The position numbers and the translations under genes were made by a program. The notes under the pieces were generated by a model, which ran no database searches, had not been told where the DNA came from, and saw only the letters and a program-made list of their open reading frames with translations. Positions 1-64,000 of a DNA stretch of 64,000 bases are shown piece by piece (the first letter of the stretch is position 1; each line of letters starts with the position of its first letter). Source of the stretch: Colius striatus (Eukaryota > Chordata > Aves > Coliiformes > Coliidae); contig NC_084774.1 in the NCBI RefSeq assembly GCF_028858725.1, positions 620,001 to 684,000 on the forward strand, read 5' to 3'.

Positions 1-3000
1 GAACAATCTCCTACACATTCCTCAATCAAAATTGGCTACTATAGTATTTAGTATCTGAAAGTTAAGGTATGATACTAGTCTTAAAAATACTAAATGTAAT
101 GTATTACATTAGCATAACCCTTTCCAGATCTTCAAGAAGTGGTGCTGTTTCCAGAATTGATGGTGGCTTCATTTTCTTGCCAAGAAAGACAAAGTTTCTT
201 TCTTCAAGATTTTCAAAACTCTGAAACCATGTGAAATAGATGACAAAGGCAATACTTAGTAAATGGGTTTGAGCTTACATCCAACTTAAAAACTGGTTTT
301 TTTGAGAAGAATTAGCCAAAGAAATGTAAACAGAAATGAAGTACAACTCACACACACGTCACACAGAACAGTGCTGAGACTCCTACTGTCCCCTGACTTG
401 GCCATTGCCTCTGTTTCTTGCTTTTTTTCTTTTTGTCTCTTCCCCTGCATTTTTTTTCGCCCTTCATATTTTCACAGAGGCATCACCAACTTTGCTGGCT
501 TGCTGACCTTTGGTCTGGTCTTGTTGCTGATGTGGCTGGATTCAGTCCCTGATGTCCCTCCACAGAGTCCCTCCACAATGACCACTCTTGTAGCCTCAAC
601 ACTACCCACACCTCCACATATATGACACACGTTTGCAGAGGTTTAAATGGAAGTTATATCCTGGAATTACCTGTTGCTCATTTTCAGTTCTATGTGTGTT
701 CAAAGGATCAGAATTTAAGCACTGCTGAAGCCTGAGAAATATACAAATATTAAATTCAATGTAAATGCAAAAGGAAAGTGTAATCGATAAATATCACCAA
801 TATTTCTAAATGGCACGAAACAGTTCACCTACAAAATATCTCTGATGTATTACCTGTGCCAACAAAAACCCTCAAATATGAAAGAAGAAATCAAAAAGTA
901 CCATTTTGGATGTAAAATTTACTATTAGGTTTTAGGTATCTGAAAATAACCCGAAGGTATTTTTAACCAAGATAATTGGTGGGTTCCTCAACTTCAGAAG
1001 AAAATCAGATGGGACTGCAGGAAAAAGGTGTCTTAAAGTTGCAAAACCATGAAACAATGTATCTTTGCAACAGTTAAAACTTGAATTAAAAACACCCCTC
1101 AGGTTGTTTACATATGCAGCAAGTGATCTGCAGCATAATAAAAGCCTTGCACAAATCAACTCAGTCAGATTTCATTCAGCTGGAAAACTTTATAAATCAC
1201 ACTAAGAATAAAAGAAGGCAACTGAATATGCTGAGTGTGCAGAAACCTACTGCCTCATCACAGCCTTGTTTTCAAGCTACTGTTTAGAAAGAATTGCTAT
1301 TTTTACTGTGGTCTGGATAAGTATCAGCAGCTTCTAATGGCCTCCTTCCCCAATACCATGTGCACACATCTTGTCTTACCCTCTGCCCTTTTAACTGTCT
1401 AAGAAGAGTAACTGGAAACATACTACAGCTCCTAATTATCTGGCTACACAATTGGTTCAAATATGTAACATACTGTACCATACCTGTCTGTGTGAACTGC
1501 TGGATTTTCCTTGAAAGGCAATCCTGGGATTGTTTTGACAATCTATCAAGAAAAGACAAACCCTTTTCTGGCAGTAAATACTGTTTAAGAGCAACATTTT
1601 AGAAAAAAAAGATTACTGAGCTCAAGGTGGTTTTCTTACCTAACCGAATTTTCTTCAATAAGAATCAAGCATGCAACAAGAACATCAACCACACAGGAGA
1701 ATCAGTTCATGTTCACAGCTCAAGCTATAGCTTCTGGCAGCTCTTTCTCTGAAGAATTCCCCCCTGTATTCCCCCAACAACTACCAAAAGCTGGCCACAC
1801 AAAACCACTACACATCTTCACAGCACTAGAGCAAGTGAGTACAAAAGGAGACACAACCTGTTCAAAGTCCATCGTTGCAATCTAAAAACCCAAAACCACC
1901 AGAACCACAAACTTGAAGGACAACGTTCTCTTTTAACTAGATCAAGAGTTAGTCCCAGATTTGTTACAGAAAAGGACGTGATAGCTGACTACAGTATTCC
2001 TAATCTGCCTTACAGATGCTGCACTTAATTCATTCTGACATTTGAATAGAAAATCTAACACTTACAGATGTGGTAGTTTCACTGTCATCTGTGTTGGAGC
2101 TTTGTCATGTCTTTTCAAGAACAGAACCAGATACAGCAAGATCTAGAAAGACAATTTTAAAAGATGCAGAAACACGTTTGGGATTATCTGAATCTATGAA
2201 AGGCCAGTGTTTTTACAGTTGGTTGCAACTGACTTCTTTCTTTGCTTGTCTCATTTTCTAATGGCAAAAAGAACAACCAAAAGACAGTTGTATTTACATA
2301 AAGATATGCAAATGAACCGAGTGAACAAGGACAGAGGATATTTATAGTGATTCAAGTCTGTTTTAAACAAGACAACTCACAGCAAACATTCAAGTTACCT
2401 CTGCATAGAGAAATCCCTCTAAACTCAAATCAAACAGTAAGGTATCACTGATCAATGCTACAAGTTATTTCAACAGTATCTAATGCTTTTCAGCACATCA
2501 ACAAATGACCCTGCAACTCACCCTTTGTCTTATCAAGTACAAAATGCTTTAGAATATTCCTGCATCTGCTGATTTGATTGCTCTTTGTAAAGTCTGATAC
2601 ATAGGCAGTGTTTGTTAGGATACCATTTGTTCCACTTGTTGGATTCCAACTGATACAGTAGTTCAATATATCCAGGTAAAGACAAATGATGCACTGCATG
2701 AATGATTGCTGCCAACACACATGGTTCCCACTTGTTTCAGGATCTGTTGATACCTTCTGCTGGAGCAGCACTGTCCTCAAATCAAGTGCAGGATTAACAA
2801 CTTTCATTGGAAGAGAGTCAAGATTTAATGATGTTTGGGTCTCCTGATAATCTGCTGAACTCACTGCATTCTCTTCAGCTTGCTCAAAATGAGCAAAGCT
2901 GCTTAAGACGAGATCATCATTAATGCATACCTAAAAAACCCAAGTATTTGACTGACCAGAATCAACAAGCAAGTCACCATCACATACTGCTTTAGAATTT

Positions 3001-4800
3001 ACTTGAAGCTGGAGACAACAGGAAGACATATGCAGTATGTACAAATGCTTTCTGAAGAGTACTCATTCCACAGCAGGAAAGTTGGTCATATCTTCCTCTA
3101 TGTTCTCCAAACAGGTGTTACTTACCAGTTTCATGCTTTTGCCTAAAATTCTGTGCTCAGTTTTCTATGAGCTTTTAGAAAAACTATCTTAGTTTTATGT
3201 CCCTTTGATTCAGAGTGCATCCAAACCTGGCAGGAAAAAACAATATTCAACTTAAAAGTTCTTACTGGCTCAGAGAGAAGTGACACTTGCCAACTGTGAT
3301 TCTGAACAGAGAAGGTATTCAAATTAAGATGTAATACAAGTTATTGTCTACAGTGAAGACCACAGCTCTAATGTTAAAAGTCTTGGTAAAATACTCCAAA
3401 TGGCAGCATTTTTCAAACACATTTATTTTTGTCTACTAGGCAGCTGCTTAAGTCTGACAGTAGCTGCAGCAGAGATTTAGCAGAGTTACGCACTTTGGTA
3501 AGTGCAACGAGCTTTCTTCCTTTCTCCCAGCTGTTTGGGAATTCAGCCTTATGCACATGTGAACTTGTATTTATTTTCATAACACCATGCAACTGCCTTC
3601 TTGAAATATCTTTAAGTGTATCACAAAGAAGGACAAGAGTACAGTAAATTCACATAGTTGTTCATCTGAAGTACTTGGGGGACTTCATTTGCTTGTCAAT
3701 ACCTTCCAAAGCGGTTCACAAGTTTCCACCTCACAGAATTCATTCCAAAGTTCACAAACAACAGATTTAGAAAATAAATCTTCTAATAAGTTAATGATTG
3801 CACTTCTACTGTATATGGCAAATTACAAAATTCACTTGCAAATAACACTTTTCAGTCTTAAATTTGTCACAAAGTTATAAACTCTATAGCAGAGTGCACA
3901 AAGAGCTTTATAGAGAGAAAAATATCTTACCTTTTCACCTTTTATTGTCACATAAAGGAAAACATCAGATGTGGTATCTTCTACAGCACATACTTTGGCT
4001 GTCGTCTGGGTAGTAGCAAAACTGAGTGATGGTGTTTCAATGACGCAGCTGCCTGTTCTTTCCTGCTCTTCTCCAGCCCAGTGTTTCCTCACTAACCCAG
4101 CATCTGGAAGAGCAAACAATGGGTGTTTTAAAGTCTCCCTCTCACTGTAGTGGTGACAAGTTTCTGTTGATCTCCTGGGGACTTACTTTGGGTTTGCTTT
4201 GACATTTTGGCCACCTGGACTTGAGAATTCTCCCTCCCTTTTCCACCCCCCTTTTCACATTTGTTGCCTGGGATTCTCCCTTTACAGTTCTTGCTGGACA
4301 TTTATCCAGACTCTGTGCTCTGCACTTGAAACAACCAGCAGATGATTTCTGATGGAACTTGAGGCTCTCTGCACTGGTCTGATGTAAAGGCAATTTGCAT
4401 CAAAACTCCTCCAAAATCCTTTTTTTTCCTCTCTCAGAATTGCACCAAAACCTCATTTTATCCCTCACAACTCCCCCAAACCCCACTTTTTCCCCTCAAA
4501 ACGCTTCCAAAACTCCACTTTTTCCCTCAAGATGGCACTTTTTGACCCAGCAGTTCCCAAAAATCCCACTTTTCCCCTCAGAATAGCACCCAAAACCCAC
4601 TTTTCCTCTGAAAAGACCTCCAAAACCTCACTTTTTCATTCAGAACTCCACCAAAACACCACTTTTTCCCCTCAAAACACCACCAAAACACTTGTTTTTC
4701 CACAAATCCACACAAACCCCACTTTTCCCCTCAAAACTCCACCCAAATCCCACCTTTTCCCCTCAGAATTGCAACAAAGCCTCATTTTATCCCAAAACTC
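1..4800. repeat. Segmental duplication, copy A (right part)
   Basis: This stretch is repeated almost base for base, in the same orientation, at about 25,081-29,885. The copies differ only by scattered substitutions and small indels. The similarity begins at base 1, so the left edge of copy A lies outside the window. The right edge is inside the C-rich minisatellite near 4,790. A direct repeat at ~25.08 kb spacing is what a tandem duplication of a ~25-kb unit gives (inference). Confidence 0.93.
119..4103 (-). pseudogene. TDRD12: TDRD12 5' exons, duplicated copy A
   Basis: Three exon-like blocks on the minus strand match those of the copy further right: 4103-3931, 2930-2522 and 220-119. The first encodes TTAKVCAVEDTTSDVFLYVT and ends GEK. 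It is followed in phase by VCINDDLV at the start of the second, as in vertebrate TDRD12. The third encodes NFVFLGKKMKPPSILETAPL. Splice signals are present (AG before each exon; GT after). The donor after the third exon reads GTTATG in this copy against GTAATG in the other. TDRD12 is a Tudor and helicase-like protein of the germline piRNA pathway. The block is the 5' end of a second copy whose remainder would lie left of base 1. The N-terminal exons of the normal protein are not seen upstream, where a minisatellite begins. I call it a pseudogene because of that truncation, not because of a stop inside these exons. Confidence 0.7.
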
Positions 4801-7800
4801 CACTGCTTTTGGCCCTCAGAAATGTACTCAATCCCAGCTTTCCCCTGCAAAACTGCACCAAAGCCCCACTTTTTCTCCCAAAACTCCAACAAAACCCCAC
4901 TTCTCCTTTCAGAAATACACCAAAACACCACTTTGCCCCTCAGAATTGCTCCAAAACCCTATTTTTCCTCTCAAAACTACACCCAAATCCCAATTGCTTT
5001 CCCTCACAATTACCCCAAAACCTCTTTTGATCCCTCAGAACTCCCCCAAAACCCCACTTGGTCCTTCAAAACTCACACAAAACCCCTTTTCTCCTCATAT
5101 CTTCCCCAAAGGCCCTCTTTTCCCTTCAGAATTACTCCAAAACCTCACTTTTTCCATCCAAACTCTACTTAAACCCCACTTTTGCTCTCAGACATTTACC
5201 AAAACCCTGCTTTTTCCCTCAAAACACCACCCAAACCCCACCTTTTCACTCAGAAATGCCCCAAAACCTCATCTTTTCCCTCAAAACTCCACCCAAATGC
5301 CACTTTTCTTTCTCAGAAATGTACTCAAACACCACTTTACAGCCTCAGAACTCCTCCAAAATCCTTTTTTTTCTCTCTCAGAATTGCACCAAAACCTCAT
5401 TTTATCCCTCAGAATTCCCCCAAACCCCACTTTTTCCCCTCAAAACGCTTCCAAAACTCCACTTTTTCCCTCAAGATGGCACTTTTTTACCCAGTAGTTC
5501 CCAAAAATCCCACTTTTCCCCTCAGAATAGCACCAAAACCCCACTTTTCCTCTGAAAAGACCTCCAAAACCTCGCTTTTTCACTCAGAACTCCACCAAAA
5601 CACCACTATTTTCCTCAAAACTGCACCAAAACCCCGCTTCTTCCCCCACAAGTTCCCCAAAACTGCACCTTTCCCCTCAAGACTCTACCAAACACCACTT
5701 TTTCCCCTCAAAACTCCAACAAAACCCCATTTTCCCCCTCAAAACTCCACCCAAACTCCACTTTTACCCTCAGAATTTCCCCAAAACCCCACTTTTCCCC
5801 TCAAAACCCCACCAAAACACTTGTTTTTTTCAAAAATCCAACCAAACCCAACTTTTTCCCCTCAGAATTGCACCAAAACCTCATTTTATCCCACAACTCC
5901 ACTGCTTTTGGCCCACAGAAATCTACTCCATCCCCACTTTTCCTCTCAAAACTCTTCCAAACTACACTTTTCCCCTGCGAAGCTGCACCAAAACCCACTT
6001 TTTCTCCTAAAACTCCAACAAAACCTCACTTTTGCTCTCAGAAATAAACAAAAACTCTACTTTTCCCCTCAGAATTGCTCAAAAACACCGCTTTTCCTCT
6101 ATCAAATTCCACCCAAATCCCAACTGTTTTCCTGTAAAATGCCACCCAAACCTCACCTTTCCCCTCAGATTTGCCCCCACACCTCATGTTATCCCTCACA
6201 ACTCCCACAAACACGCACTTTTCCCCTCTAAATCCCAACAGAAAACAGCTTGTTCCTTCAAACCTCCACCCAAACCCCCACTTTGGACCTCAGATAGTTA
6301 CCAAAACCTTCCTTTTGTTCTCACAACTACACCCAGACCTCACACTTTCCCCTCAGGACTTCCCCAAAAGCTCACCTTTCCTCTCAAAACTCTACCAAAT
6401 CAAACACCTTTCCCCACAGAAATACCCTCAAAACCCCACTTTTGCCGCCTCAGAAAACCACCAAAACCCCCACTTTTCCCCTCAGACATGCCCAAAAACC
6501 TCCTTTCATCCCTCACAACTCCACTGAAACCACACTTTTGCTCTCAGAATTGCCCCAAAACCTTATTTTATCCCTCCAAACACCCCCCAAACCCTACTTT
6601 TCTTCTCAAAACTCTACCAAAACCCCACTTTTTGCCACCTAAGTTCCCCAAAAACCCATTTTTCCACTCAAAACGCCACCCAAACCTCACTTGACTTCAG
6701 AATTGCCCCCAACCTCATTTTATCTCTCAGAACTCCCCTAAACCCTCACTTTTCCCCTCAAAACCCCAACAAAAACACACTTTTTCCTTGCAAACTCCAC
6801 ACAAACCCACACTTTTGCTCTCAGAATTGAAACAAAACCCTGTTTTAGCCCACAACTCCACCGCTCTTTGCCCTCGCAAATGTACTCAATCCCAGCTTTC
6901 CCCTGCAAAACTGCACCAAAGCCCCACTTTTTCTCCCAAAACTCCAACAAAACCCCACTTCTCCTTTCAGAAATAAACCAAAACCCCACTATGCCCCTCA
7001 GAATTGCTTCAAAACCCCACTTTTCCTCTCAAAACTACACCCAATCCCAATTGTTTTCCCTCACAATTACCCCAAAACCTCTTTTGATCCCTCAGAACTC
7101 CCCCAAAACCCCACTTGGTCCTTCAAAACTCACACAAAACCCCTTTTCTCCTCACATCTTCCCCAAAGTCCCTCTTTCCCCTCAGAACTACTCCAAAACC
7201 TCACTTTTTCCATCCAAACTCCACCTAAACTCCACTTTTGCTCTCAGAAATTTACCAAAACCCTGCTTTTTCCCTCAAAACACCACCCAAACCCCACCTT
7301 TTCCCTCAGAAATGCCCCAAAACCTCATCTTTTCCCTCAAAACTCCACCCAAATGCCACTTTTCTTTCTCAGAAATGTACTCAAACACCACTTTACATCC
7401 TCAAAACTCCTCCAAAATCCTTTTTTTTTCTCTCAGAACTGCACCAAAACCTCATTTTATCCCTCAGAACTCCCCCAAACCCCACTTTTCCCATCAAAAC
7501 CCAACCATCTCCCCCCTTTTTGGCATTCAAAATCCACCCAAACACCACTTTTTCCCCTCAAAAGGTTTCCAAAACTCCACTTTTTCCCTCAAGATGGCAC
7601 TTTTTTACCCAGCAGTTCCCAAAAATCCCACTTTTTCCCTCAGAATAGCACCCAAAACCCACTTTTCCTCTGAAAAGACCTCCAAAACCTTGCTTTTTTA
7701 CTCAGAACTCCACCAAAACACCACTGTTTCTCTCAAAATTTCACCAAAACCCCGCTTCTTCCCCCAGAAGTTCCCCAAAACTGCACCTTTCCCCTCAAAA

Positions 7801-8225
7801 CTCTACCAAACCCCACTTTTTCCCCTCAAAACTCCAACAAAACCCCATTTTCCCCCTCAAAACTCCACCCAAACTCCACTTTTACCCTCAGAATTTCCAC
7901 AAAACCCCACTTTCCCCCTCAAAACCCCAGCAAAACATTTGGTTTTTTCAAAAATCCACCCAAACCCCACTTTTTCCCTTTAAAAATTTACCAAAACCTC
8001 ACTTTTTCCCTCAAAACTCCACCAAAATCCCACCTTTTCCCACAGAAATACCCAAAACTCTCCTCTTTTCCCCCAAAACTCCACCCAAATCCCACCTTTT
8101 CCCTCAGAAATGCCACCCAAACCTCACTTTTCCTCTCAGATTTGCCCCCACACCTCATGTCATCCCTCACAACTCCCACAAACCTGCACTTTTCCCTTCT
8201 AAATCCCAACAGAAAACAACTTGTT
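4395..8225. repeat. C-rich minisatellite, ~32-33 bp unit, 3.8 kb
   Basis: Over a hundred degenerate copies of a unit of the type CAAAACCCCACTTTTCCCCT. Because the unit is close to 33 bp, long open frames run through it (up to 371 codons at 6868-7983, 349 at 5182-6231), giving 11-residue repeats rich in Pro, Phe, Ser and Lys. These are by-products of the repeat: several frames are open at once and no start, splice or domain signal is seen. Larger internal duplications exist; for example, the segment near 4,820-5,400 recurs near 6,880-7,450. The minus strand is a run of GGGG tracts. Confidence 0.95.
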
Positions 8226-8229
8226 CTGG

Positions 8230-8655
8230 AAGAATAAAATGAAATAAAATGGAGCCGGTGAGGCTAAGTCACAGCAAGGCCGACTAGGCCACGAGAAAGG
8301 ATGATGAAACCAACCCTGGCCATTGCATCAGAAACCGCAGGGTCTGAGAAACATTTCTCAGAGAATTGGATCCATTGTCCCCACCTTGCCAGCAGGGCAC
8401 CTGGGTTTAGGGGAAGTTGTGTGCGTGTGTTGGAATTTTCCGTCCCTCATCCCCAGCATATATAAACCCCTACCTGCAAAGCCTCGGGGCCGCCTCCTCT
8501 GTCTCCTGCGTGAGATACGAGACGGCCCGGAGCTCCGCAATAAAGCTCACCTCTTGCTTTTGCAACAAGCCGGTCTCTCGTCTCCCTTGGGGTGTTCGCC
8601 GTCCGGGCTTGGAGCGAAAGCCTGCAGCTTTCAACATCACGACCAACAGTTTTTA
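8230..8655 (+). mobile_element. Solo LTR of an endogenous retrovirus (probable)
   Basis: The segment has LTR promoter architecture: an AT-rich start, a TATA box (CATATATAAACC near 8458), a GC-rich leader, a polyadenylation signal AATAAA near 8540 followed by a T-rich stretch, and a U5-like end. It directly follows the minisatellite. Neither TG..CA ends nor a target duplication could be fixed with certainty, so boundaries are approximate. The orientation is plus, from the order TATA box then AATAAA. Confidence 0.6.
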
Positions 8656-8659
8656 CACT

Positions 8660-9330
8660 CGTTGAGGCAAGGGACTGAGGATGGAAGGGACGAGCCCAGC
8701 GGTCCGTGAGGGCCGGGGCCGGCGGTGTCGGCGCGGTGTGTGTGGGGGGGCTCCGGAGACACCGACCGGGCGCGGGAAGCGGCTGCGCGGCGGTGGCTGC
8801 GGATGGAAGGGGCGGGGGGGGTCTGGCTCACTCCGTGCCGGCCCCGGCGCCGGCGGCGCAGCCGCTGTTACGCTCTCCCGTGTTTTCTTTGTCTCCCCTC
8901 ACATACCCGATGGTGTCGAGTGTAACACGGGGTCGCGCTCCCCCACTCTCCTCTGATCATCCTGCGCTGCATCCCCGCCCGACTCCGCCCGCTCGGCATT
9001 CCCCTGCGAGTCGTCCCAGGGGTAACTCGGCGGGTTGGGCTCGAATGGGAAGCAGCTCTCCCGCCGGGGCTCTGCTCTGAAGCCCCTTCGCCTCTCTGAC
9101 TTTCTAAATACTCTTGTGTAGAGAAGAACCTTTTTCTTTTTTCTCGGTATCATCCGCCTCAGCGCCGCTCCCGACACTACTCTCGGTGCTGCTCCCGGCG
9201 CCTCTCCCGGCGCTTCTCCCGGCACTACTGTCGGTGCCTCTGCCAGTTCACTCTCTGCCCCAGGGACAGGCTCACTAAGTGGGTGGGGGGGGGGGAGGCG
9301 GGGGCTCTTTAAGCCGGCACTCTTGTTCCT
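8660..9330. other. CpG-rich segment, gene content unknown
   Basis: Strongly GC- and CpG-rich sequence directly after the LTR. It contains a 12-fold G run near 9285 and short direct repeats of the type CTCCCGGCGC near 9190-9230. A 166-codon open frame on the minus strand (9399-8899) holds the short repeat VPGEAPGEAPGAAP, but it matches no family I recognise. It could be a leader or gag remnant of an endogenous retrovirus or an unmethylated CpG island. Neither can be shown from the sequence alone. Confidence 0.3.
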
Positions 9331-9574
9331 CGGGAGGGGCTGATGGCTGATATGGTTCTCGTACCCAGTTAGGTGCAAACCTCGCCCTTGTTTCAACATA
9401 CTCCAGATACGTGTGGCTGCTTAACCCAAACTAAGCTCCTGCTTTCTCATCCTGTTATCATACAGCTCTCTTGCTCTCATGGCCTTGAGCAGGAGTCCAC
9501 TATCTTATCGCTTAATGCTTACTGCCTAACCAGCTGTATTCTATCATGTCCTCTTTTCTCTAGCCAAGTCTCCA

Positions 9575-9880
9575 CAAAACTCCCCACATAGGTGGGATCT
9601 GCCTTCCTGCTTTCTTGTAGCTCCCATACGCAGTGGTATAACTTAACAGACACATGTATTTTTTCAATGGGAGCTGAGCAGTCCAAATGAGTGGGACTGA
9701 AGATAGCTCCCACAGGAAAGCAGCTGCAAATGGGACACAGTGCTGGCTGATAGTCTACAATGGGACCTACGTACAACTGTAGCTGGGGTCTTCCTTCCTG
9801 CTTTCTAGTAGCTCTCATACGCAGTGGTATAACTTCTACCGACAGTTTGTATTTTTTCAATGGGAGTTGAGGTTAATTAT
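9575..9880 (-). repeat. ~190-bp tandem repeat, left inverted copy
   Basis: About one and a half units of a repeat are marked by TTTCTTGTAGCTCCCATACG, a GTGGTATAAC box and a TTCAATGGGAG box, each occurring twice about 190 bases apart. The reverse complement of the same repeat lies at 14,920-15,263. I do not recognise the family. The boxes look like LTR ends or a satellite monomer. Confidence 0.7.
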
Positions 9881-10480
9881 GGACGGATAAAGTTGTGATG
9901 GACCGGCTTGCACCTCCTCGTCCACATCCATAGCAAGCTTGAGCAAGGGGAAAACCGAAACAGCAGATTGTAACAGAAACAAGGTCAAAGCAAGAAGATA
10001 GCACAGGACATTAAACCAAGCGTTGTTAGAGGACTGAATATAGCATTCAATTTAGCATTGTATGATTGACTGTACTTGACTAATAAATGGTAACATATGT
10101 AACTAACAATAATATAAAGGTAACTAAACGTAAGGTAAGCATAACCATAGTGTGAGAGAAAACTAACTGAAGGCCGAACAGATGGGGTGATATTTTAGAC
10201 ACAATAAGGCTGATGTTTTAAGCACAATAAGGATGGTGTTTAAACACAGTGAGGTTGGTGTTTAAGTTCTTACCAAAATGAAACTTTGAGGCCTTATGCA
10301 TAGTGCGTGATGCTTAGTATTAACTATTTGCCATGAATCGTGGCACGTACAAAGCATTTGGAAAAGGTATAGAAGTGATGATGATGTGACAATAAATTGG
10401 AGCTGATGCACATCAGATTGGTGTCTGGTCACTCCCGTTTCACGCAACAAAGAAGAACCCCTGCACAAAGAAAAAGAAAC
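9881..10480. other. No gene seen; AT-rich spacer with a short tandem motif
   Basis: No open frame of note and no recognised repeat family. Between about 10,190 and 10,265 a motif of about 25 bases, of the type TTTAAGCACAATAAGGATGG, occurs four times with variation. Confidence 0.5.
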
Positions 10481-10656
10481 CCTGCAGAACAGGCTGCCCA
10501 GAGGGCTTGTGGAGTCTCCTTCCTTGGAGGATTTCAGCACAAGCCTGGACACGTTCTTGTGCGACCTGATCTAGGTGAACTGAATTCTGGGGGAGGGGGT
10601 TGCTCTAGATGATCTCTAATGGTCCCTTCCAACCCCTACCGCTCTAGGATTCTATG
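10480..10656 (+). mobile_element. CR1 LINE 3' end
   Basis: Typical CR1 3' end: GGCTTGTGGAGTCTCC, TTGGAGGATTTCA, GACCTGATCTAGGTGAA, TGGTCCCTTCCAACCCCTAC, then the tail GATTCTATGATG. The element is truncated at its 5' side. Its tail merges into the 39-bp minisatellite that follows. Confidence 0.9.
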
Positions 10657-12663
10657 ATGTCACACAGTCTAGATGCAGTACCCAGATGTGCTGTGATGTC
10701 ACGGAGCACTGTTGCAGCATCCAGAGGTGATGTGATGTTATAGAGAACTGTTGCCATGCCCACATCTGCTGTGATGTCACAGAGTCTCATTTCAGTGCCC
10801 AGATATTGTGTGAAATCTCAGAGCACTGTGTGTCCAGTGTCCAGACGTCCTGTGATGTCACAGAGCACTATTGCAGTGCCCAGATGTGCTGTCATATCAC
10901 ACAGCCCTGCTGCAAAGCCCAGATGTGCTGTTGCGTTACATAGTCCTATTGCAGTGCACACGTCTTATGATGTCACAGAGTACTGTTGCCTTTCCCAGAT
11001 GTGCTGTGATGTCACAGAGCACTGTTGCACTGCCTAGTACTAGGACGTCGCAGAACCCCACGGCAGTGTCTGGATGTGATGTGATGTCAAACACTCTTGT
11101 TGCAGTGCCCAGATTTTCTGTGATGTCCTACAGCCCCGTTCCAGTGCCTAGATATGCTATGATGTCACGGAGCAGTGTAGCACTGCCCAGATGTGCTGTG
11201 ATGCGACGCACACCGCACATCCTCTGCAATGCCCACATGTACTGCTGTGCCACACAGTCCTGTTGTAGTGCCTAGATGTTCTCTGATTTCACACACCCCC
11301 TTGTCATGCCCAGATGTGCTGTGATGTCACATGGCCCTGTTGCAGGGCCCAGATGTGCTATGATGTCACAGAGCACTGTTGCAGTGCCCAGATGTGCTGT
11401 GATGTCACAGAGTACCACTGCAGTTCCCACTTGTGCTGTGATCTCACAGGCACTGTAGCAATGTCCTCTTGTGATAGGATGTTTCAGAGCACTGTTGCAG
11501 TGCCCACGTCTGCTGTGATGACAGAGTCTCGTTTCAGTGCCCAGATACTATGTGAAGTCTCAGAGCAGTGTGTGTCCAGTGCCCAGACATCCTGTGATGT
11601 CACAGAGCACTATTGGAGTGCCCAGATGTGCTGTAAGGTCACACAGTCCTGCTGCAAAGCCCAGATGTGCTGTTGTGTTACACAGTCCTGTTGCACTGTG
11701 CACATGTTCTATGATGTCACAGAGCACTGCTGCCTTTCCCAGATGTGCTGTGATGTCACAGAGCACCGTGCCAGTGCCTAGTGATGCTGTTATATATCAC
11801 AGCAGTGATTGAGTGCTCAGATGTCTTGTAATGTCACAGAGCACTGTAGCAGTGTGCAGTTGAGATAAGATGTTATAGAGCACTGTTGCAGTGCCCAGAT
11901 GTGCTGTGATGTCAGAGAGTCCTGTTTCAGTGCCCAGATATGATGTGAAGCCTTAGAGCACTGCTACAGTGCCCAGACGTCCTGTGATGTCACACAGCAC
12001 TGTTGCTGTGCCCGAAGGTGATGTGACATCACAGAATACTGCCGCAGTGTCCGGATGTGATGTGATGTCACAGAGCCCCATTCCAGTGCCTAGATAAGCA
12101 ATGATGTCACAGAGCAGTGTAGTGGTGCCCAGATGTGCTGTGATGCAATACACACAGCACAACCTCTGCAATGCCCACATCTCCTGCAGTGTCACACAGC
12201 CATGTTGCAGTACCTAGTTGTGCTGTGATGTCACAGAGCACTGTTGCAGTGACAACGTCTGCTGTGATGCCACAGAAACCCGTTTCAGTGCCCAGATATG
12301 ATGTGAAGTCTTAGAGCACTGTTACAGTGCCCAAAAGTGCTGTCATGTCACACAGCGCCGCTGCAAAGGCCAGATGGGCTGTTGTATTACACACTCCTGT
12401 TGCAGTGCGCACCTGTGCTGTGATGTCACAGAGCACTGTTGCAGTGTTCAGTTGTGCTGTGATGTCAAACGTCCAGGGAACAGGAAGACAGAGCACTGGA
12501 ACAGGTTGCCCACAGGGCTTGTGGAGTCTCCTTCCTTGGAGGACTTCAGCATAAGCCTGGACACGTTCTTGTGCGACCTGATCTAGGTGAACTGAATTCT
12601 GGGTCAGGGGGTTGCTCTAGATGATCTCTAATGGTCCCTTCCAACCCCTACCGCTCTAGGATT
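10652..12663. repeat. 2,012-bp block, first copy (39-bp minisatellite + CR1 tail)
   Basis: Most of the block is a degenerate tandem repeat with a 39-bp unit built around GATGTGCTGTGATGTCACAG and AGCACTGTTGCAGTG. Because 39 is a multiple of three, open frames of 60-155 codons occur on both strands, repeating 13 residues (type PRCAVMSQSTVAV). They are not genes. The last ~190 bases are a CR1 3' end (12,478-12,668). The block recurs immediately to the right. Confidence 0.95.
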
Positions 12664-12668
12664 CTATG
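12478..12668 (+). mobile_element. CR1 LINE 3' end inside the 2-kb block
   Basis: Same CR1 tail as at 10,480-10,656: GGCTTGTGGAGTCTCC, ACCTGATCTAGGTGAA, CCCTTCCAACCCCTACCG, GGATTCTATGATG. It belongs to the end of the repeating unit, so the CR1 tail was there before the block was duplicated. Confidence 0.9.
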
Positions 12669-14675
12669 ATGTCACACAGTCTAGATGCAGTACCCAGATG
12701 TGCTGTGATGTCACGGAGCACTGTTGCAGCATCCAGAGGTGATGTGATGTTATAGAGAACTGTTGCCATGCCCACATCTGCTGTGATGTCACAGAGTCTC
12801 ATTTCAGTGCCCAGATATTGTGTGAAATCTCAGAGCACTGTGTGTCCAGTGTCCAGACGTCCTGTGATGTCACAGAGCACTATTGCAGTGCCCAGATGTG
12901 CTGTCATATCACACAGCCCTGCTGCAAAGCCCAGATGTGCTGTTGCGTTACATAGTCCTATTGCAGTGCACACGTCTTATGATGTCACAGAGTACTGTTG
13001 CCTTTCCCAGATGTGCTGTGATGTCACAGAGCACTGTTGCACTGCCTAGTACTAGGACGTCGCAGAACCCCACGGCAGTGTCTGGATGTGATGTGATGTC
13101 AAACACTCTTGTTGCAGTGCCCAGATTTTCTGTGATGTCCTACAGCCCCGTTCCAGTGCCTAGATATGCTATGATGTCACGGAGCAGTGTAGCACTGCCC
13201 AGATGTGCTGTGATGCGACGCACACCGCACATCCTCTGCAATGCCCACATGTACTGCTGTGCCACACAGTCCTGTTGTAGTGCCTAGATGTTCTCTGATT
13301 TCACACACCCCCTTGTCATGCCCAGATGTGCTGTGATGTCACATGGCCCTGTTGCAGGGCCCAGATGTGCTATGATGTCACAGAGCACTGTTGCAGTGCC
13401 CAGATGTGCTGTGATGTCACAGAGTACCACTGCAGTTCCCACTTGTGCTGTGATCTCACAGGCACTGTAGCAATGTCCTCTTGTGATAGGATGTTTCAGA
13501 GCACTGTTGCAGTGCCCACGTCTGCTGTGATGACAGAGTCTCGTTTCAGTGCCCAGATACTATGTGAAGTCTCAGAGCAGTGTGTGTCCAGTGCCCAGAC
13601 ATCCTGTGATGTCACAGAGCACTATTGGAGTGCCCAGATGTGCTGTAAGGTCACACAGTCCTGCTGCAAAGCCCAGATGTGCTGTTGTGTTACACAGTCC
13701 TGTTGCACTGTGCACATGTTCTATGATGTCACAGAGCACTGCTGCCTTTCCCAGATGTGCTGTGATGTCACAGAGCACCGTGCCAGTGCCTAGTGATGCT
13801 GTTATATATCACAGCAGTGATTGAGTGCTCAGATGTCTTGTAATGTCACAGAGCACTGTAGCAGTGTGCAGTTGAGATAAGATGTTATAGAGCACTGTTG
13901 CAGTGCCCAGATGTGCTGTGATGTCAGAGAGTCCTGTTTCAGTGCCCAGATATGATGTGAAGCCTTAGAGCACTGCTACAGTGCCCAGACGTCCTGTGAT
14001 GTCACACAGCACTGTTGCTGTGCCCGAAGGTGATGTGACATCACAGAATACTGCCGCAGTGTCCGGATGTGATGTGATGTCACAGAGCCCCATTCCAGTG
14101 CCTAGATAAGCAATGATGTCACAGAGCAGTGTAGTGGTGCCCAGATGTGCTGTGATGCAATACACACAGCACAACCTCTGCAATGCCCACATCTCCTGCA
14201 GTGTCACACAGCCATGTTGCAGTACCTAGTTATGCTGTGATGTCACAGAGCACTGTTGCAGTGACAACGTCTGCTGTGATGCCACAGAAACCCGTTTCAG
14301 TGCCCAGATATGATGTGAAGTCTTAGAGCACTGTTACAGTGCCCAAAAGTGCTGTCATGTCACACAGCGCCGCTGCAAAGGCCAGATGGGCTGTTGTATT
14401 ACACACTCCTGTTGCAGTGCGCACCTGTGCTGTGATGTCACAGAGCACTGTTGCAGTGTTCAGTTGTGCTGTGATGTCAAACGTCCACGGAACAGGAAGA
14501 CAGAGCACTGGAACAGGTTGCCCACAGGGCTTGTGGAGTCTCCTTCCTTGGAGGACTTCAGCATAAGCCTGGACACGTTCCTGTGCGACCTGATCTAGGT
14601 GAACTTGATTCTGGAGGAGGGGGTTGGTCTAGATGATATCTAATGGCGCGTTCCAACCCCTACCATTCTAGGATT
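12664..14675. repeat. 2,012-bp block, second copy
   Basis: Tandem copy of 10,652-12,663 at an exact offset of 2,012 bases. By eye only a handful of differences exist until the CR1 tail (for example G to A at 14,225 and G to C at 14,487), so the duplication or an homogenising exchange is very recent. Differences become denser in the final CR1 part (14,580-14,675). Confidence 0.95.
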
Positions 14676-14682
14676 CGATGAT
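14490..14682 (+). mobile_element. CR1 LINE 3' end, second unit
   Basis: CR1 tail at the end of the second 2-kb copy, with more changes than the tail at 12,478-12,668 (GGCGCGTTCCAACCCCTACC, GGATTCGATGATG). Confidence 0.85.
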
Positions 14683-14890
14683 GTCACACAGCCTGGATGC
14701 AGTACCCACATGTGCTGTGATGTCACAGAGCACTGTTAGAGTGTCCAGAGGTGATGTGATGTTATAGAGCACTTTTGCCATGCCCACGTCTGCTGTGATG
14801 TCACAGAGTCTCTCTGCAATTGCCACATGTGCGGCAATGTCACTGAACCCCATTGCAGTGCCCACGTGTGCTGTGATATCCCCATGTAGT
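14676..14890. repeat. 2-kb block, third partial copy
   Basis: The beginning of the same block again (GATGTCACACAG, GATGCAGTACCCA, GTCCAGAGGTGATGTGATG) with clearly more divergence. It then passes into the ~190-bp repeat. The array thus has two full young units and one older partial unit. Confidence 0.8.
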
Positions 14891-14919
14891 CTATCAGCCA
14901 GCACTGTGTCACATTTGCA

Positions 14920-15263
14920 GCTGCTTTCCTGAGGGAACTATCTCCATTCCCACTCACTGGGACTCCTCAGCTCCCATTGAAATAACACACGTTGTCGGTG
15001 AAGCTCTACCACTGAGTATGGGAGCTACAAGAAAGCAGGAAGGCAGACTCCACCTATAGTGGTAAGTAGGTCCCATTGTAGTCTATCAGCCAGCACGCTG
15101 TCACATTTGCAGCTGCTTTCCTGTGGGACTTATCTCCAATCCCCTGCACTTGGGCTGCTCAGTTCCCATTGAAAACACACAGGCTGCCAGTAGAAGTTAT
15201 GCCACTGCGTGTGGACACTACAAGAAAGCAGGTACACAGACCCCAACTACAGTGGTAAGTAGG
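14920..15263 (+). repeat. ~190-bp tandem repeat, right inverted copy
   Basis: Two units carry CTCCCATTGAAA, a CCACTG box and CTACAAGAAAGCAGG, each occurring twice. They are the reverse complement of the repeat at 9,575-9,880. Together the two copies bracket the 2-kb satellite duplication like inverted arms. The solo LTR on the right begins directly at the end of this copy. Confidence 0.7.
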
Positions 15264-15814
15264 TGTGGTAGTTTGAGCCTGGCTGGATGCCAGGTGCCCA
15301 CACCACTCTATCCCCCACCTTCTCAGCAAGCCAGGGAAGGGGAGAAAATAAGATGGGAGTCTCATGGTTTGAGATAAAAGCAGTTTAATAAATAAGCAGC
15401 AAAGCCGTGCGCGGGAAGCAAAGCAGAAGCAGATAAAGCTGTTCCTCTCCACTTCCCATCAGCAGCGATGTCTGGCCACCTCCCGAGAAGCAGGGCTGCG
15501 GTACGCGTAGCGGTTGCTTTGGGAAGGCCAGAGATGAATCTCGCCTCCCCTTCCTGCTCCTCTCCCGCAGTTTATATTACTGAGCTGATGTCATAGGGTA
15601 TGGAATATCTCCTTGGTCAGCCTGGGTCAGCTGTCCTGGCCATGGCCCGTGCCAAGATCATGCCCACCCACAGCTATTGGTGAAGGTGGGGGAAGGAATG
15701 CTGGAGGGACAGCCCTGATGCTGTGCGAGCGGTGGTCATAATATTGATATCAACAGTAAGCACAGCACTGCAGGAGCTGCTATGGAAAATCACTACCATC
15801 CCAGACCCACTACA
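15264..15814 (-). mobile_element. Solo LTR, endogenous retrovirus, minus orientation
   Basis: On the minus strand this 551-base element starts TGTAGTGGGTCTGGGAT and ends CAAACTACCACA, giving TG..CA ends with short inverted repeats. It has a TATA-like AATATAAAC box and an ATTAAA signal in the order expected of U3-R-U5. A closely similar element in the opposite orientation is at 56,219-56,772, which fixes both ends. No target duplication is visible. Confidence 0.85.
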
Positions 15815-17079
15815 GACAGTCACAGGAATGCAGACATATTACAAATACTATTGTTGCTGTGTTCAAACGAAACACACAGTCAGTAATATCAATCATGAAA
15901 ACATCTCCTTAATTGTAGCAATTCTTTTTTCATAAAGTGTATGCTCAAAAAACCTTGTAAACTCTTACAAGGGCTCCAAGTTTGCTGCATGTCCAATATG
16001 TTCATGTGGCTGCACAGCTTCTGAAGTTGTGTTCTATGTTCTGCATTGTCAGTTCCCAGACCTGTAGGCAAAACCTCAGATTGAACGTCGTATTCGCTAA
16101 CTGACATCTTCAAGTCTGGAAGCCTGGTAACCCGGACCTTGGATGACAAAACACACCAAGTTGAAACCATAACTCATCAGTAGTCTAACTCTAAGCTACT
16201 CTAAGTGAAGCTTTAAACATGTACCCATTTATTGATACCTGTAAGTAATTGGTTTTCTCCCAATGTCCCAACAGGCACGTTCCCATGTTTAATTCTTCTC
16301 CAGATATTGCCATCTTTTTCATCATAATAGTGTCGTAAGGAACTTGTAGTCAACTCCATGTAACACAACCAAGAGAGCAACCAAGTAAACAATCCGAGCC
16401 CTGATTACACAAGTTACATCTGAAATACACACCACACAGAATAACTTCCCAGACCAAAATAGAAGAAGAAAACTGCTGGGGGGATACAGTTAGAAAAACT
16501 CTAAACAAGAACAAAAGCATGGCAATCAGAATGTGCCATATAGAAAAGATAATTACTGCTAAAGAGAATTACTTCCAGGAATTCCCCGTTTCCACTGTAT
16601 TTTTCATCTGAAATGGACTGAATGCTCAGATGGAAAACAGCATCACACATTCCAAAACACTAACTAACTGTACTCTTGGACAGGACCAAGCAGCCACAAG
16701 AGGCACGTCATGATCCTGAGATGGAGGGGTGGACTTCTGATGAACTTGTCCAGACAATTAAAAAATAACCAGCTCTTTAAGCAAAACTCACCTCTAAGTC
16801 AATCTCCTACCCACAAGGTTTTGGGAGAATAGGAGAATGCTGAGAGGAAACACTCATTGCATGGAGGGCTGTTACCTTCTAGTCAGTCTTACCCAGAAGA
16901 ATATTTGCCAGTGCCTTTATTACAGGCCAGGGAACTGACAGAACAATACAAACATGGCACTGACTAATATTTTCTTTTCAGGAAAACCTGAAGAGTTGAC
17001 TCTGAGAAAACCAATAATTAAAACAATTTCATCCCATGCCTGAGATTATTGCCATGAGAAGTTATCTCAGTTTACCACA

Positions 17080-17285
17080 GAATGGCTGTGGCTGGAATGG
17101 CCCTCTGGAGATAATTTCATCCAAACTCCCTGCTCAAGCAGGGACACCTAGAATCATGTGCCCAGGACCACATGCTGGTTGCTTCTGCTTATTTCCAAGG
17201 ACAGAGACTCTACAGTCTCTGAGAAACCTGTTCCAGGGGTCAGACGCCACCACAGTAAATTATCCAACAGTACTACCTGAATACC
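17080..17285 (-). mobile_element. Old CR1 fragment in a TDRD12 intron
   Basis: On the plus strand the text reads TGGAATGGCCCTCTGGAGA, CCCTGCTCAAGCAGGG, CCAAGGACAGAGACTC, GAGAAACCTGTTCCAG, which is a diverged CR1 3' region read from its minus strand. Confidence 0.75.
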
Positions 17286-20200
17286 GTGTGGAATCAAATT
17301 GAACTTGGAACGGACAGAAGCAAAGAAAAGAACAGGTGCTCTTGGTAAAGGAGTTTAGATACAAATATTTTGTAATGCTGCAATTCTATACCTCCCATTG
17401 GGTCAATCCCAGTTGTGTTTCCCAAGGTCAGTACTACTTTCGCTTTGTGTAGTTCTCCTTTAACTTTTTGATGAATAGAATTAGTTACCTAAGGAAAAAA
17501 AGTCACTGCACTTGAGGTGAATTCCAACATAACTTTACAATAATTGTAATGAAACAAATCTTCCAAGCTAAAACATGACACGAGTATTAAACAAATAAAA
17601 CCAGATTTTGTTACTCATTAAGGAAGGAGCTTCCTGAATGGGACAGTACTCAAACACAGTTTCATTTACAGAGGCTACCCTTCCCCCGTTGAATCCCCAC
17701 AGATGCAAAAGCAGCAGTAACGTTTTCTGGAAGAAGATACTGAATTCAGAAGAATTGAAGGAAAAAAATCGCATAAATCTCACTTGATTTTGCAGGAAAA
17801 CAAACCAAGAAAGCTGACTTCTCAGAATCTGGCCAATAGTAGATATTTCTTGTTAATACTAATGAGGAGTTAAATTTGAAAACTAACTTTGCAGTTCATT
17901 ACTGCTTTCTTACAGAAAATAACACACAAAGAGAAATAAAAGAACATACCAGTGAAAATCTGATAAATATTACCTTTGGGTTCCACTCCAGTTCATTACC
18001 AATGGGTGTCACTCTACAAAGTCCCCAGCCTGAGGTGGCAGACACTGAAACTTGGCAGGTGAGTGAAGCAGCTGGTAACTTTGGACTTGACATGTTCTGC
18101 CTTCATCTATATAGTTAATTTTGACACTACAGAACATATTTTCCTTCTCTTTTGGGGAAATATCTAGCACCTGAGCCCTTCAGAGTTGGAGAAGAAACAA
18201 AGAATTATTATAGTTGTAAAGTTTCTTCACCTCCTTGTGTCTAAAAAAGATTAAACTTTCACAGCACAATGTTCAGTGGTGTGTATGTGGAGCCATTCTG
18301 GCTTCCCTTCAGTACAGGCAGCATGGGAGAGCTTTTTAAAAACAATTTGTACAGCAGAGATGTTTTTGCTAGTTTTCATGGTGGGTTAACTTTAACTTAG
18401 CAGTAAAAGTTCTAAACTACTTTGTATTAAAAAGTGCACATGAATAATTTAAACCAAAAAAAAATCCACATTTTTACCTGTGAACAACTGTTTTCTGACA
18501 TAAACCATGAAATGCCAGCTTCTCCACATTTTTAACAGCAATCTTATTACCAGGTTCCTTAAAATACCCATTAATTCCTTCAGCAAGAATTGTATATTGG
18601 TCCTTCTGCTGATCTACTCTTCGACCAAAGTAGTTTGTTGCATTTACAACGTGGAGAGGCAGAATCTGAAAGCATAAAATACGTTATAAAAACAACTGAA
18701 AGTTAATGAGACGTTTTCATGTTGAAGGTGACCTACCTCTTTCCAGCCTAAAGAGATGACAAATACTGCTGTACACATGCATTTCAGAAGATGATGACCT
18801 CTTATTACTCCAAAGATTAGGAATAATCCTGAATGAATGGATCCTTATGAATGGTAACTGTCCATAGCCCAGTCCAGACTGGACACAAGTTTATAGAGCA
18901 AGATCTATTAGGTCTTGGTGGTATTCCACTTAAATGAACACTAGTGAACTACAGTATTACCTGTCAAGCTACTAACCACTAAGGCATTTCACATCATCCA
19001 AGCTTAATTGTAAGTGGTCTCCAACCTTACAATGAGATTTAGAAGAACTGACTGGGGAAGCGTGACGCCTTCCCTCTTTTTGCACGGAAAATGCTTGACA
19101 TAAGCTATCAAGAACACCAATTCACAAAATGCTGGGTGCATTTCATTCAAAGGCTCATGCTAGGCACAAGTACTGAGATACAGCTGAGTGTATGAGGCCA
19201 GACAGAAAAGACCACCAGAAAGGTAATTTCCACTTACTAAAACCCTAAAACTCTCACAGTGCAACTAGAGATTCTTAAAGGAAAGCAACATGATACCGAG
19301 TTCTAAACAAAAGAGACACTGAACACTTATCCAATCGACAACTGATTTGTAAGGCATATATCCAGGCTCTGCAGTCAGCAGAAGCAGGACTAGATGAGGA
19401 AAGAGGCCACAACTGCTGTCTTGAGTGCACAAAAGGGAAGTACAAGTTTATAACAGGAGTATTATGAAATCTGTCCAGGTTTCAAGCACTCAAACTATAT
19501 CTATAGGTTATCAACGAGTTTGAACTACCAGCTGCCAACAAAAGCTTATTTATTAGGCAGAAATGGAGTAACACCAAGGAATCCGCCCCGTTTTTATTGT
19601 CTATTCTCACAACCTATGATTTTTGGGAATGGGGAACACCCATTGATTGCATGACTTGAGCGCACCTGAATTCTAGCTAAAGACAGGACAGGAAGAAAGT
19701 GTAAGCAGCTCATCCAAAAAGGAAAGCACCCAGCAGTTCTCAGATCCAAGTACTAACCTTGAAAGGAAGCACCAGTGTCTACACACCTGCCCTCAGCAAT
19801 CATTATCCAAGGTGGAGATGAGACAGACTCTACAGTACTGCTGTACAGGAAGACTATCTAGTAAAGTCGGGACTGAAAAGCCAAGTGAAGGGAGTTTTGA
19901 TGTACAAACTGTTACTGAGATGTGAAGAGCCACTATAGCAAAGTCAAACCAGTAACCAGGAAGGTTTCATGACTATTTAACTACTAAAAATGGCAGTCTG
20001 AATGTAACAGGATTCTATCAAAACTGTTTTCAAAACCACAATGACACCTTAGTAGGAAGCAACTGCTCCATCTAGAAGAGAGAATTTATATCCCATGTCT
20101 ATGGACAGTGCAAACAGAGAAAATATTTGGTTCAATTGACAAGGCCAGAATATACTCATTTTTCAGGAAGTCTGCATCAACGTGACAGAGAAGGAAAAAT

Positions 20201-22059
20201 CCTCCCTTCAACTCTTGTTAAACAGGCATGATCTTCCACTGCAACGTTTCTTCACTCCAGAGGATTGTGTTTGCTCTACTACAAAAATAATGACATTTAC
20301 AGGACCTTTAATCTTTGCCTATTTTGGTTTATGTTCTAAATAGATAGAGGAAAGGAATAAACAGAACAAATGCCCTCTTCCCATAGAACACAAGCCTCCA
20401 ATGCAGGAGAAAACCTAAGGTAAACTCTGAACCACCTACAAAACAATTTTAGGTCAAGCTAAAGAGTAAGGGAAAATCTGACACACACTTAAGCAACGGA
20501 GAAACTAAAAAAGCTAAAACTCTCCCAAATACCCAAGAGATGTGGGATATGTACTACATTAACATGAAGGTAATATGCTAAGGAGGTATTTAAGATGTGT
20601 TCTTGGTACACCAAACCAAGGGAAAAGCAATAACTGTAACTTACCATCAGATATCCAGGTGTTTGTGTCATTGTATCTGGGATATGCTGGGGCATGTCTG
20701 TTTGTAAATTAACTTGATGACGATCCAGACACACTGTTCTGTTTCTACATATTTAAAAACTGGTTTTAGAACAAAGCCCTTTTACTTATAAACTATTTTT
20801 GATGTGGCTTACAACATCTTTTCACACTAACATTTCATTAGCCCTCAGTATTCAATTTCTGTTTCAAGTAGCACCAATGACTGGAGATTAGACAGAAGTG
20901 CCCAAAAAGCTCTTGTTGTAAAAGTTTATACAATAAAACCAAAACCACCAGGAAACTAGTTTCAGAATAAAACAAAGACTAACACTGAATTTTGTGTTAC
21001 TTGCAACAAGGGTCATCCACACTAGAAGGAATATCTGAGGGCTTCATCCAAGGCCCTGATAGAATCCAGTTAGACACAGCTCAGAGAAGTCATCTACTTA
21101 GCTAATCTGGAGGGACAGAAGACAACAGAGGAGAGAGCAAAGCATAAGCCTTGGGCAATTATGGGCTAGAATACTAATCAAAAAAGAGCCTGAAGTTCCC
21201 TCAAGAACACTTGGGCAGGAGTGATAATGAATTATGATATCCTGTCAGGCTACATGAGATTGGTCTCCAGAAAATGTTGGTATTTTGATTTTCGTAGCAG
21301 TATCTAAGAAGAGTGAAACTGATGCAAAAGTAACCACAAGAAAAAGTGTCATGAGCAAAAAGTGGTTTCATGAAAGTATCCAACAGGAAAATTGAGCAAG
21401 AAAACAGAAGCAGCCATGATTGAGGCATATACCACCTTCCTACACCAGTATGGGTGGTAAGAAAGCTTGGCAATTCCTTACCTGCAAGCCCCAAATGTTT
21501 TAAGATGGGTACACAGTGGCCTTGACAATTTCTGGTATTCTTCATCTTTTAGCACCTTGGCAGTCAAACCAGGCAGTTCTGGGGGAACTTCAGCTTCTGC
21601 CTGCTGCAAATAGCGGAGGATCCCAAGTGCATCACACTCGTTGTTTTCTCTTAACAGAACGACTGACTTTGCCTTTGTGTTCTCTTGGTCTACAGAAGAA
21701 TCCTAAAACAAATACACACGTATTTTTAACAGCTTCTGTGTATCCACTACTTTGTGATCAAATGCACTATTAACCTGGCAACGGTTTGTCAAACCTTTAT
21801 CGCATTACAGAAGTTGTCAGGCATGCTGTGTACACGATGAGCAAAGATTCTTGGAGAAGGAAAACTGAAATGTGTCACACAAGTGGCATCTGTAGCTTCC
21901 AAAGACTGCATGCATTCATCTGTTAAAGCTAAGCACACAGTTTATACACACTTGTAAGTGTACTACTCGAAGCATGTGAAGTGTGACATCACTTTAACAG
22001 TGTCTGTTTCCATCTCTCCATCCACTGATTTCAGAAGCAAGAAAAAAGGTCCTTCCCAA

Positions 22060-22660
22060 ACCACTTTGTCATGGTTTGCCATGACAGCCTTTTCTGGTGA
22101 CGGGGAACGGGCTGTAAAGATGACTCCTGGAAGAAGCTGCTCGCAGCTCTCCCCAGCTCTGAGCCAGACCCACTGCTGGGGCTGAGCCAATGAGCCTCCA
22201 CCATCACTTTTTAAGAGAAGCCTGAAGAGGAGGTTTCTTCCTCCATTCTTCTTTCTTCTGCCCTTTCTTCTTCTGGCTGGTGGTGGTGCAAGGAGTAGGA
22301 ACAGCGAGAGAAACAACCACGCGGACTCCAAGGTCAGTGAGGAAAGAGAGGAGGAGGTGTGCTGGAGCAGAGACTCCCCTGCATTCTATGGAGAGAACTG
22401 GGGAAGCTGAGGTTTGTTTGCATTTGCTCATTTACAGCAGCGGTAGAGGCTCATTTTGCTAAAGCTGGCCCCAGTCCAGGGGCAGCGATTCACTTCATTA
22501 ATGGCCCCGAGCCAGGGGCAGTGATTTCCTTCTTTATCACTATGGCCAGAGCAGGCCGTGTCCCGAAGGAGGGACCAATATCCACAGCTGTAACTGTGGG
22601 GAGGAACCATATTGGGATTTATCAAAATGAGACAGAACATAGTTAAAAATGTCATCATGA
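22060..22660 (+). mobile_element. Possible LTR-type insertion in a TDRD12 intron
   Basis: A block of different composition starts at TGTCATGGTTTGCCATGACA (a perfect inverted repeat) and includes CCAATGAG and a TATA-like TTTTTAAGAG box near 22,210. It shares AAGGTCAGTGAGGAAAGAG and CAGAGACTC with the LTR-like element at 53,050. Ends are not clear. The family is uncertain. Confidence 0.4.
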
Positions 22661-25080
22661 ATGCATTCTGTGTCAGACATTCCTGTCAGCCTTTCTTCTA
22701 GCTGGCAGAAGGGCAGGGTTTGGGCTATTTTTAGCAGAAGTAGTTAAATTACAAATTCACAAACCTCCTTTATTCTTAGAAGTCAAGATATTTTAGTTTG
22801 TTATATCTTAATAATTAAAAGCCCCACTTACCTGTGTAAAATGATGCTCACCCGATGAACCATTTCTGCCTCATCTCCTGAATTAGTGAATGTCAGCACC
22901 TTCTGAAGATGACTGTGGGTAAAAGCCAGTATTTTGAGTAACACAGCGGTTCTTTCACTGTCCATACAAGGCTGTACAACCTAAAGGTGGATACAAACCA
23001 GAGGGCTGGTAATTCATGTAATCTAGACATGCTTTACTGTGTATTTCTTCTTTTAAGAAGCACAAAACATTGTTATATGCCAAAGAACATTGGTAAATCC
23101 TAAATCTTCTGTTAAACTTATAACGTACAATATACAACTCTCACAAAGGGTGTGAATTTCTGACAGCTTCCAGAAGCAAAATTAAAACCCATCACAATCA
23201 AAATCTCACATCGGTATTTTCTTATGCGTGTGATTTCTGATGATTTGTCAATGTTGAAGTTTCTCACTGAAGTACCACTGAAGAAGTTTCACACTCCATA
23301 AGCACAGTGCACTACCTCAGATAGTCTTAAAAAAAGCCCCAAAACATGGACATTTGCAGTGCTGCCAAATCACTAGACTTTTCACAAAAAGAGATGTTTT
23401 TCCAGTTTCATGTCATGCTCAGAATGTCTGGTCTTAGAGACTTCCCAACATTTTCAATCCCCAAATGATTATGTTTTGAGTCACAGAAGAATTCAGATCA
23501 TACTTGTAACATTTTATACAATTCTTCAGCTCTATACCACACTGACTGGAAGTTCCATGAGAAGACACCTCAGGATATACAGTAGCTTTCTCAAAATATT
23601 AGGTCAAATTAATTTCTGCACTGTGTGGCACAGAGCAGTCAAACAAGCATTTTACTAGCTCTGTCTTTGGAAAACTTACTTGTAGTTCTGCCACTCAATC
23701 AACAACCACAAAAACATTCTGAACATGCTGGTCACAAACAACTAAGACAGCCTACATTGCATTCAAGTGTCATTCAGATGACAGAAGTATTCTTACTTCC
23801 TCAGTTTTTCACACTTTTAGCTGCTTCTTTGTTCTGCCCAAGTATTAACAACATTGGATGAAGCTGTCTGGAGCATCTCTGGTATGTTTTCAGTAGCTCA
23901 AAAACAAGTTGTGCCTTCTTCCACCCAGGACACAAGATAAGTGCTAGAGGCTAGGTGTGTATGTACAAAAGAGTTACAGTATAGCATGAGACAACTGTTT
24001 AGAATCTTAGTCATTGTACTATTTCAGAATTTAGGGCAAAACTAAAATCTGCAAAACAGGCCTTTCAATGCTTCAAACAGAAGCTTTTAACACCATATCA
24101 CCTCTTCAATGCAGATGGTACAGGCCCGAGGAACCGTGCACCAAGCTGGAGACAAATGGATGTGCAGCAACACACGGTGAAAGGTCCAAAAGTTTCATAG
24201 AAGCAGAAACATCTTGTCTTACTTGGAGCTGTGTGAGCCATTTTCAGTGGTCCCTTACAGCCTCAGTGAGTCTATGTTTCTGTGATCTAATGCAGTAGAA
24301 AATGAATGACAATGTTTTAAAAATCAAACCAGACATTTCCATTTCACTATGTAACAGCCCCTTAAAAATCAAGCTTCATCGAGTATCAAAGTGATATGAC
24401 ATTAACCACTTGTTAGATATTACTTGATAAATAAGTTACAGACTCCCACACTCATGCAGTCCATCTCTGTCAATGTCTAAGCAGATGGCCTAAATAACCT
24501 GGGAAGCATCATGAAGATACTCTAAGATGACATCAGATGCACCCATTCTCAACATGCACTACCTTTTGGATCATTCATTGACATTTGCACCTTAGAACAC
24601 AAAACCTGCAGTACTCTAATATATACATCCTCCACTCCTGTTTCTCAAGGTTTGTAGCAACTGCTCGACTGCAAAAGTATAAGAACTGGTGGAATATACA
24701 AGAAAGGATTATTTCCCTGATATGAGATGGCAACTACATCACATCCTTGAGCTATTGGTGGCCAACAGTAAGATTCAGTGGAGTTAGGGCCTACAACTTT
24801 TTTCCAAGTAAGTTCCTACAGAAAGAGAAATAAAGAGTTCTACCTGAAAATCGTGTGCTTGAAACACCAACAAGGCAACACAAAGCACTGAGCAATTTAA
24901 AAGCCTTTGACCCACTGCATAATACATTTCCTTAACACACAATATGATAAGAGTTCTTCTGGGATGAGGAGTTAAATTCTTACATCTAATTCAAATGCCA
25001 TCATTTGTAGCAGTGGTTGATAGATCAGATGAAACTGTACAATTCTACAGTCTCTCTGAAGCATAATTTACTCAACCGTA

Positions 25081-28000
25081 TGAACAACCTCCTACACATT
25101 CCTCAATCAAAATTGGCTACTATAGTATTTAGTATCTGAAAGTTAAGGTATGATACTAGTCTTAAAAATACTAAATGTAATGTATTACATTAGCATTACC
25201 CTTTCCAGATCTTCAAGAAGTGGTGCTGTTTCCAGAATTGATGGTGGCTTCATTTTCTTGCCAAGAAAGACAAAGTTTCTTTCTTCAAGATTTTGAAAAC
25301 TCTGAAACCATACGAAATAGATGACAAAGGCAATACTTAGTAAATGGGTTTGAGCTTACATCCAACCTAAAAACTATTTTTTTTGAGAAGAATTAGCCAA
25401 AGAAATGATAAACAGAAATGAAGTACAACTCACACACACGTCACACAGAACAGAGCTGAGACTCCTACTGTCCCCTGACTTGGCCATTGCCTCTGTTTCT
25501 TGCTTTTTTTCCTTTTGTCTCTTCCCCTGCATTTTTTTTTGCCCTTCATATTTTCACAGAGGCACCACCAACTTTGCTGGCTTGCTGACCTTTGGTCTGG
25601 TCTTGTTGCTGATGTGGCTGGATTCAGTCCCTGATGTCCCTCCACAGAGTCCCTCCACAAAGACCACTCTTGTAGCCTCAACACTACCCACACCTCCACA
25701 TATATGACACACGTTTGCAGAGGTTTAAATGGAAGCTATATCCTGGAATTACCCGTTGCTCATTTTCAGTTCTATGTGTGTTCAAAGGATCAGAATTTAA
25801 GCACTGCTGAAGCCTGAGAAATATACAAATATTAAATTCAATGGAAATGCAAAAGGAAAGTGTAATCGATAAATATCACCAATATTTCTAAAATGGCACG
25901 AAACAGTTCACCTACAAAATATCTCTGATGTATTACCTGTGCCAACAAAAACCCTCAAATATGAAAGAAGAAATCAAAAAGTACCATTTTGGATGTAAAA
26001 TTTACTATTAGGTTTTAGGTATCTGAAAATAACCCAAAGGTTTTTTTAACCAAGACAATTGGTGGGTTCCTCAACTTCAGAAGAAAATCAGATGGGACTG
26101 CAGGAAAAAAGTGTCTTAAAGTTGCAAAACCATGAAACAATGTATCTTTGCAACAGTTAAAACTTGAATTAAAAACACTCCTCAGGTTGTTTACATATGC
26201 AGCAAGTGATCTGCAGCATAACAAAAGCCTTGCACAAGTCAACTCAGTCAGATTTCATTCAGCTTGAAAACTTTATAAATCACACTAAGAATAAAAGAAG
26301 GCAACTGAATATGCTGAGTGTGCAGAAACGTACTGCCTCATCACAGCCTTGTTTTCAAGCTACTGTTTAGAAAGAATTGCTATTTTTACTGTGGTCTGGA
26401 TAAGTATCAGCAGCTTCTAATTGCCTCCTTCCCCAATACCATGTGCACACATCTTGTCTTACCCTCTGCCCTTTTAGCTGTCTAAGAAGAGTAACTGGAA
26501 ACATACTACAGCTCCTAATTATCTGACTACACAATTGGTTCAAATATGTAACATACTGTACCATACCTGTCTGTGTGAACTGCTGGATTTTCCTTGAAAG
26601 GCAATCCTGGGATTGTTTTGACAATCTATCAAGAAAAGACAAACCCTTTTCTGGCAGTAAAATACTGTTTAAGAGCAACATTTTAGAAAAAAAAGATTAC
26701 TGAGCTCAAGGTGGTTTTCTTACCTAACCGAATTTTCTTCATTAAGAATCAAGCATGCAACAAGAACATCAACCACACAGGAGAATCAGTTCATGTTCAC
26801 AGCTCAAGCTATAGCTTCTGGCAGCTCTTTCTCTGAAGAATTCCCCCCTGTATTCCCCCAACAACTACCAAAAGCTGGCCACACAAAACCACTACACATC
26901 TTCACAGCACTAGAGCAAGTGAGTACAAAAGGAGACACAACCTGTTCAAAGTCCATCATTGCAATCTAAAAACCCAAAACCACCAGAACCACAAACTTGA
27001 AGGACAACGTTCTCTTTTAACTAGATCAAGAGTTAGTCCCAGATTTGTTACAGAAAAGGACGTGATAGCTGACTACAGTATTCCTAATCTGCCTTACAGA
27101 TGCTGCACTTAATTCATTCTGACATTTGAATAGAAAATCTAACACTTACAGATGTGGTAGTTTCACTGTCATCTGTGTTGGAGCTTTGTCATGTCTTTTC
27201 AAGAACAGAACCAGATACAGCAAGATCTAGAAAGACGATTTTAAAAGATGCAGAAACACGTTTGGGATTATCTGAATCTATGAAAGGCCAGTGTTTTTAC
27301 AGTTGGTTGCAACTGACTTCTTTCTCTGCTTGTCTCATTTTCTAATGGCAAAAAGAACAACCAAAAGACAGTTGTATTTACATAAAGATATGCAAATGAA
27401 CCGAGTGAACAAGGACAGAGGATATTTATAGTGATTCAAGTCTGTTTTAAACAAGACAACTCACAGAAAACATTCAAGTTACCTCTGTGTAGAGAAATCC
27501 CTCTAAACTCAAATCAAACAGTAAGGTATCACTGATCAATGCTACAAGTTATTTCAACAGTATCTAATGCTTTTCAGCATATCAACAAATGACCCTGCAA
27601 CTCACCCTTTGTCTTATCAAGCACAAAATGCTTTAGAATATTCCTGCATCTGCTGATTTGATTGCTCTTTGTAAAGTCTGATACATAGGCAGTGTTTGTT
27701 AGGATACCATTTGTTCCACTTGTTGGATTCCAACTGATACAGTAGTTCAATATATCCAGGTAAAGACAAATGATGCACTGCATGAATGATTGCTGCCAAC
27801 ACACATGGTTCCCACTTGTTTCAGGATCTGTTGATACCTTCTGCTGGAGCAGCACTGTCCTCAAATCAAGTGCAGGATTAACAACTTTCATTGGAAGAGA
27901 GTCAAGATTTAATGATGTTTGGGTCTCCTGATAATCTGCTGAACTCACTGCATTCTCTTCAGCTTGCTCAAAATGAGCAAAGCTGCTTAAGACGAGATCA

Positions 28001-29885
28001 TCATTAATGCATACCTAAAAAACCCAAGTATTTGACTGACCAGAATCAACAAGCAAGTCACCATCACATACTGCTTTAGAATTTATTTGAAGCTGTAAAC
28101 AACAGGAAGACATATGCAGTATGTACAAATGCTTTCTGAAGAGTACTCATTCCACAGCAGGAAAGTTGGTCATATCTTCCTCTATGTTCTCCAAACAGGT
28201 GTTACTTACCAGTTTCATGCTTTTGCCTAAAATTCTGTGCTCAGTTTTCTATGAGCTTTTAGAAAAACTATCTTAGTTTTATGTCCCTTTGATTCAGAGT
28301 GCATCCAAACCTGGCAGGAAAAAACAATATTCAACTTAAAAGTTCTTACTGGCTCAGAGAGAAGTGACACTTGCCAACTGTGATTCTGAACAGAGAAGGT
28401 ATTCAAATTAAGATGTAATCCAAGTTATTGTCTACAGTGAAGACCACAGCTCTAATGTTAAAAGTCTTGGTAAAATACTCCAAATGGCAGCAGTTTTCAA
28501 ACACATTTATTTTTGTCTACTACGCAGCTGCTTAAGTCTGACAGTAGCTGCAGCAGAGATTTAGCAGGAGTTACGCACTTTGGTAAGCGCAACGAGCTTT
28601 CTTCCTTTCTCCCAACTGTTTGGGAATTCAGCCTTATGCACATATGAACTTGTATTTATTTTCATAACACCATGCAACTGCCTTCTTGAAATATCTTTAA
28701 GTGTATCACAAAGAAGGACAAGAGTACAGTAAATTCACATAGTTGTTCATCTGAAGTACTTGGGGGACTTCATTTGCTTGTCAATACCTTCCAAAGCGGT
28801 TCACAAGTTTCCACCTCACAGAATTCATTCCAAAGTTCACAAACAACAGATTTAGAAAATAAATCTTCTAGTAAGTTAATGATTGCACTTCTACTGTATA
28901 TGGCAAATTACAAAATTCACTTGCAAATAACACTTTTCGGTCTTAAATTTGTCACAAAGTTATAACTTCTATAGCAGAGTGCACAAAGAGGTTTATAGAG
29001 AGAAAAATATCTTACCTTTTCACCTTTTATTGTCACATAAAGGAAAACATCAGATGTGGTATCTTCTACAGCACATACTTTGGCTGTCGTCTGGGTAGTA
29101 GCAAAACTGAGTGATGGTGTTTCAATGACGCAGCTGCCTGTTCTTTCCTGCTCTCCTCCAGCCCAGTGTTTCCTCACTAACCCAGCATCTGGAAGAGCAA
29201 ACAATGGGTGTTTTAAAAGTCTCCCTCTCACTGCAGTGGTGACAAGTTTCTGTTGATCTCCTGGGGACTTTACTTTGGGTTTGCTTTGACATTTTGGCCA
29301 CCTGGACTTGAGAATTCTCCCTCCCTTTTCCACCCCCCTTTTCACATTTGTTGCCTGGGATTCTCCCTTTACAGTTCTTGCTGGACATTTATCCAGACTC
29401 TGTGCTCTGCACTTGAAACAACCAGCAGATGATTTCTGATGGAACCTGAGGCTCTCTGCACTGGTCTGATGCAAAGGCAATTTGCATCAAAACTCCTCCA
29501 AAATCCTTTTTTTTCTCTCTCAGAATTGCACCAAAACCTCATTTTATCCCTCACAACTCCCCCAAACCCCACTTTTTCCCCTCAAAACGCTTCCAAAACT
29601 CCACTTTTTCCCTCAAGATGGCACTTTTTGACCCAGCAGTTCCCAAAAATCCCACTTTTTCCCTCAGAATAGCACCCAAAACCCACTTTTCCTCGGAAAA
29701 TACCTCCAAAACCTCACTTTTTCATTCAGAACTCCACCAAAACACCACTTTTTCCCCTCAAAACACCACCAAAACACTTGTTTTTCCATAAATCCACACA
29801 AACCCCACTTTTCCCCTCAAAACTCCACCCAAATCCCACCTTTTCCCCTCAGAATTGCACCAAAGCCTCATTTTATCCCACAACT
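25081..29885. repeat. Segmental duplication, copy B
   Basis: This is the second copy of the block at 1-4,800, in direct orientation. Here the block is continuous at its left side with the 3' exons of TDRD12, whereas in copy A the left side is cut by the window edge. Its right end runs into a sequence unrelated to copy A after about 29,885, within the short C-rich minisatellite. Confidence 0.93.
29480..29885. repeat. C-rich minisatellite at the edge of duplication copy B
   Basis: Same ~33-bp repeat as at 4,395-8,225 but only about 400 bases long. It matches the start of that array (4,395-4,790) closely, then stops at CACAACTCCACC and continues into unrelated GC-rich sequence. The duplication breakpoint therefore lies in the repeat. 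Confidence 0.9.
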
Positions 29886-30867
29886 CCACCCGCTGTCCCT
29901 GCTGTCATCTGAGGCTCTCCTGATTCGCCATCCTCCCATGCACCCACACTCTGGAAATGCAGCTGTACGTTGGGTTTCCCCAGTTGCTTGTAACAAGAAC
30001 TTTGATGTAAGGAAAAGCTCTGGGGAGCGGCGTGTTCTGTGAAGAGAGACAAGGAAATGCAGGTGTTCAGAGCAACAGTGCAGCCATATCTCCCCCTGCC
30101 AGCCCCGCTCCTGCTCAGGGATCAGGCTCCCCAAAGCAGCTGGGCATCCTCTGCACGCCGGCCCCGCTGGGGCTGCGCCTCCTTCCCTCGGCCCTTTGCC
30201 TCTGCTGCTTGTTCTGTGCTGACAGAGAGGCCCAGGAGGGGCTCTGACGTGTAGGGCAGCTGCTGGGCAGCCCCACCAAGCTCCCGCTGTCCCCTGGGCT
30301 CGCCTTCCCCTGCAGCCTGAGGGCAGGGGACAGAAGGGGCTGTGCTGGGAGGAGAGGACACTGTCCCACCCGCCACAGGCCACAGGACGCAGCGCTGGTG
30401 CTGCCCGAGGGCTTTTGGCACGGGGCACCCCTCTTTCTGCAGGGCACAAAGGCCTTGTGCAGTGTCTGTGTGTGCAGCTGGCTCTGCTGAAGGCAGTGGC
30501 TGCAGCCAGAGATCTCTCAGAGCTTGTGCTCCCACCCACCCGATCCTGCCCGTGTTCTCCTTTTGCTGCCACCACCACACGCTGCTCAGCTCTCAGAACC
30601 CCACCAGGTCTCTCTCAAAGCGAGCCAGTGCCCAGGGAAACAGCATTCACACGCTGCCTGCTGTGCACTTGCAGGCAAACCCTTTTTGCTCCATGGCATC
30701 TCTCCCCCGTGCACAGGCCGTACCTTCAGAGGGAAGGGCTGAACGGCCTCTTTTGCCACGTCGTACGTGAGGGTCCCAAGCTGAGTTTCCTCTTTTCCCG
30801 ACGCCTCCAGTCCCTCGGGGCAAAGCACAAGGAGAGCAGCTCAGATTCATGTCAACAAAGAGGCAAC
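29886..30867. other. GC-rich stretch without a recognised gene
   Basis: GC-rich sequence with several overlapping open frames on both strands (up to 236 codons on the minus strand, 30578-29868). None has a recognisable domain, and the overlap of frames is what GC-rich non-coding DNA gives. Nothing further is supported. Confidence 0.4.
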
Positions 30868-33290
30868 GTGCAGAATCACCGAACCAGAGCATCTCAAGGG
30901 TTGGGAGGGACCTGGAAAGCTCATCCAGTGCTACCCCCCTGCCAGAGCACGACTCCCTAGAGTAGGTCACACAGGAACTCGTCCAGCTGGGTTGGAATCT
31001 CTCCAGAGAAAGAGACTCCACAGCCCATCTGGGCAGCCCCTTGCAGTGCTCCCTCACCTCAACAGGGAACAAATTCCTCCTTCTGTCTCTTTGGAACCTC
31101 TTCCGTTCCAGTTTGTCCCTATTGCCCCTTGTCCCATCATTGGCCATCCCTGAGCACAGCCTGGCTCCATCCTCCTGACACCCACCCTTGATGCCTTTGT
31201 AACATGAATGAGGTCACCTCTCAGTCTCCCCTCCTCCAAGCTACAGTGCCCCAGCTCCCTCAGCCTTTCAGCACAAGAGAAATGCTCCACTCCATCATCT
31301 CTGTGGCCCTGTGCTGAACTCTCTCCAGCAGCTCCCTGTCCTTGCACTGAGGGGCCCACAACTGGACACACTGTTCCAGATGTGGTCTCACGAGGGCAGA
31401 GGAAAGGGGGAGCAGAAGCTCTCTCCACCTGCTCACCACAGTCCTTCTAATCCACCCCAGGATGCCATTGGTCTTCTGGGCCACGAAAGCACATTGCTGG
31501 CTCATGCTCATCCTGCTGCCCACCAAGACCCCCAGGTCCCTTTCCCCTACACTGCTCTCACAGTTCATTTCCCAACCTGTGCTGGTACATGGGGTTGTTC
31601 TTTCCCAGGTGCAAGACTCCACACTTGCCCTTGTTGAACTTCCTTAGAGTTCTCTCTGCCCATTCCCAGCCTGTCCACGTCTGGTTGGATGGCAGCACAG
31701 CCTCTGGGGTGGCAGCCACCGCCCAAGTTCAGTATCAGCAGCAAACTTGCTGGCAGTGCCTCTGTTCCCACAGCAAGGTCACTAATGAATAGACTGAACA
31801 GTACCGGGCCCAGCACCGACCCCTGAGAGACTCCACTAGACACAGGCCTCCAGCTGGACCCTGCCCCATTGGTCACCACTCTGCCTTCTGCCCTTCAGCC
31901 ACTTTACACTCTACCTCATGGTCTGATCATCCAGCCCACACTGCCTCAGTTTTGCTGCCAGGATGCTGTGGGAGAAGGTGCCAGATGCTTGACCGAAACC
32001 CAGATAAACCACATCCGCTGCACTGCCACCATCTATCCACCTGCTTACATCTTCAGCAAAGGCTCTCAGGTTGGTCACACATGACTCCCCCTTGGTCAAG
32101 CCACGCTGATTGCTCCCAATGACCCTCTTGTCCTTTAACTGCCTGGAGACAGCGCCCAGGAGAAGTTGTTCCATCCTTCCCAGGGATGGAGCTGAGGCTG
32201 AGCGCTCTGGAGTTTCTCAGCTCCTCCTTCTTACCCTTGTTGCAGACTGGAGTGACATTTGCTCTCCTCCAGCCCTCAGGCACCTCTCCTGTCCTCCATG
32301 AATTACTGAAGAGGATGGAGGGTGGTTCAGCAATGACTGCCTCCAGCTCCCTCAGCACCCGCGGGTGCATCCCATCGGGGCCCATGGATTGATGCACATC
32401 CAGCCTGCTCAGCTGATCCTGATCCCAGTCCTCAGCAACCAAACACAATTCCTCCTTCAACCTGACTTCCTCTGGAGTCTGGGGCTCCTGAGGGCAGTCT
32501 CCAGCAATATACACAGAGGCAATGGAGGCATTCAGGAACTCTGCCTTCTCTGTCTCCTCTGTCACAAGGGCACTCACCTCGTTCAGCACTGGGCCTACAT
32601 TGCCTCTGGTATTAATTCTACCTGCAGTGTATTTGAAGAAGCCCTTCTTGTTGTCCTTGTCCTCCCTTGCAAGGTACAACTCCAATGAGGCTTTAGCTTT
32701 CCTACTTGCCTCCCTACATCTTCTGACAACAGCCTTACATTTATCCCAAGTGGCCATCCCTTCCTTCCATCATCTCTAGACTCTCTCCTTCCACTTGAGT
32801 TTGCCCAACAGTTCCCTGCTGAACCATGTGGGTCTCCTGGCTCCCTTCCTGGACTTCCTACCTGCTGCATGCTCTGATCCTGAGCCTGGAAAAAGGGATC
32901 TTTGAATACAGACCAACTCTCTTGGGCCTCTTTGTCCTCTAATACCCTGTCCCACAAGATGTCCCCTAGCAATTGCTTGAAAAGGCCAAAGTTGGCCCTG
33001 CTAAAGCCCAGGGCTGTGGTCCTGCTTGGTATTCTGTTCCTACCACACCAGATCCTGAACTCCACCATCTCATGGCTGCTGCAGCCAAGGCTGCTCTTGA
33101 CCTTCACCACTTCCACCAGACCCTGCTTGCTCATGAGCACAAGATCCACTAGTGCTCCTCTCCTAGTTGGCACATCCACCACCTGCGTCAAGAAGTGATC
33201 ATCCATGCACTGAAGGCATCTCCTAGACTGTAAGTGGCAGCCATGTAGGTCTGCCAGCAGGTGTCTGGGTAGTAGGATGTGCTGCACCAG
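30868..33290 (-). pseudogene. CR1 LINE with broken ORF2, 5' truncated
   Basis: On the minus strand the order is: end of the endonuclease region and linker (33287-32595: VDVPTRRGALVDLVL, SSLGCSSHEMVEF), the start of the reverse transcriptase (32757-32053: SMGPDGMHPRVLRELEAV, RTGEVPEGWRRANVTPV), then ADVVYLGF and GVSQGSVLGPVLF (RT palm region, about 31,990-31,840), and the C-terminal part (31622-31260: [16 protein letters not shown]). The 3' end lies near 30,868. The parts sit in different frames with stops between them, and the RT active-site Tyr-x-Asp-Asp motif does not appear intact. A dead retrotransposon copy without its 5' region. Confidence 0.93.
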
Positions 33291-33904
33291 CCCTGGTACC
33301 CACCCGCCCTCTCCTGGCCAATAGCCACAGCCTACTGCTCCCTGGGGAGGAGCTCAGTCTCTGCCTTGAGCTTGGTCAAGCCCTGAGGGGCTTTGGTCAG
33401 AATAAGTCTTGAGAGGGGTGAAAGCTCTGGAGCCCCTGAAGCACCTGGCTAGGGCATTGCAGTGCTCAGCAGAGAGCAGGGCAGCAGCCTCAGAGGGGCA
33501 CAAAAGCAAGCGAGTCCCTGCCACGTCCCCCCAGGGCCAGATGCAGCCAGAAGCACCCAGCACACACTTACAGAGACAGCCACGTCTCTGGGAGCACTGC
33601 TGACAGCCACGGACAAGGAGCCTTCCTCAGGGACGTGCTGCAGAGCCACGGCAGTCAGCTGGACTCGTGCTGGCAGCCTGATGACAACCTGGCCAGAATG
33701 CCCTGGGAAACACCAGCGCCTGCCCCGGGAGACATCCGTCTGCAAAGCAGCACAGGACAGCACTGAGACAGAAGCGAGTGCTGGGGCCAGCGCCGCTGCT
33801 CCTCTGGCCTGGAGCACAGGCGCCGTGTGCCTGGGGCTCTGCTCCAGCTGCAGGAGGAGGCACTGCCATGGCCTTGTGTGGAGCTGCTTTTTGCTTGGCA
33901 ACAG
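33291..33904. other. GC-rich spacer, no gene recognised
   Basis: Open frames of up to 226 codons on both strands overlap each other and have no recognisable domain. The right part may be the poorly conserved 5' part of the LTR that follows. Confidence 0.35.
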
Positions 33905-34499
33905 GGGAAGGGAACTGCAGCTCTGTCCTTGTAAGCAGAGCAGCCCCACACGAGAGGCAGAGAGGAGCTGCAGCATTTGGAGCAAATGAGCATCGGAGCA
34001 GCCAGTGCAGGGCTGCCCTGTGTGTGAGGGACCCCAGGGGCTTGCAGGGAGGACGGGTGCAGAGCCCACCTGCCCTGAGGAGGGACAAAGGGCAGAAGCT
34101 ATGGTGAAGAGACTGGCTGAAACCCCCACTCACTGGCCCCCAACCCCCCCAAGCCATTCGGGGTGTGGAGGGGGTAAAGACACTGGGATCAGGGCTCTGA
34201 ACCAGGGAAGAGGAGGGGAGGTGTGGCAAGAAGGTGTTCTTAAAAGGGCTGGTTGGACTCTTCATTGTTGTATTAATCTGAGTTGTTTTATTTTGGCTAT
34301 GTTTTGGGTTTTGAGGTTATGTTTCAGTTGATGTGGCATTCAATTATTTTCTGTTTCCTTCCCCAAGCCCAGTAGCCTGCTCTGTTTTGTCCTGAACCTT
34401 AAGTTGCAATTAAGCTCTCCCTGCCCTTTGGCAGTTCTCAGCCTCTTCAGTACTTGAGGCTAATGGTGGCCTTTTGTTCCCTGATGGGCCTAAACCAGG
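33905..34499 (+). mobile_element. LTR fragment, same family as 42,196-43,191
   Basis: Homologous, in opposite orientation, to the solo LTR at 42,196-43,191: GCAGAGCAGCCCCACACGAG, GGAGCAGCC..GTGCAGGGCTGCC, CTGAGGAGGGACAAA, CAAGAAGGTGTTCTT, and the 3' end GGGCCTAAACCAGGA at 34,499. The 5' part is missing or too diverged to follow. Confidence 0.8.
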
Positions 34500-35439
34500 A
34501 GAGTGACCCACAGTGCTCCCCCTCCCCTGGGATGGCCTCTGCAATCATTCCTGGCAATCATTTAGAACTTCAGCTTCACCTAAAGGCACAGCACTGTTCA
34601 CACTGTCAGCAAAAGTCTAACACTGAGCAGGGCTGCACGGAGGAGGCAGCTGGGGTGCAAGAAACCCACTCCACAGTGGCTCCCTGGGACAGCAGCACGG
34701 AGGCTGGGACAGAGTGGAGACTGCGTGGGCAGCCCTGTGAGCTCTTGCAGAAGAAGGGATCTGCAGGGTACTGTGGAACTCACAAGCTGCATGTTTGTGA
34801 TGCCAGGAAAGTGCCAATCAGGAATCAGTAGCCAATGTGACTGTCAAGCAGGCCTTTCTGGCAGCGCTGGGCACACAGGGGATGGCTCCACCAAGTGTGT
34901 GCCCTGCTTAGAGCAAAACTTTCCACATGTCCCAGACCAGATCTGCATGTTCATTGCACCTTTTCATGAGTTCCCCCCATGGCCCTGCCTCAGCCCGCTC
35001 AGGTCACAGCTCCCTCACGCCTCCTTCGCTGAGCCACAGGGGCCTCTGAGGATGAAGATCTGAGTCTTCCTCACAGTGTATTTCTCACCTTTGGCTTCCT
35101 GGTGTTTGTCCAAACCACAGAACAGGCTTGAGCGGGTGCTGATTCATTTGTCTCACTCTGATGGGTCCAAGATAAGTTCTGCTCTTGCCAGATCACAACA
35201 GGAGTGAGATGTGCTGCAGTGACAGCTTCTTGTGACTCTAAGAGATCAGCCATGTCCTGAAGCTGGTACTGCCACAAGGGAACAAGTTCCTAAATGGCAA
35301 TATTTCAAACGGTTACAGATGTGTGCTTGCAGTTTTCTGGCCAAATGCTGCTTCTGTAACATCTGCAATTCATTGGACACCCTGGGCCAAGAGTCTGTCA
35401 CTTTTCTAGCAAGCGCTGGGCTTTGGGTGCACCTTGCTC
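34500..35439. other. No gene seen
   Basis: Unique-looking sequence with only short open frames without recognised domains. No RNA gene or known repeat recognised. Confidence 0.4.
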
Positions 35440-35838
35440 ATCAGACTCTCATTATCATGGGGCTGTTTAGTCTGCAAAAGAGGAGACTGAGGGGGTATCT
35501 GATGAATAGTGACAAATATCTCAATGCTGGGTGTCAGGAGGCTGGGGCAACACTTTGTTGTGTCTAGCAACAGGACAAAGGGTGATGGGATGAAGCTGGA
35601 ACACAACAAGTTCCACTTAAATAGAAGCAAAGACTCTTTCAGTGTGAGGGGAGGGAGCCCTGGCCCAGGCTGCCCAGGGAGGCTGTGGAGGCTCCTTCCT
35701 TGAAGGCCTTCAAGACCCGCCTGGGCATGTTCCTGTGTGACCTGCCCTAGCTTGACCTGCTCTGGAAGGGGCGTCGCACTGGATGATCTCTAAAGGTCCC
35801 TTCCAACCCCCACCAATCTGTGATTCTATGATTCTAAT
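35440..35838 (+). mobile_element. CR1 LINE 3' fragment
   Basis: CR1 3' part including the end of ORF2 and the 3' region: GCAAAAGAGGAGACTGAGG, GGGAGCCCTGGCCCAGGCTG, CTTCCTTGAAGGCCTTC, CTGGATGATCTCTAAAGGTC, CCTTCCAACCCCCACC, tail TGTGATTCTATGATTCTA. Confidence 0.92.
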
Positions 35839-36362
35839 ACCCAAACACAGCTCCATCCCAAAGCCCACCCACCTCCAAGCTGCCACCAGCCCTCACTGAG
35901 CGTGTGCTCTGCATTGTCCTTACCCCACACCTTTAAAAGCAAAGCGAGAGCATTTCCCAGCAATCCCGACGAAGGTCTGTGTGACCAGAGGCACTCCCAC
36001 TTCCTCAAAGGGAAGAAAAGACTATAAAATGGCTTAAGAAAGGGGCTGTTGGGGAAGGCACCATCGTGAATCAGTCAGGGAAGGTTCCATCTCAGGCTGC
36101 CTCTGACTCCTGGGAGCAGCCAATGGCTGCAGCTCCCTCCCCCCACAGGGACACCTCTGGCTCAGAGCTGGTTGTGCCGAGGGCTGGCTGGGGAAGCTCA
36201 GAAATCCCTCTGCACAGTCGCTTCTCTCATCTCCTGCTGCACCATTCGCAGTCTCAGCTTCTGCCTGTGCTTTGGCACACGCTGTGTCCACCCCCAGCAG
36301 CCCACCAGCACCTGGGGAACCTGTTGCTGCCAGCAACTGCACCGTGGCTTCAGCTGGGTGTC

Positions 36363-36535
36363 AGAGTCTCAACGCAGCTGGGGAAGGGTCACGAGAACCG
36401 GTGTGATGAGGAGAGGCTCAGGGAGCTGGGGATGCTGAGCCTAGAGGAGAGGAGGCTGAGAGGACACAGGATCACTCTCTACAGCTGCCTGAAGGGGGTT
36501 GTAGTGACCTGGGGGTCGAGCTCTTCTCATTTTTA
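36363..36535 (+). mobile_element. Short CR1 fragment
   Basis: GATGAGGAGAGGCTCAGGG, GCTGAGCCTAGAGGAGAGG, TCTCTACAGCTGCCTGAAGG: internal piece of CR1 near the end of ORF2. It is cut off on the right where the T-rich minisatellite begins. Confidence 0.88.
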
Positions 36536-36539
36536 GCTA

Positions 36540-37140
36540 GCAAAGTGGTACCTTTTGGAAGAAATCCTCATTTTCACCATCCAAAGTGAGAGTTTTCTCT
36601 TCCAAACCCTCATTTGGGGGCCCATACCCTCCTTTTTAGCTTCCATTGCCTTCTTTGGAGGCCTGAGCCTCCATCTTAAGCTTTCAAACCTCACTTGGTG
36701 ACCCAAACCCTAATTTTTGCTCCCAAAGCCCGATTTTCAGCTTCCAGACCTTGGGTTTAGATTTCAAATCATCCTTTTCTACATCCAAACCATCATCTTT
36801 ACTTTCCAAAGTCTCATTTTTGTGTTAAAACCCCCATTTTATGCTTCCTAACCCTCATGTCTTAGCTTCCAAACACTCAATTTTAGCTTCCAAATGCTCG
36901 TTTTGTGGCCCAGATGCTCATTTTTAGCTTCCAAAGCCTCTTTTTTGCCTTTTTCAACCTTATTGCTTGGATCCCAGCCCTCAAGGTTTTGATTCCAAAG
37001 TCTCACTTTGTGGCCCAAGTTCTTATTTTGGGTTTAAACTGTTCCTTTTCAGCTTTCAATCCCTCATTCTCGGGTCTCAACCTCAGTTTTTAGCATCCAA
37101 GGCCTCGTTTTTAGCTTTCCAAAGCATCCTATTGGGTAGA
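36540..37140. repeat. Degenerate minisatellite (TTTTTAGCTTCCAAA type)
   Basis: Loose tandem repeat with units of about 30-35 bases built around TTTTTAGCTTCCAAACCCTC. It continues again at about 37,860-38,010 after the TTTAGACC array, so the two repeats interdigitate. Confidence 0.8.
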
Positions 37141-37860
37141 TTTAGACCCAAACCCAGGTGTTATACACCTAAAAGAAGGATTTAGACCCTAAAAACTAGG
37201 CTTTAGGCCCAAAAAGTCAGGATTAAGACCCTTAAATCGGGAGCTTAGACCCAAAAAAGATGATTTAGACCCTAAAAGCTTGGGGTTAGACCCAAAAATG
37301 GGTCTACAACTGGGGGTTTAGATCCCAAAAATGAGGCTTTAGATCCTAAAAGCTAGACTTTAGATCAAAAAAATGAGGGTTTAGACCCCAAAACTAGGGT
37401 TTTAGCAATAAAAAAGAGGGTCTAGACCCTAAAACTAGGAGTTTAGACACCAAAAATGCATATTTAGATCCTGAAACCAGGGATTTAGTCCTAAAAATAA
37501 GGATACAGACCCTAAAACTGGGAGCTTAGACCTGGAAAACAAGGATTTACACCCTAACAACAGGGTTTAGTCCTAAAACCAAGGATCTAGACCCTAAATC
37601 TGGGACTTTACACACCAAAAAAAGGGATTTAGACCCTAAAACTGTGGGTTTAGACTAAAAAATGGGGATTGAGACCCTAAAAGAGGGGGTTTAGGCCGAA
37701 AACAAGGATTTAGACCTTAAAAACAAGACTTTAGGCCCAAAAAATGAGGATTTAGACCCTAAAACTGTGGGTTTAGACCCAAAAAATGAGGATTTAGATC
37801 CTAAATGTTTGGGGTTAGACCCAAAAATGGGTATACAACTGGGGGTTTTTTAGGTTCAAA
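37140..37860 (-). repeat. TTTAGGG-like 42-bp minisatellite, left array
   Basis: Tandem units of the type GGATTTAGACCCTAAAACT alternating with GGGTTTAGACCCAAAAA, about 42 bases per double unit. It is the reverse complement of the array at 40,190-41,470. On the minus strand it reads TTTTAGGGTCTAAATCC. Confidence 0.92.
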
Positions 37861-38014
37861 AAGACCTGCTCCTTTTTAGCTTCCAAACCCTCATGCTAGG
37901 GCCCAGGTTTCTTTTCTTGTCTTCCAAAGCCTTGTATCTAGGTCCAAACTTCTGTTTTTAGCATTGAAAGCCTCGTTTTCAGCTTTCCAAAGCATCCCAT
38001 TGGGTCAAACCCCC

Positions 38015-39310
38015 TCCTTTTGAGCTGCCAAGGCCTCCCCTTGGAGGGCACAAGCAGGAGCTGGGCAGATGCTGCCCCTGTGTGTCTCTGTGCCCGTGCG
38101 GCCGCTGCGTGCCGCGTCCCCTCACACCCCAGGCTGCACATGGGCAGTGCCTGGGGGTATCCAGGGAGGGCCTTGGGTGGCCGCCCCTGTGTCAGCGTGT
38201 GCCCGGCACCCCGTGTCCCGTCCCTGCCCACCACACAGCACACACCGGCCCCAGCCTCTCGCCCCCCGCCCTGCAGGGAGCCCTCAGCGCTGAGAAGGGC
38301 CCCTGAGCTCAGCCTTCTCCTCTGCAGGGCCACAGCAGCTCTGGCTGGGATCTCTGTGCTGTGTCAGTGCCCCACAGAGAGCACAGACACACTGAGGCAC
38401 AGACAGTGCTGCTGGGCGGGGAAATGAGCCCTCAGTGCCCTTGGCTGGCCGTGGGGGGCTGAGAGCTTGAGCAAGGGCGAGACACGGAGTGGTGTGAGGG
38501 GGATCCCTCTGCTCTCAGCAGGGGCTGGGGCTGTGCAGGCTCACAGGGGACGGGCACAAAGGGGCAGGAACAGGGCGCTGGGCACCAGGCAGGGGCACAG
38601 CCCGGCTGCCCTGGCTCTGGTCTCACCCACAGCCCATCCTCTGGCCTCACAGCCCTCGCTCAGTTCTCCCTGAGGGCAGCAGAAACGCTGAGGGCTCCTG
38701 TGCAAATCCATCCCTGCACAGACACTGCTCTCTCCTGCTACACTCAGTGCAACTGAACCCCCCTCAACGTCCCGTTTCTGCTCTGTCGCCGCTTCCTCTC
38801 AGAGATGCAGCGAGAGAACAGAGCAGGGCAGGAGCAAGTCCTCAGCTGTTTGGTCTCTGCTGCACAAGTACCACAAAGACAAAGCCTGGACTACACTCCT
38901 TCCTTGAACCATCAGCCATCAGCAAAGGAAGACAGCTTCAGCCAGTCGGTGCACCCCTGCTATTACATCTGGGCACCAGAGACAGGACTCCAGTTTGGCA
39001 GCAAGAAACAGCTGCATTAGCTTATGGCAAGACCCTCCCCAGAAACGTGACACAGAGATGTCAGGACACACGGCAGGCTACAGGAATGGCAGCCTTGGTG
39101 GTGACCTGCTGATCTGTGCTGATCCACCTGCTCATACACAGAGAGAAAGGGAACTGTCCTCAAGAAATAAAACCCCATCTGCCAGAGATCAATGCTGTAA
39201 CCATGGCTCACAGAAATGCCACCATGAAGTACTCGGGTCACTGGGCCAGTTCAAGGAACGCAGCATTTGCTCTGGCACACCACGCTGGGGAGGGGGCTCA
39301 GGATGAGGAG
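38015..39310. other. No gene recognised
   Basis: GC-rich to mixed sequence with overlapping short open frames on both strands (up to 135 codons) and no domain. No known repeat recognised. Confidence 0.35.
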
Positions 39311-39454
39311 GGAACCCCAAAACACCCCAAAAGTCTTCGACACCCCCCAAGAATCTTCAAGGACTCAAACAACCCCAAAAGGCCTAAAAATGTCACAACT
39401 CCCCTCTCCAAAGGCTCCCACATCCTCCCAGTTTATCCCTCAGTAGCCTCCTCT

Positions 39455-39670
39455 CAGTAGCTCCCAGAAGTCCCAAATCCCTCCCCAGGAACCCCCAGTT
39501 CACCCCTAGAGGTCCCCAGTAGCTCCCAGTGACTCCCAGTTCTCCTCACTGCAGCCCCTTGTGCCTCAATGAGCCGTCCAGTAATACCCCGTAGCTCCCA
39601 GTTCACACCCAGTAACTCCCAGTACTTCCCAGTGCCTCCCAGTAGCCACACAGTTCACCCCTCAGAAGTC
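39455..39670. repeat. Short tandem repeat of CCCAGTAGCTCCCAGT type
   Basis: About 200 bases of degenerate tandem units with CTCCCAGT and CCCAGTA, each 10-18 bases. The open frames across it have no other support. Confidence 0.7.
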
Positions 39671-39689
39671 CCAAACAGCTCCTCAGCAA

Positions 39690-39985
39690 CTGCTCCAGCG
39701 TGGCTCCTTCCCACGGGCTGCAGCTCCTCACCAACTGCTCCAGCCTGGGGCCTGCCATGGGGGCAGCTCCTCACACCCTGCCCCAGCGGGGGTCACCCAC
39801 CGCCACAACAGTCCCACGGGGACACACTGCTCCAGCCCGGGGCCCTCCCAGGCTCACAAGCGCTGACACAAACCTGCTCTGCACGGCCACCTCCCCACAG
39901 GCTCCCAGCTGCTGCCAGGAGCTCGCTCCACGATGAGCTTCCAGCACAGCCACAGCCTCCTGCAGCCCACGCCAGCGGGGCACGA
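39690..39985 (-). mobile_element. LTR fragment, minus orientation
   Basis: The reverse complement matches part of the elements at 41,475-42,075 and 53,200-53,500, with shared words such as GCAGCTCCTCACCAACTGCT, CACACCCTGCCCCAGCGGGG and GGCTCACAAGCGCTGACAC. Confidence 0.75.
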
Positions 39986-40189
39986 GCAAGGGCTCCGCGC
40001 GGGGCACGCTGGGAAGCCGAGGCCCCGCCCCCTCCGCCGCACGCCGCCTCTCCCCGGGCGCCGCCCCACAACTACAGCTCCCGGCACGCACCGCGGCTCC
40101 CGCCCGAGGCTTTGGGCGGCAGCGACGCGCTGGGGGTCATGGGAAATGGAGGCTGCGGGGCGCCAACGAGCCTCCGCACCTCCCGCTTT

Positions 40190-41470
40190 TAGGGTCTTTA
40201 TCCCAGTTCTGCAGATTAAACCCCTGGTTTTAGGGTCTAAATCCTTGTATTTGGGGTCTAAACACCCAGTGTTAGAGTCTAAGTCCTGGTTTTTGGTCTG
40301 AACTCCCTGTTTTAGGGTCTAAATCTCCTTTTTTTGGGTCTAAACCCACAGTTTTAGGGTCTAAATCCAGATTTTTGTGGCCTAAAGTCTAGTTTTTAGG
40401 GTCTGAATCCTTGTTTTGAGGTCTATACCACCTGGTTTTGGGTCTAAATCCTCGTATTTGCTGTCTAAACTCCCAGTTTTAGGATCTGGATCCTCTTTTA
40501 TGGCTAAAACCCTAGTTTTAGGGTCTAAATCCTCATTTTTGGGGTCTAAACCCTCGGTTTTAGCACCTAAATCCCCTTATTTTGGTGTCTTAACTCCCAG
40601 TTTTAGGGTCTGGATCCTCGTTTTTAGGACTAACACCCTGGTTTTAGGGTCTAAATCCTTGTATTTTGGGTCTAAAGACCCAGCGTTAGGTCTAAGTCCT
40701 GGTTTTCAGTCTAAACTCCCTGGTTTAGGGTCTAAATCTCCTTTTTTGGGTCTAAACCCACAGTTTTAGGGTCTAAATCCTCATTTTTTGGGCCTAAAGT
40801 CTTGTTTTTAGGGTCTGAATCATTTTTTTGAGGTCTATACCACCTGGTTTTGGGTCTAAATCCTCATTTTTGCTGTCTAAACTCCCGGTTTTAGGGTCTG
40901 GATCCTCGTTTTTACAACTATATCCCTGCTTTTAGGGTCTAAATCCTTATTTTGGGCATCTAAACAACCAGTTTTAGCGTCTAAATCCTCTTTTTCAGTA
41001 TAAATCCTACTGTTTAAGGGTCTAAAGCCTTATTTTAATGCCAAAACTCCTAGTTTTAGGGACTAAATTCTCTGTTTTGGTCAAACCCCCCTGTTTTAAG
41101 GTCTATCTATACCACCTAAATCCCTAGTTTCAGGGTCTAAATCCTTCTATTTGGGGATCTAAACCCACTGTTTTAGGGTCTAAACCCTCATTTTTGGAGT
41201 CTAAAGTCTAGATTTTAGGGTCTAAAGCCTTGTTTTGGGATCTAAACCCCCAGTTGTATACCCATTTTTGGATCTAACCCCAAACTTTTAGGATCTAAAG
41301 CCTCGTTTTTTGGGTCTAAACCCACAGTTTTAGGGTCTAAATCCTCATTTTTTGGGCCTAAAGTCTTGTTTTTAAGGGGTAAATCCTTGTTTTCGGTCTA
41401 GTCCCCCTCTTTTATGCTCTCAATCTCCATTTTTTAGTCTAAACTGACACTTTTGGGGTCTAAATCCTCT
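40190..41470 (+). repeat. TTTAGGG-like 42-bp minisatellite, right array
   Basis: About 30 double units of the type TTTTAGGGTCTAAATCC / TTTTTGGGGTCTAAACCC. It is the inverted counterpart of 37,140-37,860, ends abruptly at 41,475 and passes directly into an LTR piece. The open frame at 40,416-40,769 is a by-product of the repeat. Confidence 0.92.
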
Positions 41471-41474
41471 TTTT

Positions 41475-42075
41475 TGGTGCCCGTGCAGAGCAGGTTTGTG
41501 TCAGCGCTTGTGAGCCTGGGAGGGCCCCGGGCTGGAGCGGTCTGTCCCCGTGGGACTGTTGTGGCGGTGGGTGACCCCCACTGGGGCAGGGTGTGAGGAG
41601 CTGCCCCCATGGCAGGCCCCAGGCTGGAGCAGTTGGTGAGGAGCTGCAGCCCGTGGGAAGGAGCCACGCTGGAGCAGTTGGGGAGGGACTGTCTCCCGTG
41701 GGAGGGAGCCCACAGTGCAGCAGTGGGAAGCGTGAGGAGGCCTCTCCCTGAGCAGCAGCGGCGGCAAAGTCCATCTGTGATGAACTGAGCACAACCCCCA
41801 TGGTCTGCGCTGCTGGGGGGAAGGAAGGGGAGTCCTGGGCAGAGGAGGGGTGGGGGGAGGGGTTTTCCAGGCGTTTTTATTTCTCATTTCCTTGCTCTTC
41901 TTTTGTAATAATCAAACCTTTTCTCCCCAAGTTGAGTCTGTTTTGCCTGTGACGCTCATTGCTGAGTGACCTCTCTGTCCTTAACTCACAAGTGCTTTGT
42001 TATATTTCCCTCTCTCTCCAGTTTAGGAGGGGGAGTGATTTAATGACTGGGTGGACATCAGGCTAAACCACCACA
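41475..42075 (+). mobile_element. LTR 3' part, plus orientation
   Basis: Nearly identical to 53,310-53,913: GTGCAGAGCAGGTTTGTGTC, GGAGCAGTTGG twice (an internal tandem motif), CTTTTGTAATAATCAAACC, CCCCAAGTTGAGTCTGTTTT, GGGAGTGATTTAATGACT, ending GGCTAAACCACCACA. The 5' part is replaced by the minisatellite. Confidence 0.82.
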
Positions 42076-42195
42076 AGTAGAAGCACAATTAAAAATTTCC
42101 TGATGTTGGTAAAATTTAACAGCACTTGAAATGCTATTGAGAGTGGAATGTAAACCAGCTCATCTTATCTAAAACATGATGTTGTCTTTATGCAG

Positions 42196-43191
42196 TGTCC
42201 TGGTTTAGGCCCATCAGGGAACAAAGACCACGATTAGCCCCGAGTACCCAAGTGGCTGAGAATTGCTCAAGGGCAGGGAGAGCTTAATTGCCGCTTAAAG
42301 TTCAGGACAAAGCAGACCAGGCCACTCGGTTTGGGGAAGAAAACAGAGAAACAATTTAATGCAACATCAACTAAAACATACCCCCAAAAACCCAAAACAT
42401 AACCAAAATGAAACAACACAGAGCAATACATCAATGAAGAGTCCAACCAGCCTTTTGAAGAACACCTTCTTGCCACCCCTCCCCTCTTCCCGGGCTCAGA
42501 GCCCTGATCCCGGGGCTTTTACCTTGTCCCCCCCTGAACGGTTCGGGGGGGCAGGCAGTGGGGGTTTCAGTTAGTCTGTTGCAGATAGCTTCTGCCGTTT
42601 GTCCCTCCTCAGGACGGGTGAACTCCACACCAGCCCTCCCTGCGAGTCCGTGGGGTAACTCACACGCATGGCAGCCCTGCACGGGCTGCTCCGATGCCCA
42701 CTGACTCCAAAGGCTGCAGCTCGTCTCTGCCTCTCGTGTGGGGCTGCTCTGCGGCGTGCAGGCTCTCCAGCACGGCCTGGGCCATGGCCCCTCCCCACAC
42801 AGTCCCTCTCCCGTCCGGGCTCACTCACACGGAGCTGCTGGGAACTCTCGGTCCTGCCATGGATCTCCATAGGCTGCAGGGGCACAGCTGCATTCTCGCC
42901 ACGGCTTGCAGAGGGGTCTCTGGACTGTTGCTTCTCTTTCCTTCCTCCTTCTCTGGCTGAAGGGTCCACGTGGTCGCCTCCATCTCGTGTCACTCTTACA
43001 CCTCCTGCCTCGCATTCCAAATTCCCGTCCCCTAAATAGTGCTGGCAGAGGCGCCAAATTGGCCCAGCCGGGCTGGAGGTGGGTGTGAACCCAGGAGCCG
43101 GGGGAGAGTCCGCAAACTCTTTCTCGGGTCTTCACTGCAACCCGCTCCCCCTGGTACTAAGCCAAAAGCTGCTCCTTGCTAAACCAGAACA
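42196..43191 (-). mobile_element. Solo LTR with 5-bp target duplication
   Basis: Left end TGTCCTGGTTTAG and right end CTAAACCAGAACA form 13-base terminal inverted repeats with one mismatch. TGCAG stands directly outside both ends (42,191-42,195 and 43,192-43,196), a 5-bp target site duplication. The element is 996 bases long with no internal coding region, so it is a solo LTR left by recombination. The minus orientation is inferred from an ATTAAA signal and T-rich U5 on that strand. Confidence 0.88.
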
Positions 43192-43196
43192 TGCAG

Positions 43197-45365
43197 TGTC
43201 CAGAAGAAGAGATTTTTCAGGAGTTAGCAAAGTAGTTTAGATTTTAACTTGAAATCTAGATGTCATCACCATTATAATGGACTATTATACAGGAAATCAA
43301 AGTAACTTTCTGAGCAGCTTGGCTATAGAAGTTACTCTACAGTTCAACTAAATCTAGCAGAGAAATAACCATGATGATATTTAGACAAAAATGAAAGTCT
43401 TTCAGACATAATAAAAAGTAAAACCCAAGTCTATACAACTAGTTGAAGCCTGCAACAAAATGACTTGAACTTGCAGAAAGCTGTCATGTCAGAATTTGAT
43501 TAAGGATTGTAAATATTGCCATTTTGTGTCAATAAAGATGCTGATTGTGAAACTGGTTCCTTAAGCTCTCTCTTCAAAATGCTGTTGTATTGCAGTAGAT
43601 GTACTAAGACACAGAAATACTCAGGAAAACTAAAGCAATTAAGCAAATAACTGTATTCTCCTCCACATACTTAGTGGGGAAAGGTGTATTATGTGCTCTC
43701 CCCACCTTGAACAACCTGACTGACACTAGAATGCTTTTAAGAGGTGAATTAGTCTACATGTTGGGCCAAGGAATCTCAAAAGCTTTTGCACTGGTTCTGA
43801 TCCTGAACACCCTAAGGATGCCAGGATCTTGAACTTAGAAGCTGCTAAGAGCTTTATCTGCCACATTACAACAGACTTCTGGATATTTTAAGTTTGTCTC
43901 TCCTTTTCATGTCTTCCAAGATGCCAAACAAGATTTAGACCCTTCTTTGTCATTTGACATCCATGGCAGTCCTGCAACAGCAGCTGCAATGCTAAAAGCC
44001 CACGGTCCCCCTGAGATGCTGTGACTCACCTGCTGTATCATCTCTTTGCATCTCATTTGGACTCCTGAGAACTATCCAGGAAAATGTCATTCCATGGTTT
44101 TCATGGAGACACAGAAATGGTACTCCCAATCTGAGTCTTGCCTGAGAGATTGCAAAGTGTGGAGTGCAAGATAAAAAGGTTCAGGGTGACACCGCAAAAT
44201 CATGATCAAAACAATCTGCTAGTGAATGGCTTCCCCTGATACACAGTATGGTTGTAGGATGAACTAAAGTATTATGCTGGTTTTGAGTTTGTCATGCACA
44301 TTTCACTTCTCTTCATACAGTGAGGGTCATCTAGGTGTGTGTAGGGACTGACTAACCTGGAAAAGCTTAATTAAACTGACCTTGCTATGCACTCTGTAGA
44401 AGCTGTCTTAAAGCCATCAGTAGAACAGTCAAGATATGAAAAACCTTATTTCCCCTTCAGGATGTGGTTAACTTGTTTTTCAAACAAAGGGGGATTTAGT
44501 CTTGCCTGGTGTAACTTAGTCATAAGGTTGACCACAGCATCCTGTCTGTTGCTAGCGAGAGAAAATGAGTCGGGGGATGTGTATGTTGGGGTCTTTTGAA
44601 TAATAACCAAGTTGCTATGGAAACTATTTTTCCATCACACCACCTTACATTAATTCCTCTTGGCCTGTTCCTAGTATCAATGAGTGGAAAAAAACAGGAT
44701 GCTTTTTTTTTTCTGAAATGTGCATTTTCCTTCCTCATACTCATATCAAACTGTCTTTTAACTGATTGCTCTAGACATGTGCCTTTCTGTTACCATGCAA
44801 AAGAAAGATGCATCAGAAAGTCCAGACCTCATTTGAATTTCTATTCTGACTGATCATTAGGTCAGTTGTGTTTCAGCAATTTCCATCTCAAAGTCATAAG
44901 AAAAAGCACAGAACAAACCACAGCATTTAGGCTTAGTAAAGCTTTCTTTTGGTCACCACTTCTGTAGCCTAAACTGCCGTGTGCCACACATTTTGCAGAA
45001 GAAATGCAGGTTTAATAAAGAAACACTTCCTTGGCTGAACATTATCTGGTTGAATTGAATCACTTCACATCCAACACAGGTCTCATCTACACTATAAAAT
45101 TGCTGATGCTAAAGCTATCTAAAAATCATTAAAGCTATAAATAGCATCTACTCTGCCTGAATTCTCTCAGCAGTAATACATCAATAACGCAACATGCCTG
45201 TAAATGCTGTTTTTAAAGGGTCATATATCTATGAGGACTGGATTTTTCAAAGCTATTGAAGTGATGCAGAGCTTTATACTAACATGTACTAATAAACCTT
45301 ATACTAACTTATTGCAATAGTATCAAGCTTATTTTTTCAGACAAAATAAATTCACACAGGAGCTG
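43197..45365. other. AT-rich intergenic DNA, no gene seen
   Basis: About 2.2 kb of AT-rich unique sequence. Open frames are below 90 codons and show no domain. It lies downstream of the T-cell receptor constant gene, whose 3' untranslated region may extend some way in this direction. Confidence 0.45.
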
Positions 45366-45781
45366 TAAAAAGGTCGTGGTTATCTCCTCACACAACACCT
45401 CCCGGGTCCTCCAACTTCCTTGAGGGCAGAAACCGGTTCTGCAAGGGGCCAAGTGATATCTGAAGTTGCCCAAAGATCAGGGGTGAGAAAGCCTCAGGAC
45501 TTATCAGCCTTCATCTCCCGAGGCCCCAAAGACCATCACCGGGAGACACCACGCAAAGGAAAGGAAGAAAAGACCTAATTTACATGCCAAATCGGGGACA
45601 GGTTGTGTCTTTGTCTAGGTGGATAATGTCATCATATGATTTTGTGACTTTGTAACAAATATAAGTCAAGCAAGTTGCCCAGTCAGGTGGGCAAGTTTAT
45701 ACACCCCCTGCCCGCACCGTGCCGAATAAACATCCTTCCTTATCACTCTTGGAGTGACAGAGTCTGTTTCCGCAAGTCAGA
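45366..45781 (+). mobile_element. Possible solo LTR
   Basis: A stretch with LTR-like order: TGTAAAAAGGTCG start, ACAAATATAAGTC TATA-like box near 45,657, AATAAA near 45,725 (CCGAATAAACATCC), and an end near CCGCAAGTCA. The ends and target duplication are not proven. Confidence 0.5.
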
Positions 45782-46694
45782 AGCAGGTTGGATGCTTCTG
45801 TGTAGAAGTGAGAACAGTGGCGTGATCAACTTCTACTTAGCAGGGGGTTAAGAAAAAATACAGTCTCCTCAGTCCACAGAGAAAAAGAAACAGCAAAAGC
45901 AGCTACAAGTCTTGAAATGAAATCCACTGGCCAGGCAGGACTCGGCAGTATGGAAGGTCTGAAGGGGAGGGTGCTCTGTTGTCTTCTGCGTGGTTGTTGT
46001 CAGTAGATTTGACGTTGGCCGTTTGACCCGTTGTGCTGCTGGGACAAGCTCTCCAGCTGCTCTTCACAGTGCTGCTGCCTTGTTTCCACATCAGCCCTTT
46101 AATGCAACCGGGGCTACATGCCATTGTCTGACAGCTGTGAGATCAAGACAGGTAGACACTCACAAAGCTTAACCTGGACTATCTTTTGTGTCTCTTTGTA
46201 TACCTTAATTTAAAAAGCCTCCCCTCTCCTCTCTCTTCTCCCACTACTTCACATGTCAGTGTTTTCAGAGCCTTGCTTTTAACCCCTTATTTGTGTTCAT
46301 TTTTCTCCAGGCTTTGTGCTCTACCACTTGAAATAGTCAGTGAGATCTCTCTCAGGCACTTCTGGTAATACCTGAGTTGTTCTGGCAAAGAAAGTTTGCT
46401 GCAAAGAAAATTTGGGTACCAGACAGCAAGAACTGAGCTTTGGATATGAAAGGGGCTGTTTTCTTGGTGGTTTGGGAGTGACAATGGGACGATTTTCAGG
46501 TGGATTTTTTTGGTTGTTGTTGGGGATGAGGTTTAGATAAGCATTGTGCTTTTTCCCAGAAACCTACAAGAGTTATTTAAAGGGAGCAGGAGCAGGTGAA
46601 CAGGTGTAATGACAGAGAACTACAAAAAGACAAGGGGTCATTCCTGGCATGAGCTTCCAGTTTTTCTATAGATCAAGCTATGTGCTTCCTTACC

Positions 46695-48045
46695 TCAGAA
46701 AAGAAACAGCTTGATGCTCACGAGTGCATTGAAGGCAATACTTTTTGCCAGCAGGACTCTCAAGCCCAACACAGTCACAGAGAGCATGTTTGTTTTCTCC
46801 CCTTCAGCATCTGTTCAGTGATAAAGATGAGAGAGATCATGGTCTAGATTTGGATATTGTGACACTGTCAGAAAGTGGGAAAAAAACCAAACCCAAAGGT
46901 TATCGATTCAGGGGAAGATGATAGAGATACATGACAACAACATGGGAGGAGGATGTCTGTCTACACTGGGTTTTGCTTTATGATGCTTGTCTACTGCTAA
47001 ACCAGCTGCCTTTTAAAGCAGCTGTATTTTGATTCCCCTACCCCTGAGAAAATAGATTTGCATGCATTTACCACCAACATTGTCATGTATCTTCACAATC
47101 TATTAGGTAACTAACCTCGCATAGAGATGTCTGTGGTGTTGCAAATGTTCCCTGTTACTGATTCTTCAGCCTCCTTTTCTGTAGCATGATAATAAAAAAA
47201 TGTTACAAATGATAGTCACATTTTTAAAAGGATTAAACAAAATGTTCACATGACCCTTCCCATAGGAACACGTGGGCAGTACAGCCTGAGGCTCCGCTGC
47301 CCACTCACTAATTCTAAGATTAATGAAGAGGAGGAGATTTCTCCATGCATTTGCAGAAAACAGAAGAATTATTGAATTGCTTTGGGTTTAGTGTTTGAAT
47401 GAGTAAAAAAATCAACCCCCTTTTTCAAGAAAAAGAAACAAAATCCCACCACTGTAACTTTTTGCTGTGTTTACAAAGGCTATTTCAGGCTGTGCCAAGA
47501 TGTTTGCTTCCAGGGGAAACTATTTAGTCATAACTAAATGTGCATTTTTAAAAAAGATTGTGCCTTACTTTTCTCCCAAAAAAAGTAACTCCAAGTTGTT
47601 AAACAGTTCAGATTGTTTATGCTTTTAAACATCTGTCATCTCCACTTGCTCATGTACCAGATGTCTTCCCCATTTCTGCTGGTTACCCAGCACAGCACTC
47701 ACTAGCAGGAGAAACAGCAAGCATCAGAAGATGCTGCCTCCAGAAATAAGTTGCAGCTGTACCACAAAACTGTACCTAGCAATGTTTCTTTGCCATCGTG
47801 TTTGGCTGTGCAAGCCACCTCTGTGCCTTTTGTTGCACTGACCACCTTAATGGTATCGTACAACCCTTCTGATGTCAAAACGGGTGTATTTTGCTCATAT
47901 ATGACTTCATTAGAGGACACCTCCAAGATGACATTCTTTGTATAGAACTTCCTTGCCAAACAAGCTACTTTCTCGGTGTTGCCATCTTCTTCCAGTTTCT
48001 TTGACTTCATCACAATGACTTGTGGGTCAGAACTCCTTATGTTGT
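46695..48045 (-). CDS. TRDC: T-cell receptor delta constant gene, complete
   Basis: Three exons on the minus strand. EX1, 48045-47776 (270 nt), is the Ig-C domain with SDPQVIVMKSKK, the two fold cysteines in VACLARKF and VACTAKHD, and a preceding TTTTTTACAG acceptor. EX2, 47178-47116 (63 nt), is the connecting peptide with one cysteine (GNICNTTD) for the interchain bond and an N-linked site (NTT). EX3, 46810-46695, is the transmembrane segment: NMLSVTVLGLRVLLAKSIAF and then SIKLFLF and stop TGA. Arg and Lys in the membrane are the residues that pair with CD3 in all TCR alpha and delta chains. All introns are phase 1, have GT and AG ends, and the frame is open throughout (about 149 residues). 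The order and motifs match vertebrate TRDC. Given the antibody-like V upstream, it fits the second avian TCR-delta locus rather than the classical TCR-alpha/delta locus, of which no other piece is seen here. Confidence 0.93.
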
Positions 48046-48453
48046 CTGTAAAAAAAATAAAGCATTGTTTGGGCATGATTTGGTTTGATTGCCAACTTGT
48101 CTGAGGTGCTGTCACTTAAAGTTCATATATACTCCAGCTGTGACTAATTCCTGGCTTTATCAATGACTAACTGCCTTTTCTTCCTCATTATTTCTTACTG
48201 CTGCTTCTAAAAGATCAGATCAAAGGCAGAGAGTAGGGGTTTTTATGGGAGCTTTCAGTTCACAGGATTCTAAGCCTCCTTTTTTCCAAAGCTCATTCTT
48301 TATTTATAAGTAAAGGACTTGCAAACCAGAAGAGAACATTTATTTATTCCCTTCCAAGAGTCAAATTATACCGCTTTCTCAACAATTTAATTCCTAAAAA
48401 TAACACTTTGATCAAGGACTGTCTTGCATATTCCAGAGACATAGGAGAATAAC

Positions 48454-48517
48454 TGGTTTTCCTTAACTCTCCCTCCCCTCCCCCAAATCTTCTCCTGATG
48501 TGGCTAAAAGGTTTAAC
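48454..48517 (-). other. Candidate J-delta segment (weak)
   Basis: A 64-base segment 409 bases upstream of the constant gene. It is open in one frame (VKPFSHIRRRFGGGEGELRK) and contains the F-G-x-G core of a J, but has Glu where J segments have Thr. From Phe to the splice site it is 34 bases, as in known J-delta, and it ends in phase 1 before GT, which suits TRDC EX1. The donor is poor (GTTATT). A degenerate RSS precedes it. It could be a diverged J, a dead J or chance. It is the only F-G-x-G candidate I found between D and C. Confidence 0.35.
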
Positions 48518-48544
48518 CACAGCAAGAGTAACAGGACAAAGAGA
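48518..48544 (-). promoter_or_regulatory. Candidate J recombination signal (degenerate)
   Basis: On the plus strand CACAGCA (5 of 7 with CACAGTG), an 11-base spacer, then ACAAAGAGA (6 of 9 with ACAAAAACC). Spacer length is one short of 12. Weak on its own; it has value only because of its place next to the F-G-x-G frame. Confidence 0.3.
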
Positions 48545-50102
48545 TGTCAGTTTGTTGCTTCACTATTGTGCAAAGTTACCCCAATGAATGACATTGCAGA
48601 AATGAAGTGCTGCTGCTGGACTGGGGTCAAGGTTGATCTTTTCTAGAACAAATGCTCAGATGCAAGAACGACTTTTGTCTCTAAGATGGGGAAGTAGGAG
48701 AGAAGCAATCAGAAGTCTGTGAATTGTGGATCTCCACTTCTCCAGGAGTTCCTGACAAGGTCAAGAACTTTCAGCTATGGGGAAAGTTTTCCTCACTAGA
48801 CATTGCACGTGCTGTGAGCTATTCCGACACATCAGGAGACAATGAAAAAGAGTAATACTGGTACTTGGTTCAACAAAAATTCTTTTGCTTGTTCTGAAAA
48901 GTGTGACCTTTCTCATCCATCTGCTGTGACATATTGTTTGTTCCACAGCTCCAGGGGCAGTTAGAAGTATAATGCAGAATTGGTATAATAAACTGATTTG
49001 AAGGGAAGAACAACCCGAGGCCAATGAACTTCTGATGTCCATGGACAAATCTTCTTACAAGCTTCCTTAAATTAGTGTAATAACCTTCAGAGGTAATGTT
49101 TTAGTGTTAAGAAACCAACAAACTTCAAGGCATGACAAATGTGCCCGAGCATTGGAGCTTTGAAAGAGCTTAAAAGATGCTGATAAGCTTTCAGAGGATT
49201 TGAAATCCCTGCTCTCTCATCTTTCCAAAGAGTTACTCTGAAACTTTTATATACTTTTCTTTTTCAGTTTCGAAGGCATTTTAGAGTTCAGTTCCCAATT
49301 CCAAGCAACACACACGAATGATAAAGGTTTCACAACTGCAGAAGCCTTAATTTCAACTACACAGCAGCAGCCTTCTCAAGGAATTTCTTATGACATACAA
49401 GTAATGAAACATGATTGCTTAAACTTGAAAGAGATGTCTTTTCAGGAAACAGTGGTCTCAAAATAATTCAGTAGCCAACAAATCATTGTGATTTCTTGAA
49501 AAATAAAATATCTTTGCCCTCAGATCATAGATGGAGAAACCAGGCTGGTTCCACATACAAATGTCAGGACAAGATTAGCAACATGAATTTTGATAAAATC
49601 AAGAAACTGAAGGGAATCATCCAGCGTGCTTCCTTGCCAGACAGAGCTCAGCTTATGAAGGCTGGTTAGACAGACAAGAAAAGATTTACATGTCCAGCTT
49701 GTCAGGAGCATGCTGATGGATCTCTTTGCTAAAAAGAGGTGCATTAGGCTTTGAATTTTGCATGGCATCTGCCTTGCAGGGTGGTCAAAAGATCTTTCAG
49801 GTGTAACATTTTTCTCAATACAGGACACTTTTTTAAGGTTTGATCAAGGGGCTCTGATTTTCTTCTTTTTCCACATTTTCTTCCAAAACTGGAAAGGGAA
49901 AAACAATAATGAAATAGTTCAATGATTTCAAAGTGAGGACAGAATTTCCAGCTTCTACCTTTCATCCACCTTTTAGAAACCCTTTGAGCTCTATTCCCAG
50001 GATAAACAGAAATATTAAAAGAATGTTGCATTTGCCTCCTTAATCATTTCAGTCACTCAGCTTCTTTTTTCCCCAAAATATGTTGCCTTTTTTCCTCCTC
50101 TA

Positions 50103-50141
50103 GGTTTTTGTACAGGACCCTATGCTGTTTATATCATTGTG
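50103..50141 (-). promoter_or_regulatory. RSS with 23-bp spacer, 3' of D
   Basis: Minus-strand reading: heptamer CACAATG (6 of 7), spacer of exactly 23 bases (50,134-50,112), nonamer ACAAAAACC (9 of 9, perfect). It would pair with a 12-bp-spacer signal of a J segment. Confidence 0.95.
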
Positions 50142-50154
50142 GTAACCCAGCCAC
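50142..50154 (-). other. D segment of the TCR-delta locus (13 bp)
   Basis: The core reads GTGGCTGGGTTAC on the minus strand. It lies exactly between two recombination signals facing outward: a 12-bp-spacer signal on its 5' side and a 23-bp-spacer signal on its 3' side, the arrangement of D-delta segments. It can be read as VAGL or WLGY-like residues depending on frame, and one frame contains a stop-free GTG GCT GGG TTA. It lies about 2.1 kb from TRDC EX1 and 4.4 kb from the V, all on the same strand. Confidence 0.93.
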
Positions 50155-50182
50155 CACAGTGATAGATTTCATTGCAAAAAAC
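50155..50182 (-). promoter_or_regulatory. RSS with 12-bp spacer, 5' of D
   Basis: Plus-strand reading: heptamer CACAGTG (7 of 7), spacer 50,162-50,173 of exactly 12 bases, nonamer GCAAAAAAC (7 of 9). By the 12/23 rule it would pair with the 23-bp-spacer signal of the V segment. Confidence 0.93.
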
Positions 50183-52640
50183 TGTCACTTCCTGCTTCTT
50201 TACTACTCAGAATTTGGATTCTAGTCATGTGACTTCTTGAGTGGTTTCTGATGCAATACACCACATAAAGAAATGTGATATCAGTAAATAGTGAAGAAAC
50301 ATGAAAATCCAGCACTTTTAGTGCTATCTCAAAGCATTTATGACAATCTGCTTCACCTTGAACCTGGTTTCAGTTCTCAGGAGTTTATCTGAGCTCTTAT
50401 CTGGGCTCTAAAAGTTGGTGTCTGAGGGTCATTTAGTGCCTTAGAAAGTCTTTATGCTGGTTTGAGACAAGGAAGCAGGCAAAATGATTGTTCATAAACA
50501 CAGACTTATTGTGCACTGTTTGAGCTCAGGATCCAGAGAGGAGAAGACAATGCAGAAAAGCAGGACTGGAGCCCTCGACTTCAGGAAAGCAGAATCTGGG
50601 CTCTCCTGCTTAGAAAAATCCCATAGGTTATGGCCTTAGAACGAAGAGGGCCCTGGAACTGCTTGATTTTCAGAGATTAACTCCTCCAAGTTCAAGAATG
50701 TTTCATCTTGACGATGCAGCAAATGAAGAAACTTTCAAGAACATCTGTGGACCAGTTGCCCCAATCTTAACAATTTCTAACTACTTTCATTCTAAATTTC
50801 CTAACTCTTTCTGGACTTTCCAGTATTTATGGTCTCAAAACCTGTTTTCATGGGAAATGACAAACATCACATTTATGAATTGTTAAAACATTACTTTGGA
50901 TTAGCTGACAGTGGTTTGATGGAATCTGCCTTGATGTGCTAAAGCTGCTTATGCACTCAGGTATCTGATTTTTACTATCTCTTGAGTTATTTTTATAAGG
51001 GTTTTGGAAGGATTTTCCCAATTACTCCAGCACCTTTTTTTGTTTCTCAGTTTCTTTGCTCTTGTGAGCTAGATTATTTGACCACAGTGTTGGCTATTCT
51101 GTGGGCTATTATTTATTTACCTAAGCCCTTGGCTGAGCTTGAAGGGGGAAATATCTAGTTATGACTGACCAAAGCTGGCTTTTTAATTGGATCATGGAGC
51201 AGTCTCTGCATCTTCACACCCAGTTCTAAGACACAAAACGAAACAGCATTACTTCATCCTATTCACAAATCAGTGACTCCCCACTGATACAGTGGTTCCC
51301 CACTGGATTACTCCGTGTTTATTTGCATTACTGTTGTAATTACTCTTTATTGTGTTTAAGTGTTTTCTCCTCCTTATTCCCTCATTCCTCCCAGGAAAAT
51401 GTTGAGATGTCTGATGTGATACTTTCAGTCTTTTGAAATGTTGGCAGAAGAAAGAGAACAAGCTCTAAATGCCTCCTGTAACAGACCTGGGTACATCCAG
51501 GTGCCTCTCTCACAGCCTTTGCCTGCTGCCAAGTCTTCCCAGAGCAGTGAGAACACACACAGTTTTTCACTGGGCTCTCAGATGCAATTGAACAGCCTTT
51601 TCCCTTTGGGTGGCCACAGGAACACACTTGCCATCACAGCCTCCCACAAGTTGTTGCAGTACCTCTATGCCCCTTGCCAGGAAAGTCAGCTCAGAGAGGT
51701 GTAGCAAGTGCCTTGCCTTGAGGCCAGCAACAACCATCCATGATGGATTTAACCCCCCTCTTTCCAGGTCTGCTCTGGCCCTGCACTCTGCCCTTTTCAG
51801 CCCTCTGCTGCCCTGCAAGCACTCTGCCCTTTTCAGTCCTCTGCTGCTGCAGAAACAGGGTAGTGAAGTGACACCCTGTTTCCATGGGGCACCAGAAACC
51901 ATGGTGTCTCTTTCCCCAAGATGTTGTTTGCTGATGACTCCATCAGCCTCCCACACAATCAGTTCCTTCATCTTGCTCAGAGGCCACCTGGCCAGTGTCT
52001 GTCTGCTTCAGTGAGGAGCAACAAACTGTGATCACTCCAAGGAGCAAAGACTGGAGTGATGCTGGTGTAGCATCAGACACTGGACTGGTAGGAGAACTAA
52101 ATGGTTCTCTGTGAACTCAGCAGAAAAAGTTTAGCAGAGAAATAGAGCTGGCACCAGGAAGGAGGCAACACCTTCCCCTCTTCTGTGTCAGACAGGAGCT
52201 TTTTCTGATTTTCCCATTCAAAACAGTAAGTGCATCTGAAGGACAAAGCCCTTTCTTTCCCAAGCTGGGATGGTGAGGAATCCACTCTCCTGCCCCTGGA
52301 ATGGCTCTGAATGAGCACAGCAAGGACAAGGACCTCTCACAGGCAAGTAGGGAACAACTACACTGCCCTCCTGAAACCTGTTTTTTTTAAGATGGGCTGC
52401 AGTGCCCCATGAGCAGTTTCCAGCCCCAGTTACACCACCAGCCCACAAGATGAGTGAGCAGCAGGTTGGTGCATCCCCATCCCACCTCTGCAGAGGCTGG
52501 TCAGATGTCCAACACTGCTGTGCCCTGCAGGGATGGCAGGAAGGGAGCCAGGGGCAGGTCAGGCTGCAGCAGCCAGCACAGCTCCACAGAGCCCTGCAGA
52601 GCACAGGGGCAAGCTCAGTTCCCAGGAAACATCAACCCTT
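50183..52640. other. V-D interval, no gene recognised
   Basis: Mostly AT-rich unique sequence with short open frames lacking domains. I found no further V, D or J with a convincing recombination signal. A leader-like mini-exon lies just to the right, at 52,649-52,688. Confidence 0.4.
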
Positions 52641-53039
52641 TCACTTACCTGTGATGGAGAACATCACCACACACACGGCAGCACACATGGCCAGAGCCGC
52701 TCGCTGTTGCCTCTCTGCCCGCAGATCAGCTCTGCCCACATCTTCCCTGCCTCAGCTTTGGTCACTGTACTCACCCCAGGCAGTGCTACAGGCTGGGACA
52801 GAGAGGCTGGAAAGCTGCTCAGAGGGAAAAGACATGAGTGTTAATTGGCAGCAGCTGAACATGAGCCAGCGGTGTGCCCAGGTGCCCAAAAACGCCAATA
52901 GATTCCAGGCTTGGGTCAGAAATAGTGTGGCCAGCAGAACCAGTGATGGAGGTAACGCCTCTGTGAAGAACAGATTTGAGAAGGGAGGTTGTTGGTCAGT
53001 TGCAAAACTGCAGCAGCCACAGGGAGGGAGAATGTGAAA

Positions 53040-53913
53040 ACATCTGGGCAGACCCCAAGGTCAGTGGAGAAGGAGGGGGAGGAGGGTGCTTAGGCACTGG
53101 AAGAAAGACTCCTCTGTGATATGTGGTGAGGACCATGGTGAGGCAGCTGTGCCCCTGCAGTCCATGAGGTCCTCAGGGAGCAGAGACCCACTGGCAGCCC
53201 GTGGAGGAGCCCAGGCCGCAGCGGGTGGATGCCTGCAGGAGGCTGTGGCTGTGCTGGAAGCTCATCGTGGAGCGAGCTCCTGGCAGCAGCTGGGAGCCTG
53301 TGGGGGAGGTACCCGTGCAGAGCAGGTTTGTGTCAGCGCTTGTGAGCCTGGGAGGGCCCCGGGCTGGAGCAGTGTGTCCCTATGGGACTGTTCTCCCGGT
53401 GGGTGACCCCCGCTGGGGCAGGGTGTGAGGAGCTGCCCCCATGGCAGGCCCCAGGCTGGAGCAGTTGGTGAGGAGCTGCAGCCCGTGGGAAGGAGCCACG
53501 CTGGAGCAGTTGGGGAGGGACTGTCTCCCGTGGGAGGGACCCCACAGTGCAGCACTGGGAAGCGTGAGGAGGCCTCTCCCTGAGCAGCAGCAGCGGCAAA
53601 GTCCATCTGTGATGAACTGAGCACAAGCCCCATGGTCTGCGCTGCTGGGGGGAAGGAAGGGGAGTCCTGGGCAGAGGAGGGGTTGGGGGAGGGGGTTTTC
53701 AGACGGTTTTATTTCTCATCTCCCTGCTCCTCTTTTGTAATAATCAAACCTTTTTCTCCCCAAGTTGAGTCTGTTTTGCCCGTGACGCTCACTGCTGAGT
53801 GAGCTCTCTGTCCTTAACTCACAAGTGCTTTGTTATATTTCTCTCTCTTTCCTGTCCCATTTAGGAGGGGGAGTGATTTAATGACTTGGTGGACACTGGT
53901 CTAAACTACCACA
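53040..53913 (+). mobile_element. LTR of the 41,475-42,075 family
   Basis: Long LTR-like element ending GGTCTAAACTACCACA at 53,913, with CTTTTGTAATAATCAAACC, AAGTTGAGTCTG and GGGAGTGATTTAATGACT near the 3' end and tandem GGAGCAGTTGG units inside. It is almost identical to 41,475-42,075 over its right 600 bases. The 5' end is not defined. It lies between the V and D segments of the receptor locus and breaks no coding part. Confidence 0.78.
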
Positions 53914-54515
53914 ACTCACCTGGCAGCAAAACCTCTCTGGGCAAAAAGAGATGTGCTGTAGGGCCACCCCAAGTTTCCTCTGGAGCAGCACTGCACGCCG
54001 TTGCTGCTGGGATTCTGAAGATGGCCCCACAGCTCTCAAGTTGTCCCTTGCTCCTGTTACAGTCTCAGATCTGGGAAAAAAAAGCACAAATTCCCTATTC
54101 TGCTCCAAAGCTTCCAAATGACACTGTATTTCCCTCATTTTCTCTACCCAGTCCTCAGGCAGCTAAGTTGTGGGCTAGACTGAGTGAGCCTGAGCCATGC
54201 CCAAAACCACAGCAAGGCTATTTACAGACCCCACCAGCTGGGCCATGGCTGGGTGGGAACCAAAGCTAACAGCAAAAACTGTTTACAAAGGCAAAAAGGT
54301 TATGGAGTGTGACAGGGGTAAGGATCAGCCTGAGACATGGGGAGATGGCAATCAGAAGGGTCAGGACAGAAAGGGACAAAACCAACTGAAATGACCCTTT
54401 CAGAATCAACACTGGAAAACTGATGCTGTAACTACACAACTCTCCGGGGAGCAGCACTGAAAAAGTGTGGGAATAGTCCCCAGTTTTGAGGCCCAGAGTT
54501 GGGGCAGTGCCAGAA

Positions 54516-54554
54516 GGTTTCTGATAAAACTCATTTACATTTCCCGTCCCTGTG
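54516..54554 (-). promoter_or_regulatory. RSS with 23-bp spacer, 3' of the V segment
   Basis: Minus-strand reading directly after the V coding end: heptamer CACAGGG (6 of 7), spacer of exactly 23 bases (54,547-54,525), nonamer TCAGAAACC (7 of 9). This is the signal type expected of a heavy-chain-like or delta V segment and complements the 12-bp signal in front of the D. Confidence 0.92.
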
Positions 54555-55235
54555 TGTGCGAACAGCACAGAAGTAGCGGGCAGAGTCCTGTGGGCTCAGG
54601 GCACTTAGAGACAGAGCTGTCCTAAACCGGGAATTGTCCCGGGACACAGAGGCTCGACCATTCACTGCCGGTGCACGTTGAATCAGTGATGAACTAGGAG
54701 AGATAAAGGACACCCACTCCAGCCTGCCTCCGGGTGCCTGACGGTACCATCTTATTGCGTATGTCCCGAAGTTGAAGCCGTGTCCGCGGCAGAAGAGGAG
54801 CACGGAGTCCCCGGGCGCTCGCTGCCCTCCGCCGGCCTCCACCAGCCTCAGCTGCGCCCACACGCCTGCGGACGGACGGACGGACGGAGAGCGCGGGCAC
54901 CGGGCACGGCGCGCCCACGGCCCGAGGACGGGCACCCGCCGGCCCAGCGCCCCCCGCCCGGCCCGGACACAGCCGCAACAGCGGGGCAAGCCCCGCACCC
55001 GAACCCTCCCGAACCCTCCTCTTCCCTCTCTCCTTCTCACTTTCCCTCGCCCTCTCCCAGCTTCTCCTTCTCTCTCCACCCGTCCCTCTCCCTGTTCTCC
55101 CCCTCCCTGTCCCCCTCCCTCCCGCTGCCGCTGCCCCCGCCCCAGGCTCGCCGCCCTCCCCGCCCGCCGCCTCTCACCTGCCGGCCCCAAGGCCAAGCCC
55201 AAGCCCAGCAGCCACGGTCCCGGCCCGGCCGCCAT
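54555..55235 (-). CDS. Antibody-like V segment (VH-delta type), intact germline gene
   Basis: Two exons on the minus strand. The leader exon 55235-55178 encodes MAAGPGPWLLGLGLALGPA, a hydrophobic signal peptide, with donor CAG/GTGAGAG. After a 312-base intron, the V exon 54865-54555 (acceptor CGCAG) completes the leader with GVWA and gives the V domain: framework 1 QLRLVEAGGGQRAPGDSV, first cysteine in LLFCRGHGF, conserved Trp in IRWYRQAPGG, framework 3 RASVSRDNSRFRTALSLSAL, and second cysteine in DSARYFCAV, then RT at the RSS. There is no stop or frameshift. Framework 1 and 3 are of immunoglobulin heavy-chain type; WYRQ and FCAV are more like T-cell receptor V. In Galliformes such V genes sit at a second TCR-delta locus; the delta constant gene 6.5 kb downstream on the same strand points the same way. 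Without transcripts an isolated IGHV-like segment cannot be excluded. Confidence 0.92.
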
Positions 55236-55600
55236 CGGCGGAACAAGGGCCCGGCGGGGCCGCACACGAGCCGAGCGGAGCCGAGCTCGGGCCCGCCGCT
55301 GCCCGCCCCGTCGCCTCGGCCCCTCGTCGCCACAGCGCCCGCGCCTCTGCCCGAAGCCCGCACAGCCGCCCCGGCCCGGCCCCCCGGCGACAGGGCCCCT
55401 CCGCGCAGGAGAAGGGGCGGCGCCACAGCACCGGCGCGGCTGGCCCCCTGCTCGGCCCCAGCGCTCCTGCGCACACGCTCAGCCCCTGCCGAACGGTGCT
55501 GGCGAGCTTCAGAGCTGCAGGAAACGAGGGGACGGTGCCGCAGATGACCCGACGGCATCAAAAGGCTGCTCCGTTCGATCGGCGCTAAGAGCCGCGGCAG
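54770..55600. promoter_or_regulatory. CpG island covering the V leader and upstream region
   Basis: Very GC- and CpG-rich sequence spans the 5' half of the V exon, the intron, the leader exon and about 350 bases upstream. V genes usually have AT-rich promoters with an octamer (ATGCAAAT). I see no octamer here. Overlapping open frames of more than 240 codons on both strands are compositional by-products. The simple repeat GGACGGACGGAC lies just upstream of the V acceptor. Confidence 0.7.
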
Positions 55601-55819
55601 AGATGTGGCGGGGGGAGACGTGCGGGAACGGACAGCATTTGCCTTCAGCACATGTGCAGGTGACAGCGCTCTGCAACGAGCGGCTGATCCAGCGCAGGGT
55701 TGTGCTGCTGATAGCCTGAGGCACCTCAGCCGGCTGCAGCAGCGGGCTGCCAGCAGCCTCACAGAGCTCAACAAGCACTTAGGACACATTGCTGCACCGG
55801 GAGCAGAACAGCCCTAAGC

Positions 55820-55955
55820 ACCAGGACAGTCCATGCTCACCCAGCTGGAAATAGCTCTGCAGAGAAACACCTCGGGGTTGTGGTGGACACCAAAGTTTCC
55901 GTGAGCCAGCAACGTGCCCTGGCGGCAAGGGCAGCCAGCGGCATCATGGGCTTCT
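55820..55955 (+). mobile_element. CR1 fragment
   Basis: CCAGCTGGAAATAGCTCTGC, AGAGAAACACCTCGGGGTTG, GTGGACACCAAAG, GTGAGCCAGCAACGTGCCCT: a piece of the C-terminal part of CR1 ORF2, 5' and 3' truncated. Related sequence may begin near 55,640. Confidence 0.85.
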
Positions 55956-56218
55956 CCTCTCTCTACTCCTCCCTCTCCTCCCCGCCTGCGCGCCACCAAC
56001 AGCCCTGCGCAAGGGACGGGCTGTCAGCCGGCAGCGGCAACTCGCAGGTGTCTCCCCGTGCCCCGCACCCCCAGCCCGCCCTGGCCCCGCTCCCATCCCC
56101 TGCCTGCAGGGATCGAGGCACGGTGCTTAAACGATCCTATACACTGCTGTTGCTCCTTGGCCTGTGCCAACCCTAAAGCTGAGGTGGGTAAAAAGAGAAA
56201 GTTGTTGCAATTGCCATG

Positions 56219-56772
56219 TGTAGTGGGTCTGGGATGATAGTGACTTTCCACAGCAGCTCCTGCAGTGCTGTGCTTACTGTTGATATCAATATTATGACTA
56301 ACGCTCGCACAGCATCAGGGCTGTCCCTCCAGCATTCCTTCCCCCACCTTCACCAATAGCTGTGGGTGGGCATGATCTTGGGAGGGACTATGGCCAGGAC
56401 AGCTGACCCAGGCTGACCAAGGAGATATTCCATACCATATGACGTCAGCTCAGTAATATAAACTGGGGGAGAGGAGCAGGAAGGGGAGGCGAGATTCATT
56501 TCTGGCCTTCCCAAAGCAACCGCTACGCGTACCGCAGCCCTGCTTCTCGGGAGGTGGCCGGACATCGCTGCTGATGGGAAGTAGAGAGGAACAGCTTTAT
56601 CTGCTTCTGCTTTGCTTCCCGCGCGCGGCTTTGCTGCTTATTTATTAAACTGCTTTTATCTCAACCCACGAGACTCCCATCTTATTTCCTCCCCTTCCCT
56701 GGCTTGCTGAGGAGGTGGGGGATAAAGCGGTGTGGTGGGCACCTGGCATCCAGCCAGGCTCAAACTACCACA
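56219..56772 (+). mobile_element. Solo LTR, plus orientation, partner of 15,264-15,814
   Basis: Starts TGTAGTGGGTCTGGGAT and ends CAAACTACCACA, 554 bases. It has a TATA-like box AATATAAACT near 56,455, a GC-rich R region with ACGCGTACCG, and ATTAAA near 56,643 before a T-rich U5. It is closely similar to the inverted copy at 15,264-15,814. No flanking target duplication was seen and there is no internal retroviral region. Confidence 0.88.
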
Positions 56773-57469
56773 GTGCTGGGCCGGCGGCCCTCCAGGAGGC
56801 GCTGGGGGTGGCCCTCGGGAGCAGCGCTGCAGGGCACAAGGGATCACGGGGGCTTTTTCCTGCACGGGCCTTCCCTCCCTGCACCGATGGCAGCAGAAGC
56901 GAGGAGCTTCCAGCCTCTTTGGGAACCATCCTGTGTCCCCGGCGCATCGTCACATAAAGGATGTCTCTGCTGATCTGACTTGGTGTAGAGAAGTTTTTCT
57001 GCCCCAGCACATTTGCAACAACCTCACTCAATGGAGATGAGAGAGTCTGAGGCCCCCACACACACACTTGCTGCCAGTTCATGATGAAAACCCTGGAGAT
57101 TTGTTCCCCATGCATTCACAAGGCCTGTTGCAATCTTCCCCCGCAGCTGCTGGGCTGTTCCTCCTGCCCCTGCCTACATTTCTGTACTCTAGTTCCATTG
57201 GCTCTTATCTCTTTGACAACTTCCATCTCTTCTATCAGTTTCTAACCATCCTTTGACCAATTCTGTCTGTCTCTTTAGGATCACCCCAATTCAAGCTAAC
57301 TTGAGGCCAGGCTGATTTGTTCAGGCTATAGGGTTTATGGCACATTCCTGCCAAATCTCTTCTTCTCTCTGGACTGAACAACTCTCAATGGCATGTCACC
57401 ATCAACTCAAGCTTTGACCTTGAACAAATATTGGAGAATGTTGACACACATTACCCACATTTTTCCTGA
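56773..57469. other. No gene seen
   Basis: GC-rich at the left, then AT-rich. Only short open frames without domains. Nothing recognised before the 50-bp tandem repeat. Confidence 0.4.
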
Positions 57470-57868
57470 CCCTGAACACTGATTTCCTCACACACATCAC
57501 ACCAGAGGGGCTTCAAACACCCTGGACACTGATTTCCTCACACACATCACACCAGAGGGGCTTCAAACACCCTGGACACTGATTTCCTCACACACATCAC
57601 ACCAGAGGGGCTTCAAACGCCCTGGACACTGATTTCCTCACACACATCACACCAGAGGGGCTTCAAACGCCCTGGACACTGATTTCCTCACACACATCAC
57701 ACCAGAGGGGCTTCAAACGCCCTGGACACTGACTCCCTCACACACATCACACCAGAGGGGCTTCAAACGCCCTGGACACTGATTCCCTCACACACATCAC
57801 ACCAGAGGGGCTTCAAACACCCTGGACACTGATTCCCTCACACACATCACACCAGAGGGGCTTCAAAC
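57470..57868. repeat. Eight tandem copies of a 50-bp unit
   Basis: Unit of the form CCCTGGACACTGATTTCCTC plus ACACACATCACACCAGAGGG plus GCTTCAAACA, exactly 50 bases. The copies differ at only one to three positions (CTGAACACT in the first; GATTTCC, GACTCCC or GATTCCC variants; CAAACA or CAAACG at the end). Confidence 0.97.
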
Positions 57869-58074
57869 CTTTTAGGTTCACACACTGGGCACAAATCATT
57901 TCCCACAGACACACACTGGCTGTAACAGAACAGTGGGGAGAGCAGCGGGGAGGGTGCTGCAGAGGCCGGCTCTGCAGGAGGCCTCAGTTTGATCCCTCAC
58001 CAGTGACCTCTCCTCCTTCCTCTCCTTCCTTCCCCTGTTGCCATGTTGGGCTCCCTGGCCTCACCTTCCCTCTG

Positions 58075-58345
58075 TGCCCTGAGGCGAGCCCGCCTCTGAT
58101 TGGCTGCGGGGCTGTCACTGCCCTGGCTGGGCCCGCCCTCCCTGAGGCAGCGTTTTCTCTGATTGGCTGAGGAGCTGTCACTCTCTCCCGGGCTGGGCCC
58201 GCCCTCCCTGAGGCGATGATGTCTCTGATTGGCTGCGGGGCTGCCACAGCCGTGGCTGGGCCCGCCCTCTCTGAGGCGCCGCCGCCTCCGATTGGCGCAC
58301 ACGTCAATCAGGGCTGTGCCCGCGTCCTGCGCTGCCATTGGCTGT
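58075..58345. promoter_or_regulatory. CCAAT-box repeat, probable promoter
   Basis: Five inverted CCAAT boxes (ATTGG) at 58,099, 58,162, 58,228, 58,291 and 58,337 lie in degenerate tandem units of 63-66 bases that also carry GGGCCCGCCCTCCCTGAGGC (GC boxes). Such NF-Y-type arrays are typical of TATA-less CpG promoters. The region is GC-rich. Transcription could go either way; a small open frame follows on the right. Confidence 0.6.
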
Positions 58346-58440
58346 GCGGGGCTCTGGCTCCCCTGTGGGCAGCCGCTGCCAGTTCACCAGCTCTGCCTCT
58401 GGGCTCGGCGCTGCCCGAGCCAGGCTGTAACAAAGACGCG

Positions 58441-58572
58441 ATGGACACGGAGGGACAGGAGAAAGCCCCCAGCCCTTCAGGAAGGTCTCAGAGCAGCCTG
58501 TCAGGCAGCAAGGGCTGGGAGGGTGGAACTTGGCTGGCTGACATGGATCCTAGGACCTCTCTACAAGGGTAG
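58441..58572 (+). CDS. Unassigned 43-codon open frame after the CCAAT repeat
   Basis: ATG at 58,441 in a purine-rich context opens MDTEGQEKAPSPSGRSQSSL and runs to TAG at 58,570. It lies about 100 bases after the last CCAAT box, so it might be a first coding exon (AAGGGTAGG at its end could also act as a donor). No family recognised, and no downstream exon was identified. Low confidence. Confidence 0.2.
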   Translation: MDTEGQEKAPSPSGRSQSSLSGSKGWEGGTWLADMDPRTSLQG

Positions 58573-58919
58573 GACACCCGGGGCTGAGGGCTTCCTTCTA
58601 TCCCTCAGCGTCCTGGCGTTTGCAGGGTGGGCTGAGCAGACTCGCTGTGCACCATGAGGGACACCTCACACCGCAAAAGAGGGAAGTGAGGCAGAGCTTG
58701 GCTGGCTGAAAGGGTCCCCTGGCATCTCTCTGGAGGGGAAGGAAAGCTGCGACTGCCGGCGTTCCTCTGCCGCTCAGGCTCTGCCGCTGATTTCTTGTCT
58801 CCGAGCCCCTCCTTCTGGCAGAGCAGCCGTCCTGCATGCGACTGACACCCCTCCCGCAGCCAAAGGGACGAGCAAAGTCCCTCACAGCCGGCCAGACTCC
58901 ACATCTTGTCCCACAACAC

Positions 58920-59005
58920 TCCAGCAAAAGACACCTTTCCCCTCAAAAACCCACCTGAACCCCACTTTTCCCCTCAAAACCTCACCCAAACGCCACTTTT
59001 CCCCT
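58920..59005. repeat. Short piece of the C-rich minisatellite
   Basis: Three units of the CACTTTTCCCCTCAAAAC type, the same repeat as at 4.4-8.2 kb, interrupted by the CR1 fragment that follows. Confidence 0.85.
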
Positions 59006-59007
59006 CA

Positions 59008-59226
59008 GAATCAGGAATTGTTTGGTGGTTAAAGCCCCTGAAGCTGCTGCAGTCCCAGTGCTCCCCACACCCTGCCCAGCCCAGCACTGACCCACGGCCT
59101 CAGCACCTCAGCCCCACGGCTTTGGGGTCCCTCCAGGGCTGGGCACTACCCCAGCTCCCTGGGCAGCCTGGCACAGGGGCTCACACCCCTCTCAGGGAAA
59201 CGGTTCTGCCTCAGCTCCAGCCTCAA
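59008..59226 (-). mobile_element. CR1 fragment inserted in the minisatellite
   Basis: Plus-strand text AATCAGGAATTGTTTGG, AGTGCTCCCCACACC, CCCACGGCTTTGGGGTCCCT, CCAGCTCCCTGGGCAGCCTG is a CR1 3' region read from the minus strand. Minisatellite units flank it on both sides. Confidence 0.85.
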
Positions 59227-61925
59227 CTCCCACCCAAACTGCACTTATTCCCCTCAAAACTCCACCAATAACTCCACTTTGCCCTCAAATCTCTACTAAA
59301 CTCCCACTTTCTCCCTCAAAACTCCTTAAACCTTCCACTTTTCCCCTCAACTCTCCACTAAACTCCCACTTTCTCCTCAAAACTCCTTCAAAACCCCCTT
59401 TTCCCCTCAATTCTCCACTAAACTCCCACTATCTCCTCAAAACTCCTTAAAACCCCACTTTTTTGCCTCAAATCTCCACTAAACTCCCACTTTCTCCTCA
59501 AAACTCCTTCAAGACCCCCTTTTCCCCTCAATTCTCCACTAAACTCCCACTTTCCCCTCAAAACTCCTTAAAAACCCCACTTTTCCCCTGAAATCTGCAT
59601 TAAACTCCCACTTTCTCCTCAAAACTCCTTAAAAACCCCACTTTTCCCCTCAAATCTCCACTAAACTCCCACTTTCTCCTCAAAACTCCTTAAAAACCCC
59701 ACTTTTCCCCTCAAATCTCCTCTAAACTCCCACTTTTGCCTCAAAACTTCACCAAACCTCACGTTTTGGCTCAAAACTCCCCCCAAACCCCCTTTTTTCC
59801 CCTCATTACCCCACTTTTGCCCCTCAAGACCCTCAAACACCCCATTGATCTCCTCAAAACTCCCCCAAAACCCCCCTTTTTCCCCCTCAAAACCTCTCTT
59901 ATCCCTTAAGACCTCAAAACCTCCCCATTTTCTCCTCAAAACCCCCTTTATCCCCTCAACCCCCCCTTTTCGACTCAAACCCCTCTTTTATCCCTTAAGA
60001 CCCCAAAACCCCCTTTTTCCCCTCAAAACCCCCCTTTTAACCCTTAAGACTCCAAAACTCTCCCTTTTTCCCCTCTAAAGTCTCCTTTTATCCCTTAAGA
60101 CCCCGAAATCTCCCCTTTTTGCCCTCAAAACCCTTTTTCCCTTCAAAACCTACTTTTTCCCTCAAAACACCACCAAAACTCCACTTTTCCCCTCAAATCT
60201 CCACTAAACTCCCACTTTCTCCTCAAAACTCCTTAAAAACCCCACTTTTCCCCTCAAATCTCCACTAAACTCCCACTTTCTCCTCAAAACTCCTTAAAAA
60301 CCCCACTTTTCCCCTCAAATCTCCACTAAACTCCCACTTTCTCCTCAAAACTCCTTAAAAACCCCACTTTTTCCCCACAAAACCCCCAAAGCCCCACTTT
60401 TCCTCTCAAAACTCTAACAAACACTTTTTCCTCTAAATTCCAATAAATCCTTTTTTTTCCCACAATACTCCAGCAAAATCCTACTTTTTCCCTCAAAACT
60501 CCTTCAAGACATGACTTTTTCCCTCCAAAACACCACAAAAACCCCACTTTTTCCTCAAAACTCCACTGAAACCCCTTTTTTCCTCAAAACTCCATCAAAA
60601 ATCTCATTTTTTTACTCTGAAAGCCCCCCGAACCCCCAGTTTTTCCCTCCAAACTCTGCCAGAATCTCAATTTGCCTTCAAAATTGTACCACAACTCCAT
60701 CAAAAACCCCCTTTTCCCCTCAAATCTCTACTACCACTTTTTCCCTCAAAACCCCTTCAAAACCCAACTTTTTCCCACAAAAGCACCCCTTTTCCTCTCA
60801 AAGGTCCACTGAACTCCACCTTCTCCCCTCAAAACTCCCCTTTTATCCCTTAAGACCCCAAAACCTCCCCTCTTTCCCCTCAAAACCTCCGTTTTTCCCC
60901 TCAAACCCCCCCTTTCCCCTCAAAAACCCCTCTTTTAACCCTTAAGACCCCAAAATCTCCCATTTTCCCCTCAAAACCGCAATTTTTCCCATCAAACTCC
61001 CTTTTCCCCTCAAAACCCCTCTTTTATCCCTTAAGACCCCAAAAACTCCCCATTTTCTCCCCCCAAACCCCCTTTTTGCCCTCAAAAGCCCCCTTTCATC
61101 CCTTAAGATCCCCAAATCTCTCCCTTTTCTCCTCAAAACCTCCCTTATTCCTTCTAAAACCCCCTTTTCATCTCAAAAATTCCTCTTTTAACCCTTAAGA
61201 CCCCAAAACTTCCCCCTTTTCCCCTCTAAACCCCCCTTTTATTCCTTAAGACCCCCAAACCCCCCTTTATCCCCTCAAAATCTCCATTTTTCCCCTCAAT
61301 GCCCCCTTTTTCCCTTCAAAACCTCTCTTTTATCCCTTAAGATCCCCAAACCTCCCTTTTTTCACCTCAAAACCACTTTTTATCCCTTAAGATCCTAAAA
61401 CACCCCCTTTTTTGCCCTCAAATCTTGCCTTTTATCCCCTAAGACCCCAAACCTTCCTTTTTCCCCTCAAAACCACCTTTTATCCCTTAAGATCCCCAAT
61501 CTCCCCCCCTTTCCCCTCAAAACCCCCCTTTTATCCTTTAAGACTCCACAACTCTCCCTTTTTCCCCCAAAAGTCTCCTTTTATCCCTTAAGACCACAAA
61601 ATCTCCCCTTTTTCCCCTCAAAACCCTTTTTCCCCTCAAATCCTTCGTTTTTCCCCTCACCCCAGCCCTTTTTCCCTCAAACTCAACTTTTTCCCTCAAA
61701 ACTCTACCAAAACTCCCCCTTTCCCCTCAAAACTCCTCTAAACTCCCACTTTTGCCTCAAAACTTCACCAAATCTCACGTTTTGGCTCAAAACTCCCCCC
61801 AAACCCTCCTTTTTCCCCTCATTACCCCACTTTTGCCCCTCAAGACCCTCAAACACCCCATTTATCTCCTCAAAACTCCCCCAAAACCCCCCTTTTTCCC
61901 CCTCAAAACCTCTCTTATCCCTTTG
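59227..61925. repeat. C-rich minisatellite field, left part
   Basis: Tandem units of about 31-32 bases (AACTCCCACTTTCTCCTCAA / CCCCACTTTTCCCCTC), passing into a variant with TTTTATCCCTTAAGACCCC. Larger duplications occur: 59,700-59,930 recurs at 61,730-61,925. Open frames across it (up to 144 codons) are by-products. Confidence 0.93.
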
Positions 61926-62060
61926 GGTGCTGGGGAGGGGGTTTGGGTACTGGAGGTGGGCTCTGGGTGCTGGGGAGGGGGTCTGGGCACTGGAGTGGGC
62001 TCTGGGTGCTGGGAGGGGAGTCAGGGTGCTGAGGGGGAGGGGGATTGGTGCTGGGGGGAT
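61925..62060. repeat. G-rich minisatellite GGTGCTGGGGAGGGGGTTTGG
   Basis: Short array of a G-rich unit of about 20-21 bases, the same as at 63,755-64,000. It lies on the 3' side of the LTBP TB exon, as the other array lies on the 5' side of the EGF exon. Confidence 0.85.
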
Positions 62061-62250
62061 AAAAACGGCCCCCAAAGGGGTCGTGAGATGGGGGGGGTGG
62101 GGGGCTACGCGCGACCTTCTTAGTGAGGCACTTGGGGTCCCATCATGGGGGCGCATGGAGGGGTCAGCTGGATCCCTCCCATCGCCACGGGGTGAGTGGG
62201 GGATGTTGAGGGGTCCCTGTGTTAGCGGGGGGGTGCCCCGAGGCTCCCAC

Positions 62251-62403
62251 CTGAGCGGCGCTCGGGGCACAGGGCGCAGTCCATGCCCCAGGCGTGTCCG
62301 TACAGGCAGCAGCACTCGCTGTACGTCGCCTGCCCGTCCCGCCGCGGCCGCCCGCACACCAGGTCCGGCCGCAGCTCCTGCCAGCACTCGGCCCGCGCCG
62401 CTG
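62251..62403 (-). CDS. LTBP4: LTBP-type TB (8-cysteine) domain exon
   Basis: A 153-base exon on the minus strand with acceptor GCGCAG and donor CAG/GTGGGAG. It encodes ECWQELRPDLVCGRP, then QATYSECCCLYGHAWGMDC and ALCPERR. The Cys-Cys-Cys triplet followed by LYG and GMDCALCP is the hallmark of the last TB domain of latent TGF-beta binding proteins, extracellular-matrix proteins that hold latent TGF-beta. LTBP4 fits best by eye; LTBP3 or LTBP1 are alternatives. The exon is intact, but no partner exon of the same gene is found on its 3' side within the minisatellite, and the exon on its 5' side looks terminal. Confidence 0.75.
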
Positions 62404-62509
62404 CTGCGCGGGGGGCTGCCGTCACGCGCCGCGACCACCCCCCGCACAGCGCCACACACCCCCAGATCCGCGCTGGCCCCGCCGAATGCGCTTGGGGACT
62501 CCACAGACT

Positions 62510-63300
62510 CCCCCAAAAACACCCCAAAACTCCCCCTTTTGTCCCTCGGAACTCCACCAAAACGCAACTTTTTCACTCAAAACTCCACCAAAACTCCCCT
62601 TTTCCCCTCAAATCTCCTCTAAACCCCCACTTTTGCCTCAAAGCTTCACCAAACCTCACTTTTTGCCCTCAAAAGTCCCCCCAAACCCCCCTTTTATCCC
62701 TTAAGACCTCAAAACTCCTCCTTTTCCCCTCAAAAGTCCTCTAAACTCCCACTTTTGCCTCAAAACTTCACCAAAACCTCCCTTTTTGGCTCAAAACTCC
62801 CCCCAAACCCCCCTTTTTCCCCTCAAAAGCCCCCTTTCATCCCTTAAGATCCCCAAATCTCTCCTTTCTCTCCTCAAAACCTTCCTTTTTCCTACTAAAA
62901 CCCCCCTTTTATTCCTTAAGACCCCCAAACCCCCCTTTATCCCCTCAAAATCTCCGTTTTTCCCCTCAACGCCCCCTTTTTCCCTTCAAAACCTCTCCTT
63001 TATCCCTTAAGATCCCCAAACCTCCCTTTTTTCACCTCAAAACCCCTTTTTATCCCTTAAGATCCTAAAACTCCCTTTTTTCCCCTCAAAACCCCCTTTT
63101 TCCCCTCAAAACCCCTCTTTTATCCCTTTAGACCCCAAAACCTCCCATTTTCCCCTCAAAACCTCCATTTTTCCCCTCAAACCCCCCCTTTTCCTCTCAA
63201 AACCCCTCTTTTATCCCTTAAGACCCCAAAACCCCTTTTTCCCCTCAAAACCCCCTTTTTCCCGCCTTTAGACCCAAAGCCGCCCCTTTTCCCCTCAGCG
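62510..63300. repeat. C-rich minisatellite field, right part
   Basis: Continuation of the 31-33-base C-rich repeat between the two LTBP exons, including stretches nearly identical to 61,080-61,400 (CCCCTTTATCCCCTCAAAAT, TTTTTATCCCTTAAGATCC). Confidence 0.92.
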
Positions 63301-63382
63301 CCAGGCCCCGCCCCTCCCCTCGGCCCGTCCATTTCTCACGGGGGGGGGTGCGAAACAAACCCCCCTCATTTTATACAAAACC

Positions 63383-63714
63383 TTTATTCTGTAACAGTGT
63401 GTGTTGGGGTGGGGGGTCCCCCAAACCTCCCCCCGCGACCCCCCAACACTGAGAGGGGGGAGCACAGCGGGTGCCAAGGGGGGACACACACATAGGTGCC
63501 CCCTCCCCCCGCCATCATCCCGAGGGCCACAATGCCGCCCCCCCCCCCCGCCTTAAATCTCTTGATCTACACAATAAATACGGCGGGGGGCGGCTCAGGC
63601 GCGGGGGAGGCAGCGGCGGGGCCAGGCCGGGGGGGCACAGGCAGCGGAACGAGCCCGCGGTGTTGAGGCAGCGGCCGGGCTGGCAGCGGGGGGGGCCCGA
63701 ACACTCGTCCACGT
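63383..63714 (-). CDS. LTBP4: LTBP-type terminal exon: EGF domain and 3' UTR
   Basis: After the acceptor CCCCAG the exon opens in phase 1 with DVDECSGPPRCQPGRCLNTA and GSFRCLCPP, a calcium-binding EGF domain with the D-x-D-E-C start. In the frame as given, the sixth cysteine is displaced and the frame runs on to 63,515. One C fewer in the C7 run after CLC would give the missing cysteine and a stop after PRA, which is how LTBP4 ends. The AATAAA signal at 63,388-63,383 supports a terminal exon. Either a 1-base assembly error in the C run or a real frameshift. The rest of the gene would lie to the right of the window. Confidence 0.65.
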
Positions 63715-63754
63715 CTGGGGAGGGCGGCGGCACAGAAGGGGTTAATGGGGTATT

Positions 63755-64000
63755 GGGGGGGGGATGGGATGGGGGGGTGGGGATGGGGAGGGCTCAGGGT
63801 GCTGGGGAGGGGGTTTGGGTGCTGGGGAAGGAGTTTTGGAGGGGGGCTGGGGAGGGGGTTTAGGTGCTGGGGGAGGAGTTTTGGAGGGGGTTTGGGTGCT
63901 GAGGAGGGCTCTGGGAGCTAGGGAGGGGATTTGGGTGCTGGGGAGGGGATTTGGGTGCTGCGGAGGGGGTTTGGGAGGGGGCCTGGCTGCTGAGGGAGGG
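63755..64000. repeat. G-rich minisatellite, intron of the LTBP-like gene
   Basis: Tandem G-rich units GGTGCTGGGGAGGGGGTTTGG of about 20 bases with variants up to the end of the window. Same unit as at 61,925-62,060. Confidence 0.9.

Follow-up and report, generated by a model that had tools for sequence, protein, structure and literature searches.

The window analysed here (the whole stretch of DNA, 64 kb long) carries on its minus strand, within 8.5 kb, a leader and V exon, a D segment and a three-exon constant gene. All of these are open and lie in this order, and the exon joins of the leader, the V and the constant gene are AG/GT in phase 1. The coordinates, strand and order that a sequence-only reading of this DNA had given for the V, D and C are hereby confirmed. 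The locus is made up of the following blocks:

55235-54516, minus strand: V block (leader, VH-like V exon and 23-RSS)
50182-50103, minus strand: D block (12-RSS, 13-bp D and 23-RSS)
48045-46694, minus strand: TCR-delta-like constant gene of three exons

The V and the C each gave one match set in the 64-kb window at E ≤0.05.

The V, D and constant segments

The V block contains the following:

55178..55235, minus strand: leader exon, MAAGPGPWLLGLGLALGPA plus the first base of the next codon, with a phase-1 donor CAG/GTGAGA
54555..54865, minus strand: VH-like V exon, VWAQLRLVEAGGG...YFCAVRT; both Cys and the Trp characteristic of V domains are present
54516..54554, minus strand: 23-RSS of the V, with heptamer CACAGGG, a 23-bp spacer and nonamer TCAGAAACC

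The leader donor stands at the 99.7th percentile of the 3963 GTs on the strand. The V matched the Pfam V-set domain (1e-07), and the best 60 of 10080 rows from PDB were antibody-type or engineered chains with the exception of two TCR mu chains. In a tree built with a set of reference sequences, the V grouped with IGHV (ultrafast bootstrap 93, SH-aLRT 98; just below the tree tool's star level), and it showed affinity to chicken IGHV. Single-sequence structure predictions reached a mean pLDDT of 50.3 for the V and 52.6 for C exon 1, both too poor for a fold search.

The D segment is flanked by a signal on each side:

50155..50182, minus strand: 12-RSS 5' of the D, read from the coding end as CACAGTG-12-GCAAAAAAC
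50142..50154, minus strand: D segment GTGGCTGGGTTAC, 13 bp
50103..50141, minus strand: 23-RSS 3' of the D, CACAATG-23-ACAAAAACC, with the top RSS score in the window

None of the three frames of the D contains a stop (VAGL, WLGY and GWV), and the D signals are the two best-scoring RSS-like sites in the 64 kb, where only sites beginning CAC were scored. The arrangement of 12-RSS and 23-RSS has mismatches at 3 of 32 positions; arrangements with six or fewer mismatches numbered 0 in 341 Markov-resampled 64-kb single strands, and those with ten or fewer numbered 19 in total over the same strands.

The constant gene comprises three exons:

47776..48045, minus strand: C exon 1, Ig C1 domain
47116..47178, minus strand: C exon 2, connecting peptide EKEAEESVTGNICNTTDISMR
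46694..46810, minus strand: C exon 3, transmembrane segment (NMLSVTVLGLRVLLAKSIAFNALVSIKLFLF), with stop TGA at 46697-46695

The Cys in the connecting peptide could form an inter-chain bond, the transmembrane segment carries Arg/Lys, and a strong donor (GAG/GTAAGG) directly follows the stop in exon 3, with a 3'-UTR exon likely to lie beyond. Exon 1 matched the Pfam C1-set domain at 4.7e-05. When the whole C was compared with PDB, the nine best rows (4.9e-13 to 5.9e-12) consisted of seven labelled TCR delta, one labelled 'TCR' that has the same delta sequence in the alignment, and one 'TRA@ protein' whose score and range are about equal to those of the delta rows; immunoglobulins start after these nine, at 7.3e-07. 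Exon 1 alone drew immunoglobulins in all 60 rows among the matches listed, and by itself would appear no closer to TCR-delta than to immunoglobulin in PDB and hence not decisive. In the tree the C grouped with TRDC and TRAC (97/98); in BLAST, its highest score among the reference sequences used was to TRDC. An intact VH-like V with a 23 signal is thus borne out by the open exon, the IGHV grouping and the V heptamer, spacer and nonamer; a D with correctly spaced 12 and 23 signals by their rank and few mismatches; and an intact delta constant gene by three open exons and a whole C nearest to TCR-delta constants in PDB. The placement of V and C in the tree and the best BLAST score give good support to the broader reading, a TCR-delta mini-locus whose V is antibody-like.

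The J step

In length and phase a delta J such as human TRDJ1 follows the pattern F + 10 codons + 1 base. The only sequence of comparable form in the cassette is the following:

48518..48544, minus strand: weak RSS belonging to the J candidate, with heptamer CACAGCA, a spacer of 11 bp and nonamer ACAAAGAGA
48454..48517, minus strand: J candidate VKPFSHIRRRFGGGEGELRKT plus A, fitting in length and phase, with a poor motif

Its RSS has two mismatches in the heptamer, three in the nonamer and a spacer of 11 bp, and its "donor" (CCA/GTTATT) scores -0.77, at the 50.5th percentile of the 3963 GTs, and is not credible. In an RSS-independent scan for J motifs, nothing in the window reached the score of 17 of human TRDJ1; the best score was 14 in the window and 12 on this strand at 46-56 kb, and the candidate scored 10, a value equalled or exceeded at 139 positions in the 64 kb, 13 of these lying on this strand at 46-56 kb. 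Of those 13, the candidate alone has a GT in phase. The search terms for the candidate, chosen after it had been noticed, were matched by 0 of 4000 Markov-resampled 2.1-kb sequences, a control that ignores the local G-rich composition, and no second place in the window matched them on either strand. An alternative J reading at 48485 (WGRGGRVKENQ), from the same G-rich stretch but in a different frame, has a motif score of 12, above the candidate's 10; it was rejected because it lacks an in-phase GT and is preceded by a stop. A six-frame search of the window found no canonical J motif, and no J with a 5' 12-RSS and a conserved 3' splice site, nor any better than the candidate, was found on either strand of the 64 kb. 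We regard the candidate at 48517-48454 as doubtful: it may be the relic of a J or may match by chance.

The sequence-only reading had described the order V(23)-(12)D(23)-J-C as obeying the 12/23 rule. The 23-RSS of the V and the 12- and 23-RSSs of the D stand; the J step is not supported, given the candidate's short spacer, degenerate RSS, non-credible donor and low motif score. Because no usable J was found, a complete V-D-J-C and a 12/23 rule observed along the whole chain are unsupported, and the data support the description "VHδ-D-Cδ mini-locus" rather than "complete, 12/23-compliant V-D-J-C".

The sole J-like stretch lacks a splice donor and its RSS is defective, so the cassette most likely either was recently disabled by decay of the J or uses a J or route unrecognised here. 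A young pseudogene, in which the J RSS and splice donor were lost, V, D and C can still be read and a receptor chain would not be produced, has in our estimate a little under an even chance. It is consistent with a candidate that keeps delta-J length and phase next to a weak RSS and a non-functional donor, and with motif scans of the window that gave no better J. In the available text of PMC10972964, the single cassette on chicken chr10 has a VHδ of ORF class only, with a poor RSS and without a usable leader, and therefore offers a precedent for decay of the present cassette. However, the leader, the V and the three C exons are free of stops, splice sites and conserved residues are kept, and the RSSs of the D lie close to consensus, so that either selection or recent loss would be required.

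Those same D RSSs, together with the open V and C, would fit a functional TCRδ2 whose true J lies beyond the window or has a form missed by our scans, which we hold as a tentative possibility. Scans of both strands over the 64 kb nevertheless gave no better J, and the duck segments are ordered VHδ, Dδ, Jδ, Cδ in the available text of PMC5278385, while the D-C gap here is without any N. A further route is suggested by the unrearranged V exon, which stays in frame beyond the heptamer of its RSS as far as 54538, where there is a phase-1 donor (AAT/GTAAAT; score 5.7, 94.6th percentile, the donor of C exon 1 being lower at 3.04), spotted after the fact among 4 GTs inspected. Judged from sequence, a J-independent cassette in which this donor would be spliced to C exon 1, giving an invariant germline-encoded VH-Cδ chain, is highly improbable; a V-D join might be spliced likewise to C without a J.

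Flanks and separation from TRA/D

LTBP-like exons lie upstream of the cassette and TDRD12 exons downstream, the N-terminal exons of TDRD12 occurring twice in the window. The neighbours that had been named are real, LTBP-like in the one case. Pfam searches of 10 window ORFs at E ≤0.01 returned the TB domain alone. A weak match to TDRD12 at 32.5 kb of the plus strand (E 0.032) was treated as chance, and a second EGF match, also weak (E 0.042), was treated as repeat-domain overlap. Scans of the window for Rfam families (at gathering scores) and for tRNAs gave no hit. A bird origin is suggested by the affinity of the V to chicken IGHV and by repeats of kinds known from birds. By eye, the LTR-like sequence near 52.9-53.9 and 56.3-56.8 kb resembles what we take to be families of Neoaves and not of fowl.

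The 64-kb window showed no further TCR-alpha/delta genes, and the neighbours on both sides are other genes; the claim that none lie nearby thus holds for the window, with single match sets for V and C and no canonical J motif. In the conventional human TRDC the stop lies in exon 3 with a donor after it. The same layout here would suit a stray end of a conventional TRA/D locus, yet the LTBP-like and TDRD12 exons on either side, the single V and the lack of a canonical J motif across 46 kb on the 3' side of C make this reading improbable. Over the 64 kb covered, the locus is putatively separate from TRA/D.

We conclude, with a probability of about 0.85, that the locus is a TCR-delta cassette present in single copy outside TRA/D and belongs to the avian TCRδ2 type (VHδ-Dδ-Jδ-Cδ). 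In such a cassette RAG would join the V, through its 23-RSS, to the 12-RSS of the D, and the 23-RSS of the D to a J with a 12-RSS, a step unsupported here, given the defective RSS and missing donor; the rearranged product would be spliced to Cδ to give a delta chain whose V domain is antibody-like and which would presumably be expressed and pair with TCR-gamma and CD3.

Comparison with known systems

Unlinked TCRδ cassettes with an antibody-like V clearly illustrate how V genes move between antibody loci and those of T-cell receptors. A copy between LTBP-like and TDRD12 exons whose J has failed while its leader, V, D and C are sound would be a cassette caught mid-loss or changing its use; if the bird stands outside Galloanserae, the locus bears on how widely the cassette occurs, and comparison across birds would tell if TCRδ2 is ancestral and repeatedly lost. 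Parra et al. (2012) reportedly described a second TCRδ locus in chicken and turkey as an unlinked single cassette with an IgH-like V, and Liang et al. (2023) are said to have treated avian TCR C segments. The available text of PMC5278385 mentions a second TCRδ locus for chicken and zebra finch, against a placing of the zebra finch VHδ inside TRA/D.

The present locus is a variant of a known avian kind, the unlinked "TCRδ2" cassette reported from chicken and duck. The proposed match to the second TCR-delta locus of Galliformes holds for the layout, which is that of the chicken chr10 cassette (PMC10972964) and of duck TCRδ2 (PMC5278385) as far as these sources describe them. As in the accounts of chicken and turkey, there is a single, putatively unlinked cassette with an IgH-like V. 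In contrast to the chicken VHδ as described, the leader and V RSS here look sound and it is the J that is weak; the chicken copy is placed on chr10, and the cassette here is flanked by LTBP-like and TDRD12 exons.

VHδ genes also occur inside conventional TRD loci in Xenopus and monotremes according to the available texts of PMC7615758 and PMC12529555. These, and mammalian TCRμ, share with our locus an antibody-like V combined with a delta or delta-derived constant; as far as those accounts go, it differs in that its V belongs to a small cassette whose C has one domain exon, with no TRA/D array seen across the 64 kb.

The duck (Anas) TCRδ2, in the available text of PMC5278385, has a single VHδ, D, J and C apart from TRA/D, extends over about 16 kb, and carries a 23-RSS 3' of the V, a 12-RSS 5' and a 23-RSS 3' of the D, and a J with a 12-RSS and a conserved splice site; its Cδ2 has five exons and a 62-residue tail. 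On that description the duck locus is the longer one and has a proper J, whereas ours covers 8.5 kb with no usable J, and its C ends in exon 3 at the TGA. The single V, D and C layout, the 23-RSS of the V and the 12/23-RSSs of the D are common to both.

V and C genes of the cassette

The leader, V and C of the putative TCR-delta cassette were open with splice sites present, and the openness of V and C argues for selection or recent loss.

Features of the cassette and the duplicated stretch (window coordinates)
55235-55178, minus: leader exon, donor CAG/GTGAGA
54865-54555, minus: V exon, phase-1 join to leader
50154-50142, minus: D, 13 bp, between a 12-RSS and a 23-RSS
48517-48454, minus: best J candidate, reading VKPFSHIRRRFGGGEGELRKT plus one base
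48045-47776, 47178-47116 and 46810-46694, minus: C coding exons, AG acceptors
1-3782 and 25082-28867 (sampled): duplicated stretch with TDRD12 N-terminal exons, which reach 4017 and 29102

Leader and V were read as MAAGPGPWLLGLGLALGPAGVWA-QLRLVEAGGG...YFCAVRT, and a 23-RSS (CACAGGG-23-TCAGAAACC) lay directly 3' of the V exon. Pfam returned V-set (1e-07), and the best 60 of 10080 PDB matches were antibody-type and engineered chains, except two TCR mu chains. Among 12 references, V was closest to chicken IGHV1 (48%, 94.7 bits), with human IGHV3-23 at 46% and three TRDV at no more than 41.6 bits; V and four IGHV formed one group with support (93/98) just under the tree tool's star level, and no branch was starred. 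The leader and V had a GC content of 0.66-0.77 and a CpG ratio of 0.85-0.91 (500-bp windows), a setting that seems unusual for an antigen-receptor V gene; the CpG-rich stretch holding the leader spans 54501-55750 (GC up to 0.77, CpG ratio about 0.9). Tandem 63-66 bp repeats with CCAAT boxes (AGCCAATCAGAG) occupy 58077-58296, about 3 kb upstream of the leader.

The sequence-only reading had taken C as a delta constant gene, which the PDB matches of whole C support. Among the best 60 of 1857 such matches, seven of the top nine (4.9e-13 to 5.9e-12) carried the name TCR delta; an eighth, labeled 'TCR', showed identical delta sequence in its alignment, and the remaining one, 'TRA@ protein', had about equal score and range. 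Immunoglobulins started at 7.3e-07, interspersed with three short delta-constant pieces, and no match was named TCR alpha chain. For exon 1 alone, the best 60 of 3472 matches were all immunoglobulins (best 1.8e-06), so it is largely the connecting and transmembrane regions that carry the delta assignment. Among seven reference constants, TRDC was best (1e-19), followed by human TRAC (4e-07), and C grouped with TRDC and TRAC (97/98) in a tree that favored neither of the two. On a generic donor scoring table, C exon 1 scored 3.04 (81.5th percentile), exon 2 scored 7.6 and a donor 3' of the C stop scored 10.35.

D segment and J candidate

When RSS-like sites beginning CAC were ranked across the window, the two RSS of D, about 4.4 kb from V, took the top two scores. 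Third came one of the D sites with a different spacer, fourth a site at 39137 (22-bp spacer) unrelated to these, and fifth the V RSS. The D arrangement had mismatches at 3 of 32 positions; across 341 Markov-resampled 64-kb strands, none carried one with six or fewer, and those with ten or fewer totaled 19. An LTR-like repeat at 53308-53607, in the V-D interval, is 96% alike to one at 41476-41775.

A six-frame regular-expression scan of the window found no canonical F/W-G-x-G-T/S-x-L-x-V motif. The best J candidate has the length and phase of a delta J such as human TRDJ1, and its splicing to C would keep the frame open. Its terms, picked after it was seen, recurred nowhere else on either strand of the window and in 0/4000 Markov-resampled copies of the D-C interval; without the RSS term, they were found in 2/500 resampled copies. 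The RSS has an 11-bp spacer, with two mismatches in the heptamer and three in the nonamer. The donor scored -0.77 (50.5th percentile of 3963 GTs), and the best of eight GTs in and 3' of the candidate (1.34) was out of phase. Its motif score was 10 versus 17 for human TRDJ1, a score of at least 10 being reached by 139 windows of the 64 kb (maximum 14); among the 13 such windows on the minus strand at 46-56 kb it was one of the lowest, and it alone had a GT in phase. It was rejected as a working J for its weak donor, 11-bp spacer and low motif score, and we regard it as either the remnant of a J or a fortuitous match. The proposed V-D-J-C succession in 12/23 order held for C and for V and D, whose RSS have correct spacers, and was not supported at J, with its weak RSS and poor donor.

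By established V(D)J biology, RAG would join the segments, and the delta chain would pair with TCR-gamma and associate with CD3 via transmembrane Arg/Lys; the J step is not supported. The boldest reading, an unrearranged V-to-C splice from 54538, is very improbable.

Genomic surroundings

V and C each gave one match set in the window, with no further copies. The LTBP and TDRD12 neighbors were recovered: an LTBP-type TB exon (TB domain 3.2e-10) and an EGF-Ca exon (6.1e-10) lie upstream on the cassette strand, and TDRD12 exons (query human TDRD12) lie downstream at 29.1-21.8 kb, the N-terminal ones alone recurring at 4.0-2.7 kb. The two TDRD12 stretches, about 25.08 kb apart and 97-99% identical (five 300-nt samples), either arose by tandem duplication not long ago or are one stretch duplicated in the assembly. 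No tRNA, and no Rfam family at gathering score, was found in the window. A unit at 10487-14810 is present three times at 2012-bp spacing (91-98% alike, 300-nt samples) within a tract of 39-bp repeats (TGATGTCACAGAGCACTG...). Large minisatellite tracts, e.g., AAAACCCCACTTTTCCCCTC, occupy 59248-63297, 4561-8197, 37139-37837 and 40217-41477, and resemble those of bird dot microchromosomes.

Comparison with known second TCR-delta loci

An extra separate TRD locus is exemplified by Japanese flounder and Galliformes (a 2025 newt paper, PMC12698447) and ascribed to 'some birds' in a squamate paper whose sources include an avian survey of 2023 (PMC11754216); chicken has one cassette, on chromosome 10, with an ORF-class VHδ (PMC10972964). 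Duck TCRδ2, its second TCR-delta locus, is described as a single VHδ, Dδ, Jδ, Cδ cluster of about 16 kb, in which V carries a 23-RSS, D a 12-RSS and a 23-RSS, and J a 12-RSS; the splice site of J is conserved, and Cδ2 has five exons and a tail of 62 residues (PMC5278385). The window matches this design in its arrangement, its kinds of V and C and its RSS pattern. It fails at J, which in duck has a 12-RSS and conserved splice site, and its C end differs from duck's five exons and tail.
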